A stretch of DNA of 64,000 nucleotides from Gammaproteobacteria bacterium. GTDB taxonomy: Bacteria; Pseudomonadota; Gammaproteobacteria; Burkholderiales; Rhodocyclaceae. The position numbers and the translations under genes are program-made. Below, in pieces: positions 1 to 64,000 of this stretch (position 1 is its first letter; each line of letters opens with the position of its first letter). Below the pieces are notes generated by a model. The model did not search any database and was not told the origin of the DNA. It saw only the letters and a list, made by a program, of their open reading frames with translations. The DNA is taken from assembly GCA_018824085.1 (NCBI GenBank), contig JAHJHI010000023.1, positions 1-64,000 of the forward strand. The letters run 5' to 3'.

Positions 1-375
1 ACGTAGCTGAACATCGACGTCTGGGGATTCTCTTGGCCGCGCATGGAAAATCTGGAAAAGTAGAAGAACGATTCGAGGTGAAAGTCTGCCTCAAAACCCG
101 CGCCCGGAAACAGGAGCGGAGTTTCTCACCAGCCTGCTAGGCCATCGTCCGACCGGACAAATTGTCAACAATGTTCCCATTCTGTCTGCGCCGCCGCCGG
201 GTGACGCAGCGGAGCGGATTCGCCTGAACGGCAAGGTTTCCATTCATAAACAGCGGCTTGGAATTTGTCCTCGCGCCTGGTACGGCACTTGCGAAAGGTC
301 GGTCGACCCGATCGGATGTCCGATTGAACGACTGCGGCAGCCCCGGCTGCCGATTCTTGACGCCAGGAGAACACC
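1..375. other. Upstream non-coding region with operator-like dyads and a sigma-54 promoter
   Basis: I see no convincing gene here. At 161-172 there is a perfect dyad, ATTGT-CA-ACAAT, overlapped on its left by a second one, GACAA-A-TTGTC. Dyads of this kind are typical of GntR-family operators, but the regulator is not identified. About 110 bases further on lies the -24/-12 element annotated separately. The first 160 bases show nothing recognisable. Confidence 0.5.
278..292 (+). promoter_or_regulatory. Sigma-54 (RpoN) -24/-12 promoter candidate
   Basis: TGGTACGGCACTTGC fits the consensus TGGCACG-N4-TTGC with one mismatch. The invariant GG (279-280) and GC (291-292) are exactly 10 bases apart. 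Transcription would begin near 304, about 70 bases before the TTG start of the OsmC-like gene. No enhancer-binding-protein site was identified with confidence; the dyad at 161-172 is a possible one. Confidence 0.6.
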
Positions 376-924
376 TTGACCACCGCCAGCACCGAAACCG
401 TCAAAACCCGTCTGCGCCCGATCGATCGCGACGGGCTGCTCAAATTCGCCGCCGCCGGCCGCGAAAATCCGTCACGCAAGGGCACCAACAAGGTTCATAC
501 GGTGATGCAGGGCCAGTTCCGCTCATGGAGCTTCGTCGGCATCCACAACCCGGTCGTCGTCGACGAACCGCTGCACCTGTTCGGCGAGAACACCGCGCCG
601 GCGCCGGGCGAGATCGTGCTGTCGGCACTGGGCGGCTGCCTGTGCGTGGGCATCACCGCCGTGGCCACCCATCGCCAGATTCCGCTGTCGCGGCTCGAGG
701 TGTTCCTTGAGGCGGACATCGGCAACACCGCCGCCTGGGGCGCCGACGGCGCCGAACGCAAGCCCGGCGAAATGGGCTTCCAGGACATCCGCGTGAAGGT
801 GCTCATCGAAGGCGAAGCGAGCCGCGAGCAGCTGGACGACATCGTGCAGTGGGCCAACTTCTGCTCGCCGGTCGCCAACTCGATGCGCAACCCGATTCCG
901 TTCTCCATCTCGCTGGCGGACTGA
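376..924 (+). CDS. OsmC family peroxiredoxin-like protein
   Basis: A 182-residue OsmC/Ohr-fold protein. This family reduces organic hydroperoxides with a pair of cysteines, and the paired residues here are Cys88/Cys90 (in LGGCLCVG) and Cys163 (in NFCSPVANS). The start is TTG at 376, chosen because AGGAGA lies five bases upstream at 365-370 and no better ATG is in frame. It is the first gene after a sigma-54-type promoter, and an acyl-CoA-dehydrogenase-like gene follows after 30 bases. In this setting it may handle a reactive by-product of the neighbouring oxidoreductases, but that is inference. The fold assignment is firm and the substrate is unknown. Confidence 0.85.
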   Translation: MTTASTETVKTRLRPIDRDGLLKFAAAGRENPSRKGTNKVHTVMQGQFRSWSFVGIHNPVVVDEPLHLFGENTAPAPGEIVLSALGGCLCVGITAVATHRQIPLSRLEVFLEADIGNTAAWGADGAERKPGEMGFQDIRVKVLIEGEASREQLDDIVQWANFCSPVANSMRNPIPFSISLAD

Positions 925-954
925 ACACCCCCGGCAACACATGGAGAACCCGTC

Positions 955-2097
955 ATGAATCCGGCCGACGCAAGCGCGCTTGCATTCGATCCTTCCCGGT
1001 CCGACGCGCAGGTGATCGCGCAGGTCACCGCTGTCGCCGACGGCGCGCTGGCCGACGCCGCCTTCCGCATCGACCACGAAGGCCACTATCCGCTCGACAT
1101 CATGGCCAGCCTGGGCGAGGCGGGCGCGTTCGCGGCCCACCTCGACCGCAACGGCGCGCGCTTCGGCCTGGCCATCGACGCGATGCGCGCCATCAGCCGC
1201 CGCTGCGGCTCGACCGGCTTCCTGGCCTGGTGCCACGACGTGTGCGGCCTGTACATGGAACAGTCCGGCAACCCGGCGCTGGGCGGCGACGTGCTCGACG
1301 CGCACGCCAGCGCCCGTACGTTCGGCGGCACCGCGCTGTCGAATCCGATGAAGGCGCTCGCCGGCATCGAAAAGATGCTGCTGCGCGCGACCCGCGTGCC
1401 CGGCGGCTACCGGGTCAGCGGCGCGCTGCCCTGGGTCAGCCACATTGCGCGCGGCCAGTACTGCGGCGCCATCGCCGGCGTGTATCGCGACGACGGCAGC
1501 CTGTCGCACGAAGTCATGTTCCTGCTGCGTTTCACCGACGATGTCGCGCTGCGGCCCTGCCCGGCGTTCTCGGGCATGGAGGGCACCAGCACCTGGGGCG
1601 TGCGGCTGGACGGCCACTTCGTCGGCGAGGACGCGCTGATCGCCGATCCGGCGCGCCCCTTCCTCGCGCGCATCCGCGCCGCCTTCGTGCTGCTGCAGGC
1701 CGGCATGGCGATCGGTGTCGCGCAGGGCAGCATCGATTCCATGCTGGAAGTCGAGCCGGTGCTCGGCCATGTGAACCGCTACCTCGACGACCGGCCGGAC
1801 GCGCTGCAGGCAGAGTTCGACGAACTGGGCGCGCGCGTGGCGAAGCTGTCGCTGACCCCGTATGACGGCAGCAAGGACTTCCTGCTCGATGTGCTCGATG
1901 TCCGCACGCAGGGTGCGGAACTCGCGTTGCGCGCGTCGCAGTCCGCGCTGCTGCATCAGGGGGCGCGCGGCTACCTGATGAATTCGGCGCCGCAGCGGCG
2001 CATCCGAGAAGCGCATTTCATCGCCATCGTGACGCCGGCGATCAAGCACCTGCGCTGGGAAATGGCGCGCCTGAGCGCCGACGAGGTGCCGGCATGA
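955..2097 (+). CDS. Acyl-CoA dehydrogenase-like flavoprotein
   Basis: A 380-residue protein with the acyl-CoA dehydrogenase layout: an N-terminal helical domain (about 1-120), a central beta domain (about 130-230, with [14 protein letters not shown]) and a C-terminal helical domain ending in [18 protein letters not shown]. Members either dehydrogenate acyl-CoA thioesters or, in the DszC/nitroalkane-oxidase-like branch, act as flavin monooxygenases or oxidases on small S- or N-containing compounds. No CoA-pathway genes are nearby. A rubredoxin-reductase fusion directly follows, with its ATG overlapping this stop, so I favour the non-CoA branch. GGAGAA at 943-948 supports the ATG. The substrate is unknown. 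Confidence 0.75.
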
Positions 2098-3440
2098 ACA
2101 CCGCCGCCGCGCCGTGGAAACAGTTCCTGTGCCGCGCCTGCGGCTTCATCTACGACGAGGCGAAGGGCGACCCGGACAGCGGCATCGCGCCCGGCACGCG
2201 CTTCGACGACATCCCGGATGACTGGGCGTGTCCGCTGTGCGGCGTCGTGAAGGCCGATTTCGAACCGTATGAACCCGCCGTCGCCGTCTCCTGCGGCCAG
2301 GCCGCGGCCGCGCCTTCGCGCGATGCCGGCATCGTCATCGTCGGCGCCGGCATCGCCGGCTGGTCGGCGGCCGAAGCGCTGCGCGCGCTCGACCCGGCCG
2401 TGCCGATCACGCTGGTCAGCGCCTGCGCCGGCGACCGCTATCACAAGCCGGAACTGTCGATCGCGCTCGGCCGTGGCCTCGTGCCGCAGACGCTGGTGCG
2501 CGAAACGGCCGCGCAGGCCGCCGCGCGGCTCGGGCTGCGCCTGCTGACCGACACCTTCATCGTCGGCCTGTCACCCGCGCTGCACCGCCTGCGCACCACG
2601 CGCGGCACCTTGCGCTATACCCGCCTCGTGCTGGCGCAGGGCGCGCGACCCGCGCTGCCGGCGGCGCTGCCGCCCGGGCTGTGCCGGCGGGTGAATGATC
2701 TGGCCGGCTGGTCCGCGCTGCAGCGCGCGCTGTCCGGCGCGAGCCGCCGGGTGGCCATCGTCGGCGCCGGCATGGTCGGTTGCGAACTGGCCGAGGACTT
2801 CGCCCGCGCCGGCCACGCGGTGACGCTGATCGACGTGCAGGCGCAGCCGCTCGCCGCGCTGTTGCCGCCGCTCGCCGCACACCGGCTGCGCGTGAGCCTG
2901 GAAGCGCAGGGCGTGCGCTTTGCCGGTTCGACGCAGGTGGCCGGCGTCGTCGTCACGGCCGGCGGCGGCAAGCGGATCACCACCGCCGCCGGCTCGACCA
3001 TCGACGTCGATGAAATCGTTGCGGCGACCGGGCTGGTCACCGACGGGCGCATCGCGCGTGCCGCCGGCCTCGCCTTCGAGCGCGGCATCGTCGTCGATGC
3101 GCGCACGCTGCAGACCAGCGCCGCCGATGTCTACGCGCTGGGGGACTGCATCAGCCTGGACGGGGCGCCGTGCCGCTTCATCGAACCGGTCGCCAGACAG
3201 GCCGGCGTCATCGCGCACGCCGCGCTCGGGCGGCCGCACGCCGCCTATGAACATCGTCACCCGGTCATCCGGCTGAAAACGCAGGCGCTGTCCGTCGTGC
3301 TGCACGGCCAGCCTTGCGCCGACGGCGAATGGCGTGTGACCGACGAGCGCCCGGAACGGCTCGCGATGCAGCAATGGCGCAACGGCGAGGTGGTGGCGAC
3401 GCTGGAGGCGGGCAGCCCGCCGCAGCGCGTCGCCGCCTGA
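2094..3440 (+). CDS. Rubredoxin-rubredoxin reductase fusion (FAD/NAD(P) oxidoreductase)
   Basis: A 448-residue fusion. Residues 10-58 form a rubredoxin with iron ligands Cys13, Cys16, Cys46 and Cys49 (LCRACGF and WACPLCG). From about residue 78 there is an FAD-dependent pyridine-nucleotide oxidoreductase with two Rossmann motifs, [17 protein letters not shown] for FAD and [17 protein letters not shown] for NAD(P), and a C-terminal [12 protein letters not shown] motif. It should pass electrons from NAD(P)H through FAD to its own rubredoxin and on to a partner. The start overlaps the stop of the acyl-CoA-dehydrogenase-like gene (ATGA), so that flavoprotein is the likely electron acceptor. The partner is inferred from position only. 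Confidence 0.88.
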
Positions 3441-3484
3441 CGGCCATCCGCAACAGATTTTCCACATCCACAGGTGCCCGGAAC

Positions 3485-4867
3485 ATGAACGACGACAACC
3501 TCTATCGCCCCTATGACGCCGGCACCGCGCTCGGCCGTTGCGCCTGCGGCCGCCACGCGAGCCAGCACGATCACGACGCCGATGCGGCGCGCACCCGCCT
3601 GCGGCGCGGGGAGCACGCCGACACGCTGGGCAGCGACTTCGTGGAAGCGGCGCTGGTGCGTGCGCTGTTCCCGCGCGACGCCGAGCGGCGCGGCTTCCTG
3701 CGCGCGGTCGGCGCCGGCACCGCGATGGCGGCCATCGCCGCCATGCTGCCGGTATCCGACCTGCAGGCCATGATGCAGGAGAAGACCGGGCCGATCGAGA
3801 AGAAGGACCTGACGGTGGGCTTCCTGCCGATCACCTGCGCGACGCCCATCATCTTCGCCGGCGCCGCCAACTTCTACGCCCGAGAAGGGCTGGACGTCAC
3901 GCTGCAGAAGACGGCCGGCTGGGCCATCGTGCGCGACAAGGTGCTGGCGAAGGAATACGACGCCTCGCACATGCTGTCGCCGATGCCGCTGGCAAGCTCC
4001 ATGGGCATCGGCTCGACCGCATCGCCGATGGTGATGCCGCTGATGGAAAACACCAACGGCAACGCCATCACGCTGCACGCGAAGCACATCGACAACCGCG
4101 ATCCGAAGAACTGGAAGGGCATGAAGTTCGCCATTCCGTTCGAGTTCTCGATGCACAACTTCCTGCTGCGCTACTACCTCGCCGCGCACGGGCTGGACCC
4201 GGACCGCGACGTGCAGCTGCGCGTCATGGCGCCGCCGGACATGGTGTCCAACCTGCGCTCCGGCAACCTCGACGGCTTCATCGTCGCCGAGCCGTTCAAC
4301 CAGCGCGCCGTCTACGAGAAGGTCGGCTTCATCCACATGCTCACCAGCGAGATCTGGGACAACCATCCGTGCTGCGCCTTCGCCGCCACCGAAAGCTTCG
4401 TCGGCCAGAATCCGAACACCTTCGCCGCGCTGGTGCGTTCCATCATCCGCGCCACCGCGCACGTGAACAAGGCGGAAAACCGCAAGGGCGTGGCGGCGAT
4501 GATCGCGCCGTCGAACTACCTGAACCAGCCGCTGACCGTCGTCGAGCAGGTGCTGATCGGCCGCTACGCGGACGGGCTCGGCGAGGTGCGCAACGAACCG
4601 AACCGCATCGCCTTCGATCCCTTCCCCTGGCACTCCATGGGCGTGTGGATGCTGACGCAGATGAAGCGCTGGGGCTACATCAAGGGCGACGTGAACTACC
4701 GCGACATCACCGAGCGCGTCTATCTCGCCACCGACGCGCAGAAGCGCATGGCCGAACTCGGCATGACGGCGCCGGCGCAGACCTACAGGAAGCACATGAT
4801 CCTCGGCAGGGAGTTCGACCCGGCCGCGCCCGAGGCCTATCTGAAGAGCTTCGCCAGCGGCGCCTGA
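3485..4867 (+). CDS. NrtA/CmpA-family periplasmic binding protein, Tat-exported
   Basis: A 460-residue substrate-binding protein of the nitrate/bicarbonate/cyanate ABC family. A Tat-type signal (ERRGFLRAVG) is followed by a hydrophobic Ala-rich stretch, starting near residue 62 after an unusually long Cys/His-containing leader (RCACGRHASQHDHD). The mature part begins near KKDLTVGFLPITCATPIIFA and includes GNLDGFIVAEPFNQRAV, a typical family segment. I chose ATG 3485, 44 bases after the reductase stop; in-frame codons upstream lie inside the preceding gene. No permease or ATPase gene is in this window. Its ligand is probably a small nitrogen compound, given the amidase next door, but the sequence does not settle this. 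Confidence 0.82.
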   Translation: MNDDNLYRPYDAGTALGRCACGRHASQHDHDADAARTRLRRGEHADTLGSDFVEAALVRALFPRDAERRGFLRAVGAGTAMAAIAAMLPVSDLQAMMQEKTGPIEKKDLTVGFLPITCATPIIFAGAANFYAREGLDVTLQKTAGWAIVRDKVLAKEYDASHMLSPMPLASSMGIGSTASPMVMPLMENTNGNAITLHAKHIDNRDPKNWKGMKFAIPFEFSMHNFLLRYYLAAHGLDPDRDVQLRVMAPPDMVSNLRSGNLDGFIVAEPFNQRAVYEKVGFIHMLTSEIWDNHPCCAFAATESFVGQNPNTFAALVRSIIRATAHVNKAENRKGVAAMIAPSNYLNQPLTVVEQVLIGRYADGLGEVRNEPNRIAFDPFPWHSMGVWMLTQMKRWGYIKGDVNYRDITERVYLATDAQKRMAELGMTAPAQTYRKHMILGREFDPAAPEAYLKSFASGA

Positions 4868-4961
4868 CGGCATGCAGCGCGGCGCTCCGCACAGGTGCGC
4901 CACGCACCCGCGGCGTGCGGCGGCGCGCCGGGGTGACATTGATTTGCAAGGCTATTTCCTC

Positions 4962-4976
4962 TGGCACGAATGATGC
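4962..4976 (+). promoter_or_regulatory. Sigma-54 (RpoN) -24/-12 promoter candidate upstream of the amidase
   Basis: TGGCACGAATGATGC matches TGGCACG-N4-TTGC with a single mismatch. GG at 4963-4964 and GC at 4975-4976 are separated by exactly 10 bases. Initiation would fall near 4988, 40 bases before the amidase ATG. This is the best -24/-12 match I found in the window, and it implies that the amidase can be transcribed separately from the upstream genes. Confidence 0.7.
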
Positions 4977-5027
4977 GACGCCCCATGCGGTGTTTCACAT
5001 TCCACCCCTTCCAGAAGGAGCGAGCGC

Positions 5028-6512
5028 ATGTCCAGCTGCACCCACCCGGCACACCAGCACTGCAGTTTCTGTGACGCAAAAGGCCGTCTGACCGTACAGG
5101 TCGATGGCAACGGCGAACCGGCGCTCGACGCGCCGGCGCCGCCCGATCCGGCGCGGCGCGGTCTGCTGAAGGGCTCGATCGCGGCCGGCATCGGCACGCT
5201 GGGCGCCGGCTGGGTGGGCAGCTCGATGGCGCACGACAAGGACGGGTCGATGAAGACACGCAACCACTTCTACATCCCGGCCTCCGCCGACACCGTGCAT
5301 TGGGGCTACTTCAGCAAGTCGCTCACGCCGCAGGTGGAGATCGAGCCGGGTGACTTCGTCACCATCGAAACGCTGACCCACCACGCGGGCGACGACTTCG
5401 ACCGCATGATCAAGGGCGACCCCGGCGCCGAAAGCGTCTTCTACTGGGACAAGAAACGGAAGGGCGTCACGCGCCGCGGCGCCGGCCCGATGGACGCGAG
5501 CCTGTTCGGGCGCGGCGCGGGCGAGGGCCTGGGCGTGCACATCTGCACCGGACCGGTGTACGTGAAGGGCGCCGAGGAGGGCGACGTGCTGGAGGTGCGC
5601 ATCGTCGACGTCGCGCCGCGCCCGAGCGCCAACGCCAAGTACAAGGGCAAGAGCTTCGGCGTGAATGCGGCGGCCTGGTGGGGCTTCCACTTCAAGGACC
5701 TCATCACCGAGCCGAAGGAACGCGAAGTCATCACCATCTACGAGATCGACGCGGCCAGCGAGAAGAACTGGGCGCAGGCCGTCTACAACTTCCGCTGGAC
5801 GCCGCAGACCGATCCGTTCGGCGTCGTGCACAGCAAGATCGATTACCCCGGCGTCATTGTCGACCACTCGACGGTGACGGAAAACCACGGCGTGCTGAAG
5901 AACATCCGCGTGCCGACGCGGCCGCACTTCGGCGTCAGCGGCGTGGCGCCGAAGGAAGCCGACATGGTCGACTCCATCCCGCCCAGCTACACCGGCGGCA
6001 ACATCGACAACTGGCGCATCGGCAAGGGCGCGACGATGTACTACCCGGTCGCGGTCAAGGGCGCGCTGTTCTCGGTCGGCGACCCGCACGCCGCGCAGGG
6101 CGACTCCGAGCTGTGCGGCACGGCGATCGAGTGCTCGCTCACCGGCACCTTCCAGTTCATCCTGCACAAGAAGGCCGACCTCGCCGGCACGTCGCTGGAA
6201 AAGCTCGAATACCCGCTGCTGGAAACGCAGGACGAGTGGGTCATCCACGGCTTCAGCTTCGCCAACTATCTGGAAGAACTGGGCCCCAAGGCGCAGAGCG
6301 ACATCTACGCCAAGTCCTCGGTCGACCTCGCGCTGCGCGACGCCTTCCGCAAGACGCGCACCTTCCTCATGGACACCAAGGGGCTGACCGAGGACGAAGC
6401 GATCTCGCTGCTCACCGTCGGCGTCGACTTCGGCGTCACCCAGGTGGTCGACGGCAACTGGGGCGTGCACGCGGTGATCAGGAAGGCGCTGTTCTCCGGC
6501 GGCAGCCTGTAG
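5028..6512 (+). CDS. Formamidase/acetamidase family protein with Tat signal
   Basis: A 494-residue acetamidase/formamidase-family enzyme, which hydrolyses short amides to ammonia and a carboxylate. Family features include NHFYIPASADTVHWGYFSK near the mature N terminus, GDFVTIETLTHHAGDD, HICTGPVYVKGAEEGDVLEV and FSVGDPHAAQGDSELCGTAIE. A Tat-type motif (ARRGLLKGSIAAG) sits near residues 42-54 behind a Cys/His-rich leader (SSCTHPAHQHCSFC), so export to the periplasm is likely; many family members are cytoplasmic. AAGGAG lies 8 bases before the ATG. A strong sigma-54 promoter precedes it. Whether formamide or another amide is the substrate is not shown. Confidence 0.88.
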   Translation: MSSCTHPAHQHCSFCDAKGRLTVQVDGNGEPALDAPAPPDPARRGLLKGSIAAGIGTLGAGWVGSSMAHDKDGSMKTRNHFYIPASADTVHWGYFSKSLTPQVEIEPGDFVTIETLTHHAGDDFDRMIKGDPGAESVFYWDKKRKGVTRRGAGPMDASLFGRGAGEGLGVHICTGPVYVKGAEEGDVLEVRIVDVAPRPSANAKYKGKSFGVNAAAWWGFHFKDLITEPKEREVITIYEIDAASEKNWAQAVYNFRWTPQTDPFGVVHSKIDYPGVIVDHSTVTENHGVLKNIRVPTRPHFGVSGVAPKEADMVDSIPPSYTGGNIDNWRIGKGATMYYPVAVKGALFSVGDPHAAQGDSELCGTAIECSLTGTFQFILHKKADLAGTSLEKLEYPLLETQDEWVIHGFSFANYLEELGPKAQSDIYAKSSVDLALRDAFRKTRTFLMDTKGLTEDEAISLLTVGVDFGVTQVVDGNWGVHAVIRKALFSGGSL

Positions 6513-6626
6513 GCGGCACCGGGCGTGCGGTGCCGGCCGTCGTACGCCCGGTGTGAAATGCGTGACAGGCTGACGGCGCCCGACGGACGCATCATGCGCG
6601 CAACCAAAACCCCCGCGCTGCCCGCC

Positions 6627-7460
6627 ATGACGAACACCGCCGCCGACACCTCGCCTGCCGCCTATCTGCACCGCCTGGACTGGCGCGGCGTCGTGCCGCC
6701 GCAGCCGGATGCGGCCACGCTGGACGCACTGGTGCTCGCGCACACTGCCGCCATCCCGTTCGAGAACCTCGATCCGATGCGCACGCGCGCGGTCGACATT
6801 TCGCCGGCCGGCGTGTTCGGCAAGCTGGTGGGCGAGCGCCGCGGCGGCTACTGCTTCGAACACAGCCGCCTGTTCGCCGACATGCTGCGCGCCTTCGGCT
6901 ACACCGTGCGCGAACTGGCCGCGCGCGTCGTGTGGAACCAGCCGGAAGGCGCCATCACGCCGCAGCAGCACATGGTGCTCGACGTCGATACGCCGGACGG
7001 CGCGCGCCTGGTCGACGTCGGCTTCGGCGGCCTCACCGTGACCGCCGCGCTGAGCTGGACGCCGGATGCCGAACAGGCGACGCCGCACGGACTGAACCGC
7101 CTGCTGCTCGACGGCGACGAATGGCGCCTGCAGGCGCGGATCGCCGGCGAATGGAAGCCGCTGTACCGGCTGCGCCGCACGCCGATGCATGCGTGCGACT
7201 ACGTTGCGGCCAACTACTACTTGTCCACCCACCCGGAATCGGTGTTCGTGAACAACCTGATGCTCGCCCGCGCCGCGCCGGACAAGCGCTGGGCGCTGTT
7301 CAACCGCGAACTGGCCGAGCACGGCGCCGACGGTCGCACCGTGCGCACCACGCTGCGCGACCTGCCGCATCTCCTGCAGGTGATGGAAACCGGCTTCCGG
7401 CTGCAGGTGCGTGACCAGCCGGACCTCGCGGCCCGCCTCGGCCGGCTGTTCGAGGGCTGA
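6627..7460 (+). CDS. nat: Arylamine N-acetyltransferase
   Basis: A 277-residue protein of the NAT family, which transfers acetyl from acetyl-CoA to arylamines and hydrazines by a ping-pong mechanism. The Cys-His-Asp triad is visible as Cys76 (in RRGGYCFEH), His115 (in QQHMVLDVD) and Asp130 (in LVDVGFGG). FENLDP near residue 46 is also typical. The length matches the family. I used ATG 6627; ATG 6594 in the same frame is an alternative that would add 11 residues. It stands alone between the amidase and a transporter gene, and no link to either is evident. Confidence 0.9.
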   Translation: MTNTAADTSPAAYLHRLDWRGVVPPQPDAATLDALVLAHTAAIPFENLDPMRTRAVDISPAGVFGKLVGERRGGYCFEHSRLFADMLRAFGYTVRELAARVVWNQPEGAITPQQHMVLDVDTPDGARLVDVGFGGLTVTAALSWTPDAEQATPHGLNRLLLDGDEWRLQARIAGEWKPLYRLRRTPMHACDYVAANYYLSTHPESVFVNNLMLARAAPDKRWALFNRELAEHGADGRTVRTTLRDLPHLLQVMETGFRLQVRDQPDLAARLGRLFEG

Positions 7461-7519
7461 GCGTCCGCCGCGCGGCGATTGCAGGATTCGACAAGACGGC
7501 ATTTCCGCGCTCGGCTAAC

Positions 7520-8425
7520 GTGGCGGCTTTCCTGCCGCTTTTTTGCCCCGTGCTTGCCGCCATCGCCCCCGCCCTGTTCGTCCTCGTCTGGTCCACCGGC
7601 TTCGTCGTTGCGCGGGCGATCGACGGCGTGGCCGATCCCGGCCTGTTCCAGCTCGCGCGCTTTGCGCTTGCCGTGCTGCTCTACAGCGCGATCGCCGTCG
7701 CCACGCGCGCGCCATGGCCCGCGCGTGCACAGTGGCCGCTGCACCTGCTGGCGGGCGCGCTGCTGCAGGGGGTGTATATGGGCGGCGGCTACTGGGCCGT
7801 GGCGCACGGCCTGTCGCCGGCCGTGATGGCGCTGCTCGCGACCTTGCAGCCGATGTTTACCGCGCTCATCGCGCAGCGCCTGTTCGCCGAGCCGCTCGGG
7901 CGCCACTTCTGGGGCGGCATGCTGGTCGGCGCGCTCGGCGTCGTGCTGGTGCTCGCGCCGCGGCTGTCGGCCGTCGGCCCGGCGGCGCTGTCGCCGCTCG
8001 TCGTCGGGGTGGCGCTGCTGTCGGTGTTCGCCATCACCGCCGGCACGCTGGTGCAGAAGAGCTCCATCTCGGCCGCCAACCTGTTCAGTTCCAGCGCCAT
8101 CCAGAACGCGGGCGGCGTGCTGGTGTGCGGGACCGCGTCCTGGCTGCTCGGCGAGTCGCTGTGGCAACCGGGCCTCGCGCTGTGGGCGGCGCTGGCCTGG
8201 GCGGTGCTCGGGCTGTCCGCCGTCGGCAGCACGCTGCTCGTGTGGATGGTGCGTCGCGGCTCGGCCGCCCGGGTGAGCGTGCTCGTGCTGCTGGCGCCGC
8301 CGCTGGCCGCGCTGCAGGCCTGGGCACTGTTCGACGAACGGCTGGGCGCGCTGCAGATCGCCGGTTTCGCGCTGGCGCTGGGCGGCGTGCTACTGTGCCG
8401 GCGTCGCCGGGAAACACGTCCATGA
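7520..8425 (+). CDS. EamA/DMT-superfamily transporter
   Basis: A 301-residue, very hydrophobic protein with about ten predicted membrane segments arranged as two repeated EamA units. Characteristic pieces are FVLVWSTGFVVAR near the N terminus and LLAPPLAALQAWALFDERLG in the second repeat. Family members export amino acids, metabolites or drugs across the inner membrane; the substrate is not readable here. The start is GTG at 7520. The stop overlaps the AraC-family gene (ATGA), so the two are translationally coupled and the regulator may respond to the exported compound. Confidence 0.85.
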   Translation: MAAFLPLFCPVLAAIAPALFVLVWSTGFVVARAIDGVADPGLFQLARFALAVLLYSAIAVATRAPWPARAQWPLHLLAGALLQGVYMGGGYWAVAHGLSPAVMALLATLQPMFTALIAQRLFAEPLGRHFWGGMLVGALGVVLVLAPRLSAVGPAALSPLVVGVALLSVFAITAGTLVQKSSISAANLFSSSAIQNAGGVLVCGTASWLLGESLWQPGLALWAALAWAVLGLSAVGSTLLVWMVRRGSAARVSVLVLLAPPLAALQAWALFDERLGALQIAGFALALGGVLLCRRRRETRP

Positions 8426-9191
8426 ACGCCGCCACCTCCACCGATCCGCAGGTCGATACCCGCTGCTACGCGTCCGAACCGGATGGCCACGCGCACGACT
8501 TCCATCAGGTCGTGCTGGGCGGGGACGGCGGCACGGAACTGGAGATCGAAGGACATCTGCACCGCGTCGATGCCGGTGCCGGGCTGGTGATTCCGGCCGG
8601 CACGCGGCACGACTATCGCGGTCTGGGCAGCAACCGGCAGCTGGTGGTCGACCTGCCCGCCGCCACCGTCGCGCTGCCGCAATCCCTGTTCTCGCGTTCG
8701 CGCGCCTTCGCCATCGACACCGCGCTGCGCGCCCGCGTGCAGCCGCTGCTCGGCATGGCTGGTGCGCGCGCCAGCCGCGTGCGTCACTGGCGGCTGGCCG
8801 TGCAGTTCGCCGATGACCTCGCGCAGCGTCTCCATCTGCCGCAGGCGCTCGTCGATGCGCGCGCGTTTCCGACCGCGTGCATCGACGCCTGGCTGCGCCG
8901 CCATCTCGACCGGCCGCTCGCGACAGGCGAACTGGCGGCGCGCTTCGGTTACGGCCCGCGCCGTTTTCACGACCTGTTCTCCGAAGCCTTCGGCGAGGCG
9001 CCGCACCGCTATCTGCTGCGCCTGCGCATGGACCGCGCGCTGCGCCTGCTGGACGACGCGCAACGCTCGCTCGCCGACGTCGCCGGCGACACCGGCTTCG
9101 CCGACCAGAGCGCCTTCACGCGCCGCTTCACACGGCATTTCGGCATGCCGCCCGGCAGCTGGCGGCGTGCCCCGACGCAGCAGCTTCCGTC

Positions 9192-9195
<4 letters not shown>
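8422..9195 (+). CDS. AraC-family transcriptional regulator
   Basis: A 257-residue regulator with an N-terminal cupin-like sensing domain (HAHDFHQVVLGGDGG, GLVIPAGTRHDYRG) and a C-terminal AraC double helix-turn-helix (about 165-250, with FGYGPRRFHDLFSEAFG and TGFADQSAFTRRFTRHFG). It overlaps the EamA transporter gene upstream and the hupT gene downstream, each by ATGA, so all three are probably on one mRNA. The inducer is unknown. Its tight coupling to a hydrogenase sensor kinase is unexpected and may be a rearrangement. Confidence 0.88.
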
Positions 9196-10559
<1,364 letters not shown>

Positions 10560-10762
10560 CGCGGCGGCGCCCCGACCCGCTTCGATGCGCGCTGCGCACG
10601 CGATGTGGAAAGCGGGTACGGACATCCCGTTGCGCCGGGGCTTGACCTGCGAGCATGAGCGGCCGTGGGAACGTTACCCGGGTGGTGCTGCTGCGCCACG
10701 GTGTGCGTCACGCAAGACCGCGGGGATATTATTCGGCGTCGATACTGCGGCCTGCGTGACGA

Positions 10763-12625
10763 ATGGCGACGCTGATTCCCTCGTACAGTACTTGTGCCTC
10801 CCGCATGCAGGCGGGCGAGAGGCGGTTTGCCCAGCGTCTGGAAGACAAGCTGGAGGACGACTACCTGTGCTGGTATGACATGCCGGTCGGCGACCGCCGA
10901 CGGTACTCGGATTTCATCGTTCTGCACCCCCGCCGCGGTCTGCTGCTGCTGGAGGTGAAGGACTGGCGCCTCGCCACCATACAGTCCATGGATCGCGTAT
11001 CGGCGCAGATACTGACCGATGCCGGACCGCGAGTGGTGAGCAATCCGCTGGAGCAGGTCAGGCAGTGCGCCTATCAGCTGATCGGCGATCTGGAGCGCGA
11101 TCCGCAACTGGTTCAACACGAGGGCAGGCACCGGGGCAAGCTCGCATTGCCCTGGGGTTACGGCGTCGTGCTCAGCGGCATGACGCGCAAGCAGTTCGAG
11201 GGTACTGACCTCCGCGACGTGCTGCCGCCACATCGCGTGATCTGCGCCGACGAGATGCGCGAGGCGAGCGACGCCGAGGAGTTCCAGCAGCGGCTGTGGA
11301 ACATGTTCGACGTGAGTTTCCCGCAGAGCCTCACGCTGCCGCAGATCGACCGCATACGCTGGCACCTGTTTCCCGAGGTGCGCATCGGTCATCAGCAGGC
11401 GGATCTGTTTGCCGAGGTCGGTGACGAAGCATCGGCCGACGGCGTGCTGCCGGATCTCGTCAAGGTGATGGACATGCAGCAGGAACTGCTGGCGCGCAGC
11501 CTGGGCGAGGGGCATCGCGTCATTCATGGCGTGGCCGGCTCCGGCAAGACGCTCATCCTTGGCTACCGTTGTCTGCATCTGGCCCGGCTGCTCGCGAAAC
11601 CCATTCTCGTGCTCTGCTACAATATCGCGCTGGCCGCACGGCTGCGCGATCTGATCGCCAGTCGCGGCATTGCGGACAAGGTGAGCGTTTACCACTTCCA
11701 CGACTGGTGCAGCGAACAGTTGCGGGCCTATCACGTCGAGCGCCCGGCGACCGGAAAGGACTATTTCGATCAGCTCGTATCCACCGTGATCGGCGCCGTC
11801 GACAAGGGCCTCATACCGCGCGGTCAGTACGGCGCGGTGATGATCGACGAGGGGCACGATTTCGCGCCGGAGTGGTTGCGCCTCATCGTCGGCATGGTCG
11901 ACCCGGAAACCAGTTCCTTCCTGATGCTCTACGACGACGCGCAGTCAATCTACGGCAAGCACGGCGGTCTGGATTTCAGCCTGTCCAGCGTCGGCATACA
12001 GGCACGTGGCCGCAGCACGGTACTCAAGCTGAACTACCGCAATACGGAGGACGTGATCCGCTTCGCCTACGACTTCGCCCGCGCCTACCTGACCGCAGCG
12101 GACGCCGACGACGATCACGTGCCGCTGATCGAACCGCAGTCGAGCGGGCGCCGCGGCCCGCCACCGGTGCTGCGCATCCTCGAGTCCGAGCGCGACGAGA
12201 TGGCGCTCATCACGCGCACGCTGAAGAAGATGCACGCGGAACGCGGCGTGGCCTGGGCCGACATGTGCGTCGCCTGCCCCGACAGGTACATCGGCGACCG
12301 TCTTCATCGCTACCTGAAGGCGTCGTCGATTCCGGTGCACTGGCTGTCCGATTCGCAGTCGAAGCGTCGCTTCAGCCCGTCCGAGGACACGGTGAAGCTG
12401 ATGACCATGCACAGCAGCAAGGGGCTGGAGTTTCCCTTCGTGGTCGTGTGCGGCACCCACACGCTGCCACGAGCGGAGGACGACGCAGAGCGCGTGGCGG
12501 CCGACGCCAAACTGCTTTATGTCGCGATGACACGTTCGACCGAGCGCCTGCTGGTGACCGCCTCGGCCGAGCGCGGGTTTGCGGCGCGCCTGAAGGCCAT
12601 GCTCGGGAGCGCTGCAACCGCCTGA
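10763..12625 (+). CDS. NERD-domain SF1 (UvrD/Rep-like) helicase
   Basis: A 620-residue protein. Residues 15-120 form a nuclease-related NERD domain with Glu19, Asp50 and the Glu64-x-Lys66 pair (LLLLEVKDWR), the arrangement expected of a PD-(D/E)xK-like site. An SF1 helicase follows: Walker A GVAGSGKT at 256-263, Walker B MIDEGHDF, LNYRNTEDV, and late motifs LMTMHSSKGLEF and LYVAMTRSTERLLV. Such proteins are linked to DNA repair or to defence, and the role of this one is not known. The upstream 203 bases hold no gene or clear promoter, and the start has a weak ribosome site. It is not related in context to the neighbouring cbb operon, which converges on it. Confidence 0.85.
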   Translation: MATLIPSYSTCASRMQAGERRFAQRLEDKLEDDYLCWYDMPVGDRRRYSDFIVLHPRRGLLLLEVKDWRLATIQSMDRVSAQILTDAGPRVVSNPLEQVRQCAYQLIGDLERDPQLVQHEGRHRGKLALPWGYGVVLSGMTRKQFEGTDLRDVLPPHRVICADEMREASDAEEFQQRLWNMFDVSFPQSLTLPQIDRIRWHLFPEVRIGHQQADLFAEVGDEASADGVLPDLVKVMDMQQELLARSLGEGHRVIHGVAGSGKTLILGYRCLHLARLLAKPILVLCYNIALAARLRDLIASRGIADKVSVYHFHDWCSEQLRAYHVERPATGKDYFDQLVSTVIGAVDKGLIPRGQYGAVMIDEGHDFAPEWLRLIVGMVDPETSSFLMLYDDAQSIYGKHGGLDFSLSSVGIQARGRSTVLKLNYRNTEDVIRFAYDFARAYLTAADADDDHVPLIEPQSSGRRGPPPVLRILESERDEMALITRTLKKMHAERGVAWADMCVACPDRYIGDRLHRYLKASSIPVHWLSDSQSKRRFSPSEDTVKLMTMHSSKGLEFPFVVVCGTHTLPRAEDDAERVAADAKLLYVAMTRSTERLLVTASAERGFAARLKAMLGSAATA

Positions 12626-12694
12626 TGCGGTCGTGCATCGGGTTGCATCGGGCGAGAGCCTGCGGGATCGGTCTTCTGACCGCGACAGCGATGC

Positions 12695-13711
12695 TCAGGT
12701 CGCCTTGCGCAGCACGATGCGCCCGGCCATGCCGGCGCAGCCGAAGGCTTCGAAGCGGTCCACGCACAGGTCGCGCGCAGCGGCGGTGGCGGCTTTCAGG
12801 AACTTGCGCGGATCGAATTCGGACGGGTTGTGCGCCATCGCGCGGCGCATGGCGCCGGTCATCGCGAGCCGGATGTCGGTGTCGATGTTGATCTTGCGCA
12901 CGCCGTGGCGGATGCCTTCCTGGATCTCCTCGACCGGCACGCCGTAGGTTTCCTTGATGTCGCCGCCATGCTCGCGAATGATGGCCAGCCATTCCTGCGG
13001 CACGCTGGATGAGCCGTGCATGACCAGGTGGGTGTCCGGGATGCGTGCGTGGATGGCCTTGATGCGGTCGATCGCGAGGATGTCTCCGGTCGGGCGGCGC
13101 GAGAACTTGTAGGCGCCGTGGCTGGTGCCGATGGCGATCGCCAGCGCGTCGACGCCGGTGCGCGCGACGAAGTCGGCGGCCTGTTCCGGGTCGGTCAGCA
13201 TCTGCTCGTGCGTCAGCACGCCTTCGGCGCCGACGCCGTCCTCCTCGCCGGCGGTGCCCGATTCGAGCGAACCGAGGCAGCCGAGTTCGCCTTCGACCGA
13301 CACGCCCACCGCGTGCGCGATGTCGACCACACGGCGCGTCACGTCGACGTTGTAGTCGTAGCTGGCGGGCGTCTTCGCGTCTTCCATCAGCGAGCCGTCC
13401 ATCATCACGCTGGTGAATCCGGAGCGGATGGACTGCACGCACACGGCCGCGCTGGCGCCGTGGTCCTGGTGCATGACGACCGGGATGTCCGGATACATTT
13501 CGACGGCCGCCTCGACCATCCTGCGCAGGAAGGGCTCGCCCGCGTAGCTGCGCGCGCCGGCCGAGGCCTGCAGGATGACCGGGCTGCCGGTCTGCGCGGC
13601 GGCCTGCATGATGGCCTGTATCTGTTCGAGGTTGTTCACGTTGAATGCCGGCACGCCGTAGCCGTGTCCGGCTGCATGGTCCAGCAGGTGCCGCAGGGAA
13701 ATCATCGCCAT
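12695..13711 (-). CDS. cbbA: Fructose/sedoheptulose-bisphosphate aldolase, class II
   Basis: A 338-residue zinc-dependent class II aldolase. It opens with [25 protein letters not shown] and has the zinc/active-site segments [42 protein letters not shown] and [14 protein letters not shown]. In the Calvin cycle it joins triose phosphates to fructose-1,6-bisphosphate, and DHAP plus erythrose-4-phosphate to sedoheptulose-1,7-bisphosphate. GGAG lies 6 bases before the start. It is the last gene of the cbb operon, 56 bases after the GAPDH-like gene. Confidence 0.95.
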
Positions 13712-13767
13712 TTGAAACTCCGGTTGTCAGGGAAATTCGGGAAAGGGCTGGTGTGCCACGGCGTTGC

Positions 13768-14658
13768 TCAGGCGTGCGCCATGGCCCGCGCGGTGTCGAC
13801 CAGCCGGTGCGCAAAGCCGTGGTCGCCGCGGTAGCCGGCGCACACTTTCACGACGCGGCCGGACACCTGCGTCCAGCCGGCTTCGAACACGCTGGAACGC
13901 GTGTCGCGATCGGCCAGCGCCGTGGTGAGAGGGGTGTCGCCGTAGCGCAGGATGCCGGCATACGGCCCGAAGGCGGCGCACTGCATCAGCGCGTTCACCT
14001 CGTCGACGCTGGTGGCGCGCTGCGCGACGAACACCATGCCGATCAGTGACGCGTGCACGCCGGGCATGCGCATCGGTTCGGTTTCGTCGAAGCAGTGGTC
14101 CAGCTCCGGCAGCACGCGGTGCAGGTGCTCGGCGGCGCCGGTGCGCATCGGCAGCGCGAAGTCGTCGTCGCCGTCGCCGTCATGGCGGCGGCTGTGCACC
14201 GCCGTCAGCATCGCGTTGGAGATGCCCAGCGCCTCGTGCAGCACGCGCGCCACCGGTGCGATGCAGTGCGTTGCGCGGCAGGCGCTGTCCACGGCGCGGT
14301 GCGTGTCGCGCAGCGCGCCGTGATTCACACCGTAGACGACGGTGGCGTCGGCAGCCGTGGCGGCCGGCGCGCAGCTCAGCACCTTGCGCGCGCCGGCCGC
14401 CAGATGCGCCCGCGCATCCCGCCCCGTACAGTCGAGCACGATGTCAATCGCGTGCCGCTTCCAGGGCAGGCGGCGGGCATCGCGCACGCGGCTCAGTGCG
14501 ACGCCGGCACCCCCGGCATCGCGCAGCGCCGCGGGGGCGCGGGGAGCGCCGGCCGCGTTGATCGCCACCAGCTGCAGACCGTCGGCGCCACGCAGCGCCG
14601 CCAGCACGCTGTGCGCGATGCGCCCGTCGCCGGCCACGGCGATGCGTGTCGCGGCCAT
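13768..14658 (-). CDS. Degenerate glyceraldehyde-3-phosphate dehydrogenase-like protein
   Basis: A 296-residue GAPDH homologue, shorter than the usual 330 or so. Along its length it keeps recognisable GAPDH landmarks: AVAGDGRIAHSVL for the NAD site, LVAINA, DIVLDCTG, VLSCAPA, TVVYGVNH, CIAPVARVLHEALGI, TAVHS (the catalytic His region), TGAAEHLHRVLPEL and HRLVDTA. The catalytic ASCTTNC motif is rewritten as ACRATHC, so an Arg lies where the nucleophilic Cys should be, with a Cys one place earlier. It occupies the cbbG position and overlaps the cbbT stop (TGATG), so it is still translated in the operon. It may be inactive, altered in chemistry, or regulatory. It is not an obvious pseudogene, because the frame is intact. 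Confidence 0.75.
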   Translation of the reverse strand: MAATRIAVAGDGRIAHSVLAALRGADGLQLVAINAAGAPRAPAALRDAGGAGVALSRVRDARRLPWKRHAIDIVLDCTGRDARAHLAAGARKVLSCAPAATAADATVVYGVNHGALRDTHRAVDSACRATHCIAPVARVLHEALGISNAMLTAVHSRRHDGDGDDDFALPMRTGAAEHLHRVLPELDHCFDETEPMRMPGVHASLIGMVFVAQRATSVDEVNALMQCAAFGPYAGILRYGDTPLTTALADRDTRSSVFEAGWTQVSGRVVKVCAGYRGDHGFAHRLVDTARAMAHA

Positions 14659-16730
14659 CAGGCGGGCAGCGACTGCGCGGCGCGCGGTTCGGCGCCGCCC
14701 GCCGTGTCCAGCAAGGCGCAGGCGCGCGCCGCGACGGCTTCGGGCGTGATGCCGAACAGCGCGAACAGTTCGCCCGCCGGGGCCGATTCGCCGAAGCGGT
14801 CCAGTCCGACGACGTCGCCGGTGACGCCTTCCTCGCCGACGTACTTCCACCACAGCGCGCTCGTGCCGGCGTCGATGGCGACACGCGGCAGATGGCGCGG
14901 GATGACGTCACGGCGGTAGTGCGCGTCCTGCCGCTCGAATGCCTCCCAGCAAGGCATGGACACGACGCGCGCCGCAATGCCCTGCGCCGCCAGCAGGTCC
15001 GCGGCGCGCAGCGCGATGCCGACTTCCGAGCCGGTGGCCAGCAGGCACACGCGTTCGCCGCGCGGGCGGCGCAGCACATAGCCGCCGCGCGCGATGTCCG
15101 CGATGCGCACCGCGCCGTCGCCGGCATGCGGCAGCGCCTGGCGCGACAGCAGCAGGCAGCTCGGGCCGGGTCGCGGCGAAGCCGGGCGGCGCAGCGATTC
15201 ACGCCATGCGACAGCGGTTTCGGTGGCGTCGCACGGGCGCCAGACATCGACGCCGGGAATCAGGCGCAGGCTGGCGGCATGTTCCACCGGCTGGTGGGTG
15301 GGACCGTCCTCGCCCAGACCGATGGAGTCGTGCGTGAACACATGCACCACCGGCAGCTGCATCAGCGCCGACATGCGGATGGCGTTGCGCGCGTAGTCCG
15401 AGAACGTGAGGAAGGTGCCGCCGTACGGGCGGTAGCCGCCGTGCAGCGCGACGCCGTTCATGATGGCAGCCATGCCGAACTCGCGCACGCCGTAGTGCAC
15501 GTGGTTGCCGGTGCCGGCGCCCTTGAGCGGACGGTGGCCCTTCCAGTCGGTCAGGTTGGAGCCGGTCAGGTCGGCCGAGCCGCCGAGCAGTTCCGGCATG
15601 GCTGGCGCGATGATGTGCAGCGCGTCCTGCGACGCCTTGCGCGTGGCGACCGCGCCGGCGCGCAGTTCGGCCGCGTCGCACGCCGCCTCCAGCGCGCGCA
15701 GCGCATCGGAGGTCAGCGAGGCGTCGCGCGGCAGGCGGCGCGACAGTTCGGCCGCCAGCTCCGGAAAGGCCCGCGCGTAGTGGTCGATGCGCTGCTGCCA
15801 GCTGCGGTGCGCAGCGGCACCGCGCTCGCGTGCCGACCACGCGGCGGCGATGGCGGGCGGGATGTCGAATGGCGGTGCATGCCAGCCGAGCGCTTCGCGG
15901 GTGAGCGCGATCTCCGCCTCGCCCAGCGCCTCGCCGTGCGCCTTGGCGGTGCCGGCGCGGTTGGGGGAGCCCTGGCCGATGCGCGTTTCGCAGCAGATGA
16001 GGACCGGGCGCTCGCTGCGCAGCGCGGTTTCGATGGCGCCGTCGAGCGCGATCGGGTCATGGCCGTCGACCGCACGCACGACCGTCCAGCCGCAGGCCTC
16101 GAAGCGCGCCGGCGTGTCGTCGGTGAACCAGCCGGCCACGTCGCCGTCGATGGAAATGCCGTTGTCGTCGTAGAAGGCGACCAGCTTGTTCAGCTTCCAC
16201 GTGCCGGCGAGCGAGCACACCTCATGGCTGATGCCTTCCATCAGGCAGCCGTCGCCGAGAAAGACCCAGGTGCGGTGGTCGATCACCGTGTGGCCCGGGC
16301 GGTTGAATTCGGCGGCGAGCAGCTTCTCCGCCAGCGCCATGCCGACCGCGTTGGCGAGGCCCTGGCCGAGCGGGCCGGTCGTGGTTTCGACACCCGGCGT
16401 GATGTCGACCTCGGGGTGGCCCGGCGTGCGTGAATGAAGCTGGCGGAAGCGGCGCAGCTCGTCCATCGGCAGGTCGTAGCCGCTGAGGTGGAGCAGGGCG
16501 TACAGCAGCATGGAACCGTGGCCGTTGGACAGCACGAAGCGGTCGCGGTCAGGCCAGTGCGGGTCGGCCGGGTCGTGCTTCAGGTGATGGCGCCACAGCG
16601 CTTCGGCGATGTCGGCCATGCCCATCGGCATGCCGGGGTGGCCCGAGTTGGCCGCCTGCACGGCGTCCATCGCGAGCGCGCGCAGCGCGTTGGCGCACTG
16701 CGTGCGCAGGTGGAGGTTGGCATCGGTCAT
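14658..16730 (-). CDS. cbbT: Transketolase
   Basis: A 690-residue thiamine-diphosphate enzyme, full length for the family. The ThDP signature is GDGCLMEGISHEVCSLAG, followed by FYDDNGISIDG. The pyrimidine-binding region has GGYRPYGGTFLTFSDYARNA, and substrate-site segments include NSGHPGMPMG, PLGQGLANAVGMA and THDSIGLGEDGPTHQPVEH. It moves two-carbon units to regenerate xylulose-5-phosphate and ribose-5-phosphate in the Calvin cycle. It lies 13 bases after cbbP and its stop overlaps the next start. Confidence 0.96.
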   Translation of the reverse strand: MTDANLHLRTQCANALRALAMDAVQAANSGHPGMPMGMADIAEALWRHHLKHDPADPHWPDRDRFVLSNGHGSMLLYALLHLSGYDLPMDELRRFRQLHSRTPGHPEVDITPGVETTTGPLGQGLANAVGMALAEKLLAAEFNRPGHTVIDHRTWVFLGDGCLMEGISHEVCSLAGTWKLNKLVAFYDDNGISIDGDVAGWFTDDTPARFEACGWTVVRAVDGHDPIALDGAIETALRSERPVLICCETRIGQGSPNRAGTAKAHGEALGEAEIALTREALGWHAPPFDIPPAIAAAWSARERGAAAHRSWQQRIDHYARAFPELAAELSRRLPRDASLTSDALRALEAACDAAELRAGAVATRKASQDALHIIAPAMPELLGGSADLTGSNLTDWKGHRPLKGAGTGNHVHYGVREFGMAAIMNGVALHGGYRPYGGTFLTFSDYARNAIRMSALMQLPVVHVFTHDSIGLGEDGPTHQPVEHAASLRLIPGVDVWRPCDATETAVAWRESLRRPASPRPGPSCLLLSRQALPHAGDGAVRIADIARGGYVLRRPRGERVCLLATGSEVGIALRAADLLAAQGIAARVVSMPCWEAFERQDAHYRRDVIPRHLPRVAIDAGTSALWWKYVGEEGVTGDVVGLDRFGESAPAGELFALFGITPEAVAARACALLDTAGGAEPRAAQSLPA

Positions 16731-16743
16731 CGTGGCGGCTCCT

Positions 16744-17634
16744 TCAGACGGGCAGTTGCTGGCGGCGGCGTTCGAGCAGGCGCAGGATCATCGGCGTGAA
16801 GATGAGCTGCATCGCGAGTTCCATCTTTCCGCCCGGCACCACCAGCGTGTTGGCGCGCGACATGAAGGAGTCGTGCAGCATGCTGAGCAGATACGGGAAG
16901 TCGAAGCCGCGCGGATTGGCGAAGCGGATGACGACGAGGCTTTCGTCGGCGGTCGGGATGGTGCGGGCGATGAACGGGTCGGACGTGTCCACCACGGGCA
17001 CGCGCTGGAAGTTGATGTGGGTGCGCGTGAATTGCGGGCAGATGTAGTGCACGTAGTCGTGCATGCGGCGCAGGATGACGTCGGTCACGGCTTCGGTGGA
17101 ATAGCCGCGGGTGCTGCGGTCCCGATGGATCTTCTGGATCCATTCGAGGTTGATGACAGGCACCACGCCGATCAGCAGATCGGCGTACCGGGATACATCA
17201 ACATGTTCTGTCTTCACTCCGCCGTGCAGCCCCTCGTAGAACAGCAGGTCGCTCGCCGGCAGCGGCTCCCAGGGCGTGAAGGTGCCGGCGGGTTGCGCGT
17301 ACGGCGCGGCTTCCTCGTCGTTGTGCAGGTACTTGCGGCTGCGCCCGCTGCCGGTTTCGGAGTAGTCGCGGAACAGGTTCTCCAGCTCGGCGAACAGGTT
17401 GGCGTCCTCGCCGAAATGGCTGAAGTGCGGGCACACGGGCGAGCCGTCGCCGCCTTCGGCCTGCGCCATGACGCGCTTCATTTCATTGCGGTCGTAGCGG
17501 TGGTAGCTGTCGCCCTCGATGACGGCCGCCGTGATGTTCTCGCGGCGGAAGATGTTGTCGAAGGTGCGCGTGACCGACGTGGTGCCGGCGCCGGACGAGC
17601 CGGTGATGGAAACGATGGGGTGTCTGGCTGACAT
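16744..17634 (-). CDS. cbbP: Phosphoribulokinase
   Basis: A 296-residue proteobacterial (octameric-type) phosphoribulokinase. Residues 8-20 carry the P-loop VSITGSSGAGTTS; SYHRYDR, the Walker-B-like DLLFYEGLHGG and WIQKIHRDRSTRGYS are family segments. It phosphorylates ribulose-5-phosphate with ATP to give the RubisCO substrate ribulose-1,5-bisphosphate, so it is specific to the Calvin cycle. It lies between cbbF and cbbT in the operon. Confidence 0.97.
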   Translation of the reverse strand: MSARHPIVSITGSSGAGTTSVTRTFDNIFRRENITAAVIEGDSYHRYDRNEMKRVMAQAEGGDGSPVCPHFSHFGEDANLFAELENLFRDYSETGSGRSRKYLHNDEEAAPYAQPAGTFTPWEPLPASDLLFYEGLHGGVKTEHVDVSRYADLLIGVVPVINLEWIQKIHRDRSTRGYSTEAVTDVILRRMHDYVHYICPQFTRTHINFQRVPVVDTSDPFIARTIPTADESLVVIRFANPRGFDFPYLLSMLHDSFMSRANTLVVPGGKMELAMQLIFTPMILRLLERRRQQLPV

Positions 17635-17686
17635 GGTGACCTCGGATATGCGGAATGCGTGGGCAGCGCGGCGCGCGCGCTGCCGC

Positions 17687-18760
17687 CTAGACGGCGTCGG
17701 CGAACAGGCCGCGCTTGCCGAACAGCGGCGCCTGATAGGTGTCCGGCGGCGGTTCGCGGTGATAGGCCTCGATGCGTGCGACTTCCTCGCGCGAGCCGAA
17801 CACGAAGCCGATGCGCTGGTGCAGCGCCTCCGGCTGCACGTCCATCAGGCGGGCGCGGCCGGTGCTCGCCATGCCGCCCGCCTGTTCGATCAGGAAGGCG
17901 ATCGGGCTGGCTTCGTAGAGCAGGCGCAGGCGGCCCGGCTTCGACGGATCCTTGCTGTCTTTCGGGTACATGAACACGCCGCCGCGCATCAGGATGCGGT
18001 GCGTCTCGGCGACCAGCGAGGCGATCCAGCGCATGTTGAAGTCAGCGCCACGCGGGCCGGATCTGCCGGCCAGGCATTCATCGACGTAACGGCTGACCGC
18101 CGGCTCCCAGAAACGGCTGTTGGAGGCGTTGATGGCGAATTCGCGCGTCGTCTCCGGCACCTTCAGGTCGGGATGGCTGAGCACCCACTCGCCCAGCACG
18201 GGGTCGAGCGTGAAGGCGTGCGTGCCCCGGCCCAGCGTCAGCACGAGCATGGTCGACGGGCCGTAGATCGCATAGCCGGCGCACACCTGCCGCGTGCCCG
18301 GCTGCAGGAAGTCGGCGGTGACCGCGTCCTCGCCCGGCCGGACCGCACGCACGATGGAGAAGATGCTGCCGACCGACACGTTGACGTCGATGTTGGACGA
18401 GCCGTCCAGCGGGTCGAACGAGAGCAGGTAACGACCGCGCGGGTATTCCGCCGGCAGCAGCTGGATGTCGTCCATCTCTTCCGAGGCCATGCCGGCGACG
18501 TGGCCGCCCCACTCGTTGGCGCGCAGGAAGATCCGGTTGCTCAGCACGTCGAGCGTCTTCTGCTCCTCGCCCTGCACGTTGCCGCTTCCCGCCGAGCCGA
18601 GCACGCCGGCCAGGCCGCCGAACGCGACCTTGCGCGATATCGCCTTGCACGCCAGCGCGACGTCGGTGATCAGCGCGTTCAGCTCGCCGGTGGCGTCCGG
18701 GTGACGGCGGCGTTCTTCTATCAGGTACTGAATCAGTGTGGTGCGTCCGCCTGTGGGCAT
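17687..18760 (-). CDS. cbbF: Fructose-1,6-/sedoheptulose-1,7-bisphosphatase, class I
   Basis: A 357-residue class I FBPase. The metal-binding signature is [20 protein letters not shown], and the C-terminal part has [30 protein letters not shown] broken into typical substrate-site segments such as [20 protein letters not shown]. It dephosphorylates fructose-1,6-bisphosphate and, in autotrophs, often sedoheptulose-1,7-bisphosphate. AGGAGGAG stands 7 bases before the ATG, one of the strongest ribosome sites in this operon. Position between cbbZ and cbbP supports a Calvin-cycle role rather than gluconeogenesis. Confidence 0.96.
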
Positions 18761-18806
18761 CGTGGTCTCCTCCTGTTTTTGTCGGTCCGGCGCGGCGCGC
18801 CGCGCC

Positions 18807-19496
18807 CTATTCGGCTTCTTCGTAGCGCGACGTCATTTCCATCAGCAACTGCGACGGTGACGCGATGTGCCAGGGCCGTACGTCGTCCGGCACGCCGTGT
18901 GCGCCATAGCCCCAGCCGACCAGCGCCACCGGGCAGCCGGCGTTGCGCGCGGCGAGCAGGTCTGCCGCGCTGTCGCCCACCATGAGCAGCTGCGCGGGCT
19001 TCACGCAGAGTTGCGCGGCGGCGGCGTCGAGCAGCGCCGGCGACGGTTTGGTCTGCGCGGCGGTGTCCGCGCCGTGCACCGAGGACATGAAGGGCAGCAG
19101 GCCGGCGGCGGCGAGTACCGCCTGCGCCAGCGGCGTCGGCTTGTTGGTCACGACGACCAGCGGGCACACGGCGTACAGGCCTTCCACCATTTCCTCGATG
19201 CCGTCGAACACCATGCCGTGGTCGAGCGGTGCGTCCAGCGTCGCGCGGTCGAACGCGGCGCGCAGCGTGGCGTGCAGCGAGCCGTCGCCGTCCTCGCGCT
19301 TGAGATGGACGAGCGCGCGCCGGATCAGCAGGTCCGGGCCGCCGCCTATCCAGCTGCGCGTGGTGGCCAGATCGACGCCGGGCAGGCAGCTGTTCTCGAG
19401 CGCGGTGTTGAGCGCGTTCCAGATGTCAGGGGCGCTGTCGACCAGCGTGCCGTCGAGGTCGAAGGCGATGGCGTGGATGCGGTTCAGGTCAAACAT
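18807..19496 (-). CDS. cbbZ: Phosphoglycolate phosphatase
   Basis: A 229-residue HAD-superfamily phosphatase. The nucleophile motif is [20 protein letters not shown] near residue 10, motif [11 protein letters not shown], and motif [21 protein letters not shown]. In cbb operons this gene removes 2-phosphoglycolate formed when RubisCO reacts with O2. ATG 19496 was chosen because it gives the normal [17 protein letters not shown] opening; upstream in-frame codons lie within cbbE. Its start overlaps the end of cbbE by 8 bases. Confidence 0.93.
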
Positions 19497-20193
19497 GGGC
19501 AGGGTCTCCGGAAGTGCGTGCGGCGCGCCCGGCGAGCGCGTTGTCGCGCAGCGCGCTGATCGATTGTGCGTAGTGCCCGCCGGTGAATACGGCCGAGCCG
19601 GCGACCAGCGTGTCGGCGCCGGCGGCGCCGACGCGTGCCGCGTTGCCGGCATTCACGCCGCCGTCGACTTCCAGCCATACGTCGCGCCCGCTGGTGTCGA
19701 TGCGCCGGCGCACGGCTTCGATCTTGGGCAGCACCGATTCGATGAAACGCTGTCCGCCGAAGCCGGGATTGACCGACATCAGCAGCACCAGATCGAGCTG
19801 GTCGAGCACGTGGTCGAGCACCGACAGCGGTGTGGCGGGGTTCAGCACCAGACCGGCGCGCACGCCGTGCGAGCGGATGAGCTGCACCGTGCGGTCGATG
19901 TGTTCGCTCGCTTCGGGATGGAAGGAAATGATGGAGGCGCCGGCCTGCGCGAACATCGGAATCAGCGCGTCCACCGGCTTCACCATGAGGTGCACGTCGA
20001 TCGGCACCGTGGCCCAGGGCTTGATCGCCTCGCACACCAGCGGGCCGACCGTCAGGTTGGGCACGTAGTGGTTGTCCATCACGTCGAAATGGATGAGGTC
20101 GGCGCCGGCGTCGATGACGGCGGCAACCTCGGCGCCGAGGCGGGCGAAATCGGCCGACAGCAGGCTGGGCGCGATGCGCATGGGCGCCGTCAT
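19489..20193 (-). CDS. cbbE: Ribulose-phosphate 3-epimerase
   Basis: A 234-residue TIM-barrel epimerase. Family motifs are [14 protein letters not shown] at the N terminus, [17 protein letters not shown] with a metal ligand, [29 protein letters not shown] and LEVDGGVN. It interconverts xylulose-5-phosphate and ribulose-5-phosphate. The start at 20193 overlaps the cbbY stop by 4 bases (ATGA) and gives the normal N terminus. Length is as expected plus a short C-terminal tail. Confidence 0.96.
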
Positions 20194-20978
20194 GACAGTG
20201 CGCCCTCGCCGGAGCGCGCGGCGAGCCGGCACAGCTCGCCGAAGCCCAGCCAGGGCTGGTCGCGCAGCCGACGGCCGGGTTCCTGCGCCAGCGGATGCGC
20301 GGCGTCGCCCAGATGCGGCAGCAGCAGGCCGGCGTCGGCGAAGTCGCCGTCCTCGCTCCAGAAGGTGGGCGTCACCACGGTCCACAGCCCGGCCGCGCGT
20401 GCGGCGGCGAGGCCGTTGGCGGAGTCCTCGAAGGCGATGGCGTGGTCGGCGCGCACGCCCAGGTGCTGCAGCGCGAGCAGGTAGATGTCGGGCGCCGGTT
20501 TCTTGTGTGCCACCTGGTCGCCGCAGGCGATGACGCCGAACGGTTCGAGCGCGCGCGGCCCCAGCGTTGCGTGCAGCAGCGCGTCGACATTGACGGCCGT
20601 GGTGGTGCTGGCGATGGCGAGCCGGCATCCGGCGTGGCGTGCCTCGTCCAGCAGGCGTGCCACGCCCGCGCGCAGCGGCACCGCGCCGTCGCGCACCACG
20701 GCGCTGTAGAAGCGCGTCTTCGCCGCATGGATCTGCGGTATCAGCGCGCGCAGGCGCGCGCGCTCCGCGTCGTCCGTGTCGAGTGTGGCGATGTGCCGGG
20801 CCATCCTCTCCTTGCCGCCGGTGGTGGCGAGCAGCGCGCGGTAGTCGGTGCGGCTCCATTTCCAGTCCAGGCCGCAGCGCTCGAATGCGAGATTGAAGGC
20901 GGTGCGGTGGGCTTCTTCGGTGTCGGCAAGCGTGCCGTCGACGTCGAATATCAATGCGTCGATGCGTGTCGTCTGCAT
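20190..20978 (-). CDS. cbbY: CbbY, HAD-family xylulose-1,5-bisphosphate phosphatase
   Basis: A 262-residue HAD hydrolase of the CbbY type. The nucleophile motif is [20 protein letters not shown] near residue 10; TTGGKERM (cap), [10 protein letters not shown] (motif II), [17 protein letters not shown] and [16 protein letters not shown] (motif IV) are all typical. CbbY is known to degrade xylulose-1,5-bisphosphate, a misfire product of RubisCO that inhibits it, so this gene works with cbbX in keeping RubisCO active. It is one base after cbbX and overlaps cbbE. Confidence 0.94.
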
Positions 20979-20979
20979 G

Positions 20980-21885
20980 TCAGTCCTCCAGTCCGGCGGG
21001 GCGACCGAACACGCGGCTGGCGAGCACGTCTTCCGCCTGCAGCGTGCACAGCGCGTCGCGCCCGGGTGCTTCGTCGAGCGCGAACAGCCGGGTCGCGTGG
21101 CGCAGCCGGATGCGGTCGAGCGCGTTGCGCACGGAACGCGCGTTGGCGAAATGCGGCTGGTCGCGCCGCAGCCCGACGTAGCGCGCGAAGGCGGTGCGCG
21201 CGCCGTCGTCGAAGCGGTAGTTCAGCTTGCCCAGCATCAGCTGCGCGATGCGCATCAGCTCTTCCTCGCTGTAGTCGGGGAAGTCGATGTGGTGCGCGAT
21301 GCGCGACGCCATGCCGGGGTTGCTGGAGAAAAAGGTGTCCATGCGGTCGCGATAGCCGGCGAGGATCACCACCAGATCGTCGCGGTTGTTCTCCATCACC
21401 TGCAGCAGGATTTCGATGGATTCCTGGCCGTAGTCGCGCTCGTTCTCCGGCCGGTAGAGGTAATAGGCCTCGTCGATGAAGAGCACGCCGCCCATCGCCC
21501 GCTTGATGACCTCCTTGGTCTTGGGCGCGGTGTGGCCGATGAACTGGCCCACCAGGTCGTCGCGCGTGACCGCCACCAGATGGCCCTTGCGCACATAGCC
21601 GAGCTGCCTGAGCACTTCGGCCATGCGCATGGCCACCGTCGTCTTGCCGGTGCCGGGATTGCCGGTGAAGCACATGTGCAGCGAGGGCGGTTGCGACTGC
21701 AGCCCCTGTTCGGTACGCAGCCGGTCGATCAGCAGCAGCGCGGCGATGTCGCGGATGCGGCCCTTGACCGGCGCCAGCCCGACCAGCTCGGCGTCGAGCT
21801 GGTCGAGCAGCGCCTGCACGCCGGAGGACTCGAACATCGAGCGCGGCGTGGCGGCGGGCGTGGTGGAGGCGGTGGCGCGGTCCAT
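20980..21885 (-). CDS. cbbX: CbbX, red-type RubisCO activase (AAA+)
   Basis: A 301-residue AAA+ ATPase. Walker A is GNPGTGKT at 75-82, Walker B is [15 protein letters not shown], and the second-region arginines are in [17 protein letters not shown] and [14 protein letters not shown]. CbbX releases inhibitory sugar phosphates from red-type RubisCO by pulling on the large-subunit C terminus. It is 13 bases after cbbS, the usual form IC order L-S-X. Confidence 0.97.
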
Positions 21886-21898
21886 GACGGTATCCGGC

Positions 21899-22318
21899 TC
21901 AGTAGCGCGCGCCTTCCGGGCGCGCCTGCACGGCGTAGCTTTCGATGCAGTAGCGCACCGTACGGCCGGCCTCTTCCGTGCGGACGAGGCGGAAGCCGGG
22001 CTCGGATGCCGGCCGGTTCACGATGAAGGACAGCACGACCGATTCGGTGCCGTGCGTGGCGTCGCTGGCGACCAGCCGGATGTAGTGCTGCGGGAAGGTG
22101 GCGCGGCAGTTGTTTACTTCCATGAGGATGGCGGCCGCGTCGCGCACGTCGAACATCGGCATGCCGAACATTTCCCAGAAGGTGTTGCGCGGGTGCGGGT
22201 CGTCCGTGTATTCGACGGCGAGCGCCCAGCCGCGGCCGAGGCAGTATTCGATCTGCGCGCTGATCTGCGCGTCGGTCAGTTCGGGCAGGAAGGAGAAGGT
22301 GCCTTGTGTGATGCGCAT
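21899..22318 (-). CDS. cbbS: RubisCO small subunit, form IC
   Basis: A 139-residue small subunit. It opens [16 protein letters not shown] and has the [33 protein letters not shown] region. The long C-terminal hairpin extension ending in [15 protein letters not shown] is a mark of red-type (form IC/ID) enzymes. It packs on the large-subunit core to form L8S8. The spacing to cbbL is 103 bases and holds no gene. Confidence 0.97.
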
Positions 22319-22421
22319 GGTGGTGCTCCTGTGGTGTCGGGTGGCAGCAATGCCGGATGCGGGCGGGCGCGGCGTGCCGTGGCGGGCACGCCGTCGCGCG
22401 GCGATGCGTGCAGCGGTTCGG

Positions 22422-24291
<1,870 letters not shown>

Positions 24292-25269
24292 ATGCTCAAG
24301 AACGCCACGCTTCGCCAGCTGTCAGCGCTGCACGCCGTCGCCCGTCTGGGCAGCGTGTCGCGCGCCGCCAGTGAAATCCACCTGACCCAGCCCGCCGTGT
24401 CCATCCAGCTCAAGCTGCTGGAAGAGTCGGCCGGCACGCCGCTGCTGGAGCGCGAGGGGCGCGGCATCCGGCTGACGTCGGCCGGCGAACTGATGGCCGA
24501 CTACGCCGCGCGCATCCTCGACCTGTGGCGCGAGGTGGGCGACGAGATGGCGGTGCATCGCGGCGCCGTGTCGCGCCGCCTGCGCATCGGCGTGGTCACC
24601 ACGGCGGAATATCTGGTGCCGCGCATGCTGGTGGTGTTCGCGCGCGACTGCCCGAACGTGGAGGTGAAGCTCAAGGTGGGCAACCGCGACGAGGTGGTGC
24701 GCCTGCTGGCCAACCACGAAGTCGATCTGGTCATCATGGGGCGCCCGCCCAAGGAGCTGAAAACCCGCGCCCGGCCTTTCGCCAAGCACACGATGGCCTT
24801 CATCGCGTCGCCGTCGCATCCGCTGATGTCGCACCGTAGGCTGGCGCTGCGCGACCTCGCCGGCGAGGACCTGCTGGTGCGCGAGCGCGGGTCGGGCACG
24901 CGCACCACGCTGGAGCAGCTGTTCAAGGAGGCGGATCTCGGCTTGCGCATCGGCTCCGAGCTGTCGAGCAACGAAGCGATCAAGCAGATGTGCGCCGCCG
25001 GCTTCGGCCTGGCGTTCATGTCACAGCACATCTGCCGGCATGAACTGGAATCGGGCGAGCTGGCGCTGCTGCCGGTCGTCGGCAATCCGATCGAACGCGA
25101 GTGGTTCGTCATCCATCTCGCCACGCGCCGGCTTACCGGCGTCGGCACCGCGTTCGAGCAGTTCCTGGTCGACCACGGCCAGCAACACATCCAGGACCAG
25201 TTGCTGCGCACGCCGGAAACGGCCCTGTCGATGAAGGTGCGCGCGGCGGGGAAAGGGGCGGCGACGTAG
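24292..25269 (+). CDS. cbbR: CbbR, LysR-type activator of the cbb operon
   Basis: A 325-residue LysR-family regulator. The winged helix-turn-helix is at residues 4-62 (LRQLSALHAVARLGSVSRAA, TQPAVSIQLKLLEESAG), followed by two effector-binding subdomains with VTTAEYLVPRMLVVFARD and GSGTRTTLEQLF, which are typical of CbbR. Known CbbR proteins sense Calvin-cycle metabolites or NADPH and activate cbbL. GAGGGAG precedes the ATG by 7 bases. It is divergent from cbbL, the classic arrangement. Confidence 0.93.
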   Translation: MLKNATLRQLSALHAVARLGSVSRAASEIHLTQPAVSIQLKLLEESAGTPLLEREGRGIRLTSAGELMADYAARILDLWREVGDEMAVHRGAVSRRLRIGVVTTAEYLVPRMLVVFARDCPNVEVKLKVGNRDEVVRLLANHEVDLVIMGRPPKELKTRARPFAKHTMAFIASPSHPLMSHRRLALRDLAGEDLLVRERGSGTRTTLEQLFKEADLGLRIGSELSSNEAIKQMCAAGFGLAFMSQHICRHELESGELALLPVVGNPIEREWFVIHLATRRLTGVGTAFEQFLVDHGQQHIQDQLLRTPETALSMKVRAAGKGAAT

Positions 25270-25311
25270 CGATGCCTCTTTCCCCGGCCGCGGCGCAAGG
25301 GGCCGACTGCC

Positions 25312-26439
25312 TCAGTCGACCTTGTCCAGCGCCGCGGCGAAGTTCTGCACGGTGCGCTCGACGTCCTGCAGCTTGTCCAGACCGAACAGGCCGACGCGGA
25401 AGGTGCGGAAGTCGGCCGGTTCGTCGCACTGCAGCGGCACGCCGGCGGCAATCTGCAGGCCCTGCGCGGCAAACTTCTTGCCGTTCTGGATGTCCGGGTC
25501 GCTCGTGTAGCTGACGACCACGCACGGCGCCTGGAAGCCCGCGGCGGCGACGCTGTCGAAGCCCTTCGCTTCCAGCAGCGCGCGGATGCGGCGGCCCAGT
25601 TCGATCTGGTTGGCCTTCACCTTGTCGAAGCCGTAGCGCTCGGTCTCCAGCATGATGTCGCGCAGCCGGGTCAGCGCGTCGGTCGGCAGCGTGGCGTGAT
25701 ACGCGTGGCCGCCGGTCTCGTAGGCTTCCATGATCTGCAGCCACTTCTTCAGGTCTGCCGCGTAGCTGGTGCTGGTGGTGGCGTCGATGCGCGCGCGCGC
25801 GCGTTCGCCCAGCATGACCAGACCGGCGCACGGCGAGCTGCTCCAGCCCTTTTGCGGCGCGGTCACGACGATGTCGATGCCGAGCGCGGCCATGTCCACC
25901 CACAGCGTGCCGGCGGCGATGGCGTCGAGCACGAACAGGCCGTCGACTTCGCGTACCGCGGCGGCGACTTCACGCAGGTAGTCGTCGGGCAGCAGCATGC
26001 CGGCCGAGGTTTCGACCTGCGGCGCGAACACGACCGCCGGTTTGTGTTCAAGGATGGCGGCGACGACCTCCTTGACCGGTGCCGGTGCGAACGCCTTCTG
26101 CGAGCCGGGCTCTGGCTGGCGTGCCTTGAGCACGAGCTGTTCCGACGGAATGCGCCCCATGTCGAAAATCTGCGTCCAGCGGAAGCTGAACCAGCCGTTG
26201 CGGATGACCATCACCTTCCGGTCGGTGGCGAACTGGCGCGCGACGGCTTCCATGCCGAAGGTGCCGCTGCCCGGCACGACGACGGCGGACTTCGCGTTGT
26301 AGACCTGCTTCAGTACGCGCGACACGTCCTTCATCACGCCCTGGAAGGACTGCGACATGTGGTTGAGCGCGCGGTCGGTATAGACGACCGAGTATTCGAG
26401 CAGGCCGTCGGGATCGACGCTGGGCAACAGGCTGGGCAT
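25312..26439 (-). CDS. Class V aminotransferase (serine/alanine-glyoxylate type)
   Basis: A 375-residue PLP enzyme. The Schiff-base lysine is in VVTAPQKGWSSSPCAG and the cofactor region includes VPGSGTFGMEAVAR and FVLDAIAAGTLWVDM. It is closest in pattern to alanine-glyoxylate or serine-glyoxylate aminotransferases. Next to a cbb operon that contains phosphoglycolate phosphatase, a role in recycling glyoxylate from RubisCO oxygenation is attractive, but this is inference. GGAG is 7 bases before the ATG. It converges on cbbR. Confidence 0.8.
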   Translation of the reverse strand: MPSLLPSVDPDGLLEYSVVYTDRALNHMSQSFQGVMKDVSRVLKQVYNAKSAVVVPGSGTFGMEAVARQFATDRKVMVIRNGWFSFRWTQIFDMGRIPSEQLVLKARQPEPGSQKAFAPAPVKEVVAAILEHKPAVVFAPQVETSAGMLLPDDYLREVAAAVREVDGLFVLDAIAAGTLWVDMAALGIDIVVTAPQKGWSSSPCAGLVMLGERARARIDATTSTSYAADLKKWLQIMEAYETGGHAYHATLPTDALTRLRDIMLETERYGFDKVKANQIELGRRIRALLEAKGFDSVAAAGFQAPCVVVSYTSDPDIQNGKKFAAQGLQIAAGVPLQCDEPADFRTFRVGLFGLDKLQDVERTVQNFAAALDKVD

Positions 26440-26479
26440 TGGGGCTCTCCGGTTCGGTGGGGTAGGTGACAGGATTGCA

Positions 26480-26498
26480 CCGCCGCTTGTGGCGGCGG
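26480..26498 (-). other. GC-rich hairpin without T-run
   Basis: CCGCCGC-TTGTG-GCGGCGG forms a perfect 7-bp stem. It lies between the GNAT gene and the aminotransferase gene on their shared strand. There is no following T-run, so it is at best a weak terminator for the GNAT transcript or a leader structure of the aminotransferase mRNA. Confidence 0.3.
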
Positions 26499-26642
26499 CT
26501 GGACAGTACCTGCGGGGTATGTCGACGGGTCGCGGATCCTGTGCGATGCAGCACCCGCCGACTCGAAGGCTGCGAATTCTAATCCAGCCGGGCGTTTTTC
26601 AGAATGGCGGTTTTCCGCAATGCGCCGTTCGCCGGATGGCTT

Positions 26643-27119
26643 TCATGCCGCGCCGGGCGCCAGAATCTTGCGCATGCGGGCATTGGCGAGATCGACGCCG
26701 TTGCGCCGCGCGATCCGGCGCGCCACCACCGTGAAACCGTAGCGCGTGAAGAAGGCCTCGGCGGCGAGGCTCACGTCGGCCCGCAGTGCGGCATTGCCGC
26801 GCTGCCGGGCGGTGCGCTCGATGTGCGCCAGCAGCGCCGCGCCGACGCCCCGGCGCGCGGCGTCGGCGTGCACGAAGAACATGTCGATGCCGCCGTCGGG
26901 CTGCAGGTCGGCAAAGGCCGCGATGCGCCCGTCCAGCTCGACGACGAAGGGTGCGTTGCGCGCGAGCCGCCCGGCCCATGCGGCGCGCTCGTGCGCGGCC
27001 GACGCCCAGGCGGCGCACTGTTCCCGCGTGTAGTACGCGCCGGCCAGCCGGTGCACGGCGGATTCGAATACCGCGCGCAGTGCGGTGGCGTCGTCCGGCT
27101 GCCAGTCACGTATCCGCAT
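26643..27119 (-). CDS. GNAT-family N-acetyltransferase
   Basis: A 158-residue GNAT protein. Motif A, which binds acetyl-CoA, is visible as MFFVHADAARRGVGAALLAHIERTA (core RRGVGAALL), and the C-terminal part has AAEAFFTRYGFTVVARR. Substrates in this family range from antibiotics to protein N termini, and nothing here narrows it. The gene is 203 bases upstream of the aminotransferase and divergent from the hydrogenase operon; no functional link is evident. Confidence 0.85.
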   Translation of the reverse strand: MRIRDWQPDDATALRAVFESAVHRLAGAYYTREQCAAWASAAHERAAWAGRLARNAPFVVELDGRIAAFADLQPDGGIDMFFVHADAARRGVGAALLAHIERTARQRGNAALRADVSLAAEAFFTRYGFTVVARRIARRNGVDLANARMRKILAPGAA

Positions 27120-27253
27120 CGTCGTGCGCGCCCGGGTGGAAGGTCATCTTCCTGCGGTGACCGGAAAGCGCAAGCGCGCTTGCCAGCCGCACTGCGGGGT
27201 GAAGGGACGTCATGTCTGCCGCCTGCATGTCTTTCCCTCATCAAAACAAAGCA

Positions 27254-27267
27254 TTGACATGCGTCAA
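27254..27267 (+). promoter_or_regulatory. Dyad TTGAC-N4-GTCAA upstream of hupS, candidate HupR/HoxA site
   Basis: TTGACATGCGTCAA has perfect 5-base arms. It sits about 30 bases upstream of the -24 element, near -60 relative to the predicted start. HupR-type activators are known to bind TTG/CAA dyads, although the published spacing I recall (TTG-N5-CAA) differs from the N8 here. The assignment is therefore a candidate only. Confidence 0.45.
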
Positions 27268-27296
27268 CTTTCCTGCTGCAGCGCGCCATCCGCAAC

Positions 27297-27312
27297 TGGC
27301 CCGCAACTTGTT
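27297..27312 (+). promoter_or_regulatory. Sigma-54-like promoter of the hup operon
   Basis: TGGCCCGCAACTTGTT resembles TGGCACG-N4-TTGCW. The GG doublet is correct and the -12 position reads GT instead of GC at the right 10-base spacing. It would start transcription near 27324, giving a 75-base leader before hupS. HupR in this window keeps the sigma-54-contacting GAFTGA loop, which supports an RpoN promoter. The GT deviation lowers confidence. Confidence 0.5.
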
Positions 27313-27398
27313 AGTGAATGTCACCACCCGTGCGAAGCACTGCAACGGTCTTCGACCGACGCGTGGCACGACAACAAGAAACACAGGAGAGAGACAGG

Positions 27399-28493
27399 AT
27401 GGAAACCTTCTATGAGGTGATGCGCCGTCAGGGCATCTCGCGCCGCAGCTTCCTGAAGTACTGTTCGCTGACCGCCACGTCGCTCGGGCTCGGGCCGGCC
27501 TTCGTGCCGCAGATCGCGCACGCGATGGAAACCAAGCCGCGCACGCCGGTGCTGTGGCTGCACGGGCTGGAATGCACCTGCTGTTCGGAGTCCTTCATCC
27601 GCTCGGCCCACCCGCTCGCCAAGGACGTCGTGCTGTCGATGATTTCGCTCGACTACGACGACACGCTGATGGCCGCGGCCGGCCACCAGGCGGAGGCGAT
27701 TCTCGAAGAGATCATGACGAAGTACAAGGGCAACTACATCCTGGCGGTCGAGGGCAACCCGCCGCTGAATCAGGATGGCATGAGCTGCATCATCGGCGGC
27801 AAGCCCTTCATCGACCAGTTGAAGCATGTCGCCAAGGACGCCAAGGCCATCATCTCGTGGGGTTCCTGTGCCAGCTGGGGCTGCGTGCAGGCGGCCAAGC
27901 CGAACCCGACGCAGGCGACGCCGGTGCACAAGGTCATCTTCGACAAGCCCATCATCAAGGTGCCGGGCTGTCCGCCGATCGCCGAGGTGATGACCGGCGT
28001 CATCACCTACATGCTCACGTTCGACCGCATCCCGGAGCTGGACCGCCAGGGCCGCCCGAAGATGTTCTACAGCCAGCGCATCCACGACAAGTGCTACCGC
28101 CGCCCGCACTTCGACGCCGGCCAGTTCGTCGAGGCCTGGGACGACGAATCCGCGCGCAAGGGCTACTGCCTCTACAAGGTCGGCTGCAAGGGGCCGACCA
28201 CCTACAACGCCTGTTCGACCACCCGCTGGAACGAGGGAACGAGCTTTCCGATCCAGTCCGGCCACGGCTGCATCGGCTGCTCGGAAGACGGCTTCTGGGA
28301 CAAGGGTTCCTTCTACGACCGCCTGACCGACATCCACCAGTTCGGCATCGAGGCGAACGCCGACCAGATCGGCGGCACGGCGGCCGGCGTCGTCGGTGCG
28401 GCCGCGGTTGCCCACGCGGCGGTGTCGGCGATCAAGCGCGCCACGCAGAAGAACGAAACCCCCGAATCCCGGACCACCACGGCCGACCACTGA
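27399..28493 (+). CDS. hupS: Membrane-bound [NiFe]-hydrogenase small subunit, O2-tolerant type
   Basis: A 364-residue precursor equivalent to HoxK. A Tat signal (SRRSFLK, residues 14-20) ends at about Ala42 (QIAHA). The proximal cluster site has six cysteines: Cys59, Cys61, Cys62 (ECTCCSES), Cys157, Cys162 (SCASWGC) and Cys191. Subtracting the 42-residue signal gives 17, 19, 20, 115, 120 and 149, exactly the [4Fe-3S] set of O2-tolerant group 1d enzymes. Medial and distal cluster ligands are present ([34 protein letters not shown]). A C-terminal hydrophobic stretch ([15 protein letters not shown]) anchors it to the membrane. ATG 27399 has AGGAGAG upstream. Confidence 0.97.
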
Positions 28494-28567
28494 TCCGCGC
28501 CGCGTGCGCCGGCGCATGAGCGCCGGTGCCGGCACGGACGGACCCGATTCCAGCAAAGGATACAAAG

Positions 28568-30424
28568 ATGGGTGCTTACGAAACTCAGGGCTACAACATG
28601 GACAACACCGGCCGGCGCATCGTCGTCGATCCGGTGACCCGTATCGAAGGCCACATGCGCTGCGAAGTGAACGTCGACAGCGACAACGTGATCCGCAACG
28701 CGGTGTCGACCGGCACCATGTGGCGCGGGCTCGAAGTCATTCTGAAGGGGCGCGACCCGCGTGACGCGTGGGCCTTCGTCGAACGCATCTGCGGCGTGTG
28801 CACCGGCTGTCACGCGCTGACCTCGGTGCGCGCGGTGGAAGACGCGCTCGGCATCACGATCCCGAAGAATGCGTACCTGATACGCGAAATCATGGCGAAG
28901 ACGCTGCAGGAGCACGACCACGCCGTGCACTTCTATCACCTGCACGCGCTCGACTGGGTGGACGTCGTGTCGGCGCTGAAGGCGGACCCGAAGAAGACGT
29001 CGGAGCTGCAGCAGACGGTGTCGCCCAGCCACCCGATGTCCTCGCCCGGCTACTTCCGCGACATCCAGAACAGGCTGAAGAAATTCGTCGAAAGCGGCCA
29101 GCTCGGCCCGTTCATGAATGGCTACTGGGGCAACAAGGCCTATGTGCTGCCGCCTGAAGCCAACCTGATGGCCGTCACGCACTACCTGGAAGCTCTCGAC
29201 CTGCAGAAGGAATGGGTCAAGGTGCACACCATCTTCGGCGGCAAGAACCCGCACCCGAACTACCTCGTGGGCGGCGTGCCGTGCGCGATCAACATCGACG
29301 GCAACGGTGCCGCCGGCGCGCCGATCAACATGGAGCGCCTGAACTTCGTCGAAGCGCGCATCCGCGAAATGATCGAGTTCAACAACAACGTCTATATCCC
29401 GGACGTGCTGGCCATCGGCACCATCTACAAGCAGGCCGGCTGGCTCTATGGCGGCGGCCTGTCGGCGACCAACGTGTTCGACTACGGCACCTATGAAAAG
29501 GTGATGGGCGACCACAGCACGCAGCAGCTGCCCGGCGGCGCCATCCTGAACGGCAACTGGGACGAAATCCTGCCGGTCGACCCGCGCGATCCGGAGCAGG
29601 TGCAGGAATTCGTCAATCACAGCTGGTACAAGTACGCCGACGAAAGCAAGGGCCTGCACCCGTGGGACGGCGTCACCGAGCCGAACTACGTGCTCGGCCC
29701 CAACACGAAGGGCACCCGCACCAACATCGAGGCGCTGGACGAGGACGCGAAGTACTCGTGGATCAAGTCGCCGCGCTGGCGCGGCCACGCGATGGAAGTC
29801 GGCCCGCTGTCGCGCTACATCCTCGGCTATGCGCACGCGCTCAAGGGCAACAAGTACTGCCAGCGCGTGAAGGAACAGGTCGAAAGCTCCGCCCGCATCA
29901 TCAACAGCGACTTCCCGAAGGCGCTCGGCATGCCGGAAACCAGCTACAGCGCCAAGCAGCTGCTGCCGACCACCATCGGCCGCACGCTGGCGCGCGCACT
30001 GGAAGCGCAGTACTGCGCGGAAATGATGCTGGACGACTACAAGGAACTGATCGCCAACATCAAGGCCGGCGACACCGCCACCGCCAACGTCGAGAAGTGG
30101 GACCCGGCCACCTGGCCGAAGGAAGCCAAGGGCGTCGGCACCGTCGCCGCGCCGCGCGGCGCGCTCGGTCACTGGATCCGCATCAAGGACGGGCGCATCG
30201 AGAACTACCAGTGCGTCGTGCCGACCACGTGGAACGGCAGCCCGCGTGACACCAAGGGCCAGATCGGCGCGTTCGAGGCCAGCCTGATGAACACGCCGAT
30301 GGCCAATCCGGAAGAGCCGGTGGAAATCCTGCGCACGCTGCATTCCTTCGACCCCTGCCTCGCCTGCTCCACGCACGTGATGAGCGAGGACGGCCAGGAA
30401 CTCACGACGGTGAAGGTGCGCTGA
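28568..30424 (+). CDS. hupL: Membrane-bound [NiFe]-hydrogenase large subunit
   Basis: A 618-residue large subunit equivalent to HoxG. Nickel-iron ligands are Cys75 and Cys78 ([10 protein letters not shown]) and Cys597 and Cys600 (DPCLACSTH). A 15-residue C-terminal peptide follows His603 and should be cut off by the HupD protease once the metal site is built. Other family segments are [26 protein letters not shown] and [10 protein letters not shown]. It is exported folded with HupS through the Tat signal of the small subunit. ATG 28568 was preferred to an upstream in-frame ATG at 28526 because it gives the normal N terminus. Confidence 0.97.
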
Positions 30425-30465
30425 GCGCGCACCGCACGACAACCAGAACAGAAGGAGGAATGAAC

Positions 30466-31056
30466 GTGAACAAGAGCCTTATCCGCCGCGCCGGTGCCGC
30501 GGCCGTACTGATGGTGGCGGCCGGCGTGGCCCAGGCGCACGAAGGACACGGTGCGCACGGTTTCGCCGCCGGTCTGGCGCACCCGTTCGCGGGGGCCGAC
30601 CACCTGCTGGCCATGCTGGCCGTGGGCGTGTGGTCGGCGGCGGCGCTGCCGGCGTCGCGCCGCCTCGACGCTCCGGCGCTGTTCCTGCTGGCGCTGCTGG
30701 GTGGTGCGCTGGCCGGCGTGCAGACCGGCGCGGGCGTGCTGGTGGAGGCCGGCGTCGCGCTGAGCGTGGCGCTGTTCGGCGTCGCGCTGCTGGCGCGCAG
30801 CCGGCTGCCGCTCGCGGCCGGTTTCACGCTGGTCGCGCTGGCCGGCGTGCTGCACGGCGCGGCGCACGGTGCCGGCTGGGTGGCGGGCAGTTCGTTCGCC
30901 GGCTATGCCGCCGGCTTCATGCTCGGCTCCGCCGCGCTGCATGCGGCCGGCCTGCTTGCCGGTTCGTGGCTGGCGCGCGTGCCGGCCTGGGTGTGGCGCG
31001 CCAATGCCGCGCTGATCGGTGGTGCCGGCATGTTCATGCTGGCAGCGCGGCTCTGA
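30466..31056 (+). CDS. hupE: HupE/UreJ-family protein, probable nickel transporter
   Basis: An integral membrane protein of about 196 residues with a cleavable N-terminal signal (about 1-24, ending GVAQA) directly followed by HEGHGAHGF, then about six membrane helices. The signature HPFAGADHLLAMLAVGVWSA is diagnostic of HupE/UreJ, with His and Asp residues thought to carry Ni2+. GAAHGAG is a second conserved site. GTG 30466 is 7 bases from GAAGGAGG; ATG 30460 in the same frame is too close to that site but cannot be excluded. It supplies nickel for the hydrogenases made from this operon. Confidence 0.9.
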   Translation: MNKSLIRRAGAAAVLMVAAGVAQAHEGHGAHGFAAGLAHPFAGADHLLAMLAVGVWSAAALPASRRLDAPALFLLALLGGALAGVQTGAGVLVEAGVALSVALFGVALLARSRLPLAAGFTLVALAGVLHGAAHGAGWVAGSSFAGYAAGFMLGSAALHAAGLLAGSWLARVPAWVWRANAALIGGAGMFMLAARL

Positions 31057-31089
31057 AGGTCCTGCAGCATTCACTCCGGGAGATGACAG

Positions 31090-31821
31090 ATGTCCGCCAC
31101 ACCGTCAGCAAAGATGTCGCACGCCACCGGCATTGACGAGGGGGCCGTCGCGCACGGCCGGTCGATCAAGTCGGTATATGTCTACGAAGCCCCGGTGCGC
31201 GTCTGGCACTGGATCAACGCCCTCGCCATCACGGTGCTCGCGCTCACCGGCTACTTCATCGGCTCGCCGTTGCCGACGCAGCCGGGCGAGGCGAGCGCGA
31301 ACTACCTCATGGGCTATATCCGGTTCGCCCACTTCGCCGCCGGCTATGTGCTGGCGGTCGGGCTGCTCGGGCGCACCTACTGGGCCATCGTCGGCAATCA
31401 CCACGCACGGGAACTGTACTGGGTGCCGCTGTTCACGAAGGCCTACTGGGCCGAGGTGTTCGGCATGCTGAAGTGGTACGCCTTCGTCAGCCCGCGTCCG
31501 GGCCGCTACGTCGGACACAACCCGCTGGCGCGCTTCGCGATGTTCTTCGGCTACCTGTTGCTCACCGTATTCATGATCTGCACCGGCTTCGCGCTGTACG
31601 GCGAAGGCGCGCAGATGGGGTCGTGGCAGGAGCGCATGTTCGGCTGGGTGATCCCGCTGTTCGGCCAATCGCAGGACGTGCATACCTGGCATCACCTCGG
31701 CATGTGGGCTCTGATCGTGTTCATCATCCTGCACGTCTATGCGGCGATCCGCGAAGACATCATGGGCCGCTCGAGCGTCGTCAGCACGATGATCTCCGGC
31801 CACCGTACGTTCAAGGACTGA
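31090..31821 (+). CDS. hupC: Hydrogenase cytochrome b subunit
   Basis: A 243-residue di-haem cytochrome b (HupC/HyaC/HoxZ). VYEAPVRVWHWINALAITVLAL at the N terminus, FAHFAAGYVLAVGLLGRTYW and HTWHHLGMWALIVFIILHVY are the conserved haem-bearing helices; four membrane helices are expected. It anchors HupSL to the membrane and passes electrons from H2 to quinone. It follows hupE by 33 bases; in many operons hupC directly follows hupL, so hupE has an unusual position here. Confidence 0.95.
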   Translation: MSATPSAKMSHATGIDEGAVAHGRSIKSVYVYEAPVRVWHWINALAITVLALTGYFIGSPLPTQPGEASANYLMGYIRFAHFAAGYVLAVGLLGRTYWAIVGNHHARELYWVPLFTKAYWAEVFGMLKWYAFVSPRPGRYVGHNPLARFAMFFGYLLLTVFMICTGFALYGEGAQMGSWQERMFGWVIPLFGQSQDVHTWHHLGMWALIVFIILHVYAAIREDIMGRSSVVSTMISGHRTFKD

Positions 31822-31846
31822 AGACTTCTCCTCAGGAAGGCCCGTT

Positions 31847-32200
31847 GTGCAACCTTTGCGTCCCGGTCCGTCACGGTTTCACCACGCACCCGCGGGAATC
31901 CCCGCGCGTGCGCCGTGGCATCCGGGACGTTTTCTTCAGCACAACTACCTGTCGCCACTGGGCATGTCGCAAAGCGACGCCGCCCGTTCGCTGGGCATGT
32001 CGCGCCGTCGCCTGCACGAGATCGTGCACGGCCAGCGCGCGATGACGCCCGACACCGCCATCCGCTGCGCGCTGCTGTTCGGCACCGACGCGGCCTTCCT
32101 TCTGGCCATGCAGTCGGCCTGGGACAGCTTCCACGCGTGGAAGAACCTGCGCGCCACACCGGCCGCACCCGTCGTCCGCACGGCGCTCGGCGCCCACTGA
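31847..32200 (+). CDS. HigA/XRE-like helix-turn-helix protein, no toxin partner
   Basis: A 117-residue protein. Residues 24-95 match the HigA-type addiction-module antidote fold: HPGRFLQHNYLSPLGMSQSDAARSLGMSRRRLHEIVHGQR, followed by MTPDTAIRCALLFGTDAAFLLAMQSAWD. The GTG start is 6 bases after CAGGAAGG. No HigB-like toxin is encoded on either side: hupC precedes it by 25 bases and hupD follows after about 20. It is therefore a candidate DNA-binding regulator of the operon or a captured antitoxin. Function unknown. Confidence 0.8.
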   Translation: MQPLRPGPSRFHHAPAGIPARAPWHPGRFLQHNYLSPLGMSQSDAARSLGMSRRRLHEIVHGQRAMTPDTAIRCALLFGTDAAFLLAMQSAWDSFHAWKNLRATPAAPVVRTALGAH

Positions 32201-32221
32201 TTTTTCGAGGTGATGCAAGCG

Positions 32222-32893
32222 ATGAATACAACTCCGTCCGCAACGGCCTGTCACCAGGGGGGTGACAGCATCGAAACCATCGTCGTGCTCGGCATCGGCA
32301 ACGTGCTGTGGGCCGACGAGGGCTTCGGCGTGCGCTGCGTCGAGGCGCTGCAGCAACGCTACGAGTTTGCGCCGCACGTGCAGCTGATCGACGGCGGCAC
32401 GCAGGGGCTCTACCTGATCCAGCACGTGCAGGCGGCGTCGAAGCTGCTCATCTTCGATGCCATCGACTACGGCCTTGCGCCGGGCACGCTCAAGCGCGTG
32501 GAGAACGACGACGTGCCGCGCTTCATGGGCGCGAAGAAGATGAGCCTGCACCAGACCGGATTCCAGGAAGTGCTGATGCTGGCGCTGCTGACCGAGCAGT
32601 ATCCGTCGCAGGTGCTGCTGGTGGGCTGCCAGCCGGAAGAACTGGAGGATTACGGCGGCAGCCTGCGTCCGGTCGTGCGCGCGGCGATGGAGCACGCGCT
32701 TGCGCAGGGCGTGGACGCGCTGGCGCGCTGGGGCGCGGCGCCGGTGCAGCGCAGCCGGCCGCTGACCGATTGCGAATCGGTCACCTTCTCCGAACTCGAC
32801 CTCGCGCGCTACGAGTCGCAGCGCCCGCCGGAAGAGCTTGCCTGCCGGGTCGGCGACGAGCGTTTCTTTCCGCCGGCCGGCGACGGTGCCTGA
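32222..32893 (+). CDS. hupD: Hydrogenase maturation endopeptidase for HupL
   Basis: A 223-residue HupD/HoxM-type protease. The nickel-sensing motif is VLGIGNVLWADEGFGVR near residue 22, with further conserved QLIDGGTQGLYLI, FDAIDYGLAPGTL and VGCQPEELEDYGGSLRP. It removes the C-terminal peptide of the large subunit after nickel insertion. It is about 25-30 residues longer at the C terminus than the E. coli HyaD/HybD type. Alternative starts GTG 32210 and ATG 32213 are in frame; I chose ATG 32222 for spacing to CGAGG. Confidence 0.92.
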   Translation: MNTTPSATACHQGGDSIETIVVLGIGNVLWADEGFGVRCVEALQQRYEFAPHVQLIDGGTQGLYLIQHVQAASKLLIFDAIDYGLAPGTLKRVENDDVPRFMGAKKMSLHQTGFQEVLMLALLTEQYPSQVLLVGCQPEELEDYGGSLRPVVRAAMEHALAQGVDALARWGAAPVQRSRPLTDCESVTFSELDLARYESQRPPEELACRVGDERFFPPAGDGA

Positions 32894-32897
32894 CGCC

Positions 32898-33230
32898 ATG
32901 TGCATGGGCATACCGATGCAGGTGAATGCGGTCGAACCGGGCCATGCGCTGTGCGCCGGCCGCGGCGAGCTGCGGCGCGTGCGCACCGCGCTGGTCGGCG
33001 ACGTGTCGCCCGGCGACTGGCTGCTGGTGTTCATCGACAGCGCGCAGGAGGTCATCAGCGCAGCGCGCGCGCGGGAAGTCGACGCCACGCTGGATCTGCT
33101 GCAGCAGGCGCTGCAAGGCACCGCGCAGCCCGATGACGTCGCGTTCGCGCTGCCGTCGTCCATGAGTCACGAACAAATTCTGGCGCTTTCCGGCGCCGCC
33201 GTTTCACCCCGCGAGGAGAACGCACTATGA
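32898..33230 (+). CDS. hupF: HypC-family chaperone specific to the membrane hydrogenase
   Basis: A 110-residue HupF/HoxL protein. It begins MCMGIPMQV, so Cys2 becomes the N-terminal, iron-carrying residue after Met removal. The beta-barrel core continues as GDVSPGDWLLVFIDSAQEVIS. It is longer than HypC by a helical C-terminal tail. It is a second HypC-type protein besides HypC at 39.0 kb, and is thought to deliver the Fe(CN)2CO unit to HupL and protect it under O2. It overlaps hupG by 4 bases. Confidence 0.9.
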   Translation: MCMGIPMQVNAVEPGHALCAGRGELRRVRTALVGDVSPGDWLLVFIDSAQEVISAARAREVDATLDLLQQALQGTAQPDDVAFALPSSMSHEQILALSGAAVSPREENAL

Positions 33231-33742
33231 GCATGGAAAACACGGGCAGCGAAGCGCTCGTCACGTTGCCGGTCGCCGCACCGGCGCCGGCGGTGGTCGC
33301 GGTGTCTCCGCTGATCGAGCGGCTGGTCGCCGCGCACGGCGCGGTCTGGCTCGACGCCGGCAACAGCGCGGACTGGTGCGCCGGCGCCGGTGACCGCGTG
33401 GTGTTCCTGGCTGGCGACGCGCAGCGCTTTCCGGAAGGACTGGACGTTGCCGTCGTGCTGCCCGAGCTGCAGCGCAGCTTTCCCGGCCGCTTCGCGCTGG
33501 GCGTCGCGACGCGCGCGCACGAGGACGCGCTGGCCAAGCGCTACGGCTCCATCCGCTGGCCGGCGCTGCTGTTCCTGCGCGACGGCCAGTACGTCACGGT
33601 GCTGTCCGGCATGCTCGACTGGGACGTCTATGTCGATCAGGTCGGCCGGGCGCTGGAAATGCCCGCGTCGCGCGCACCCACGGTCGGCATCCCGGTGCGG
33701 ATGGCCGGCGCCGCATCCCCTTCCGATTCGTCCTGTCACTGA
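33227..33742 (+). CDS. hupG: HupG/HoxO thioredoxin-like hydrogenase chaperone
   Basis: A 171-residue HyaE/HupG/HoxO-family protein with a thioredoxin-like fold but no CxxC. Typical segments are AWLDAGNSADW-like VWLDAGNSADWCAG, RFALGVATRAHEDALAKRYG, RWPALLFLRDGQYVTVLSGMLDWDVY. It binds the Tat signal of the small subunit to delay export until assembly is complete, and with HupI/HoxR is linked to O2-tolerant assembly. It overlaps hupF (ATGA). Confidence 0.9.
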   Translation: MSMENTGSEALVTLPVAAPAPAVVAVSPLIERLVAAHGAVWLDAGNSADWCAGAGDRVVFLAGDAQRFPEGLDVAVVLPELQRSFPGRFALGVATRAHEDALAKRYGSIRWPALLFLRDGQYVTVLSGMLDWDVYVDQVGRALEMPASRAPTVGIPVRMAGAASPSDSSCH

Positions 33743-33755
33743 GCGGAGAACCCAC

Positions 33756-34622
33756 GTGAAAGAATTTCCCATTCCGGTTTCCGTCATCGGCCCCGGCACC
33801 CAGGTCGAAGATGAATCGCTGCAGTACATCAGCATGCCGCAGGGCATGGAAACCTTCCGCGCACCCATCCTGCCGGAGCCGGAAGAACTGGTCGGGCACG
33901 AGCGCGCCCACCTCGCGCTGCGCGACATCCTCGCGCAGCTCGATGCCACGCGCGCCGACGGACGCAACCGCAGCGTCGACCTTTCCTTCCTGCCTGCGGA
34001 CGACCTCAAGCTCGTCAATCAGGTCATGGGCGAGGGCGAAGTCAGCGCGCTGGTCAGCCGCGAGGGCGACACGACCCGCCGCGTGCAGGTGCAGGAGTCG
34101 GTCTATGCCGGCGTGTGGCGCGTCATCGTCAGCGACGACGGCCGCATCACCGCCGACACGATAGAGCTGGGCGCCGTGCCGGCACTGCTCAAGGTGTCGG
34201 CCGACGAAGACGTATGGTCCGAGGTGCCGCGCTGGCAGGGCGCGCTGCCGCCGAACGTGCAGAACGCGCCGGCGCTGCTGGCCGAGCTGGAGGACCAGTG
34301 GCGGACCTGGCGCCCCGGTCAGGAAACCCATGTGGTGAACCTGACGCTGCTGCCGATGTCGGTCGAGGACATCGGTTTCATGGACCACCACCTCGGCACC
34401 GGCCGCGTGCTCATCCTGTCGCGCGGCTACGGCAACTGCCGCATCACCAACACCTGCATGCCCAACACCTGGCGCGTCGTGTACTACAACTCGCAAGACG
34501 TCGTCATCCTGAACACGGTGGAAGTGACCGCGCTGCCGGAAGTTGCCAAGGCGGCGCAGGAAGACCTCGACGACTCCTTCGAGCGCCTGCGCGAAGTGCT
34601 GGCCTGGGTGGAGGGCGCATGA
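33756..34622 (+). CDS. hupH: HupH/HoxQ hydrogenase assembly protein
   Basis: A 288-residue HupH/HoxQ protein. It opens MKEFPIPVSVIGPGTQ from a GTG start at 33756 and has LSFLPADDLKLVNQVMGEGEVSA and the strongly conserved end GRVLILSRGYGNCRITNT plus WRVVYYNSQDVVILNTVEVT. It works with HupG in small-subunit maturation and export control. The stop overlaps hupI (ATGA). Confidence 0.92.
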   Translation: MKEFPIPVSVIGPGTQVEDESLQYISMPQGMETFRAPILPEPEELVGHERAHLALRDILAQLDATRADGRNRSVDLSFLPADDLKLVNQVMGEGEVSALVSREGDTTRRVQVQESVYAGVWRVIVSDDGRITADTIELGAVPALLKVSADEDVWSEVPRWQGALPPNVQNAPALLAELEDQWRTWRPGQETHVVNLTLLPMSVEDIGFMDHHLGTGRVLILSRGYGNCRITNTCMPNTWRVVYYNSQDVVILNTVEVTALPEVAKAAQEDLDDSFERLREVLAWVEGA

Positions 34623-34837
34623 ACGCCCCGCGCTTCGAGGGCAGCTATCTCGGCGACAGCTCGAAGCTGCCGGCCGACGCCAGGCTCGAATGCAAGATCT
34701 GCTGGTGGGTGTACGACCCCGCGCTGGGTGACCCGGTGTGGCAGGTGCCGGCCGGCACCGCCTTCACCGCGCTGCCGTCGCACTGGCGCTGCCCGCAGTG
34801 CGACGGCGACGCCGACCAGTTCATGGTGATCGACTGA
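34619..34837 (+). CDS. hupI: Rubredoxin for hydrogenase assembly
   Basis: A 72-residue rubredoxin (HupI/HoxR). Iron ligands form two knuckles, CKICWW and CPQCDG; the expected CxxC-n-CxxC spacing is kept. Unlike a usual rubredoxin, the N-terminal 20 residues extend before the first ligand. This gene is found with O2-tolerant hydrogenases and supports assembly of the small-subunit clusters in air. It overlaps hupH upstream. Confidence 0.93.
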   Translation: MNAPRFEGSYLGDSSKLPADARLECKICWWVYDPALGDPVWQVPAGTAFTALPSHWRCPQCDGDADQFMVID

Positions 34838-34839
34838 GC

Positions 34840-35325
34840 ATGGACACCAGCGAACTCGCCGACCGCGTGCATGCGCTGGAAGCGCTGTTCCGCGACATTG
34901 CCGGACAGCGCATGGCCGATGTGCCGGTGCTCAATCGCGCGCTGCGCGTGGAGGCGGTCGGCTTCGAGCCGCACGCGCTCGAACCGGGGCTGGACGCCGG
35001 CGCGACCGGCATCCTCATCACGCCCTGGTTCATGAACCTGCTGCGCCTGCCGCTGCGGCGCGAGGACGACAGCACGCGCAGCGGCGCGTCGCGCTCGCTG
35101 CCGGTCGGGCGCGAGCGGTTCGACTTCATCGGCGCGTTCGAGCCGGCGATCGGAACGTTCGAAGCCTGTTCGCTGTTTTCACCGATGTTCGATTTCCGCG
35201 ATCACGATGCCGCGCGTGCCATCGCCGACGCGGTGCTGGCACGCCTGCGCGCCGCGCCCGACGGCAATGAGCCGGCGCGCCCGGCGCGGCGCGGCTTCCT
35301 GTTCGGACGGGGCGGCGCGCGATGA
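34840..35325 (+). CDS. hupJ: HupJ/HoxT (HybE-family) assembly chaperone
   Basis: A 161-residue HybE-family protein. Conserved parts are NRALRVEAVGFEP, GILITPWFMNLLRLPL and CSLFSPMFDFRDHDAARA. It is a Tat-proofreading chaperone for the hydrogenase. The C-terminal PARRGFLFGRGG resembles the tail of HupJ proteins. It starts 2 bases after hupI and overlaps hupK (ATGA). Confidence 0.9.
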   Translation: MDTSELADRVHALEALFRDIAGQRMADVPVLNRALRVEAVGFEPHALEPGLDAGATGILITPWFMNLLRLPLRREDDSTRSGASRSLPVGRERFDFIGAFEPAIGTFEACSLFSPMFDFRDHDAARAIADAVLARLRAAPDGNEPARPARRGFLFGRGGAR

Positions 35326-36431
35326 CGCCCATCGACCAGCTCACCGGCGTGCTGCAGGTGCGCCCGGGCCGGCAGCGCCCTGCGGCCCTGAGCGGCATGC
35401 GCCCGGACTGGGCGGCGACGCTTGCGCGCGGGCGCGCCGCATCGGCGCTGCCGGACACGCTGGCGGCCCTCTTCAGCCTGTGTGGTCAGGCGCACCGGCT
35501 GTGCGCCGGCGCGGCCGTCGGCGCGGCACTCGGGCGCGAGTACGCCAGCGCCGCGGCGGCACGTCCGCTGCGTGCCGAAACCGTGCGCGAACACCTGCGC
35601 CGCGTGCTGCTCGACTGGCCCGGGCAGCTCGCGCCGGCTGCGTCGCACGACGCGCAGCAGGCGCTCGCGGGCTGCCCCGCATTCCGCGCCGGCACCGATG
35701 ATGCAACGCTGGCGCGCTGGGCGGAACGGCATCTCGTCGGACAGCCGCTCGCGCAATGGCTGGATGAACGCGAGCGCGACGCCGGCGCCGCCTGGGCTCG
35801 CTGGTGCGCCGGCGACGGCTGGCTGCCGCGGCTGATGCGCGACGTTTGCCGGCATGCCGGCACGCCGGTCACGGCCGGCGTGGCGCTGCGCATCCATGCC
35901 GATGAAGACGGCGTGCGCCGCCTCGCCGACGCGCTGCGCGACGACGCCACATTCACGCGGCGCCCGCGCGTCCTGGGCGCCTGTGCCGAAACCGGCAGCT
36001 GGACGCGGCTGAACGACAGCGGCCCGATGCCGCGCAGCGCATCGGAGCGCCTCGCCGCGCGCGTGGCCGAGCTGGTGCGTCTGCTGCTGCCCGATGCGCC
36101 GGCGCGCGCCGGTACGCAGTGGCTGCGCAGCGGCGCGCTGCCGCTCGCACCGGGCGAGGGCATCGCCTGGGTGGAAATGGCGCGCGGGCTGCTCGTGCAT
36201 CACGTCGTGCTGGACGGCGGACAGGGCGACGCGCGGGTGGAGCATTGCCGCGTGCTGGCGCCGACGGAATGGAACTTCCATCCCGACGGCGCCGTGGCGC
36301 AGGCGCTCGAAGCGCTGCCGGACGACGGCTCGCCGGACACGCTGCGACGGGTCAGCGCGCTGATGGCGGCGTACGATCCCTGTGTCCGCTATGAATTGCC
36401 GGATCGGCACGAGGAATCCACGCATGCATGA
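35322..36431 (+). CDS. hupK: HupK/HoxV large-subunit-like scaffold protein
   Basis: A 369-residue distant relative of hydrogenase large subunits. It keeps remnants of the two metal-binding regions: FSLCGQAHRLCAG near residue 50 and AYDPCVRYEL near the C terminus, in place of RxCxxC and DPCxxCxxH. In the HoxV model it is a scaffold on which the Fe(CN)2CO unit is assembled before transfer. PTEWNFHPDGAVAQAL is another preserved large-subunit segment. It overlaps hypA by 8 bases. Confidence 0.9.
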   Translation: MTPIDQLTGVLQVRPGRQRPAALSGMRPDWAATLARGRAASALPDTLAALFSLCGQAHRLCAGAAVGAALGREYASAAAARPLRAETVREHLRRVLLDWPGQLAPAASHDAQQALAGCPAFRAGTDDATLARWAERHLVGQPLAQWLDERERDAGAAWARWCAGDGWLPRLMRDVCRHAGTPVTAGVALRIHADEDGVRRLADALRDDATFTRRPRVLGACAETGSWTRLNDSGPMPRSASERLAARVAELVRLLLPDAPARAGTQWLRSGALPLAPGEGIAWVEMARGLLVHHVVLDGGQGDARVEHCRVLAPTEWNFHPDGAVAQALEALPDDGSPDTLRRVSALMAAYDPCVRYELPDRHEESTHA

Positions 36432-36771
36432 AGCCAGTCTCGCCGGAGGCATCCTGCAGCTGATCGAACAGACGGCGCGGCGCGAGCACTTCGCGCGCGT
36501 CACGCACCTGCGCCTGGAAGCCGGGCAGCTGGCCGGCGTCGAATCGCGCGCCCTGCGCTTCGCGCTCGACGCGCTCGCGCCCGGCACGCTGCTCGACGGC
36601 GCGGTGATAGACATCGACGAGCCGCCGGGCGAGGCCTGGTGCATGGACTGCAGCCATACGGTCACCATCGCCCAGCGCGGCGACGCCTGCGAGTGCTGCG
36701 GCGGCTACCGGCTGCAACCGACCGGCGGCACCGAACTGAAGGTGATCGACATGCAGGTCGAGGACCTGTGA
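36424..36771 (+). CDS. hypA: Hydrogenase nickel-insertion protein HypA
   Basis: A 115-residue HypA. The N terminus MHEASLAGG provides the Ni-binding amide/His2 site. The zinc site has CMDC and CECCG with the usual spacing. It delivers nickel, with HypB, to large-subunit precursors. The ATG lies within the end of hupK, with an 8-base overlap. Confidence 0.96.
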   Translation: MHEASLAGGILQLIEQTARREHFARVTHLRLEAGQLAGVESRALRFALDALAPGTLLDGAVIDIDEPPGEAWCMDCSHTVTIAQRGDACECCGGYRLQPTGGTELKVIDMQVEDL

Positions 36772-36843
36772 ACAGACGGTTGCTGACGCTGTGAACACAG
36801 CCTGCCGGCGATGGACCGGACGGGCGCAACGGAGGAGAACACC

Positions 36844-37809
36844 ATGTGCGTAGTGTGCGGATGTGCCGACAGCGGCGACAAGGGCGCGACGATGGAGGGC
36901 GGTCACGCCCATCCTCATCACCACCATGGCCACGCCTACATGCCGGCGAACCGCCGCGTGAGCCGGCGCGCGCAGGCCGGACCGGACGCCGATGCACCGG
37001 CGCCGGCGAAGGTCGACGCGCTCAGTGGCGACCTGCACTTCGGTGCCGGCGCGGCGCGCGTGTCGGTGCCGGGCATGAGCCAGTCGCGGGCGATCCGGCT
37101 GGAAGCCGACATCCTTGGCGAGAACGGCCGCATCGCCGCGCGCAACCGCGCCCGCTTCGCGGCGCACGGCGTCACCGCGCTGAACTTCGTGTCCAGCCCC
37201 GGTTCCGGCAAGACCACCTTGCTGTGCGCGACGATAGAGGCGCTGCGCGCGCGCGCGCCGCAGTGGCCGGTGGCGGTGATCGAGGGCGACCAGCAGACCA
37301 CGTTCGACGCCGACCGCATCCGCGCGACCGGCGCGCCCGCGCTGCAGGTGAATACCGGCAAGGGCTGCCATCTGGACGCGCCGATGGTGGCCGAGGCGTT
37401 CGACCGCCTGCATGACGGGAAGATGGGCGCGCGCAGCCTGCTGTTCATCGAAAACGTCGGCAATCTGGTGTGCCCGGCCATGTGGGATCTGGGCGAAGCC
37501 GCCAAGGTGGCCATCCTGTCGGTGACCGAAGGCGAGGACAAGCCGCTGAAGTATCCGGACATGTTCGCCGCCGCGTCGGTGATGCTGCTGAACAAGATCG
37601 ACCTGCTGCCGCACCTGCGCTTCGACGTGCAGCGCTGCATCGATTTCGCGCGGCGCGTGAATCCGCGGATCGAGGTGCTGCAGCTGTCCGCCGTGACCGG
37701 CGAGGGCATGGACGCCTGGCTGGACTGGCTTGCGCGCACGGCGGCGCCGGCCAGCATCGCCGGCCTGGAAGCCGCGCTGGAAGACATCGTGAGGAGTACC
37801 GCCACATGA
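36844..37809 (+). CDS. hypB: Hydrogenase nickel-incorporation GTPase HypB
   Basis: A 321-residue HypB. It begins MCVVCGC, the high-affinity nickel site, followed by a short His-rich stretch ([14 protein letters not shown]) that may store Ni. The GTPase core has the P-loop [36 protein letters not shown] with the metal site, [11 protein letters not shown] and [12 protein letters not shown] 36844 was chosen since it starts exactly at MCVVCGC with GGAG 6-9 bases upstream. It overlaps hypF (ATGA). Confidence 0.96.
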
Positions 37810-38975
37810 CATCGACAATGCCGACGGTGCTGGCCTGTGGCGCCTGGCTCAAGAACAGCGCCTGCCTGCTCGACGACGGCCGGCCGATGTGGTCGCCCGT
37901 GCACGGCGACCTGGGCGATCCGCAGGCCTGCGTGGCGCTCGAAGCCTCGCTGCGCGCGCTGCTGGCCGACGCGCCGGCGGGCGTCAGCGCCATTGCGCAC
38001 GACCTGCACCCGGACTTCTTCAGCACGCAGCTCGCGGTGTCGCTGGCCGACGGGCTTGGCGTGCCGGCCATCGGCGTGCAGCACCACCATGCGCACATCG
38101 CCGCGGTGATGGCCGAACACGGCGTCACCGAGCCGGTGGTCGGACTCGCGCTCGACGGTGTCGGGCTGGGCACCGACGGTGCCGCCTGGGGCGGTGAACT
38201 GCTGTGGGTCGCGCCCGGCGACTGGCGCCGGCTCGGCCACCTGTCGCCGCTGCATCTGCCCGGCGGCGACGTGGCCGCGCGCGAACCCTGGCGCATGGCG
38301 GCGGCGGCGCTGCACGCGCTCGGGCGCGCTGACGACATCGTCGCGCGCTTCGGTGCCGTCGTCGGCGGAGTGCCGGCGCGCACCGTTGCCCGCATGCTGG
38401 CCGGCGGCCTGAACAGTCCGCCGACCACCAGCACCGGCCGCTGGTTCGACGCGGCCGCCGGCGCGCTCGGCCTGAGCGTGTGCCAGGCGCATGAGGCGGA
38501 AGCCGCCATCGCGCTGGAAGCCGCAGCGAAGCAGTGGTTTCTCGCGCACGGCGAGCCGACGCTGGGCACCGTGGTCGAGTCACCGGCGCGTGACTGCCTG
38601 GACCTGCGCCCCCTGCTCGCCCGGCTGCTCGACTGGCCGGACGCTGCCGCACGCGCCGGCGAGGCGGCGGCCTGGTTCCACGTCACGCTGGCCGACCTGC
38701 TGGCACAGTGGGCGACCGACGCCGCACGCGACCTGCAGGTCGACACCGTCTGTCTTGGCGGCGGCTGCTTCATGAACGCGTTGCTCACGCGCCGCGTCAC
38801 CCTGCGCCTGCAAAGCCGCGGACTGCGCGTGCTGCGCCCGCACGCAAGCTCCTGCGGCGACGCCGGCCTGGCGCTCGGTCAGGCCTGGGTTGCCGCGCAC
38901 CACATCCATCTATCGCGCGGCGCGGACGGTCCGTCCACCGCGCGCCACGTTACGGAAAGCCTCTCATGTGCCTAG
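37806..38975 (+). CDS. hypF: HypF, truncated to the Kae1-like carbamoyltransferase domain
   Basis: A 389-residue protein that corresponds to only the C-terminal half of HypF (about 750 residues normally). [35 protein letters not shown] (metal site), [19 protein letters not shown] and [15 protein letters not shown] are Kae1-like segments. The acylphosphatase, zinc-finger and YrdC-like domains, which make carbamoyl adenylate, are absent. The start overlaps hypB, so nothing has been cut off by a nearby frameshift. A similar short HypF1 is known in Cupriavidus necator. It would make the thiocarboxamide on HypE for cyanide ligands; the missing activities may come from another gene copy. Confidence 0.9.
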
Positions 38976-39208
38976 CCATTCCCGCCCGGCTGGTTGAACT
39001 GCGCGACGCCTGTCAGGCCGTCGTCAATCTCGGCGGCATCCGCAAGCAGGTGTCGATCGAACTGGTGCCCGACGCGTGCGTCGGCGACTACGTCATCGTC
39101 CACGTCGGCCACGCCATCGGCATGATCGATCCGGAAGAGGCCGAACGCACGCTCGCGCTGTTCGGCGAAATGAGTGCGGCAGCCGCCGCAGCGGGAGCGG
39201 CGCAATGA
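38966..39208 (+). CDS. hypC: HypC, Fe(CN)2CO assembly chaperone
   Basis: An 80-residue HypC. It starts [12 protein letters not shown], giving the essential N-terminal Cys, and has the beta-barrel segments GDYVIVHVGHAIGMIDPEEAERTL. With HypD it carries the iron centre during ligand attachment and passes it to the large subunits. It overlaps hypF by 10 bases and hypD by 4. Confidence 0.95.
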   Translation: MCLAIPARLVELRDACQAVVNLGGIRKQVSIELVPDACVGDYVIVHVGHAIGMIDPEEAERTLALFGEMSAAAAAAGAAQ

Positions 39209-40347
39209 AGTACATCGACGAATTCAGGGACGGCGACGTCGCGCGCCGCATCGCCGAGCGCCTGCGCGCGGAAGCGGACCCGGCGCGCAACTACAGCTTC
39301 ATGGAGTTCTGCGGCGGCCACACGCACGCCATTTCGCGCTACGGCGTGAGCGAGCTGCTGCCGCCCAATGTGCGCATGATCCACGGCCCCGGCTGTCCGG
39401 TCTGCGTGCTGCCTATCGGCCGCGTCGACATGGCGATCAAGCTGGCGCTCGAACACGGCGTCATCGTCTGCACCTACGGCGACACGATGCGCGTGCCGGC
39501 TTCGGACAGCCTGTCGCTGGTGCGCGCCAAGGCGCGCGGCGGCGACATCCGCATGGTGTATTCGGCGGCCGACGCGCTGACCGTCGCGCGCGACAACCCG
39601 GAGCGCGAGGTGGTGTTCTTCGCCATCGGCTTCGAGACGACGACGCCGCCTACCGCGCTCGCCATCCTGCACGCGCAGCGCGAAGGCCTGAAGAACTTCA
39701 GCGTGCTGTGCTGCCACGTGCTCACACCGTCGGCCATCACCCACATCCTGGAGTCGCCGGAGGTGCGCGAGTACGGCACCGTGCCGATCGACGGCTTCGT
39801 CGGCCCGGCGCACGTGAGCATCGTCATCGGCTCGGCGCCGTACGAGCACTTCGCCGAGGAGTACCGCAAGCCGGTCGTCATCGCCGGCTTCGAACCGCTC
39901 GACGTGATGCAGGCCATCCTGATGCTGGTGCGCCAGGTCAACGAAGGCCGCACCGAGGTGGAGAACGAATTCACCCGCGCCGTCGACCGCGACGGCAATC
40001 TCGGCGCGCAGGCCAGGGTGTCAGAGGTGTTCGAGCTGCGCCCCACCTTCGAGTGGCGCGGTCTGGGCGAGGTGCCGTACAGCGCACTGAAGATACGCCC
40101 GGCGTTCGCCGAATTCGACGCCGAGCGCCGCTTCGACGTCGGCTATCGTCCGGTCGCCGACAACAAGGCCTGCGAATGCGGCGCCATCCTGCGCGGCGTG
40201 AAGAAGCCGACCGACTGCAAGATATTCGGCACCGTGTGCACGCCGGAAAATCCGGTCGGCTCCTGCATGGTGTCGAGCGAGGGGGCCTGCGCGGCGCACT
40301 ACGCGTATGGCCGATTCAAGGACATTCCGGTGAAGGTGACGGCATGA
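39205..40347 (+). CDS. hypD: HypD, iron-sulfur scaffold for Fe(CN)2CO
   Basis: A 380-residue HypD. Conserved sites are FMEFCGGHTHAISRYG (iron-binding Cys), GPGCPVCVLP, IVCTYGDTMRVP, GFETTTPPTA, GFVGPAHVS, and the C-terminal [4Fe-4S] ligands in CECGAILRG, DCKIFGTVCTPENPVGSCMVS and EGACAAHYAYG. It reduces and holds the iron while CN and CO ligands are attached. Full length. Confidence 0.96.
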   Translation: MKYIDEFRDGDVARRIAERLRAEADPARNYSFMEFCGGHTHAISRYGVSELLPPNVRMIHGPGCPVCVLPIGRVDMAIKLALEHGVIVCTYGDTMRVPASDSLSLVRAKARGGDIRMVYSAADALTVARDNPEREVVFFAIGFETTTPPTALAILHAQREGLKNFSVLCCHVLTPSAITHILESPEVREYGTVPIDGFVGPAHVSIVIGSAPYEHFAEEYRKPVVIAGFEPLDVMQAILMLVRQVNEGRTEVENEFTRAVDRDGNLGAQARVSEVFELRPTFEWRGLGEVPYSALKIRPAFAEFDAERRFDVGYRPVADNKACECGAILRGVKKPTDCKIFGTVCTPENPVGSCMVSSEGACAAHYAYGRFKDIPVKVTA

Positions 40348-41420
40348 ACGCGAGAGACGACAGCAGGGGCAGCACCGTGCGCAAGGGCTATGTGCGTCCG
40401 CTCGACATCCGGCACGGCCGCATCGACATGGGACACGGCGCGGGCGGGCGCGCCGCCGCGCAGCTGATCGAGGAAATCTTCCTCGCGGCGTTCGACAACC
40501 CCTGGCTGCGCCAGGGCAACGACGGCGCGAGCTTCGCCATCCCGGCCGGCCACCGCATGGTGATGGCGACCGACGCGCACGTGATCTCGCCGCTGTTCTT
40601 TCCGGGCGGCGACATCGGTTGCCTGAGCGTGCACGGCACGGTGAATGACGTCGCGATGATGGGCGCGCGGCCGCTCTACCTCGCCGCCAGCTTCATTCTG
40701 GAAGAGGGCTTTCCGCTGGCCGAGCTGCAGCGCATCGTGCAGTCGATGGCGGCGGCGGCGCGCGAGGCGGGCGTGCCGGTCGTCACCGGCGACACCAAGG
40801 TGGTCGAACAGGGCAAGGGCGACGGCGTGTTCATCAGTACCACCGGTGTCGGCGTGGTGCCGCACGGCGTCGACGTGTCAGGCGCCAACGCCCGCGCCGG
40901 CGACGTCGTGCTGCTGTCCGGCACCATGGGCGACCACGGCGTGGCGGTGCTGTCGCAGCGCGAGTCGCTGGAGTTCGAAACGACGATCACGTCCGACACG
41001 GCGGCGCTGCACACGCTGGTCGCCGCGATGCTGGACGCGTCGTCCGCCATCCGCGTGCTGCGCGACCCGACGCGCGGCGGCCTTGCCACCACGCTGAACG
41101 AGATCGCGCGCCAGTCCGGCGTCGGCATGCTGCTCGACGAGGCGGCGATTCCGGTGCTGCCCGAGGTGGACGCCGCGTGCGAGCTGCTCGGGCTGGACCC
41201 GCTGTACGTCGCCAACGAAGGCAAGCTCGTCGCCGTGGTGCCGCCGGACGCGGCCGACGCGGTGCTGGCCGCGATGCGCGCGCATCCGCACGGCGCCAAT
41301 GCCGCGCGCATCGGCATCGTGAGCGAGGATCCGCATCACTTCGTGCAGATGAACACCCGCTTCGGCGGGCGCCGCGTCGTCGACTGGCTGAGCGGGGAGC
41401 AGCTGCCGCGCATTTGCTGA
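40344..41420 (+). CDS. hypE: HypE, cyanide-ligand-forming protein
   Basis: A 358-residue PurM-like ATPase. MGHGAGGRAAAQLI, DAHVISPLFFPGGDIGCLSVHGTVNDVAMMGARP and VRVLRDPTRGGLATTLNEIA (broken here by family gaps) are typical. The C terminus ends PRIC, so the final Cys receives carbamoyl from HypF and is dehydrated to thiocyanate. The N terminus carries about 25 extra residues before the conserved region, common in betaproteobacteria. It overlaps hypD. Confidence 0.96.
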   Translation: MNARDDSRGSTVRKGYVRPLDIRHGRIDMGHGAGGRAAAQLIEEIFLAAFDNPWLRQGNDGASFAIPAGHRMVMATDAHVISPLFFPGGDIGCLSVHGTVNDVAMMGARPLYLAASFILEEGFPLAELQRIVQSMAAAAREAGVPVVTGDTKVVEQGKGDGVFISTTGVGVVPHGVDVSGANARAGDVVLLSGTMGDHGVAVLSQRESLEFETTITSDTAALHTLVAAMLDASSAIRVLRDPTRGGLATTLNEIARQSGVGMLLDEAAIPVLPEVDAACELLGLDPLYVANEGKLVAVVPPDAADAVLAAMRAHPHGANAARIGIVSEDPHHFVQMNTRFGGRRVVDWLSGEQLPRIC

Positions 41421-41429
41421 AAGGGTGCC

Positions 41430-41882
41430 ATGGCGCCGCCGCCGGACCGCATCTTCGCCAAGACCGCGCAAGGGCGTGCCGCCCTGCTGGCGCGTGGTGA
41501 CGCAGTGCGCGGCCGGCTGCGCGCGCTGCTCATCCTCGTCAATGGCGAACGCAGCGTGTCGGCGCTGCAGTCGGCGCTCGGTGACGACGCGGCGGAAGGT
41601 GTCGAGGCGCTGCTGGCGCGAGGCCTTGTCGAAGCCGTCACGGCGGCGCCGGCCGCCGGCGAGCCGCCGCCCGACCCGCGTCTCGCGCCGCGCAAGCGCG
41701 AAGTGCTGGCACGGCTCGAACCGCACTTCGGCCCCGAGGTCGGGGTGGCCGCGCAGCCCGTCGTCGTGGCGGGCGGCGTCGACGAATTCAACCAGGCGCT
41801 CCAGTTGATGGAGCGCAAGATCGCGCTCTATCTCGGCCGCAAGGAAGCGGCCCGGACGCTGGCCGGATTGAGGATCGAATAG
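41430..41882 (+). CDS. Hypothetical protein between hypE and hypX
   Basis: A 150-residue protein I do not recognise. The first 70 residues read as helices that resemble a winged-helix or death-like module (FAKTAQGRAALLARG, LLILVNGERSVSALQSAL). A Pro-rich linker (APAAGEPPPDPRLAPRK) separates it from a helical C-terminal part, FNQALQLMERKIALYLGRKE, where small proteins of this kind often bind partners. No signal peptide, membrane segment or metal motif is visible. It has a good ribosome site (AAGGG) and touches hypX, so it is surely part of the operon. A maturation or regulatory role is a guess. Confidence 0.7.
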   Translation: MAPPPDRIFAKTAQGRAALLARGDAVRGRLRALLILVNGERSVSALQSALGDDAAEGVEALLARGLVEAVTAAPAAGEPPPDPRLAPRKREVLARLEPHFGPEVGVAAQPVVVAGGVDEFNQALQLMERKIALYLGRKEAARTLAGLRIE

Positions 41883-43670
41883 ATGACTGACGAACCGGAC
41901 CGCCGCAACCTGCGCATCCTGCTGCTGTGCCACAGCTTCAACAGCCTGAGCCAGCGCCTGCACGCCGAACTGCGCGCGCTCGGCCACACGCTCAGCGTCG
42001 AGCTGGACATTTCCGACGCGGTGACCGGCGAGGCGGTCGCGCTGTGGCAGCCCGACCTGCTGATCGCGCCCTTCCTGAAGCGGCGCATTCCGGACGCCGT
42101 GTGGCGCGCTGTGCCCTGCTTCATCGTGCATCCGGGCCCGCCCGGCGACCGCGGCCCGGCGGCGCTCGACTGGGCGGTGCTGGAAGGCGCCGCGCGGTGG
42201 GGTGTCACGGTGCTGCAGGCCGATGGCGAATTCGACGCCGGCCCGGTGCTGGCGGCCAGCTTCTTCGAGCCGCGCGCCGTCAGCAAGGGCGCGCTGTACC
42301 GCGCGGAGGTGACCGAAGCGGCGGTCGAGGCGACCTTGCTGGCGGTGGCGCGCTTCGCGGGCGGCGAGGCGCCGCCGGCCGGCCTGTCGGGCGAGGACCG
42401 CTGGCGCGGCGCGATGCCGCAGTCGGCCCGGCGCATCGACTGGGCGCACGACGGCACCGCCACCGTGCTGGCGAAGATACGCAGCGCCGACGGGCAGCCG
42501 GGCGTTGCCGACGAACTGTTCGGCCAGCCCTGCCACCTGTTCGACGCGCACCCGGCGGGCGCTGCCGCGCTGCACGGCCTGCCGGGCGCGCCGGGTGACG
42601 TCGTCGCGCGGCGCGACGACGCGCTGCTGCGCCGTACCGTCGATGGCGGCGTATGGATAGGGCATGTGCGCAGCGCGCACGCCTGCGGCGATCAGCCGCC
42701 CTTCAAGCTGCCGGCCGCGCTCGCGTTCGCGGCGCAGGCGGCGGCGCTGCCGGAGCGCGCGCTGCCGCTGCTGCAAGGCAGCGGCGAGCCGCCTGCCGAT
42801 GACGATGAAGAATGGGCCGAACTGCGCTACGTCGAGACCGGCGAGCCGGGCGCGCGTGTCGGCGCGCTGAGCTTCGACTTCTACAACGGCGCGATGTCCA
42901 CCGCACAGTGCGAACGCCTGCGCGACGCGCTGCGCCGCGTGAAGCAGCGCGACACGCAGGTGCTGCTGCTGCTCGGCGGCGAGGGCTTCTTCAGCAACGG
43001 CATCCACCTGAACTGCATCGAGGCGGCGGCGCACCGCGACGGCGACAGCGCGGCCGACGAGTCCTGGCGCAACATCAACGCGATGAATGACGTCGCGCTG
43101 GAAATCATCACCTGCACCGACCGCCTCACGGTGTCGGTGCTGCGCGGCAATGCCGGCGCCGGCGGCGCCTTCCTCGCGCTGGCCGCCGACGAGGTGTGGG
43201 CGCATCGCGGCGTCATGCTGAATCCGCACTACAAGAACATGGGCAATCTGCACGGCTCCGAATACTGGAGCTACCTGCTGCCGCGCCGTCTCGGCGCCGA
43301 CGCGGCGCGCGCGCTGATGCAGCGGCGCCAGCCGGTGTCGGCGCGCGAGGCGCTGCGCATCGGCCTGATCGACCAGTGCGCCGGCTGCGGCACGCGTGAC
43401 TTCACGGCGGCTGCGCTGCGTCAGGCCGGTGAACGGGCCGCGTCGTACAATCTGCGCGAACGCCTGATGCGCAAGCAGCAAGCGCGCGCGGCCGACGAGG
43501 CCGTGCGCCCCCTCGCCGACTACCGGAAGGAAGAACTGTCCCGCATGCACCGCAACTTCTACGGCTTCGACGCCAGCTATCACGTCGCGCGCTACCACTT
43601 CGTGCACAAGCTGGCGCACGCGTGGACGCCGCGCCACCTCGCCGTCCACCGTGAGGCCGCCGGACGATGA
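41883..43670 (+). CDS. hypX: HypX/HoxX, CO-ligand synthesis from formyl-tetrahydrofolate
   Basis: A 595-residue two-part enzyme. The N-terminal formyl-THF hydrolase-like domain has HPGPPGDRGPAALDWA near residue 83. The C-terminal crotonase-like domain has LLLGGEGFFSNGIHLN, NINAMNDVALEI, GNAGAGGAFLALAADEV and NPHYKNMG. HypX is known to release CO from formyl-THF by way of formyl-CoA, for the active-site CO ligand when cells grow in air. It fits the aerobic, O2-tolerant character of this locus. It overlaps hupR by 4 bases. Confidence 0.93.
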   Translation: MTDEPDRRNLRILLLCHSFNSLSQRLHAELRALGHTLSVELDISDAVTGEAVALWQPDLLIAPFLKRRIPDAVWRAVPCFIVHPGPPGDRGPAALDWAVLEGAARWGVTVLQADGEFDAGPVLAASFFEPRAVSKGALYRAEVTEAAVEATLLAVARFAGGEAPPAGLSGEDRWRGAMPQSARRIDWAHDGTATVLAKIRSADGQPGVADELFGQPCHLFDAHPAGAAALHGLPGAPGDVVARRDDALLRRTVDGGVWIGHVRSAHACGDQPPFKLPAALAFAAQAAALPERALPLLQGSGEPPADDDEEWAELRYVETGEPGARVGALSFDFYNGAMSTAQCERLRDALRRVKQRDTQVLLLLGGEGFFSNGIHLNCIEAAAHRDGDSAADESWRNINAMNDVALEIITCTDRLTVSVLRGNAGAGGAFLALAADEVWAHRGVMLNPHYKNMGNLHGSEYWSYLLPRRLGADAARALMQRRQPVSAREALRIGLIDQCAGCGTRDFTAAALRQAGERAASYNLRERLMRKQQARAADEAVRPLADYRKEELSRMHRNFYGFDASYHVARYHFVHKLAHAWTPRHLAVHREAAGR

Positions 43671-45115
43671 ACGCGAGCCTGCGCCTGCCGTCGGTGCTGG
43701 TCGTCGACGACGAAGTGCGCTCGCAGGACGCGATGCGCCGCACGCTGGAAGAGGACTTCCACGTGCTCACCGCGAGCGGTGCCGACGACGCGCGCCAGCA
43801 GCTCGAACGCAACGAGGTCAATGTCATCCTGTGCGACCAGCGCATGCCCGGCCTGACCGGCGTCATGTTCCTGAAGGAGGCGCGCGAGCGCTGGCCGGAC
43901 GTGGTGCGCATCGTCATTTCCGGCTACACGGATTCGGAAGACATCATCGCCGGCATCAATGACGCGGGCATCTATCAGTACATCCTGAAGCCCTGGGTGC
44001 CGGACCACCTGCTGGCGACCGTGCGCAACGCGGCCGAGGCGCAGACGCTGCAGCGCGAAACGGCGCGCCTCGATCTGGAGCTGCGCACCAGCACGCCGGT
44101 GCTGCGCCAGCGCGCGGCGCACAAGCTGGAGCGCGCGCGCAAGACCTTCGGCTTCGACCGCATCGAACGCGCCGAAGGCAGCCCGCTCGATTCGATCTGC
44201 GAAATGGCGGCGCGCGTCGCGCGCTACGACCTGTCGGTACTCGTGCTCGGCGAATCCGGCACCGGCAAGGAACTGCTGGCGCGCGCCATCCACTACGCGA
44301 GCCCGCGCGCCGGCGGCGCCTTCGTCGTCGAGAACTGCGCCGCCATTCCGGAAACCCTGCTCGAATCCGAACTGTTCGGCCACAAGCGCGGCGCGTTCAC
44401 CGGCGCCTACGAAGACCACGTCGGCCTGTTCCAGCGCGCCGACGGCGGCACCGTGTTCCTCGACGAAATCGGCGAAACCTCGCCCGCCTTCCAGGTGCGC
44501 CTGCTGCGCGTGCTGCAGGAGGGCGAAGTGCGCCCGGTCGGTGCGGCGCGCGCGCTGCCGGTCGACGTGCGCGTCATCGCCGCGACCCACCGCGATCTCG
44601 AACAGCGGGTGCGCGACGGGCTGTTCCGCGAGGATCTGTATTACCGCATCGCCGGCGTCACCTTCACGATGCCGTCGCTGCGCGAGCGGGTCGGCGACAT
44701 CGAGCCGATCGCGCGCCGCGTCGCCGGCGAGGTCGGCATCGAACTCGGCCGCCCCGGCGCGTCGCTGAGTGACGAGGCGATGGCCTGTCTGATGGGCTAT
44801 CCGTGGCCCGGCAACATCCGCGAACTGCGCAACGAACTGGCGCGCGCGCTCGCGCTCAGCGACAGCGAGTGCATCGAGGCGCAGTCGCTGTCGCTGCGCG
44901 TGCTGCACGGTCAGGCCGGCCTGACCGCCGCCGCGCAGGCGACGCCGCTGCCGCAGAGCGGCACGCTGGGCGAGCGGCTGGACGCGATCGAAGCCATGGT
45001 GCTGCGCGAAACGCTGCTGCGCCACCGCTGGAACAAGACGCGCGCGGCCAAGGAACTCGGCTTGTCGAGGGTCGGGCTCAGGGGCAAGATGGTGCGCTTC
45101 GGACTGGAAGGGTGA
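43667..45115 (+). CDS. hupR: HupR/HoxA, sigma-54-dependent hydrogenase response regulator
   Basis: A 482-residue NtrC-type regulator. The receiver domain (1-125) has VLVVDDE, the phosphoacceptor Asp57 in VILCDQRMPG and Lys in YILKPW. The AAA+ domain has Walker A LGESGTGKE, the intact GAFTGA loop (HKRGAFTGAYEDH), FLDEIGETSP and the arginine finger region FREDLYYRI. A Fis-type helix-turn-helix ends the protein (NKTRAAKELGLSRVGLRGKM). In known systems the unphosphorylated form activates hydrogenase genes, and HupT phosphorylates it to switch it off. The intact GAFTGA places it with HoxA rather than sigma-70-type HupR. Confidence 0.93.
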   Translation: MNASLRLPSVLVVDDEVRSQDAMRRTLEEDFHVLTASGADDARQQLERNEVNVILCDQRMPGLTGVMFLKEARERWPDVVRIVISGYTDSEDIIAGINDAGIYQYILKPWVPDHLLATVRNAAEAQTLQRETARLDLELRTSTPVLRQRAAHKLERARKTFGFDRIERAEGSPLDSICEMAARVARYDLSVLVLGESGTGKELLARAIHYASPRAGGAFVVENCAAIPETLLESELFGHKRGAFTGAYEDHVGLFQRADGGTVFLDEIGETSPAFQVRLLRVLQEGEVRPVGAARALPVDVRVIAATHRDLEQRVRDGLFREDLYYRIAGVTFTMPSLRERVGDIEPIARRVAGEVGIELGRPGASLSDEAMACLMGYPWPGNIRELRNELARALALSDSECIEAQSLSLRVLHGQAGLTAAAQATPLPQSGTLGERLDAIEAMVLRETLLRHRWNKTRAAKELGLSRVGLRGKMVRFGLEG

Positions 45116-45149
45116 TTGCCATGACCACGGTTTCGCTGCCGGAACAGGC

Positions 45150-46961
45150 ATGAACGACGCGGCGCTCGCGGCGGCCGGCACCGTGCTTGCGCGCTGGCGG
45201 CAGGATCCGCACGCGCTGGTGCAGATCCTGCGCGAGACGCAGGCGCTCACGCACTGGCTGCCGCGTCCGCTGCTGGCGCACATCGCCCGCGCGCTCGGCC
45301 TGACGAGCGCGCAGGTCGAGGGTGTCGCCGGCTTCTACCGCTTCTTCCATACCCGTCCGTCCGGCCGGGTGCGGGTGCTGTTTTCCGACAACATCACCGA
45401 CCGCATGCTGGGCAGCGAAGCGCTGCTGGCGCGGCTGTGCGCCCGCCTCGGCGTGGCGCCGGGCGAGACCGACGCGGCCGGGCGCTTCAGCGTGGATCGC
45501 TGTTCCTGTACCGGCCTGTGCGACCAGGGGCCGGCGCTGCTGGTCGACCACCACCACGTCGTCACGCGGCTCGACGCGTCGCGCGTCGACGCGCTGGCCG
45601 ACCTGCTGCTTGCCGAAGCGCCGCCGGATGCCTGGCCGGCAGAGTGGTTCCGTGTCGATGACGGGGTGCAGCGTGCCGATGTGTTGCTGCAGGGGCTGGC
45701 GGCCGATGCGCCGGCACTGGCGGGCGTGCTGCGCCGCGCGCCGCAGGCGCTGCTCGACGATGTGGCGCAGTCGCGTCTGCGCGGGCGTGGCGGCGCCGGC
45801 TTTCCGGCCGCGCGCAAGTGGCAGGCCTGCCGTGACGCGCCGGGTCCGCTGCGCTGCGTCGTGTGCAACGCCGACGAGGGCGAACCGGGCACCTTCAAGG
45901 ATCGCGTGCTGCTGAGTGCGCACGCCGACGCGGTGTTCGACGGCATGACGGTGGCGGCGCGCGCGGTCGGCGCGCAGCAGGGTTTCGTCTATCTGCGTGG
46001 CGAGTACCGCTACCTGCTGCCGCAGCTGGAAGCCGTGCTGGCGCGCCGCCGTGCGCAGGGGCTGCTCGGCCGCGACGCGGGTGGCGTCGCGGGTTTCGAT
46101 TTCGACATCGCCATCCACGTCGGTGCCGGTGCCTATGTGTGCGGCGAGGAATCGGCGCTGATCGAATCGCTCGAAGGCCGGCGCGGCACGCCGCGCATCC
46201 GTCCGCCGTTTCCGGTGCAGGCCGGCTACCTCGGCCGCCCGACCGTCGTGAACAACGTCGAAACCTTCTGCGCCGTCGCCCACATCGCGCGCCGCGGCGG
46301 CGCCTGGTGGGCCGGCATCGGCACCGCCGAGTCGAGCGGCACGAAGATCCATTCGGTGTCCGGCGACTGCGCGCGGCCCGGCCTGTATGAATACCCGCTG
46401 GGCACGACCATCGCACGGATCCTCGAAGACTGCGGTGCGCCCCGGGCGCAGGCGGTGCAGGTGGGCGGGCCGTCCGGCGCCTGCGTTCCGGCGTCGGAAT
46501 TCGGCCGCGCCATCGCGTTCGAGGACGTGCCGAGCGCCGGTGCCTTCATGGTGTTCGACGGCAGTCGCGACCTGTTCGAGGTCGCGCGCCACTTCGCCCG
46601 CTTCTTCGCACACGAGAGCTGCGGCCTGTGCACGCCCTGCCGCGTCGGCACCGAGCTGGTGGTGCGGCGGCTGGACAAGCTGGCGCACGCGCGCGGCGCT
46701 GGCCGTGGCTCGGCGTTCGACATCGAACGCCTGCACGAACTGGACACGCTGCTGCACGGCGGCACCCACTGCGGGCTGGGCGCGTCGGCCTGCAATCCGC
46801 TGCGCGACACGCTGGCGCACTTCGGACGGGCCTACGTGCAGCGCAGTACCGCCGACCACTTCGAACCGGACGTCGACCTCGACGCCGAACTGTCGTCCGC
46901 CCGCCGCGTCACCGGCCGCACCGATGCGGGCGCGCACCTGCATACGGAACAGACGCCATGA
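45150..46961 (+). CDS. hoxF: HoxF, diaphorase large subunit of the NAD-linked hydrogenase
   Basis: A 603-residue NuoE-NuoF fusion. The N-terminal third is NuoE-like with the iron-sulfur segment CSCTGLCDQGPA; the first Cys pair typical of NuoE is not seen. The NuoF part has the NADH/FMN motif GRGGAGFPAARKW, NADEGEPGTFKDR, GAGAYVCGEESALIESLEG and the [4Fe-4S] site CGLCTPCRVG with a later Cys. It reduces NAD+ with electrons from HoxYH. The ATG lies 34 bases after hupR. The group is HoxFUYH without HoxE or HoxI here. Confidence 0.95.
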   Translation: MNDAALAAAGTVLARWRQDPHALVQILRETQALTHWLPRPLLAHIARALGLTSAQVEGVAGFYRFFHTRPSGRVRVLFSDNITDRMLGSEALLARLCARLGVAPGETDAAGRFSVDRCSCTGLCDQGPALLVDHHHVVTRLDASRVDALADLLLAEAPPDAWPAEWFRVDDGVQRADVLLQGLAADAPALAGVLRRAPQALLDDVAQSRLRGRGGAGFPAARKWQACRDAPGPLRCVVCNADEGEPGTFKDRVLLSAHADAVFDGMTVAARAVGAQQGFVYLRGEYRYLLPQLEAVLARRRAQGLLGRDAGGVAGFDFDIAIHVGAGAYVCGEESALIESLEGRRGTPRIRPPFPVQAGYLGRPTVVNNVETFCAVAHIARRGGAWWAGIGTAESSGTKIHSVSGDCARPGLYEYPLGTTIARILEDCGAPRAQAVQVGGPSGACVPASEFGRAIAFEDVPSAGAFMVFDGSRDLFEVARHFARFFAHESCGLCTPCRVGTELVVRRLDKLAHARGAGRGSAFDIERLHELDTLLHGGTHCGLGASACNPLRDTLAHFGRAYVQRSTADHFEPDVDLDAELSSARRVTGRTDAGAHLHTEQTP

Positions 46962-47656
46962 GCGCCGCCGGCCGCGACGACTTCTTCGAACTGGACGGAC
47001 AGCGCGTGCCGCTGCAGCCGGGCGACACGATACTGCGCGCGGCCGCGCGCGCCGGTCTGGACATTCCTCACCTGTGCTGGCATCCCGACGTGTCGGCCAG
47101 CGCGTCCTGCCGGTTGTGCACGGTGCTGGCCGACGACCGGCCGGTGGCCGCCTGCGTGGCGCCGGCGGTGGCCGGACAGAAGGTCGAATGCCGCACCGCG
47201 TCGCTCGACACGCAGCGCCTGCGCCTGCTGCAGATGCTGTTCGTCGAAGGCAATCATTTCTGCCCCGGCTGCGAAAAGAGCGGCCACTGCTTGCTGCAGG
47301 CGCAGGCCGAGCGCGCCGGCATGACCGATCTGCACTTCGAGGCGCTGAACCCGGAGCGCCCGGTCGACGCCAGCCACCCGGACGTGCTGTTCGAACCGAA
47401 CCGCTGCATCCTGTGCCAGCTGTGCGTGCGCGCGAGCGACGAGATGGACGGCAAGCACGTGTTCGCGATCGGCGGTCACGGCATCGCCACCCGGCTGCTG
47501 ATCGACAGCCCGAGCGGCCGCCTCGGCGACAGCGCGCTGTCGGTGGACGATCGCGCCGCCCACATCTGCCCGGTCGGTGCGCTGCTGCCCAAGCGGGTCG
47601 GCTTCGCGGTGCCGATCGGCGAGCGGCCGTTCGATACGGAGGACACGCGCGGATGA
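46958..47656 (+). CDS. hoxU: HoxU, diaphorase iron-sulfur subunit
   Basis: A 232-residue protein that corresponds to the N-terminal part of NuoG. A [2Fe-2S] domain has HLCWHPDVSASASCRLC with a later AACVAP. A His-Cys [4Fe-4S] site has GNHFCPGCEKSGHC, and another [4Fe-4S] site NRCILCQLCVRA, with the last Cys in HICPVGAL. It bridges electrons between HoxY and HoxF. Overlaps both neighbours by 4 bases. Confidence 0.95.
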   Translation: MSAAGRDDFFELDGQRVPLQPGDTILRAAARAGLDIPHLCWHPDVSASASCRLCTVLADDRPVAACVAPAVAGQKVECRTASLDTQRLRLLQMLFVEGNHFCPGCEKSGHCLLQAQAERAGMTDLHFEALNPERPVDASHPDVLFEPNRCILCQLCVRASDEMDGKHVFAIGGHGIATRLLIDSPSGRLGDSALSVDDRAAHICPVGALLPKRVGFAVPIGERPFDTEDTRG

Positions 47657-48192
47657 GCGCCGCCGCCGCCCCGACCCCCGTCCGCAAGCTGCGCGTGGCC
47701 ACCGTGTCGCTGGGCGGCTGCTTCGGCTGTCACATGTCGCTGCTCGACATCGACGAGCGGCTGTTCGAACTGATTGAGAAAGTCGAATTCGACCGCTCGC
47801 CGCTGACCGACATCAAGACGGTCGGCCCCTGCGACATCGGTCTGGTCGAAGGTGGCCTGTGCAACGCCGAGAACGTCGAGGTGCTGCGCGCCTTCCGCGC
47901 GCACTGCAAGGTGCTGGTGGCGGTCGGCGCCTGCGCCATCACCGGCGGCCTGCCGGCGCTGCGCAACCACCTGGACGTCGGTGACATCCTGCAGTCCGTG
48001 TATGCACGCGTGCCGGACGACCCCGAACTGCCGCTGCCGCTGAATCGCGTGCTGCCCATCCACGAGGTGGTGCAGATCGACGTTGCGCTGCCCGGCTGCC
48101 CGCCGCCGGCCGATGCGTTCTGGCAACTGCTGCAGGACCTGATCGCCGGACGCGCGCCGCAGCATCTGCCCGGCCTCATCCGCTATGACTGA
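47653..48192 (+). CDS. hoxY: HoxY, small subunit of the NAD-linked hydrogenase
   Basis: A 179-residue small subunit that has only the proximal cluster. Ligands are in GGCFGCHMSLLD, VGACAITGGLP and LPGCPPPADAFW. It has no Tat signal, in line with a cytoplasmic enzyme. It links the HoxH nickel site to HoxU. It overlaps hoxH by 8 bases. Confidence 0.95.
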   Translation: MSAAAAPTPVRKLRVATVSLGGCFGCHMSLLDIDERLFELIEKVEFDRSPLTDIKTVGPCDIGLVEGGLCNAENVEVLRAFRAHCKVLVAVGACAITGGLPALRNHLDVGDILQSVYARVPDDPELPLPLNRVLPIHEVVQIDVALPGCPPPADAFWQLLQDLIAGRAPQHLPGLIRYD

Positions 48193-49717
48193 CGCCATGG
48201 ATACCCGCCCGCTGGAAACCGCCGCAGAACCCGGGGGGTTGCGCCGCATCGCCATCGATCCGCTGTCGCGCGTCGAAGGTCACGGCAAGGTGACGCTGCT
48301 GCTGGACGACGACAATCGCGTGCGACAGGCGCGGCTGCACATCGTCGAATTCCGCGGCTTCGAGAAATTCATCGAAGGCCGGCCTTACTGGGAAGTGCCC
48401 GTCATGGTGCAGCGGCTGTGCGGCATCTGCCCGGTGTCGCACCATCTGGCCGCTTCCAAGGCGCTCGACCGCGTCGTCGGCGGCTGGCCGGTGCCGCCGG
48501 CGGCCGAGCGCATCCGCCGGCTCATGCATTACGGCCAGATCGTGCAGAGCCACGCGCTGCACTTCTTCCACCTCGCGTCGCCCGACCTGCTGTTCGGCTT
48601 CGACGCCGAAGCCACGCGGCGCAACATCGTCGCGGTGGCCGGCGCGTTTCCCGACGCGGCGCGTCAGGGCGTCATGTTGCGCAAGTTCGGCCAGGAGGTG
48701 ATCCGCATCACGTCGGGCAAGCGGGTGCACGGCACCGGCTCGATACCCGGCGGCATGAACCGCGCGGTCGACGCGCACGAGCGCGATGCGCTGCGCGCCG
48801 AACTGCCGCAGGTGCTGGCCTGGGCGCAGGACGCGGTCGAGCTGGCGCGCCGGCTTCATGACAACCTGCCGCCGCGCTATGCCGACTTCGCCGACACGCC
48901 GGCGGCCATGATGTCGCTGGTGGGCCGCGACGGCGCAATGGAGCTGTACGACGGCGTGCTGCGCGTGCGCGAAGCCGACGGCCGCATCGCCATCGACGGC
49001 TTCGACGACCAGCACTACGGCGAGCTGATAGGCGAGGCGGTCAAGCCCTGGACCTACATGAAGTTCCCGTACCGCCGCAGCCTCGGCCCGGACGCCGGCT
49101 GGTACCGCGTCGGCCCGCTGGCGCGCGTGCAGAACTGCGACTTCATCCCGACCCCGCGCGCCGAAGCGGCGCGCCAGGCCTTCGTCGCCGCGCACGGCGG
49201 CCGGCCGGTGCACGCGGTGCTGGCCACCCACCGGGCGCGCATGATCGAACTGCTGCACGGCGTCGAAACCGTGGCCGCGCTGCTGGACGATCCGCTCATC
49301 CTCGGCGGTCCGCTGCAGGCCGAGGGGCCGCGCCGGCCTTCGGGCATCGGCATCATCGAAGCGCCGCGCGGCACGCTGATCCACGAATACGACGTCGGCG
49401 ACGACGATCTGGTCACGCGCTGCAACCTCATCGTGTCGACCACCCACAACAACCAGGCCATGAACGAGGCGGTGCGCGCGGTGGCGCTGCGCTACCTCGA
49501 TGGCGAAACCATCACCGAAGGCCTGCTCAACCACATCGAGGTCGCCATCCGCGCCTACGACCCCTGCCTGTCGTGCGCCACGCACGCGCTTGGCCAGATG
49601 CCGCTGGCGGTGAGCCTGCGCGCGGCCGACGGCCGCGTGCTCGACCACGTGCTGCGCAGTTCGACCGGCGAACTGCTGCGTGATGCGCCGGCACACGACG
49701 CCGAGGCAGCGCAATGA
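48185..49717 (+). CDS. hoxH: HoxH, large subunit of the NAD-linked hydrogenase
   Basis: A 510-residue large subunit of group 3d. Nickel-iron ligands are Cys79 and Cys82 (QRLCGICPVSHH) and Cys461 and Cys464 (DPCLSCATH). Cleavage after His467 by HoxW would release a 43-residue tail, longer than the 24 or so I recall for Cupriavidus HoxH. Other family segments are IDPLSRVEGHGKV and IVSTTHNNQAMN. ATG 48197 is a possible alternative start that would remove four residues. Confidence 0.95.
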   Translation: MTDAMDTRPLETAAEPGGLRRIAIDPLSRVEGHGKVTLLLDDDNRVRQARLHIVEFRGFEKFIEGRPYWEVPVMVQRLCGICPVSHHLAASKALDRVVGGWPVPPAAERIRRLMHYGQIVQSHALHFFHLASPDLLFGFDAEATRRNIVAVAGAFPDAARQGVMLRKFGQEVIRITSGKRVHGTGSIPGGMNRAVDAHERDALRAELPQVLAWAQDAVELARRLHDNLPPRYADFADTPAAMMSLVGRDGAMELYDGVLRVREADGRIAIDGFDDQHYGELIGEAVKPWTYMKFPYRRSLGPDAGWYRVGPLARVQNCDFIPTPRAEAARQAFVAAHGGRPVHAVLATHRARMIELLHGVETVAALLDDPLILGGPLQAEGPRRPSGIGIIEAPRGTLIHEYDVGDDDLVTRCNLIVSTTHNNQAMNEAVRAVALRYLDGETITEGLLNHIEVAIRAYDPCLSCATHALGQMPLAVSLRAADGRVLDHVLRSSTGELLRDAPAHDAEAAQ

Positions 49718-50208
49718 TGGCGCCGCTGCTGGTGCTGGGCTGGGGCAACCCGAGCCGGGGCGACGACGCGCTTGGCCCGCTGCTGGTCGAGGCGCTGGCG
49801 AGCGACGCCGCGCAATCGCTGCCGGCGGGCACGCTGGACTGCCTGACCGACTATCAGCTGCAGGTCGAACACGCGCTGGATCTGGTCGGCCGTGAACGCG
49901 TGCTGTTCGTCGACGCCGCGGTTGGCCTGGACGCGCCGTTCGAGGCCCGGCCCGTGCAGCCGCAGCGCGATCGCCATTTCAGCAGCCACGCGCTGTCACC
50001 GCAGGCGTTGCTGCAGGTGTTCGTCGACCTGCAGCGCTGCGCGCCGCCCGAATGCACCGTGCTCGCCATCCGCGGCCGGCGCTGGGCGCTGGGCGAGGCG
50101 CCGGACGCGCAGGCGTGCGCGGATCTCGAACAGGCGCTCGCCTGGGCACGCGGCTGGCTGCGCGGCGCGCCGCATTGCCGCACGCACACCGAAGGAGTGA
50201 ACGCATGA
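49714..50208 (+). CDS. hoxW: HoxW, maturation endopeptidase for HoxH
   Basis: A 164-residue protease of the HycI/HoxW type. The N-terminal motif is LLVLGWGNPSRGDDALGP, with the nickel-binding Asp/Glu site, and the second conserved region is LFVDAAVGLDAPFE. It cuts the C-terminal tail of HoxH. The gene overlaps hoxH and hupU by 4 bases each, so the soluble hydrogenase and sensor genes are translated as one chain. Confidence 0.88.
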   Translation: MMAPLLVLGWGNPSRGDDALGPLLVEALASDAAQSLPAGTLDCLTDYQLQVEHALDLVGRERVLFVDAAVGLDAPFEARPVQPQRDRHFSSHALSPQALLQVFVDLQRCAPPECTVLAIRGRRWALGEAPDAQACADLEQALAWARGWLRGAPHCRTHTEGVNA

Positions 50209-51200
50209 ACCTGCTGTGGCTTCAATCAGGCGGTTGCGGTGGCTGCAGCATGTCGCTGCTGTGCGCCGACACGACCGACTTCCACGGCGAGCTGCGCGAC
50301 GCCGGCATCGACCTGCTGTGGCATCCGTCGCTGTCGCTGGAAAGCGGCGGCGAGGTGACCGCGCTGCTGGCCCGCATCCTCGACGGCGATCTGCCGCTCG
50401 ACGCGCTGTGCATCGAAGGTTCGCTGCTGCGCGGCCCGAACGGCAGCGGCCGCTTCCACATCATGGCCGGCACCGGCGTGCCGATGGTCGAGTGGGTGCG
50501 CAAGCTCGCCGCAAAGGCGCGCCACGTTGTCGCCGTCGGCAGCTGCGCCGCCTGGGGCGGCGTCACCGCCGGCGGCGACAACCCGACCGATGCCTGCGGC
50601 CTGCAGTACGAGGACGACGTGCGCGGCGGCCTGCTCGGCGCCGGTTTCCGCGCGCAAGGCGGGCTGCCGGTCATCAACATCGCCGGCTGCCCGACCCACC
50701 CGAGCTGGGTGCTCGACACGCTGATGGCACTGGCGGCCGACAGTTTCAGCGAAGCCGACCTCGACACCCTCGGCCGTCCGCGCTTCTACGCCGACCAGCT
50801 GGTGCACCACGGCTGCACGCGCAACGAGTACTACGAGTTCAAGGCCAGCGCTGAGAAGCCGTCCGACCTCGGCTGCATGATGGAACACATGGGCTGCAAG
50901 GGCACGCAGGCGCACGCCGACTGCAACACCCGGCTGTGGAACGGCGAAGGCTCGTGCACGCGCGGCGGCTACGCCTGCATCAGCTGCACCGAACCCGGCT
51001 TCCAGGAGCCGGGCCACGCCTTCCACGCAACGCCCAAGATCGCCGGCATCCCGATAGGCCTGCCGACCGACATGCCCAAGGCATGGTTCGTCGCGCTGGC
51101 GTCACTGTCCAAATCGGCGACGCCGAAGCGGGTGAAGGTGAATGCGGTGTCCGACCACATCGTCGTGCCGCCGGTGGCGAGACGGACGAGGTTGAAATGA
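50205..51200 (+). CDS. hupU: H2-sensing hydrogenase small subunit (HupU/HoxB)
   Basis: A 331-residue small subunit without a Tat signal. It begins MNLLWLQSGGCGGCSMSLLC with Cys11 and Cys14; the proximal cluster lacks the two extra cysteines of HupS (SCAAWGG). Medial and distal ligands are in HHGCTRNEYYEF, GCMMEHMGCKG and GGYACISCTEPGF. It is a cytoplasmic regulatory hydrogenase (group 2b). Its C terminus is about 50 residues longer than catalytic small subunits. The stop overlaps the ATG of a foreign-looking gene rather than hupV. Confidence 0.93.
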   Translation: MNLLWLQSGGCGGCSMSLLCADTTDFHGELRDAGIDLLWHPSLSLESGGEVTALLARILDGDLPLDALCIEGSLLRGPNGSGRFHIMAGTGVPMVEWVRKLAAKARHVVAVGSCAAWGGVTAGGDNPTDACGLQYEDDVRGGLLGAGFRAQGGLPVINIAGCPTHPSWVLDTLMALAADSFSEADLDTLGRPRFYADQLVHHGCTRNEYYEFKASAEKPSDLGCMMEHMGCKGTQAHADCNTRLWNGEGSCTRGGYACISCTEPGFQEPGHAFHATPKIAGIPIGLPTDMPKAWFVALASLSKSATPKRVKVNAVSDHIVVPPVARRTRLK

Positions 51201-51715
51201 TGCCCGCCGATGAAGGGCCTGAGCTCAAATTCCGACGCTATTCAATCGCTGCGGGGGATTTCGAGGAGGCCGCCAAACTTGCAAGACAGGCTTCGCACCA
51301 TTCACCCGACAGCCTGGAGCGGGAGGCGCTTCTCTTCATGGCGATCGTTGTCTACTTCCGGCCGTTCTCTACGAACGAGAGGCGGCAGGAGAACGAGATT
51401 CCTCCTTCGGCACCACGCTTGATGGTCAAGGATTTTGCGCCTTTGTCCATGGAAGAAGAATCGGTGCACAACGCGTGTAAGCAGCTGCGGAATCGCGTGC
51501 TCGCTCATGCGGAGTTCTCCTTTTACCCGAGCAGTCTCGATCCGGACTCTGGTGTGATGTCGAGGCAGAGGTCGAGCTTGATGTCACCGATCATTGAAGA
51601 CGGCGTGGTCATATGGCCGTTCGGTCTCGAGCAGTTCTGCACCTTGGCGGACAAGCTTGCGAAGGAGTGCCACCATTGGCGTGCCGACCATGCGATTGCT
51701 CTTCGGGATCGCTGA
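51197..51715 (+). CDS. HEPN-like hypothetical protein inserted between hupU and hupV
   Basis: A 172-residue protein of unknown function. FMAIVVYFRPFSTNER and LRNRVLAHAEFSFYP match a pattern I recognise in small HEPN/abortive-infection-like proteins; RNRVLAH fits the R-x(4-6)-H HEPN RNase motif. Base composition is visibly lower in GC (roughly 55-60%) and codon use less biased than hupU and hupV, which points to acquisition. The ATG overlaps the hupU stop, so it uses hupU translation. No partner toxin or antitoxin gene accompanies it. HEPN assignment is by motif only. Confidence 0.7.
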   Translation: MMPADEGPELKFRRYSIAAGDFEEAAKLARQASHHSPDSLEREALLFMAIVVYFRPFSTNERRQENEIPPSAPRLMVKDFAPLSMEEESVHNACKQLRNRVLAHAEFSFYPSSLDPDSGVMSRQRSSLMSPIIEDGVVIWPFGLEQFCTLADKLAKECHHWRADHAIALRDR

Positions 51716-51748
51716 ACAAATCGTGAAACTGACGTTGTCGAGTACTCA

Positions 51749-53200
51749 ATGACCCGCCTCCTCGTAGGCCCCTTCAACCGCGTCGAGGGCGATCTCGAAG
51801 TCACGCTCGACATCGCCGATGGACGGGTCACGTCGGCGCACGTGAATGCGCCGATGTACCGCGGCTTCGAGCAGATCCTGCGCGGGCGCGAGCCGCATGA
51901 CGCGCTGGTGTATGTGCCGCGCATCTGCGGCATCTGTTCGGTGTCGCAGTCGGTCGCCAGCGCGCGCGCGCTCGCGGATCTCGGCGGCATGCGGATGCCG
52001 CCGAACGGGCAGCACGTGACCAATGTGATTCTCGCCACGGAAAATCTGGCCGATCATCTGACCCACTTCTACCTGTTCTTCATGCCGGACTTCACGCGGC
52101 CGGTGTATGCCGGCATGCCCTGGCACGCGGAAGCGGTGCGCCGCTTTGCGCCGCAGGCCGGCGAGCAGGTGCGTGCCGCGATCGCCGCGCGCCAGCGCTG
52201 GTTCACGCTGCTCGGCACGCTGGCCGGCAAGTGGCCGCACACGCAGAGCATCGACCCCGGCGGCTCCACGCGTGCCGTCGACGCGGCCGAAGGCGTGCGG
52301 CTGCTGGCGCGCGTGCGTGAATTCCGCCGCTTCCTCGAAACGCACACTTTCGGCGCGCCGCTGGAACAGATTGCCGCGCTCGACTCGGAAGCCGCGCTGG
52401 ACGCCTGGCATGCGTCGGACCCGCTGGCGGGCGACCTGCGCTTCTTCCTCACCGTCGCGCGCGATGCCGCGCTGGCCGCGCTCGGCGCCGGGCCCGGCCG
52501 CTACCTGAGCTACGGCGCCTACCCGCAGCCGGGCGGCGGCACGGCGCTCGGTGCCGGCGTGTGGCACGCCGGGCGGCTGTCCGCCGTCGATGTCGCCGGC
52601 ATCCGCGAGGACGCGACGCATGCCTGGCTCAATGACGCGGCCGGCCCGCAGCATCCGGGCTCGGGCATCACCGTGCCGGACCCGGACAAGCCGGGTGCCT
52701 ACACGTGGAACAAGGCGCCGCGACTGGGCGGGGAAATCGTGGAATGCGGCGCCATCGCGCGCCAGCTGGCGAGTGCGCACCCGCTGGTGCTCGACCTCGT
52801 CGGGCGTCACGGCGGCACGGTGTACACGCGCGTCGTGTCGCGCCTGCTGGAACTGGCGCGCGTGGTGCCGATGATGGAGGACTGGCTGCGCGCGCTGCGG
52901 CCGGGCGATGCCTTCTGCACGCCGGGGCCGCTGCCGGACGAAGGCATGGGCGCCGGTCTGGGCGAGGCAGCGCGCGGCAGCCTCGGTCACTGGCTCACCG
53001 TGCGCAACGGCGTCATCAGCAACTACCAGATCGTCGCGCCGACCACGTGGAACTTCTCGCCGCGCGACGCCGCCGGCCGCCCCGGCGCGCTTGAAATGGC
53101 GCTCGAAGGCGCGCCGGTGCGCGACGGCGAGACGACGCCGGTCGCCGTGCAGCACATCGTGCGATCATTCGACCCCTGCATGGTGTGCACGGTGCATTGA
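51749..53200 (+). CDS. hupV: H2-sensing hydrogenase large subunit (HupV/HoxC)
   Basis: A 483-residue large subunit. RICGICSVSQ carries Cys60 and Cys63, and the protein ends exactly at DPCMVCTVH, without the C-terminal tail that proteases remove, as is usual for sensors. Ile62 and Phe110 match by number the bulky residues of HoxC that narrow the gas channel and keep O2 out. With HupU it binds HupT and lifts inhibition when H2 is present. It lies 548 bases after hupU because of the inserted gene, and its own ribosome site is weak. Confidence 0.93.
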   Translation: MTRLLVGPFNRVEGDLEVTLDIADGRVTSAHVNAPMYRGFEQILRGREPHDALVYVPRICGICSVSQSVASARALADLGGMRMPPNGQHVTNVILATENLADHLTHFYLFFMPDFTRPVYAGMPWHAEAVRRFAPQAGEQVRAAIAARQRWFTLLGTLAGKWPHTQSIDPGGSTRAVDAAEGVRLLARVREFRRFLETHTFGAPLEQIAALDSEAALDAWHASDPLAGDLRFFLTVARDAALAALGAGPGRYLSYGAYPQPGGGTALGAGVWHAGRLSAVDVAGIREDATHAWLNDAAGPQHPGSGITVPDPDKPGAYTWNKAPRLGGEIVECGAIARQLASAHPLVLDLVGRHGGTVYTRVVSRLLELARVVPMMEDWLRALRPGDAFCTPGPLPDEGMGAGLGEAARGSLGHWLTVRNGVISNYQIVAPTTWNFSPRDAAGRPGALEMALEGAPVRDGETTPVAVQHIVRSFDPCMVCTVH

Positions 53201-53295
53201 AGCGGCGCAGCGGGCCGGCCCGAACGGAGCCAACCGCGACGGCCCGCAGCTGCCCGGGCACGCCCCGCCGCTTTCCGACCTGCAATTTCAGATAC

Positions 53296-53781
53296 ATGCG
53301 CCGATTCTTTGTCCGGACGCTCTACGTAAAGGTGTCGCCCGACCTGCTGTCGGTGCACGACCCCGAGACCGGTGCCGCCATTTCGGATGTGCCGGAGATT
53401 GCCCTGTCGCGCGGGCCCGGGCACGAGGTCGTCGCGGTCGGCCGGGACGCGCGCCGGCACGCCGCCGACCCCTCGGTCCGGGTGCTGAATCCGTTCGCGC
53501 ATCCGCGCTCCATGGTGTCCGACTTCACCGCAGGCGAACGCCTTCTCAAGGCCTTCCTGTCGCGCATCAAGGGACGTTCCCTGTTCAGCCGTTCCCCGGT
53601 GGTCGTGCTGCATCCGCTGGGTGATCCCGAGGGCGGGCTGACCGCGATCGAAGTACGCGCGTTTCGCGAAATGGCGCTGGGCGCGGGGGCGGTGAAGGTG
53701 ACGATCTGGCAGGGGCGCAGCCTTGCCGATCACGAACTGCTGTCCGGTCATTTCGAGGCGGGCGGCAAGGTGCTCGAGTGA
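53296..53781 (+). CDS. Mini MreB-like protein
   Basis: A 161-residue protein resembling only the first subdomain of MreB (full length about 345). Parallel segments are VYVKVSPDLLSVHDP near the start, VVAVGRDARRHA, NPFAHPRSMVSDFTAGERLLKAFL, VVVLHPLGDPEGGLTAIEVRAFREMALGAGAVKVTIW, as in the MreB run VGxxAKRM to ESALxAGAREV. The ATP-binding second half is absent, so it probably cannot polymerise. ATG 53296 was chosen; an upstream in-frame ATG at 53185 lies inside hupV. Not a frame-shifted remnant as far as I can see. Function unknown. Confidence 0.7.
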   Translation: MRRFFVRTLYVKVSPDLLSVHDPETGAAISDVPEIALSRGPGHEVVAVGRDARRHAADPSVRVLNPFAHPRSMVSDFTAGERLLKAFLSRIKGRSLFSRSPVVVLHPLGDPEGGLTAIEVRAFREMALGAGAVKVTIWQGRSLADHELLSGHFEAGGKVLE

Positions 53782-53855
53782 CCTGCCGGCGCCATGCGCC
53801 GTGATGCACGCCCGCACGCGCGGGCACGACACATTCAATATCGAAGGCCGATCCC

Positions 53856-54305
53856 ATGCAGCGCTTCACCATTTCCCTGGACGACCAGCTGGCGACGCAG
53901 TTCGACGCGTGGATCGCGCAACGCGGATACGAGAACCGTTCGGAGGCGGTGCGCGACCTGTTCCGCGCCGAAATGGAGCGCACGCACCAGGACGGTGACG
54001 GCGCGCTGCACTGCGTGGCCTGCCTGTCGTACGTGTTCAACCACCACGAGCGCGACCTGGCGGAGCGCATCACCGGCCTGCAGCATGCGCACCATGACCT
54101 GACGGTGTCGACGATGCACGCGCATCTGGACCACGATTTCTGCCTGGAGACCGTCATCCTGAAAGGCGCCATCGCCGAGGTGCGCCGGTTCGCCAATGCG
54201 GTATGCGCGCAGCGCGGCGTGCGCCACGGCAAGATCAACGTCATCAGCGTCGACCTCGGGCACGATCCGGCGCACGCCCACGAGCATTTCAAGCCAAGTA
54301 CCTGA
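53856..54305 (+). CDS. nikR: NikR, nickel-responsive regulator
   Basis: A 149-residue ribbon-helix-helix repressor. MQRFTISLDDQLATQFDAWI and RSEAVRDLFR form the DNA-binding domain. The high-affinity nickel ligands are His77, His88, His90 and Cys96 (TMHAHLDHDFCLE), matching E. coli NikR positions 76, 87, 89 and 95. It senses nickel for the hydrogenase supply. It sits after the hydrogenase block and before a TonB-dependent receptor, which makes that receptor a likely target. A GC-rich 6-bp hairpin at 53810-53825 lies upstream. Confidence 0.96.
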   Translation: MQRFTISLDDQLATQFDAWIAQRGYENRSEAVRDLFRAEMERTHQDGDGALHCVACLSYVFNHHERDLAERITGLQHAHHDLTVSTMHAHLDHDFCLETVILKGAIAEVRRFANAVCAQRGVRHGKINVISVDLGHDPAHAHEHFKPST

Positions 54306-54429
54306 GCCCAGGGCCCGGAACCGATGCCATCCGCGCTTGCGTCCGCGGGTGCGAACCGGAAGCAGGCCTTGCACCGGCTGATACCGCGGGCACGCCTGCG
54401 CGCGATATAACGGCTGGCACAATTTTCGC

Positions 54430-54452
54430 GTATGAAGAATTTTTCATTCTTC
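54430..54452 (+). promoter_or_regulatory. Inverted repeat upstream of the TonB receptor, possible NikR operator
   Basis: GAAGAAT-TTTTC-ATTCTTC (54434-54452) is a perfect 7-base dyad. The half site GTATGA at 54430-54435, identical to one arm of the E. coli NikR operator GTATGA-N16-TCATAC, overlaps its left end; the right arm does not match. The repeat ends 10 bases before the ATG, so bound protein would block initiation. The patch is AT-rich against its surroundings. NikR is the obvious candidate but Fur- or other regulators are possible. Confidence 0.4.
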
Positions 54453-54462
54453 TTAAAACGCC

Positions 54463-56568
54463 ATGTCCGTCCTGACGAATCTGAATCCGCGGCCGCCTGC
54501 GTTCATGCTCGCCCTGGCGCTGTCCGCCGCCGCGCATGCGCACGAGGCCACGCCGGCCGGCCATCATCTCGATCCGGTGGTGGTCGAAGGCCACTATGAC
54601 AACGCCGTCGGCACGTCCGACGCGGCGAGCCAGGGCAGCATCACCGCGCGCCTGATGGAGAGCCGGCCGACGCAGCGCCAGGCCGAGGTGCTCGAGTTCG
54701 TGCCCGGCCTCATCGTCACGCAGCACAGCGGCGGCGGCAAGGCGAACCAGTACTTCCTGCGCGGTTTCAACCTCGACCACGGCACCGACTTCGCGACCTG
54801 GGTGGACGGCATGCCGGTGAACATGCCGACGCACGCGCACGGCCATGGCTACAGCGACCTGAACTGGCTCATCCCGGAGCTGGTCGAGCGGGTGGATTAC
54901 CGAAAGGGACCGTACTACGCGGAGGAAGGCGATTTCGCGTCGGCCGGTTCGGCACGTCTGCGCCTGTTCGACAGCGTGCCGCGCGGCATCGCCGAGGCCG
55001 GCATCGGCAGCGACGGTTACCGGCGCGGCTTGCTCATCGACGCGGTCGCGCTCGGGCCGGGCACGCTGCTGTACGCGATCGAGGCGTCGCGCAACGACGG
55101 GCCGTGGGACGATCCCGAACAGTTCCGGCGCGTAAACGGCGTGCTGCGCTACAGCTTCGGCGACGGCGCCAATCGCTCGTCAATCACGGCGATGGCCTAT
55201 GCCGCGCGCTGGGACGCGACCGACCAGATCCCGCTGCGCGCCGTGGAATCCGGCCGCGTCGGACGCTTCGGCTCGCTCGATCCGAGCGACGGCGGCAAGA
55301 CCTCGCGCTTCAGCCTGTCGTTCGACACGCAGCACCTCCATGACGACGGCGCGTTCCGTTTCAACGCCTACGCGATCCGCTCCGAGCTGGACCTGTATTC
55401 GAACTTCACCTACGCGCTCGAAAACCCGATCGACCTTGATCCTGCCGGTGTCGATGGCGACCAGTTCCGCCAGTCGGAGCGACGCGACGTGTTCGGCATG
55501 GCCATGAGCCGCAGCTGGGACGCGACGCTGGCCGGCCACGCGATGACCAACACGCTGGGCCTGCAGCTGCGCCACGACCGGCTCGATCCGGTCGGCCTCT
55601 ACGGTACCGAGGCGCGTCGCACGGTCAGCACGACGCAGGAAAGCCGCGTGCGCCAGACCAGCGTCGGCCTGTACGCGGAGAATTCGCTGCAATGGACGCC
55701 CTGGCTGCGCAGCGTGGCGGGCCTGCGCGCCGACCGCTTCGACTTCGACGTGAGCAGCTCCATCGCGCAGAACAGCGGGCGCGCGCACGACCACATCGGC
55801 TCGCCCAAGCTGTCGCTCATCTTCGGCCCCTGGCAGCGCACCGAATACTTCGTGAATTACGGCTACGGCTTTCACAGCAACGACGCGCGCGGCACGACGG
55901 CGCGGATCACCGCGAAGGGCGGCCAGCCGGTGGCGCCGGTCGACGCGCTGGTGCGCACGAAGGGCGGCGAGCTCGGGCTGCGCACGGAAATCGTGCCCGG
56001 CCTGCAAAGCTCGCTTGCGGTATGGAAGCTGGATCTCGATTCCGAACTGCTGTTCGTCGGCGACGCGGGCGAGACCGAACCCAACCGCGCGAGCCGGCGC
56101 AGCGGCGTCGAGTGGAACAACCGGTGGACGCCGCGCCCCTGGCTGCTGCTGGACCTCGATCTCGCCGCGTCGCGCGCGCGCTTCACCGGAGATGACCCGG
56201 CCGGCAACCACGTGCCCGGCGCGATCGACCGCGTGGCGTCCTTCGGCGCCAGCGTGCGCGAAGGCGGACCGTTCGGCGCCTGGTACGGCCACTTCCAGCT
56301 GCGCCACTTCGGCCCGCGCCCGCTGGTGGAGGACAACAGCGTGCGCTCGGCATCCACCACGCTGGCGTCGCTGCGTGTCGGCTACCGGATCAACCGCGAC
56401 CTGCGTCTCGCGCTCGACGTGTTCAACCTGTTCGACCGCGACGCCAGCGACATCGACTATTACTACGCGTCGCGCCTGCCGGGCGAACCGGTGGACGGCG
56501 TCGAAGACCGCCACTTCCACCCGGTCGAGCCGCGCAACGTGCGGCTCGTCATGACGCTGAATTTCTGA
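54463..56568 (+). CDS. TonB-dependent outer-membrane receptor, candidate nickel importer
   Basis: A 701-residue receptor with a short signal peptide (ending near SAAAHA), a TonB-box-like LDPVVVEGHY, a plug domain (about 55-170, with LEFVPGLIVTQHSGGGKANQYFLRGFNLDHG split by typical gaps) and a 22-stranded barrel ending in the terminal aromatic (TLNF). It lies 157 bases after nikR, with a dyad at its start, in a nickel-rich locus. His-rich segments HAHEATPAGHH and THAHGHGY could bind metal. Import of a nickel chelate is inferred from context only. No strong ribosome site is visible; ATG 54505 is an alternative. Confidence 0.85.
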   Translation: MSVLTNLNPRPPAFMLALALSAAAHAHEATPAGHHLDPVVVEGHYDNAVGTSDAASQGSITARLMESRPTQRQAEVLEFVPGLIVTQHSGGGKANQYFLRGFNLDHGTDFATWVDGMPVNMPTHAHGHGYSDLNWLIPELVERVDYRKGPYYAEEGDFASAGSARLRLFDSVPRGIAEAGIGSDGYRRGLLIDAVALGPGTLLYAIEASRNDGPWDDPEQFRRVNGVLRYSFGDGANRSSITAMAYAARWDATDQIPLRAVESGRVGRFGSLDPSDGGKTSRFSLSFDTQHLHDDGAFRFNAYAIRSELDLYSNFTYALENPIDLDPAGVDGDQFRQSERRDVFGMAMSRSWDATLAGHAMTNTLGLQLRHDRLDPVGLYGTEARRTVSTTQESRVRQTSVGLYAENSLQWTPWLRSVAGLRADRFDFDVSSSIAQNSGRAHDHIGSPKLSLIFGPWQRTEYFVNYGYGFHSNDARGTTARITAKGGQPVAPVDALVRTKGGELGLRTEIVPGLQSSLAVWKLDLDSELLFVGDAGETEPNRASRRSGVEWNNRWTPRPWLLLDLDLAASRARFTGDDPAGNHVPGAIDRVASFGASVREGGPFGAWYGHFQLRHFGPRPLVEDNSVRSASTTLASLRVGYRINRDLRLALDVFNLFDRDASDIDYYYASRLPGEPVDGVEDRHFHPVEPRNVRLVMTLNF

Positions 56569-56587
56569 ACGCCCGCGTGGAGCGGAC

Positions 56588-56619
56588 AAAAAAATGCCCG
56601 GTCCGCATGAGGACCGGGC
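56588..56619 (-). terminator. Rho-independent terminator of the entericidin-like gene
   Basis: On the minus strand a perfect 9-bp stem, GCCCGGTCC-TCATGC-GGACCGGGC, is followed by A and then a run of seven T (plus-strand A-run 56588-56594). It lies 36 bases after the stop of the lipoprotein gene at 56655. It has no T-run for the plus strand, so it does not clearly end the receptor transcript. Confidence 0.85.
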
Positions 56620-56654
56620 GAGGCGCAGGAGGAGGTGAGCGCTAAGTCGGGGTG

Positions 56655-56798
56655 TTACATCTTCTGCTGGACATCCTTCGCGGTGTCCTGGACCTTCTCG
56701 CCGCCGGCTTCGATGTCCTTGCCGGCGCCGGCAATGGTGTTGCAACCTGCCAGCGCGAGGCCGGCACACATGATGAGAAGCGGTATCAGTCGATTCAT
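56655..56798 (-). CDS. Entericidin-like small lipoprotein
   Basis: A 47-residue lipoprotein. It reads MNRLIPLLIMCAGLALAGCN, a signal with the lipobox LAGC (Cys19), then a short amphipathic helix GKDIEAGGEKVQDTAKDVQQ, typical of the entericidin A/B family. Such proteins are small membrane-bound stress lipoproteins, often without a known role outside enterobacteria. GGGAG precedes the ATG by about 8 bases, and a strong terminator follows. It is too short for usual gene callers. Confidence 0.85.
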   Translation of the reverse strand: MNRLIPLLIMCAGLALAGCNTIAGAGKDIEAGGEKVQDTAKDVQQKM

Positions 56799-56858
56799 GG
56801 CGTTACTCCCTTGGGTCGTGGTAGCGGTTTGTGTTCGGGCCTGTCTTCGGTCCGCCCG

Positions 56859-57248
56859 TCAGGTCCGGTGGCGCAACTGCGCAACCGTCGGCTGGAACGA
56901 ACCGTCTTCAGCCGTTGCGTTCTCCACCGTCAGCATCAGGCCGTCCTCGACCGGAAGCAGCCGGTGCACCGGTACGGCCAGACGCAGGCCGGCATCGCTG
57001 TCGCGGGACACCCGCACCATCGCGTAGCCGGCTGCGCCCTCGCCTTCCCGCGCCGGCACGGTCTGTTCGACCACGCCGACGGTCATGCCGTCTTCATCGA
57101 ACACTTCGCGGCCATCCAGCGCGGAGAGCGACATCCCCGGCTCCTGCGACGTCACCGCAGCTTCACTGCGACCGACCTGATAGGCCACCAGCACAAGCGT
57201 TGCCATCAGCGCCCCGGCGAGGGCCGAAACCAGTATCCGAAAAGCCAT
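56859..57248 (-). CDS. Membrane-anchored hypothetical protein with PRC-barrel-like domain
   Basis: A 129-residue protein. Residues 5-26 are one hydrophobic segment (ILVSALAGALMATLVLVAYQV), an uncleaved anchor or signal. The rest resembles a PRC-barrel, with MSLSALDGREVFDEDGMTVGVVEQTV and LAVPVHRLLPVEDGLMLTV; these often bind partners at the membrane. GGAG lies 9-10 bases before the ATG. It may share a promoter with the entericidin-like gene, 60 bases downstream on the same strand. Function unknown. Confidence 0.7.
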   Translation of the reverse strand: MAFRILVSALAGALMATLVLVAYQVGRSEAAVTSQEPGMSLSALDGREVFDEDGMTVGVVEQTVPAREGEGAAGYAMVRVSRDSDAGLRLAVPVHRLLPVEDGLMLTVENATAEDGSFQPTVAQLRHRT

Positions 57249-57310
57249 GATGCGTTCTCCGTCTGCATGACACGGCCCAAGTATGCGCAGCGCCCCGGCT
57301 TTCGCCTGTC

Positions 57311-57371
57311 ATCCGCTGCGCGGATGTCGTGTAGGACAAATCCGGCGCCACGTGAATCGGTTAGGCTAACC
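57311..57371. promoter_or_regulatory. Dyads in the divergent promoter region before the NnrU gene
   Basis: Two perfect dyads lie in this 160-base gap. ATCCGC-TGC-GCGGAT is at 57311-57325, and GGTTAG-G-CTAACC at 57359-57371. The second is 38 bases before the GTG start of the NnrU-family gene and looks like an operator. The regulators are not known. Confidence 0.4.
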
Positions 57372-57408
57372 GTACTTGCACATGTATCTGGCACAGCGGG
57401 AGGGCGCA

Positions 57409-57993
57409 GTGGGCTATCTCTATCTGTCGGTCGGCCTGATCCTTCTGATCGGCATGCATTCGATCCGGCTTGTCGCACCTGACTGGCGCGAGCGCCTGAT
57501 CGCCCGTCGCGGGCCGTCCATCTGGCGTGCGCTGCACACCGGCGTGTCGCTTCCCGCGGTGGCCCTCATCGTGTGGGGCTTCAGCCTCGCCAGCGCCGAC
57601 CCGGTCTGGCTGTGGCTGCCGCCACCCTGGACGCGCCATGTCACGGCCGCGCTCACCGTGCCCGCCTTCGTGCTGCTTGCCGCCGCGCTGCTGCCCGGCT
57701 CGCGCATCGCATGGCGCGTCGGCCAGCCGCTGGCGGCGTCGGTCAAGCTCTGGGCCTTCGGCCATCTGGTCGCCAACGGCACGCTGGCGCACGTGATGCT
57801 GTTCGGCAGCCTGCTGGCGTGGGCGGTCGTGTCCTATGTCGTGCTGCGCCGGCGCATGCTCGCGCCGCGCCTGCGCACCACAGAAGGCATGGCGATGCGC
57901 GACCTCGTCGTCATCACCAGCGGGCTCGCGATGTGGGCCGTGTTCGCGTTCAGGCTGCACGGCATCCTCATGGGCGTGCGCCCCTTCGGATGA
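57409..57993 (+). CDS. NnrU-family membrane protein
   Basis: A 194-residue integral membrane protein with about six helices. The N-terminal LILLIGMHSIRLVAPDWRERL and the central RVGQPLAASVKLWAFGHLVANG are diagnostic of the NnrU family, named from denitrifiers and related to a haem-binding quinone or isomerase-like family; biochemical role in most bacteria is unknown. GTG 57409 has GGGAGGG 5-6 bases upstream and gives the usual N terminus, so I preferred it to ATG 57382. No denitrification genes are in the window. Confidence 0.85.
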   Translation: MGYLYLSVGLILLIGMHSIRLVAPDWRERLIARRGPSIWRALHTGVSLPAVALIVWGFSLASADPVWLWLPPPWTRHVTAALTVPAFVLLAAALLPGSRIAWRVGQPLAASVKLWAFGHLVANGTLAHVMLFGSLLAWAVVSYVVLRRRMLAPRLRTTEGMAMRDLVVITSGLAMWAVFAFRLHGILMGVRPFG

Positions 57994-58006
57994 GGAGCAG
58001 CCCCGC

Positions 58007-58435
58007 ATGATGACGATACATATCGAACGCCTGCGTCCCGGCGACGACCTGCGGCGCAGCTTGCAGCAGTTCGCCCGCGGTCGCGAGCTGGGTGCCGGCT
58101 TCATCCTGTCGGCGGTCGGCAGCCTCGGCCCGGCGATGCTGCGCTTTGCCGGGCGCGACATCCCGACCGTCATCGACGGCGACGTGGAACTGCTGGCGCT
58201 GTCGGGCACCATCAGCCGGCACGGCGTGCATCTGCACGCGTCGGTCGCGGACGCCGCCGGACAGGTGTGCGGAGGCCATCTGCTTGAGGGCAGCATCGTG
58301 CGCACGACGATGGAACTGGTGCTGGGCATCGCCGGCGGATGGGAGATCCGGCGCGAGACGGATCCGCTGACCGGCTATGCCGAAATGGTGGCGGAGTATC
58401 GGGACGCGCTGCTCGGCGCACGTGGCCCCGACTGA
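58007..58435 (+). CDS. PPC/DUF296-domain protein
   Basis: A 142-residue single-domain protein of the PPC (DUF296) family. LRPGDDLRRSLQQFARG, ILSAVGSLGPAMLRFAG, LLALSGTISRHGVHLHASVAD and GGHLLEGSIVRTTMELVL are typical; in plants the domain is fused to AT hooks, while bacterial forms are trimers of unknown role. His residues at GVHLHA and GGHL may bind a metal. It follows the NnrU gene by 13 bases and is likely in the same mRNA. Confidence 0.85.
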   Translation: MMTIHIERLRPGDDLRRSLQQFARGRELGAGFILSAVGSLGPAMLRFAGRDIPTVIDGDVELLALSGTISRHGVHLHASVADAAGQVCGGHLLEGSIVRTTMELVLGIAGGWEIRRETDPLTGYAEMVAEYRDALLGARGPD

Positions 58436-58539
58436 GCCCCGGAAGTTTATTTTCCGGAACCCGCCCAAAAATGAGGCGATTCGCTTGACTCAGCCTGTGG
58501 CGGGCCGATGCGGCCGCTATACATTTTTCGCTCACAGCT

Positions 58540-58560
58540 TTGTCCACAGATGCTGTGGAT
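58540..58560 (+). repeat. Direct repeat copy 1 with paired DnaA-box-like sites
   Basis: TTGTCCACAGATGCTGTGGAT, identical to the copy at 58700-58720. It has the dyad CCACAG-ATG-CTGTGG. The left half TTGTCCACA is a known DnaA-box variant; the right half with the next bases (TGTGGATGA, 58554-58562) is one base from a reversed TTATCCACA box. Confidence 0.75.
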
Positions 58561-58699
58561 GACTGACGCGAAAGCCGCGTGCCAAGCGGCGCGTGGTGCC
58601 ATCGACCCTGACGGTTCCTTTGCCGGATGGCTGCCCAAAAAACAGGCAACCCTATTGACATGGGCCTGCCGCCTTGCTGTCCGTCGAATGCGGCCCGCG

Positions 58700-58720
58700 T
58701 TGTCCACAGATGCTGTGGAT
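58700..58720 (+). repeat. Direct repeat copy 2 with a perfect DnaA box
   Basis: Exact copy of the 21-bp unit, 160 bases after the first. Here the right half continues as TGTGGATAA (58714-58722), the perfect reverse complement of the DnaA consensus TTATCCACA, while TTGTCCACA (58700-58708) forms the other half. Two inverted boxes are thus 5 bases apart. Confidence 0.75.
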
Positions 58721-58767
58721 AAGATTCCGGCCGCACCCCGTGTAAGCTCTCGCCATCTGAACGGCGG

Positions 58768-60429
58768 ATGGCTGACGTGGCGAAGGTGGTTCCGGATGGG
58801 TGGCGCGAGCTTGACGCGGACGGCGCGGCCGCGCGCGAACTGTCGACGCTCGCGCTGCTGGAGCGTGGCCTGCCGGCCGCCTACACCGTCTATCACGGGG
58901 TGCACTGGACGCGTCTGGACGAGGGCGGTTTCTCCCTCTACGGCGACATCGACTTCGTCGTCGTCAACGCCGCCGGCGACCTGCTCGCCATCGAACAGCG
59001 CAGCGGTTTCCTGAACGAGGGGCCGGACGGACTGACGTCCGGCCGCGCGGGCCGCAGCCGCAATGTCGCCGTCGGCATCGCGCGCTCGCGCCATGCGCTG
59101 CAGTCGCGGCTCGCGTCGCGTCTGGCAGCCGGGCCGGACGCGGCCGCACCGCGCGTCGAGTACCTGCTCTACTGCCCCGACTTCTTCGTGCGCCAGGCGC
59201 ATACCGCCGGCATCGAGCCGGAGCGCATCGTCGATGCCGCGCAGCGCGACAAGCTGGTGCCGCGCCTGCAGGCCATCCTTCCGCCGGGAGAGCACAGTGC
59301 GCGCGTGGCCGAAGTGCATCGCTTCCTGCGCGACGAGATCAAGCTCGACGCCGACGTCAGCGCGCGCATGGGCATGGCGCGCGAGCGCGTCACGCGCATC
59401 GCCGGCGGCCTCACGCAGTGGGCGCGCGCGCTCGACTTCTCGCCCTACCGGCTGCGCGTCGTCGGCACCGCCGGCTCCGGCAAGACGCAGCTCGCGCTGG
59501 CCGAATACCGCGCCGCGATCGACGCCGGCAAGCACCCGCTCTACGTCTGCTTCAACCGGCCGCTGGCCGACCACCTCGCGCACATCGCGCCGGACGGCGG
59601 CATGGCCTGCACCTTCCACCATCTGTGCGAACGCGTGCTCGCCGCCCACGGCGAGCGTCCCGACTACGCGCGGCCGGACGCCTTCGACGCGATGATCGCG
59701 CGTGCCGGCGAGCTCGACGTGCCGCCCGACCTGCGCTTCGACACCCTCATCGTCGACGAGGGGCAGGACTTCTCCGCCGAATGGGCGCGCCTGCTGTGGC
59801 GCCACGGCGACGATGCGGCGCGCCGCATCTGGCTCGAAGACCCGATGCAGAACCTCTACGCACGCGCGCCGATCGAGCTGCCCGGCTGGGTGACGATGCG
59901 CGCGCGCAGCAACTTCCGCAGTCCGCGCCCGGTCGTGCGCATGCTGCAGGCATTGCTTCCGGAGGCCGAACACATCGAGGCGGCATCGCCGTTTGACGCC
60001 GATGACGTCGTGCGCCTCGTCTACGACAACGCCCACCCGCTGACGCAGCGCGTGAAGGAGGCGATACGGCTGTGCTTCGCCGCCGGCTTCCGCACCGAGG
60101 ACGTCGCCATCATCAGCTGGCGCGGACGCGAACAGTCCGAACTGCTGCGCCATGACCGGCTCGGCGCGAACGCGCTGCGCAGCTTCACCGGCCAGTACGA
60201 CCTGCTCGGCCAGCCCGAGTATTCCGAAGGCGAAGTGCTCATCGAATCGGTGTATCGCTTCAAGGGGCAGTCGGCGCCGGCGGTGATACTGGCGGAGATC
60301 GACTTCGAACAGCTCGACGAGCGCGCGCTGCGCAAGATGTTCGTCGGCGCGACGCGCGCGATGATGAAGCTGGTGCTGGTACTGAGCGAACGCGCCGACG
60401 CGCGGCTGCGCGCACTGCTGGGCGACTGA
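58768..60429 (+). CDS. SF1 helicase with a NERD-like N-terminal domain
   Basis: A 553-residue protein. Residues 20-125 look like a NERD/nuclease-type domain: Glu24, Asp62 (GDIDFVVVN) and LLAIEQRSG, where the usual E-x-K is E-Q-R, so the nuclease may be altered or dead. The helicase has Walker A GTAGSGKT at 233-240, FNRPLADHLA, VDEGQDFSAEW, ARSNFRSPRPV, SVYRFKGQSAPAVIL and KMFVGATRAMMKLVLVLS. It is smaller than, and only distantly like, the NERD-helicase at 10.8-12.6 kb. Probably DNA repair or defence; unknown. DnaA-box-like repeats precede it. Confidence 0.82.
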   Translation: MADVAKVVPDGWRELDADGAAARELSTLALLERGLPAAYTVYHGVHWTRLDEGGFSLYGDIDFVVVNAAGDLLAIEQRSGFLNEGPDGLTSGRAGRSRNVAVGIARSRHALQSRLASRLAAGPDAAAPRVEYLLYCPDFFVRQAHTAGIEPERIVDAAQRDKLVPRLQAILPPGEHSARVAEVHRFLRDEIKLDADVSARMGMARERVTRIAGGLTQWARALDFSPYRLRVVGTAGSGKTQLALAEYRAAIDAGKHPLYVCFNRPLADHLAHIAPDGGMACTFHHLCERVLAAHGERPDYARPDAFDAMIARAGELDVPPDLRFDTLIVDEGQDFSAEWARLLWRHGDDAARRIWLEDPMQNLYARAPIELPGWVTMRARSNFRSPRPVVRMLQALLPEAEHIEAASPFDADDVVRLVYDNAHPLTQRVKEAIRLCFAAGFRTEDVAIISWRGREQSELLRHDRLGANALRSFTGQYDLLGQPEYSEGEVLIESVYRFKGQSAPAVILAEIDFEQLDERALRKMFVGATRAMMKLVLVLSERADARLRALLGD

Positions 60430-60549
60430 ATGCCGCAGTGCCCCGGCGAGTGGCCAGCCGGGCGGTATCATCGCGCGCCGGCCCGTGGCCGGGACATCAC
60501 GCGATCATGGACGCATGGCGCGCGCGTGGCGCCGAAGGAGACCCGCAGG

Positions 60550-62022
60550 ATGACGGCTCAGATCGATACCGGCTTGATGATCCAGGGCACCACGTCCGAC
60601 GCCGGCAAGAGCACGGTGGCGGCCGGACTGTGCCGCGTGCTGCATCGGCGCGGCGTGCGCGTGGCGCCGTTCAAGCCGCAGAACATGGCGCTCAACAGCG
60701 CGGTCACCGCAGACGGCGGCGAGATCGGGCGCGCCCAGGCGCTGCAGGCGCAGGCCGCCGGCCTGGCGCCGCACACCGACATGAATCCGGTGCTGCTCAA
60801 GCCGAACAGCGACACCGGCGCGCAGGTCATCATCCATGGTCGCGCGCTCGCGTCGATGGAGGCCGGTGCCTACCACGATTACAAGCGCACCGCGATGGAC
60901 GCCGTCATGCAGTCATGGCGGCGCCTGCAATCGGCCTATGACTTCGTCGTCGTCGAGGGCGCCGGCAGCCCGGCCGAGATCAATCTGCGCGAGCGCGACA
61001 TCGCGAACATGGGTTTCGCGCTGCCGGCACGCTGCCCGGTCGTCATCGTCGCCGACATCGACCGCGGCGGCGTGTTCGCCCATCTGGTCGGCACGCTGGC
61101 CTGCCTCAGCGATGACGAGCGTGCGCTGGTGCGCGGCTTCATCATCAACCGCTTCCGTGGTGACCGCGCGCTGCTGCGCGGCGGCGAGCAGTGGCTCGAA
61201 CAGCGCACCGGCCTGCCGGTGCTCGGCGTGCTGCCCATGCTCGGCGGCCTGCATCTGGACGCCGAGGACGCCATCCAGACGCAGCAGACGGCGCCGGCCG
61301 GCGAACACCTGCGCGTCGTCGTGCCGGTGTTTCCGCGCATCAGCAACCACACCGATTTCGACGCGCTGCGAGCCCATCCGCAGGTCGAACTCGTGTTCGT
61401 GCGGCCGGGCCGGCCGCTGCCGCCGTGCGACCTGCTCGTGCTGCCCGGCAGCAAGAGCGTGCAGGCCGACCTTGCGACCGTGCGCGCGCAGGGGTGGGAC
61501 GCGCAGATCGCGCGCCACGTGCGCTACGGCGGACGCGTGCTCGGCATCTGCGGCGGCATGCAGATGATGGGCCGCATGCTGCACGATCCGCACGGCCTGG
61601 AAGGCGTGCCGGGCAGCGTGCCGGGGCTCGGCCTGTTCGACTACGACACCGCGCTCGAACAGCAGAAGCAGCTGCGGCTGGTGTCCGCGCGGCTGCTGCC
61701 GGGCGGCGAGCCGGTCGCGGGTTATGAAATCCACATGGGCGTGAGCCGGGGGCCCGCGCTCGACCTGCCGGCGCTGGATATCGACGGCCGTCCGGACGGT
61801 GCGCGCTCGGCGGACGGTCAGCTCATGGCGACCTATGTTCACGGCGTGTTCGACGCACCGCAGGCGTGCGCCGCGCTGCTCGCCTGGGCCGGACTGCGCG
61901 CGCCGCAGGCGCTGGACCTGCACGCGCTGCGCGAACGCAGCATCGACCGCCTGGCCGACTGCCTTGAAACGGAACTGGACATCGGCGCGCTTTGCGGGAA
62001 AACTGCGCGCTCGCCGGAATGA
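60550..62022 (+). CDS. cobQ: Cobyric acid synthase CobQ/CbiP
   Basis: A 490-residue two-domain amidotransferase. The synthetase domain has the P-loop-like [35 protein letters not shown] and [23 protein letters not shown]. The class I glutaminase-like domain has [12 protein letters not shown], the nucleophile region [14 protein letters not shown] and [11 protein letters not shown] with YVHGVFD. It amidates four side chains of adenosylcobyrinic acid diamide in B12 synthesis. AGGA lies just before the ATG, so the start is acceptable but the ribosome site is close. A cobalamin riboswitch follows downstream. Confidence 0.95.
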
Positions 62023-62104
62023 AGCCCTGCCGGACGACGGGTGACGCCGCGTCATCCCGTTCGTGCATGAGCGAAGCCCGGTGAACGGATGGCAACACAT
62101 CCGT

Positions 62105-62312
62105 GTTCATGGTGCCTGGCGCGTTCACCCGCGTCGGGTTAAACGGGAAGCAGGTGCGCAAGATGTTCTTGCAATGCCTGCGCTGCCCCCGCAACGGTAA
62201 GCGAGCACGACGTCCTTTTGCGCCACTGAGCGGCAACGCTTGGGAAGGCAGGTACGTCGCGGCACCGGGTTTTCACCCGATGCCGCAGCCGCGAGCCCGG
62301 ATACCGGCCCTG
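62105..62312 (+). ncRNA. Cobalamin (B12) riboswitch
   Basis: The aptamer reads in order: GGTGCC (62111-62116), GTTAAACGGGAAGCAGGTG, CTGCCCCCGCAACGGTAA (62192-62209 region), CACTG, GGGAAGGC, and the B12 box AGCCCGGATACCGGCC at 62294-62309. Order and spacing match the cobalamin aptamer. It lies on the same strand as, and about 140 bases before, a BtuB-like receptor gene, the usual target. It represses expression when adenosyl- or methylcobalamin is plentiful. Confidence 0.93.
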
Positions 62313-62409
62313 AACACACCAGCGGTCATGCCCGGGGTGCGGCATCACGACGCATGCAGTCCTGCCTGCCTGTGTTGAATCTCCCCCGGTCGTGACTCCA
62401 CGAAGATTG

Positions 62410-62433
62410 CCGTCGTTCGGGGACGAACGACGG
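62410..62433 (+). promoter_or_regulatory. Hairpin before the BtuB-like start, possible riboswitch expression platform
   Basis: CCGTCGTTC-GGGGAC-GAACGACGG is a perfect 9-bp stem with a 6-base loop. It ends 6 bases before AAGGGAG, the likely ribosome site, and has no T-run. It may hide or expose the ribosome site according to aptamer state, or be a stabilising leader hairpin. Confidence 0.45.
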
Positions 62434-62451
62434 TCAAGGGAGCATCTCGAC

Positions 62452-64000
62452 ATGAATCCGCGCAACCGCGCTGCCGCCCTCGTCGCCGGGGCCGGCCTCC
62501 AGTTTTTCCTGCATCCCGCATGGGCCGAAGACACGCTGCACGGCGTCGTCGTCAGCGCCACCCGCGTCGAACAGCGCCTCCAGGACACGCTGGCCGATGT
62601 CACCGTGATCGGCCGCGAACAGATCGAGTCCGCCGGGCAGTCCACGCTGTCCGACCTGCTGGCGCGCCAGCCCGGCATCCAGATGAACAGCAACGGCGGT
62701 CCGGGCACCTCGACCAACTACTACATCCGGGGCGCCGAATCGAACCAGAGCGTCGTGCTCATCGACGGCATGCGGGTCGGTTCCGCGTCGTCCGGCACCG
62801 CCGCGCTGCAGTACCTTCCGCTGTCGCAGATCGAGCGCATCGAAATCGTGCGCGGCCCGGCCTCGGCCGTATATGGCGCGGACGCGATCGGCGGCGTGAT
62901 CCAGATCTTCACGCGCAAGGGCGGCGACGGGCTGCACTTCGACGCGTTCGCGGGCGCCGGCAGTTTCGGCACCGTGGACAGCCGGGTCGGCCTGCGCGGC
63001 GGCAACGATCTGCTGAGTTTCTCGCTCGCCGGCGGCATCTATCGCACGCGCGGCTTCAATGCGACCAATCCGGCGCGCGGCAGCAACTACAACCCGGACC
63101 GTGACGGCTATCTGAACCGCAACGTCAGCGGCAACGTGCGACTGACGCCGGCCTCCGGCACCGAACTGGGCGTCTCGCTGCTGCACGGCGAAGGCCGCAG
63201 CGACTACGACGCCGGCGCGGGCTTTCCCGATACGCGCAACGACTTCAGCAACACCACCGCGTCGGCCTACCTGACGCAACAGTGGACCGACGCGTTTTCC
63301 ACCACGCTGCGCGTCGGCCGCTCGATCGACGACTTCACGAGCTTCAGCAGCAAGGCGCGGCCCGACGGTGACGACTTCCGTACGGAGCAGGACAGCTATG
63401 TGCTGGAGGCGCGGCTGCTCACGTCGGTCGGCACCGTTTTCGGCAGCGTCGAGAAGCTGACCCAGGACCTGCTGACGGCGAACAATGGCGGGCGGATCGC
63501 CGGCATCGACGAGCGGCGCGACATCGATTCGGCCCAGCTCGGCTGGTCCGGCGAATTCGGGCGCCTCGGCCTGCAGGCCAATGCGCGACACGACAGCTAC
63601 TCGGGCGGACGCAGCAAGGCCACCGGCAACGTGGCCGCCGGCTACCGCATCACGGACGCCTGGCGCGTGCGCGCCGGCTACGGCACGGCATTCCGCCTGC
63701 CGACCTTCAACGAACTCTACTTTCCCGGCTTCGGCAATCCGGACGTGCAGCCCGAGTCCTCGCGCAACCGCGAGATCGGACTGGTGTGGCAGGGCCGGGG
63801 CCGGCGCGCGTCGGTCACCGCCTATGACAACCGCGTGCAAAATCTCATCGCCGGCTTTCCGGTTGCCAACGCCGCCAGCGCGCGGCTGAAGGGCGCGACG
63901 TTCGAGGCGTCCGCCTACGTGTTCGGCCATACCGAAGTGCAGGCGAGCTACGACGTGCTCAGCGCCATCGACGAGGACACCGGCAACCGCCTGCGCCGGC
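62452..64000 (+). CDS. btuB: BtuB-like TonB-dependent vitamin B12 receptor, partial (3' end outside window)
   Basis: The first 516 residues are visible; the frame is still open at the window end. A signal peptide (about 1-23, ending PAWA) is followed by the TonB box GVVVSATRVEQ. The plug domain has LADVTVIGREQIESAGQSTL, NYYIRGAESNQSVVLIDGMRVG and IERIEIVRGPASAVYGADAIGG, all typical of BtuB; barrel strands follow, with YGTAFRLPTFNELYFPGFGNPDVQPESSRN broken by family gaps. AAGGGAG lies 10 bases before the ATG. The upstream cobalamin riboswitch makes vitamin B12 the likely substrate. Confidence 0.92.
   Translation, partial: MNPRNRAAALVAGAGLQFFLHPAWAEDTLHGVVVSATRVEQRLQDTLADVTVIGREQIESAGQSTLSDLLARQPGIQMNSNGGPGTSTNYYIRGAESNQSVVLIDGMRVGSASSGTAALQYLPLSQIERIEIVRGPASAVYGADAIGGVIQIFTRKGGDGLHFDAFAGAGSFGTVDSRVGLRGGNDLLSFSLAGGIYRTRGFNATNPARGSNYNPDRDGYLNRNVSGNVRLTPASGTELGVSLLHGEGRSDYDAGAGFPDTRNDFSNTTASAYLTQQWTDAFSTTLRVGRSIDDFTSFSSKARPDGDDFRTEQDSYVLEARLLTSVGTVFGSVEKLTQDLLTANNGGRIAGIDERRDIDSAQLGWSGEFGRLGLQANARHDSYSGGRSKATGNVAAGYRITDAWRVRAGYGTAFRLPTFNELYFPGFGNPDVQPESSRNREIGLVWQGRGRRASVTAYDNRVQNLIAGFPVANAASARLKGATFEASAYVFGHTEVQASYDVLSAIDEDTGNRLRR

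Follow-up and report, generated by a model that had tools for sequence, protein, structure and literature searches.

The window, the 64,000-nucleotide stretch of DNA that was analysed, carries five consecutive genes on the + strand that encode an OsmC-like protein (376–924, with a TTG start), an acyl-CoA-dehydrogenase-fold flavoprotein (955–2097), a fusion of rubredoxin with a pyridine-nucleotide-disulfide reductase that resembles NADH:rubredoxin reductase (2094–3440), an NrtA/CmpA-like (CynA-type) binding protein with a Tat-type signal (3485–4867) and an FmdA-like protein (5028–6512). All five are open reading frames with domain matches (Pfam-type for the OsmC-like protein), extended by a structure model of the flavoprotein, by structure matches of the binding protein and, for the FmdA-like protein, by Pfam and PDB matches and a Tat-like N terminus recognized by eye. 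A −24/−12 sigma-54 promoter motif, TGGTACGGCACTTGCG (278–293, +), precedes the OsmC gene and a second such motif, TGGCACGAATGATGCG (4962–4977, +), precedes the amidase gene; these genes and motifs lie where the original prediction had placed them, and its domain calls agree with Pfam, NCBIfam and PDB matches. Further upstream are a probable activator-binding dyad (UAS), ATTGTCAACAAT (161–172, +; one mismatch to ATTGTCGACAAT), 116 bases before the −24 element, and an insertion-sequence terminal inverted repeat (121–140, −) that matches contig C48 (181172–181191) and both ends of contig C21 exactly over 20 bases.

Comparison with 80 related loci defines a conserved core of three genes, for the OsmC-like protein, the flavoprotein and the rubredoxin-reductase. 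The rubredoxin-reductase gene adjoins the flavoprotein gene in 73 of the 73 loci that have both and overlaps it in 65, as in the window, where its start (2094) overlaps the flavoprotein stop (2097). Judged by record titles, the core is present in Alpha-, Beta- and Gammaproteobacteria, and its neighbourhood associations are partly phylogenetic.

The two remaining genes had been predicted to complete a single five-gene pathway, which the comparison does not bear out: the set recurs as the three-gene core, with the FmdA-like gene not associated and the NrtA-like gene loosely attached. The binding protein has an NMT1_2 domain, homology to NrtA and CmpA structures and a Tat signal; its clade is the one with VAEPFNQ. 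Its gene has neither a permease nor an ATPase gene next to it, and as a second CynA-type binding protein it is only a loose member of the module. The FmdA-like protein exceeds the Pfam FmdA_AmdA cut-off and matches PDB 3b9t (E = 9.7e-220), reaches 60 of the 500 bits required by the NCBIfam formamidase equivalog, and is probably an exported amidase of the 3b9t type. Among the 80 loci a single FmdA-like protein was called near the core (L088, 30% identity), and a translated search of the same loci listed none. Of 250 genomes sampled from the order, 14 encode FmdA; at the threshold used, the flavoprotein accompanies it only in the genome of the window, and ten other FmdA loci have no common partner beyond close relatives. 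A sigma-54 motif (≤2 mismatches) does precede 6 of 11 FmdA homologues in these ten loci, compared with 34 of 616 control genes (p ~2e-5), with the reservation that four of the six are two pairs of close relatives and that the L166 motif sits at −207, ahead of a start that is itself doubtful. Lacking both co-occurrence with the flavoprotein and common neighbours, the amidase was rejected as a partner of the core and, on this genomic evidence, is probably a bystander.

The core proteins depart from their families at catalytic positions. Across 33 sequences the OsmC-like protein has one invariant cysteine, Cys88, and so does not show the peroxidatic and resolving pair of two-Cys OsmC/Ohr peroxidases; an invariant Ser164 occupies what we take, from the register of canonical OsmC proteins, to be the resolving-Cys position. 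The flavoprotein has no catalytic glutamate at either the IYEGT or the helix G position, the latter judged by eye; invariant Thr360 aligns to the C-terminal glutamate of the IYEGT position, which is presumably catalytic in acyl-CoA dehydrogenases. A structure search with the flavoprotein model (pLDDT 92.7) returned, among the best 50 matches, acyl-CoA dehydrogenases of a generic kind together with a small number of relatives, 3-sulfinopropionyl-CoA desulfinase being one of them. We propose that the flavoprotein is an oxygenase and that the rubredoxin-reductase fusion is probably its electron supply, a pairing that the original prediction had already envisaged. To our knowledge, rubredoxin has no precedent as a donor to a dehydrogenase-fold oxygenase, which counts against this reading.

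As bare matches, neither −24/−12 motif stands above chance: the window contains 25 matches at ≤2 mismatches, compared with 32.6 expected in shuffles. The first motif is convincing because its position is conserved across relatives: it precedes 51 of the 61 OsmC genes that have 100 or more free bases upstream, compared with 16 of 327 control genes. The other ten include four loci from Acetobacter, where a TetR-like gene is present instead, and sigma-54 control, as read from these motifs, is not universal among the relatives. The dyad TTGTCGACAA, allowing one mismatch, is found in 23 of 51 OsmC, 8 of 25 NrtA and 7 of 15 rhodanese promoters and in 5 of 619 control regions, the motif having been derived from the very promoters in which it was then counted. 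In the window's own genome there are 11 such sites, and that of the window alone has this spacing from a sigma-54-like motif.

A probable activator is also at hand. The genome has a single rpoN and, on contig C48, a GAF-AAA-Fis sigma-54 activator of the CynF type (70% identical to the query), a family represented in 51 of the 80 related loci; ‘CynF-like’ here denotes family and domain type rather than measured identity to the published CynF. The C48 activator gene ends 137 bases before the contig end, with the terminal inverted repeat overlapping its stop codon; near-matches to that repeat lie on C48, C4 and C54. In Pseudomonas pseudoalcaligenes, CynF is an essential sigma-54-type regulator of cynABDS, according to passages of PMC6627978. 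The window's genome possesses the activator, a −24/−12 promoter (as a sequence motif only) and cynABD with cynS (C7) of a CynF/sigma-54 cyanate-assimilation regulon, and the conserved promoter, the common upstream dyad and the activator in many relatives uphold the earlier claim of sigma-54 control.

The core is tied to cyanate use. Cyanase is encoded in 74 of 80 flavoprotein-bearing genomes (in the locus in 33, and in 41 of the other 47 genomes, one of the 41 a fragment; undetected in six), compared with 90 of 399 genomes in a sample of the order. Within that sample it occurs in 19 of 33 flavoprotein-positive and 71 of 366 flavoprotein-negative genomes, and in 11 of 14 genomes with the OsmC type but 0 of 9 with the AhpD type; the three OsmC-type genomes in which it was undetected belong to one genus (G033, G166 and G323). 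On the Marinobacter plasmid pMAD49a, genes for an ABC transporter, a sigma-54 regulator, the OsmC protein, the flavoprotein and the reductase stand in a single row with cynS. The binding protein of this transporter shares 71% identity with its counterpart in L072 and no more than 27% with CynA, and L072 and L090 also combine a transporter of this kind with the core and cynS. The window's own genome has a cynA–permease–ATPase–cynS operon on contig C7, outside the window. A DJ-1/PfpI gene before cynA on C7 was considered as an isonitrile hydratase and rejected, as the match is at the family level and the DJ-1 marker occurs in 2 of 80 loci. The nitrogen-scavenging role first proposed is supported by this association, and the product to which the comparison points is cyanate, not an amide to be split by a formamidase.

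Sulfur genes form the other recurrent setting. Persulfide dioxygenase is found in 20 of the 80 loci and rhodanese in 19, never together (P = 0.002 if independent), giving 39 loci with one or the other; neither was seen in 41, where many contigs are cut, and neither occurs in 265 kb of control DNA. Where both flanks reach 7 kb or more (36 loci), one of the two is present in 21 and cynS in 26. Of 18 rhodanese family members, 16 are encoded immediately upstream of OsmC, and a sigma-54 motif precedes 15 of 17; a Pseudosulfitobacter plasmid has a 65%-identical rhodanese after the flavoprotein. The persulfide dioxygenase matches PDB 4ysk (E = 3.7e-107); it also matches Blh in the dioxygenase part, scoring under the cut-off set for the full-length model. 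In the window no sulfur gene adjoins the core; the genome has a persulfide-dioxygenase homologue on contig C52. In the window's genus, operons of the AhpD-type paralogue stand, at two of four loci, next to genes for a family-2A encapsulin and the associated cysteine desulfurase, by gene content a sulfur setting; L033 was recognized by family search and L030 from gene families in common.

We suggest that the OsmC protein, flavoprotein and rubredoxin-reductase constitute the oxidative front end of a CynF/sigma-54-controlled cyanate-assimilation regulon, with thiocyanate as the likeliest substrate, a proposal that we regard as evenly poised in this full form. That the core is a front end yielding cyanate is quite probable; that its substrate is thiocyanate is roughly an even call. 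As to substrate and chemistry we infer, as the best reading, an oxygenase module that converts an imported anion containing both sulfur and CN to cyanate and sulfane sulfur; conversion of thiocyanate to cyanate as a nitrogen source is favoured because the core travels with genes for cyanate use and often with sulfur-oxidizing genes. A small anion, most likely thiocyanate, would be imported by an ABC system; NADH would reduce the rubredoxin-reductase and this in turn the flavin of the dehydrogenase-fold protein, the hydroperoxide of which would oxygenate SCN− at its sulfur, giving OSCN− or an equivalent. OsmC, through its one active cysteine, would accept the sulfur as a persulfide, releasing cyanate for cyanase to convert to ammonia and CO2, and a persulfide dioxygenase or rhodanese would remove the sulfur.

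Were the flavoprotein to oxygenate HCN to cyanate for cyanase, with rhodanese and the dioxygenase handling cyanide and sulfur traffic, the co-occurrence of cyanase and the presence of rhodanese would be explained; we consider this unlikely, as HCN should need no importer and ABC systems flank the core, and the persulfide dioxygenase is left unexplained. Nor did nitrilase or cyanide-insensitive oxidase genes catch attention in an incidental look at the recurrent neighbours. Scavenging of sulfur from some other small organosulfur anion (sulfonate-, sulfinate- or thiocarbamate-like), with cyanate assimilation merely a co-regulated neighbour, is similarly improbable. It draws on the AhpD-type paralogues, with their sulfur genes (two of four loci) and absence of cyanase (nine of nine genomes), and on weak flavoprotein matches to 3-sulfinopropanoyl-CoA desulfinase and DszC, yet the OsmC-type systems have cyanase in 74 of 80 genomes and have their activator family, promoter and dyad in common with cyn operons. 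Oxidation of nitroalkanes was set aside, nitrite-reduction genes not having been noticed among the core's neighbours in an incidental look.

A protective role, in which OsmC and the flavoprotein counter damage by peroxide or carbamoylation, through repair or detoxification, during cyanate use, would fit co-regulation with cyn genes and an OsmC family known for hydroperoxide reduction. We think it very unlikely, given the invariant serine in place of the expected resolving cysteine and the pairing of core and cynS with another transporter type in pMAD49a, L072 and L090. Least credible of all is the pathway first envisaged, in which a small nitrogen compound is oxidized to an amide that an exported formamidase splits to ammonia: adjacency, the second sigma-54-like motif in the window and the motifs before 6 of 11 FmdA homologues speak for it, but elsewhere FmdA is neither near the core nor co-occurring with it, and the probably exported amidase would be separated from a cytoplasmic oxidation.

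Thiocyanate use itself has precedents. Several genera include heterotrophs that obtain nitrogen for growth from thiocyanate, and parts of PMC5328954 name two enzyme routes, one by thiocyanate hydrolase and one by thiocyanate dehydrogenase. A family search detected no NHase-alpha-family protein in the genome of the window, which therefore has no thiocyanate hydrolase gamma subunit, and TcDH was absent among the matches listed in PDB searches of three window proteins. Methylorubrum thiocyanatum has the core and also a thiocyanate hydrolase gamma subunit, for which reason its name and phenotype were rejected as support for thiocyanate; two further Methylorubrum genomes, of 12 genomes searched, have NHase-alpha-family genes. 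Cupriavidus plantarum LMG 26296 and Herbaspirillum frisingense GSF30, both with core and cyanase, were negative for that family. Titles and abstract openings in the open-licence literature contained, among the matches listed, nothing that links OsmC and a flavoprotein of this kind to cyanate or thiocyanate.

Collectively, the data may describe a new, O2-dependent enzymatic route by which thiocyanate supplies nitrogen, comprising a dehydrogenase-fold flavin oxygenase, a rubredoxin supply, a one-Cys OsmC sulfur acceptor and cyanate for cyanase, in a CynF/sigma-54 regulon spread across three classes of Proteobacteria and plasmids, although in its entirety this falls somewhat short of an even chance. 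If correct, it would add a third enzyme route beside the hydrolase and the dehydrogenase, provide marker genes for plants treating thiocyanate-rich wastewater and give roles to two protein families, one with the dehydrogenase fold that has no name as yet and one of OsmC proteins with a single Cys. Whatever the substrate, the comparison delimits a conserved operon and points to a likely activator for it and to a dyad at which that activator may bind.

Several known systems resemble parts of this scheme. The OsmC-like protein shares the fold family and one conserved cysteine with OsmC/Ohr peroxidases and differs in the invariant serine at the place of the second. The flavoprotein has the fold of DszC, HsaA and 3-sulfinopropanoyl-CoA desulfinase, which likewise do not carry out the dehydrogenase reaction; it differs from such monooxygenases and desulfinases in sequence, with 15–20% identity to the best 50 solved structures and family scores far below cut-offs. 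The thiocyanate hydrolase (COS) pathway would serve the same nutritional end with different proteins, its NHase-alpha family being missing from this genome. The cyanate pathway of Thioalkalivibrio has the same proposed net change, from thiocyanate to cyanate and sulfane sulfur. There the enzyme is a thiocyanate:cytochrome c oxidoreductase, as excerpts of PMC5328954 state, whereas the enzyme proposed here is a dehydrogenase-fold flavoprotein that uses O2 and NADH and serves nitrogen supply. The cynFABDS cluster of P. pseudoalcaligenes CECT5344 has the same activator domain type and −24/−12 promoters, and a CynA-type protein, permease, ATPase and cyanase that recur with the core. As described in passages of PMC6627978, it has no core genes, and OsmC and acyl-CoA do not appear in that text; here, by contrast, three extra genes form an operon of their own under the same kind of promoter.

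Open reading frame, domain and motif searches of the window recovered the five genes and two promoter motifs of the original prediction as described. The extent of the proposed five-gene unit proved too wide: the conserved module comprises three genes, encoding an OsmC protein (376–924), an acyl-CoA-dehydrogenase-like flavoprotein (955–2097) and a rubredoxin–reductase fusion (2094–3440), all on the plus strand. A single scan of species genomes, run with a five-flavoprotein alignment, yielded 234 relatives; the top 80 were retained with up to 10 kb on each side, many on short contigs; counts in this 80-locus set describe the closest relatives only, and genes were called with our own codon-usage scripts. 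By translated search, OsmC is present in 79 of the 80 loci and the rubredoxin–reductase in 73. OsmC and the flavoprotein are adjacent on the same strand in 78 of the 79 loci having both; the flavoprotein and reductase genes are likewise neighbours in all 73 loci that carry the two and overlap in 65 of them, which bears out the predicted partnership of the latter two. Together, the three genes form a conserved core. The sole cyanobacterial locus carries the flavoprotein and OsmC only; six more distant loci have a separate rubredoxin (60–70 amino acids) in place of the fusion, and an AhpD-like protein replaces OsmC in 9 of 20 further loci. The cyanobacterial locus (L111) is a contig of Vulcanococcus limneticus, and the pair lies there beside a distant ABC transporter. 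A second OsmC gene in Stutzerimonas stutzeri 24a75 (L047, 19591–20145), with its own sigma-54 motif and close to the edge of the retrieved sequence, is perhaps part of a second core.

The flavoprotein is predicted to adopt an acyl-CoA dehydrogenase fold (pLDDT 92.7), with 15–20% identity to its 50 best structure matches. In the profile alignment, a threonine that is invariant in 50 flavoprotein sequences lies opposite the C-terminal glutamate that is catalytic in acyl-CoA dehydrogenases. The OsmC group has one invariant cysteine and, where our assumed register places the second catalytic cysteine, an invariant serine.

The core is associated with cyanase. A translated search found cyanase within 35 of the 80 loci; with 33 of these set aside by eye, the genomes of the remaining 47 were searched and 41 encode it (one as a fragment), giving 74 of 80, against 90 of 399 genomes in an evenly drawn sample of the order that differs in taxonomy. 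Within that sample, cyanase occurs in 19 of 33 flavoprotein-positive and 71 of 366 negative genomes (Fisher P = 5e-6) and, among the 23 positive genomes whose neighbourhoods were inspected, in 11 of 14 with the OsmC-type core versus 0 of 9 with the AhpD type (P = 3e-4). All three OsmC-type genomes lacking cyanase come from the same genus, in which a fourth member does encode it. The split is not absolute, since Moraxella osloensis plasmid pNP7-5 (L170) joins an AhpD-type core and a rubredoxin–reductase-like protein to a CynA-type transporter (binding protein 49%) and is a mixed form. In the window's own genome, cyanase, a CynA-type gene, a permease and an ATPase lie together on contig C7. A DJ-1/PfpI-family gene (1257–1964 of L124, the locus on that contig) stands directly upstream of this cynA–permease–ATPase–cynS operon. 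Marinobacter plasmid pMAD49a carries, in order, an ABC transporter, a sigma-54 regulator, OsmC, flavoprotein, reductase and cynS, the core directly preceding cyanase. Its binding protein is 71% and 65% identical to those of L072 and L090, where the same transporter type is joined with the core and cynS, and 27% identical to CynA; the compound imported is probably not cyanate itself.

A second association is with sulfur. Translated searches found a metallo-beta-lactamase-fold protein in 20 of the 80 loci and a two-domain rhodanese in 19, and the two together in none (P = 0.002 if independent). The former matches PDB entries 9g8t, 4ysk and 4efz (E below 1e-100), of which 4ysk is a persulfide dioxygenase, as well as the dioxygenase portion of Blh. 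Some of the loci also contain TauE-type exporters; none of these families was found in 265 kb of control DNA, a small and taxonomically unmatched set. On a Pseudosulfitobacter plasmid, the flavoprotein is followed by a sulfurtransferase that shares 65% identity with the rhodanese family. The window's genus also encodes a flavoprotein of 30% identity, accompanied by AhpD and ABC genes, which in two of four loci examined adjoins encapsulin 2A and its cysteine desulfurase and in the other two lies with lipase, amidohydrolase and TonB receptor genes. In the first two, L033 (985–13231) and L030, the genes next to this AhpD–flavoprotein–ABC operon also include those for a hexapeptide transferase and a rhodanese, which places the AhpD-type paralogue in a context of sulfur acquisition.

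A small anion giving cyanate and sulfane sulfur would most simply be thiocyanate, and the core's most likely role is a putative conversion of thiocyanate to cyanate. Half of the 80 loci show no sulfur gene, which counts against this reading, and PMC5328954 cautions that a cyanate pathway is not proven by cyanase activity alone. Methylorubrum thiocyanatum can grow with thiocyanate as its nitrogen source, going by a title (Wood et al. 1998) cited in the same paper, and has the core (L052). Its genome also encodes a thiocyanate hydrolase gamma-like protein (2dd4, E = 2.5e-108, versus 2e-56 for the best nitrile hydratase), so this growth lends the reading no support. In the stretch concerned (L156, 873–2522), the gamma-like gene is preceded on the same strand by one for a 284-residue protein, which may hold the remaining thiocyanate hydrolase subunits.

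The original prediction had the flavoprotein oxidizing a small N-compound to an amide for the FmdA-like amidase (5028–6512). This step is judged wrong: among 250 genomes from the order, 14 encode 3b9t-type FmdA, only the window's own being flavoprotein-positive. Ten of the remaining 13 genomes were inspected at one locus each; these loci contain neither core genes nor an NrtA-like gene or cyanase, and have no common partner beyond close relatives. A sigma-54-like motif precedes 6 of 11 FmdA copies, and in two related loci a sigma-54-activator-like gene stands at a distance of six genes. Most plausibly, FmdA is an amidase in its own right, probably exported, and may come under the same nitrogen control. 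The NrtA-like protein (3485–4867) belongs to a VAEPFNQ group with those of L027, L028, L144, L146 and one of two each in L088 and L150; at this position the remaining core-linked proteins usually read GPDPFNQ, APDPVNQ or APDNVVQ, and in some cases GPEPFNQ or GADPLNQ, and distant ABC binding proteins have VAEPFN or VADPFN. No permease or ATPase was recognized beside the gene in the window, L027, L028, L144 or L146; our guess is a second specificity using shared CynB/CynD.

Elsewhere in the window, a minus-strand run (12700–23900) resembles, from first residues only, Calvin-cycle genes for aldolase, transketolase, phosphoribulokinase, CbbX and RuBisCO subunits. Several frames at 27400–51200 resemble, by eye, [NiFe] hydrogenase and maturation genes and suggest a hydrogen-oxidizing autotroph.

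The -24/-12 motifs before OsmC (278–293) and the amidase (4962–4977) could not establish the predicted sigma-54 control from the window alone, as such motifs number 25 there versus 32.6 expected by chance. Comparison across loci bears it out. Allowing two mismatches within 250 bases of the gene, a motif lies near 51 of 79 OsmC genes (window and second L047 copy included), 51 of the 61 that have 100 or more free bases, 15 of 17 rhodanese and 26 of 50 NrtA-like genes, and 34 of 616 other genes as control. Rhodanese directly precedes OsmC in 16 of 18 family members, so the promoter there is shifted to its front; the 10 of 61 OsmC genes without a motif include those of four Acetobacter loci, in which a TetR-like gene is present. 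A dyad derived from these promoters, TTGTCGACAA, was scored in the region from 160 to 40 bases ahead of the -24 element. With up to one mismatch, it occurs in 23 of 51 OsmC, 8 of 25 NrtA and 7 of 15 rhodanese promoters; among controls, it occurs in 5 of 619 regions and with 1 of 34 sigma-54-like motifs. The contrast is somewhat flattering, because selection and scoring of the dyad drew on the same promoters. Some groups lack it (for example, L035 and L038–L042), and pMAD49a, outside the scored set, has by eye both a related repeat (ACATTGTCGGACATTGTC) and TGGCACAGCTCCTGCT upstream of OsmC. In the window, ATTGTCAACAAT lies 116 bases upstream of the -24 element, the only one of 11 sites in the genome (up to one mismatch) at such spacing from a sigma-54-like motif. 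The core is a real, conserved, sigma-54-linked module.

A GAF–AAA–Fis sigma-54 activator family is present in 51 of the 80 loci. The activator gene of the window's genome stops 137 bases short of the end of contig C48, its stop codon overlapped by a 20-base inverted repeat that recurs at window positions 121–140. Because each of contigs C21 and C48 carries it at either end, and C4 and C54 have it too, the repeat looks like the terminus of an insertion sequence. Copies of a single such element apparently interrupt the assembly, and gene order in L034 makes it likely, though not proven, that activator and core adjoin across the repeat. In domain type, the activator family matches CynF of Pseudomonas pseudoalcaligenes. 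According to PMC6627978, CynF activates cynABDS in that species; a putative sigma-54 promoter lies before cynA there, and the ability to use cyanate is lost in a cynF mutant.
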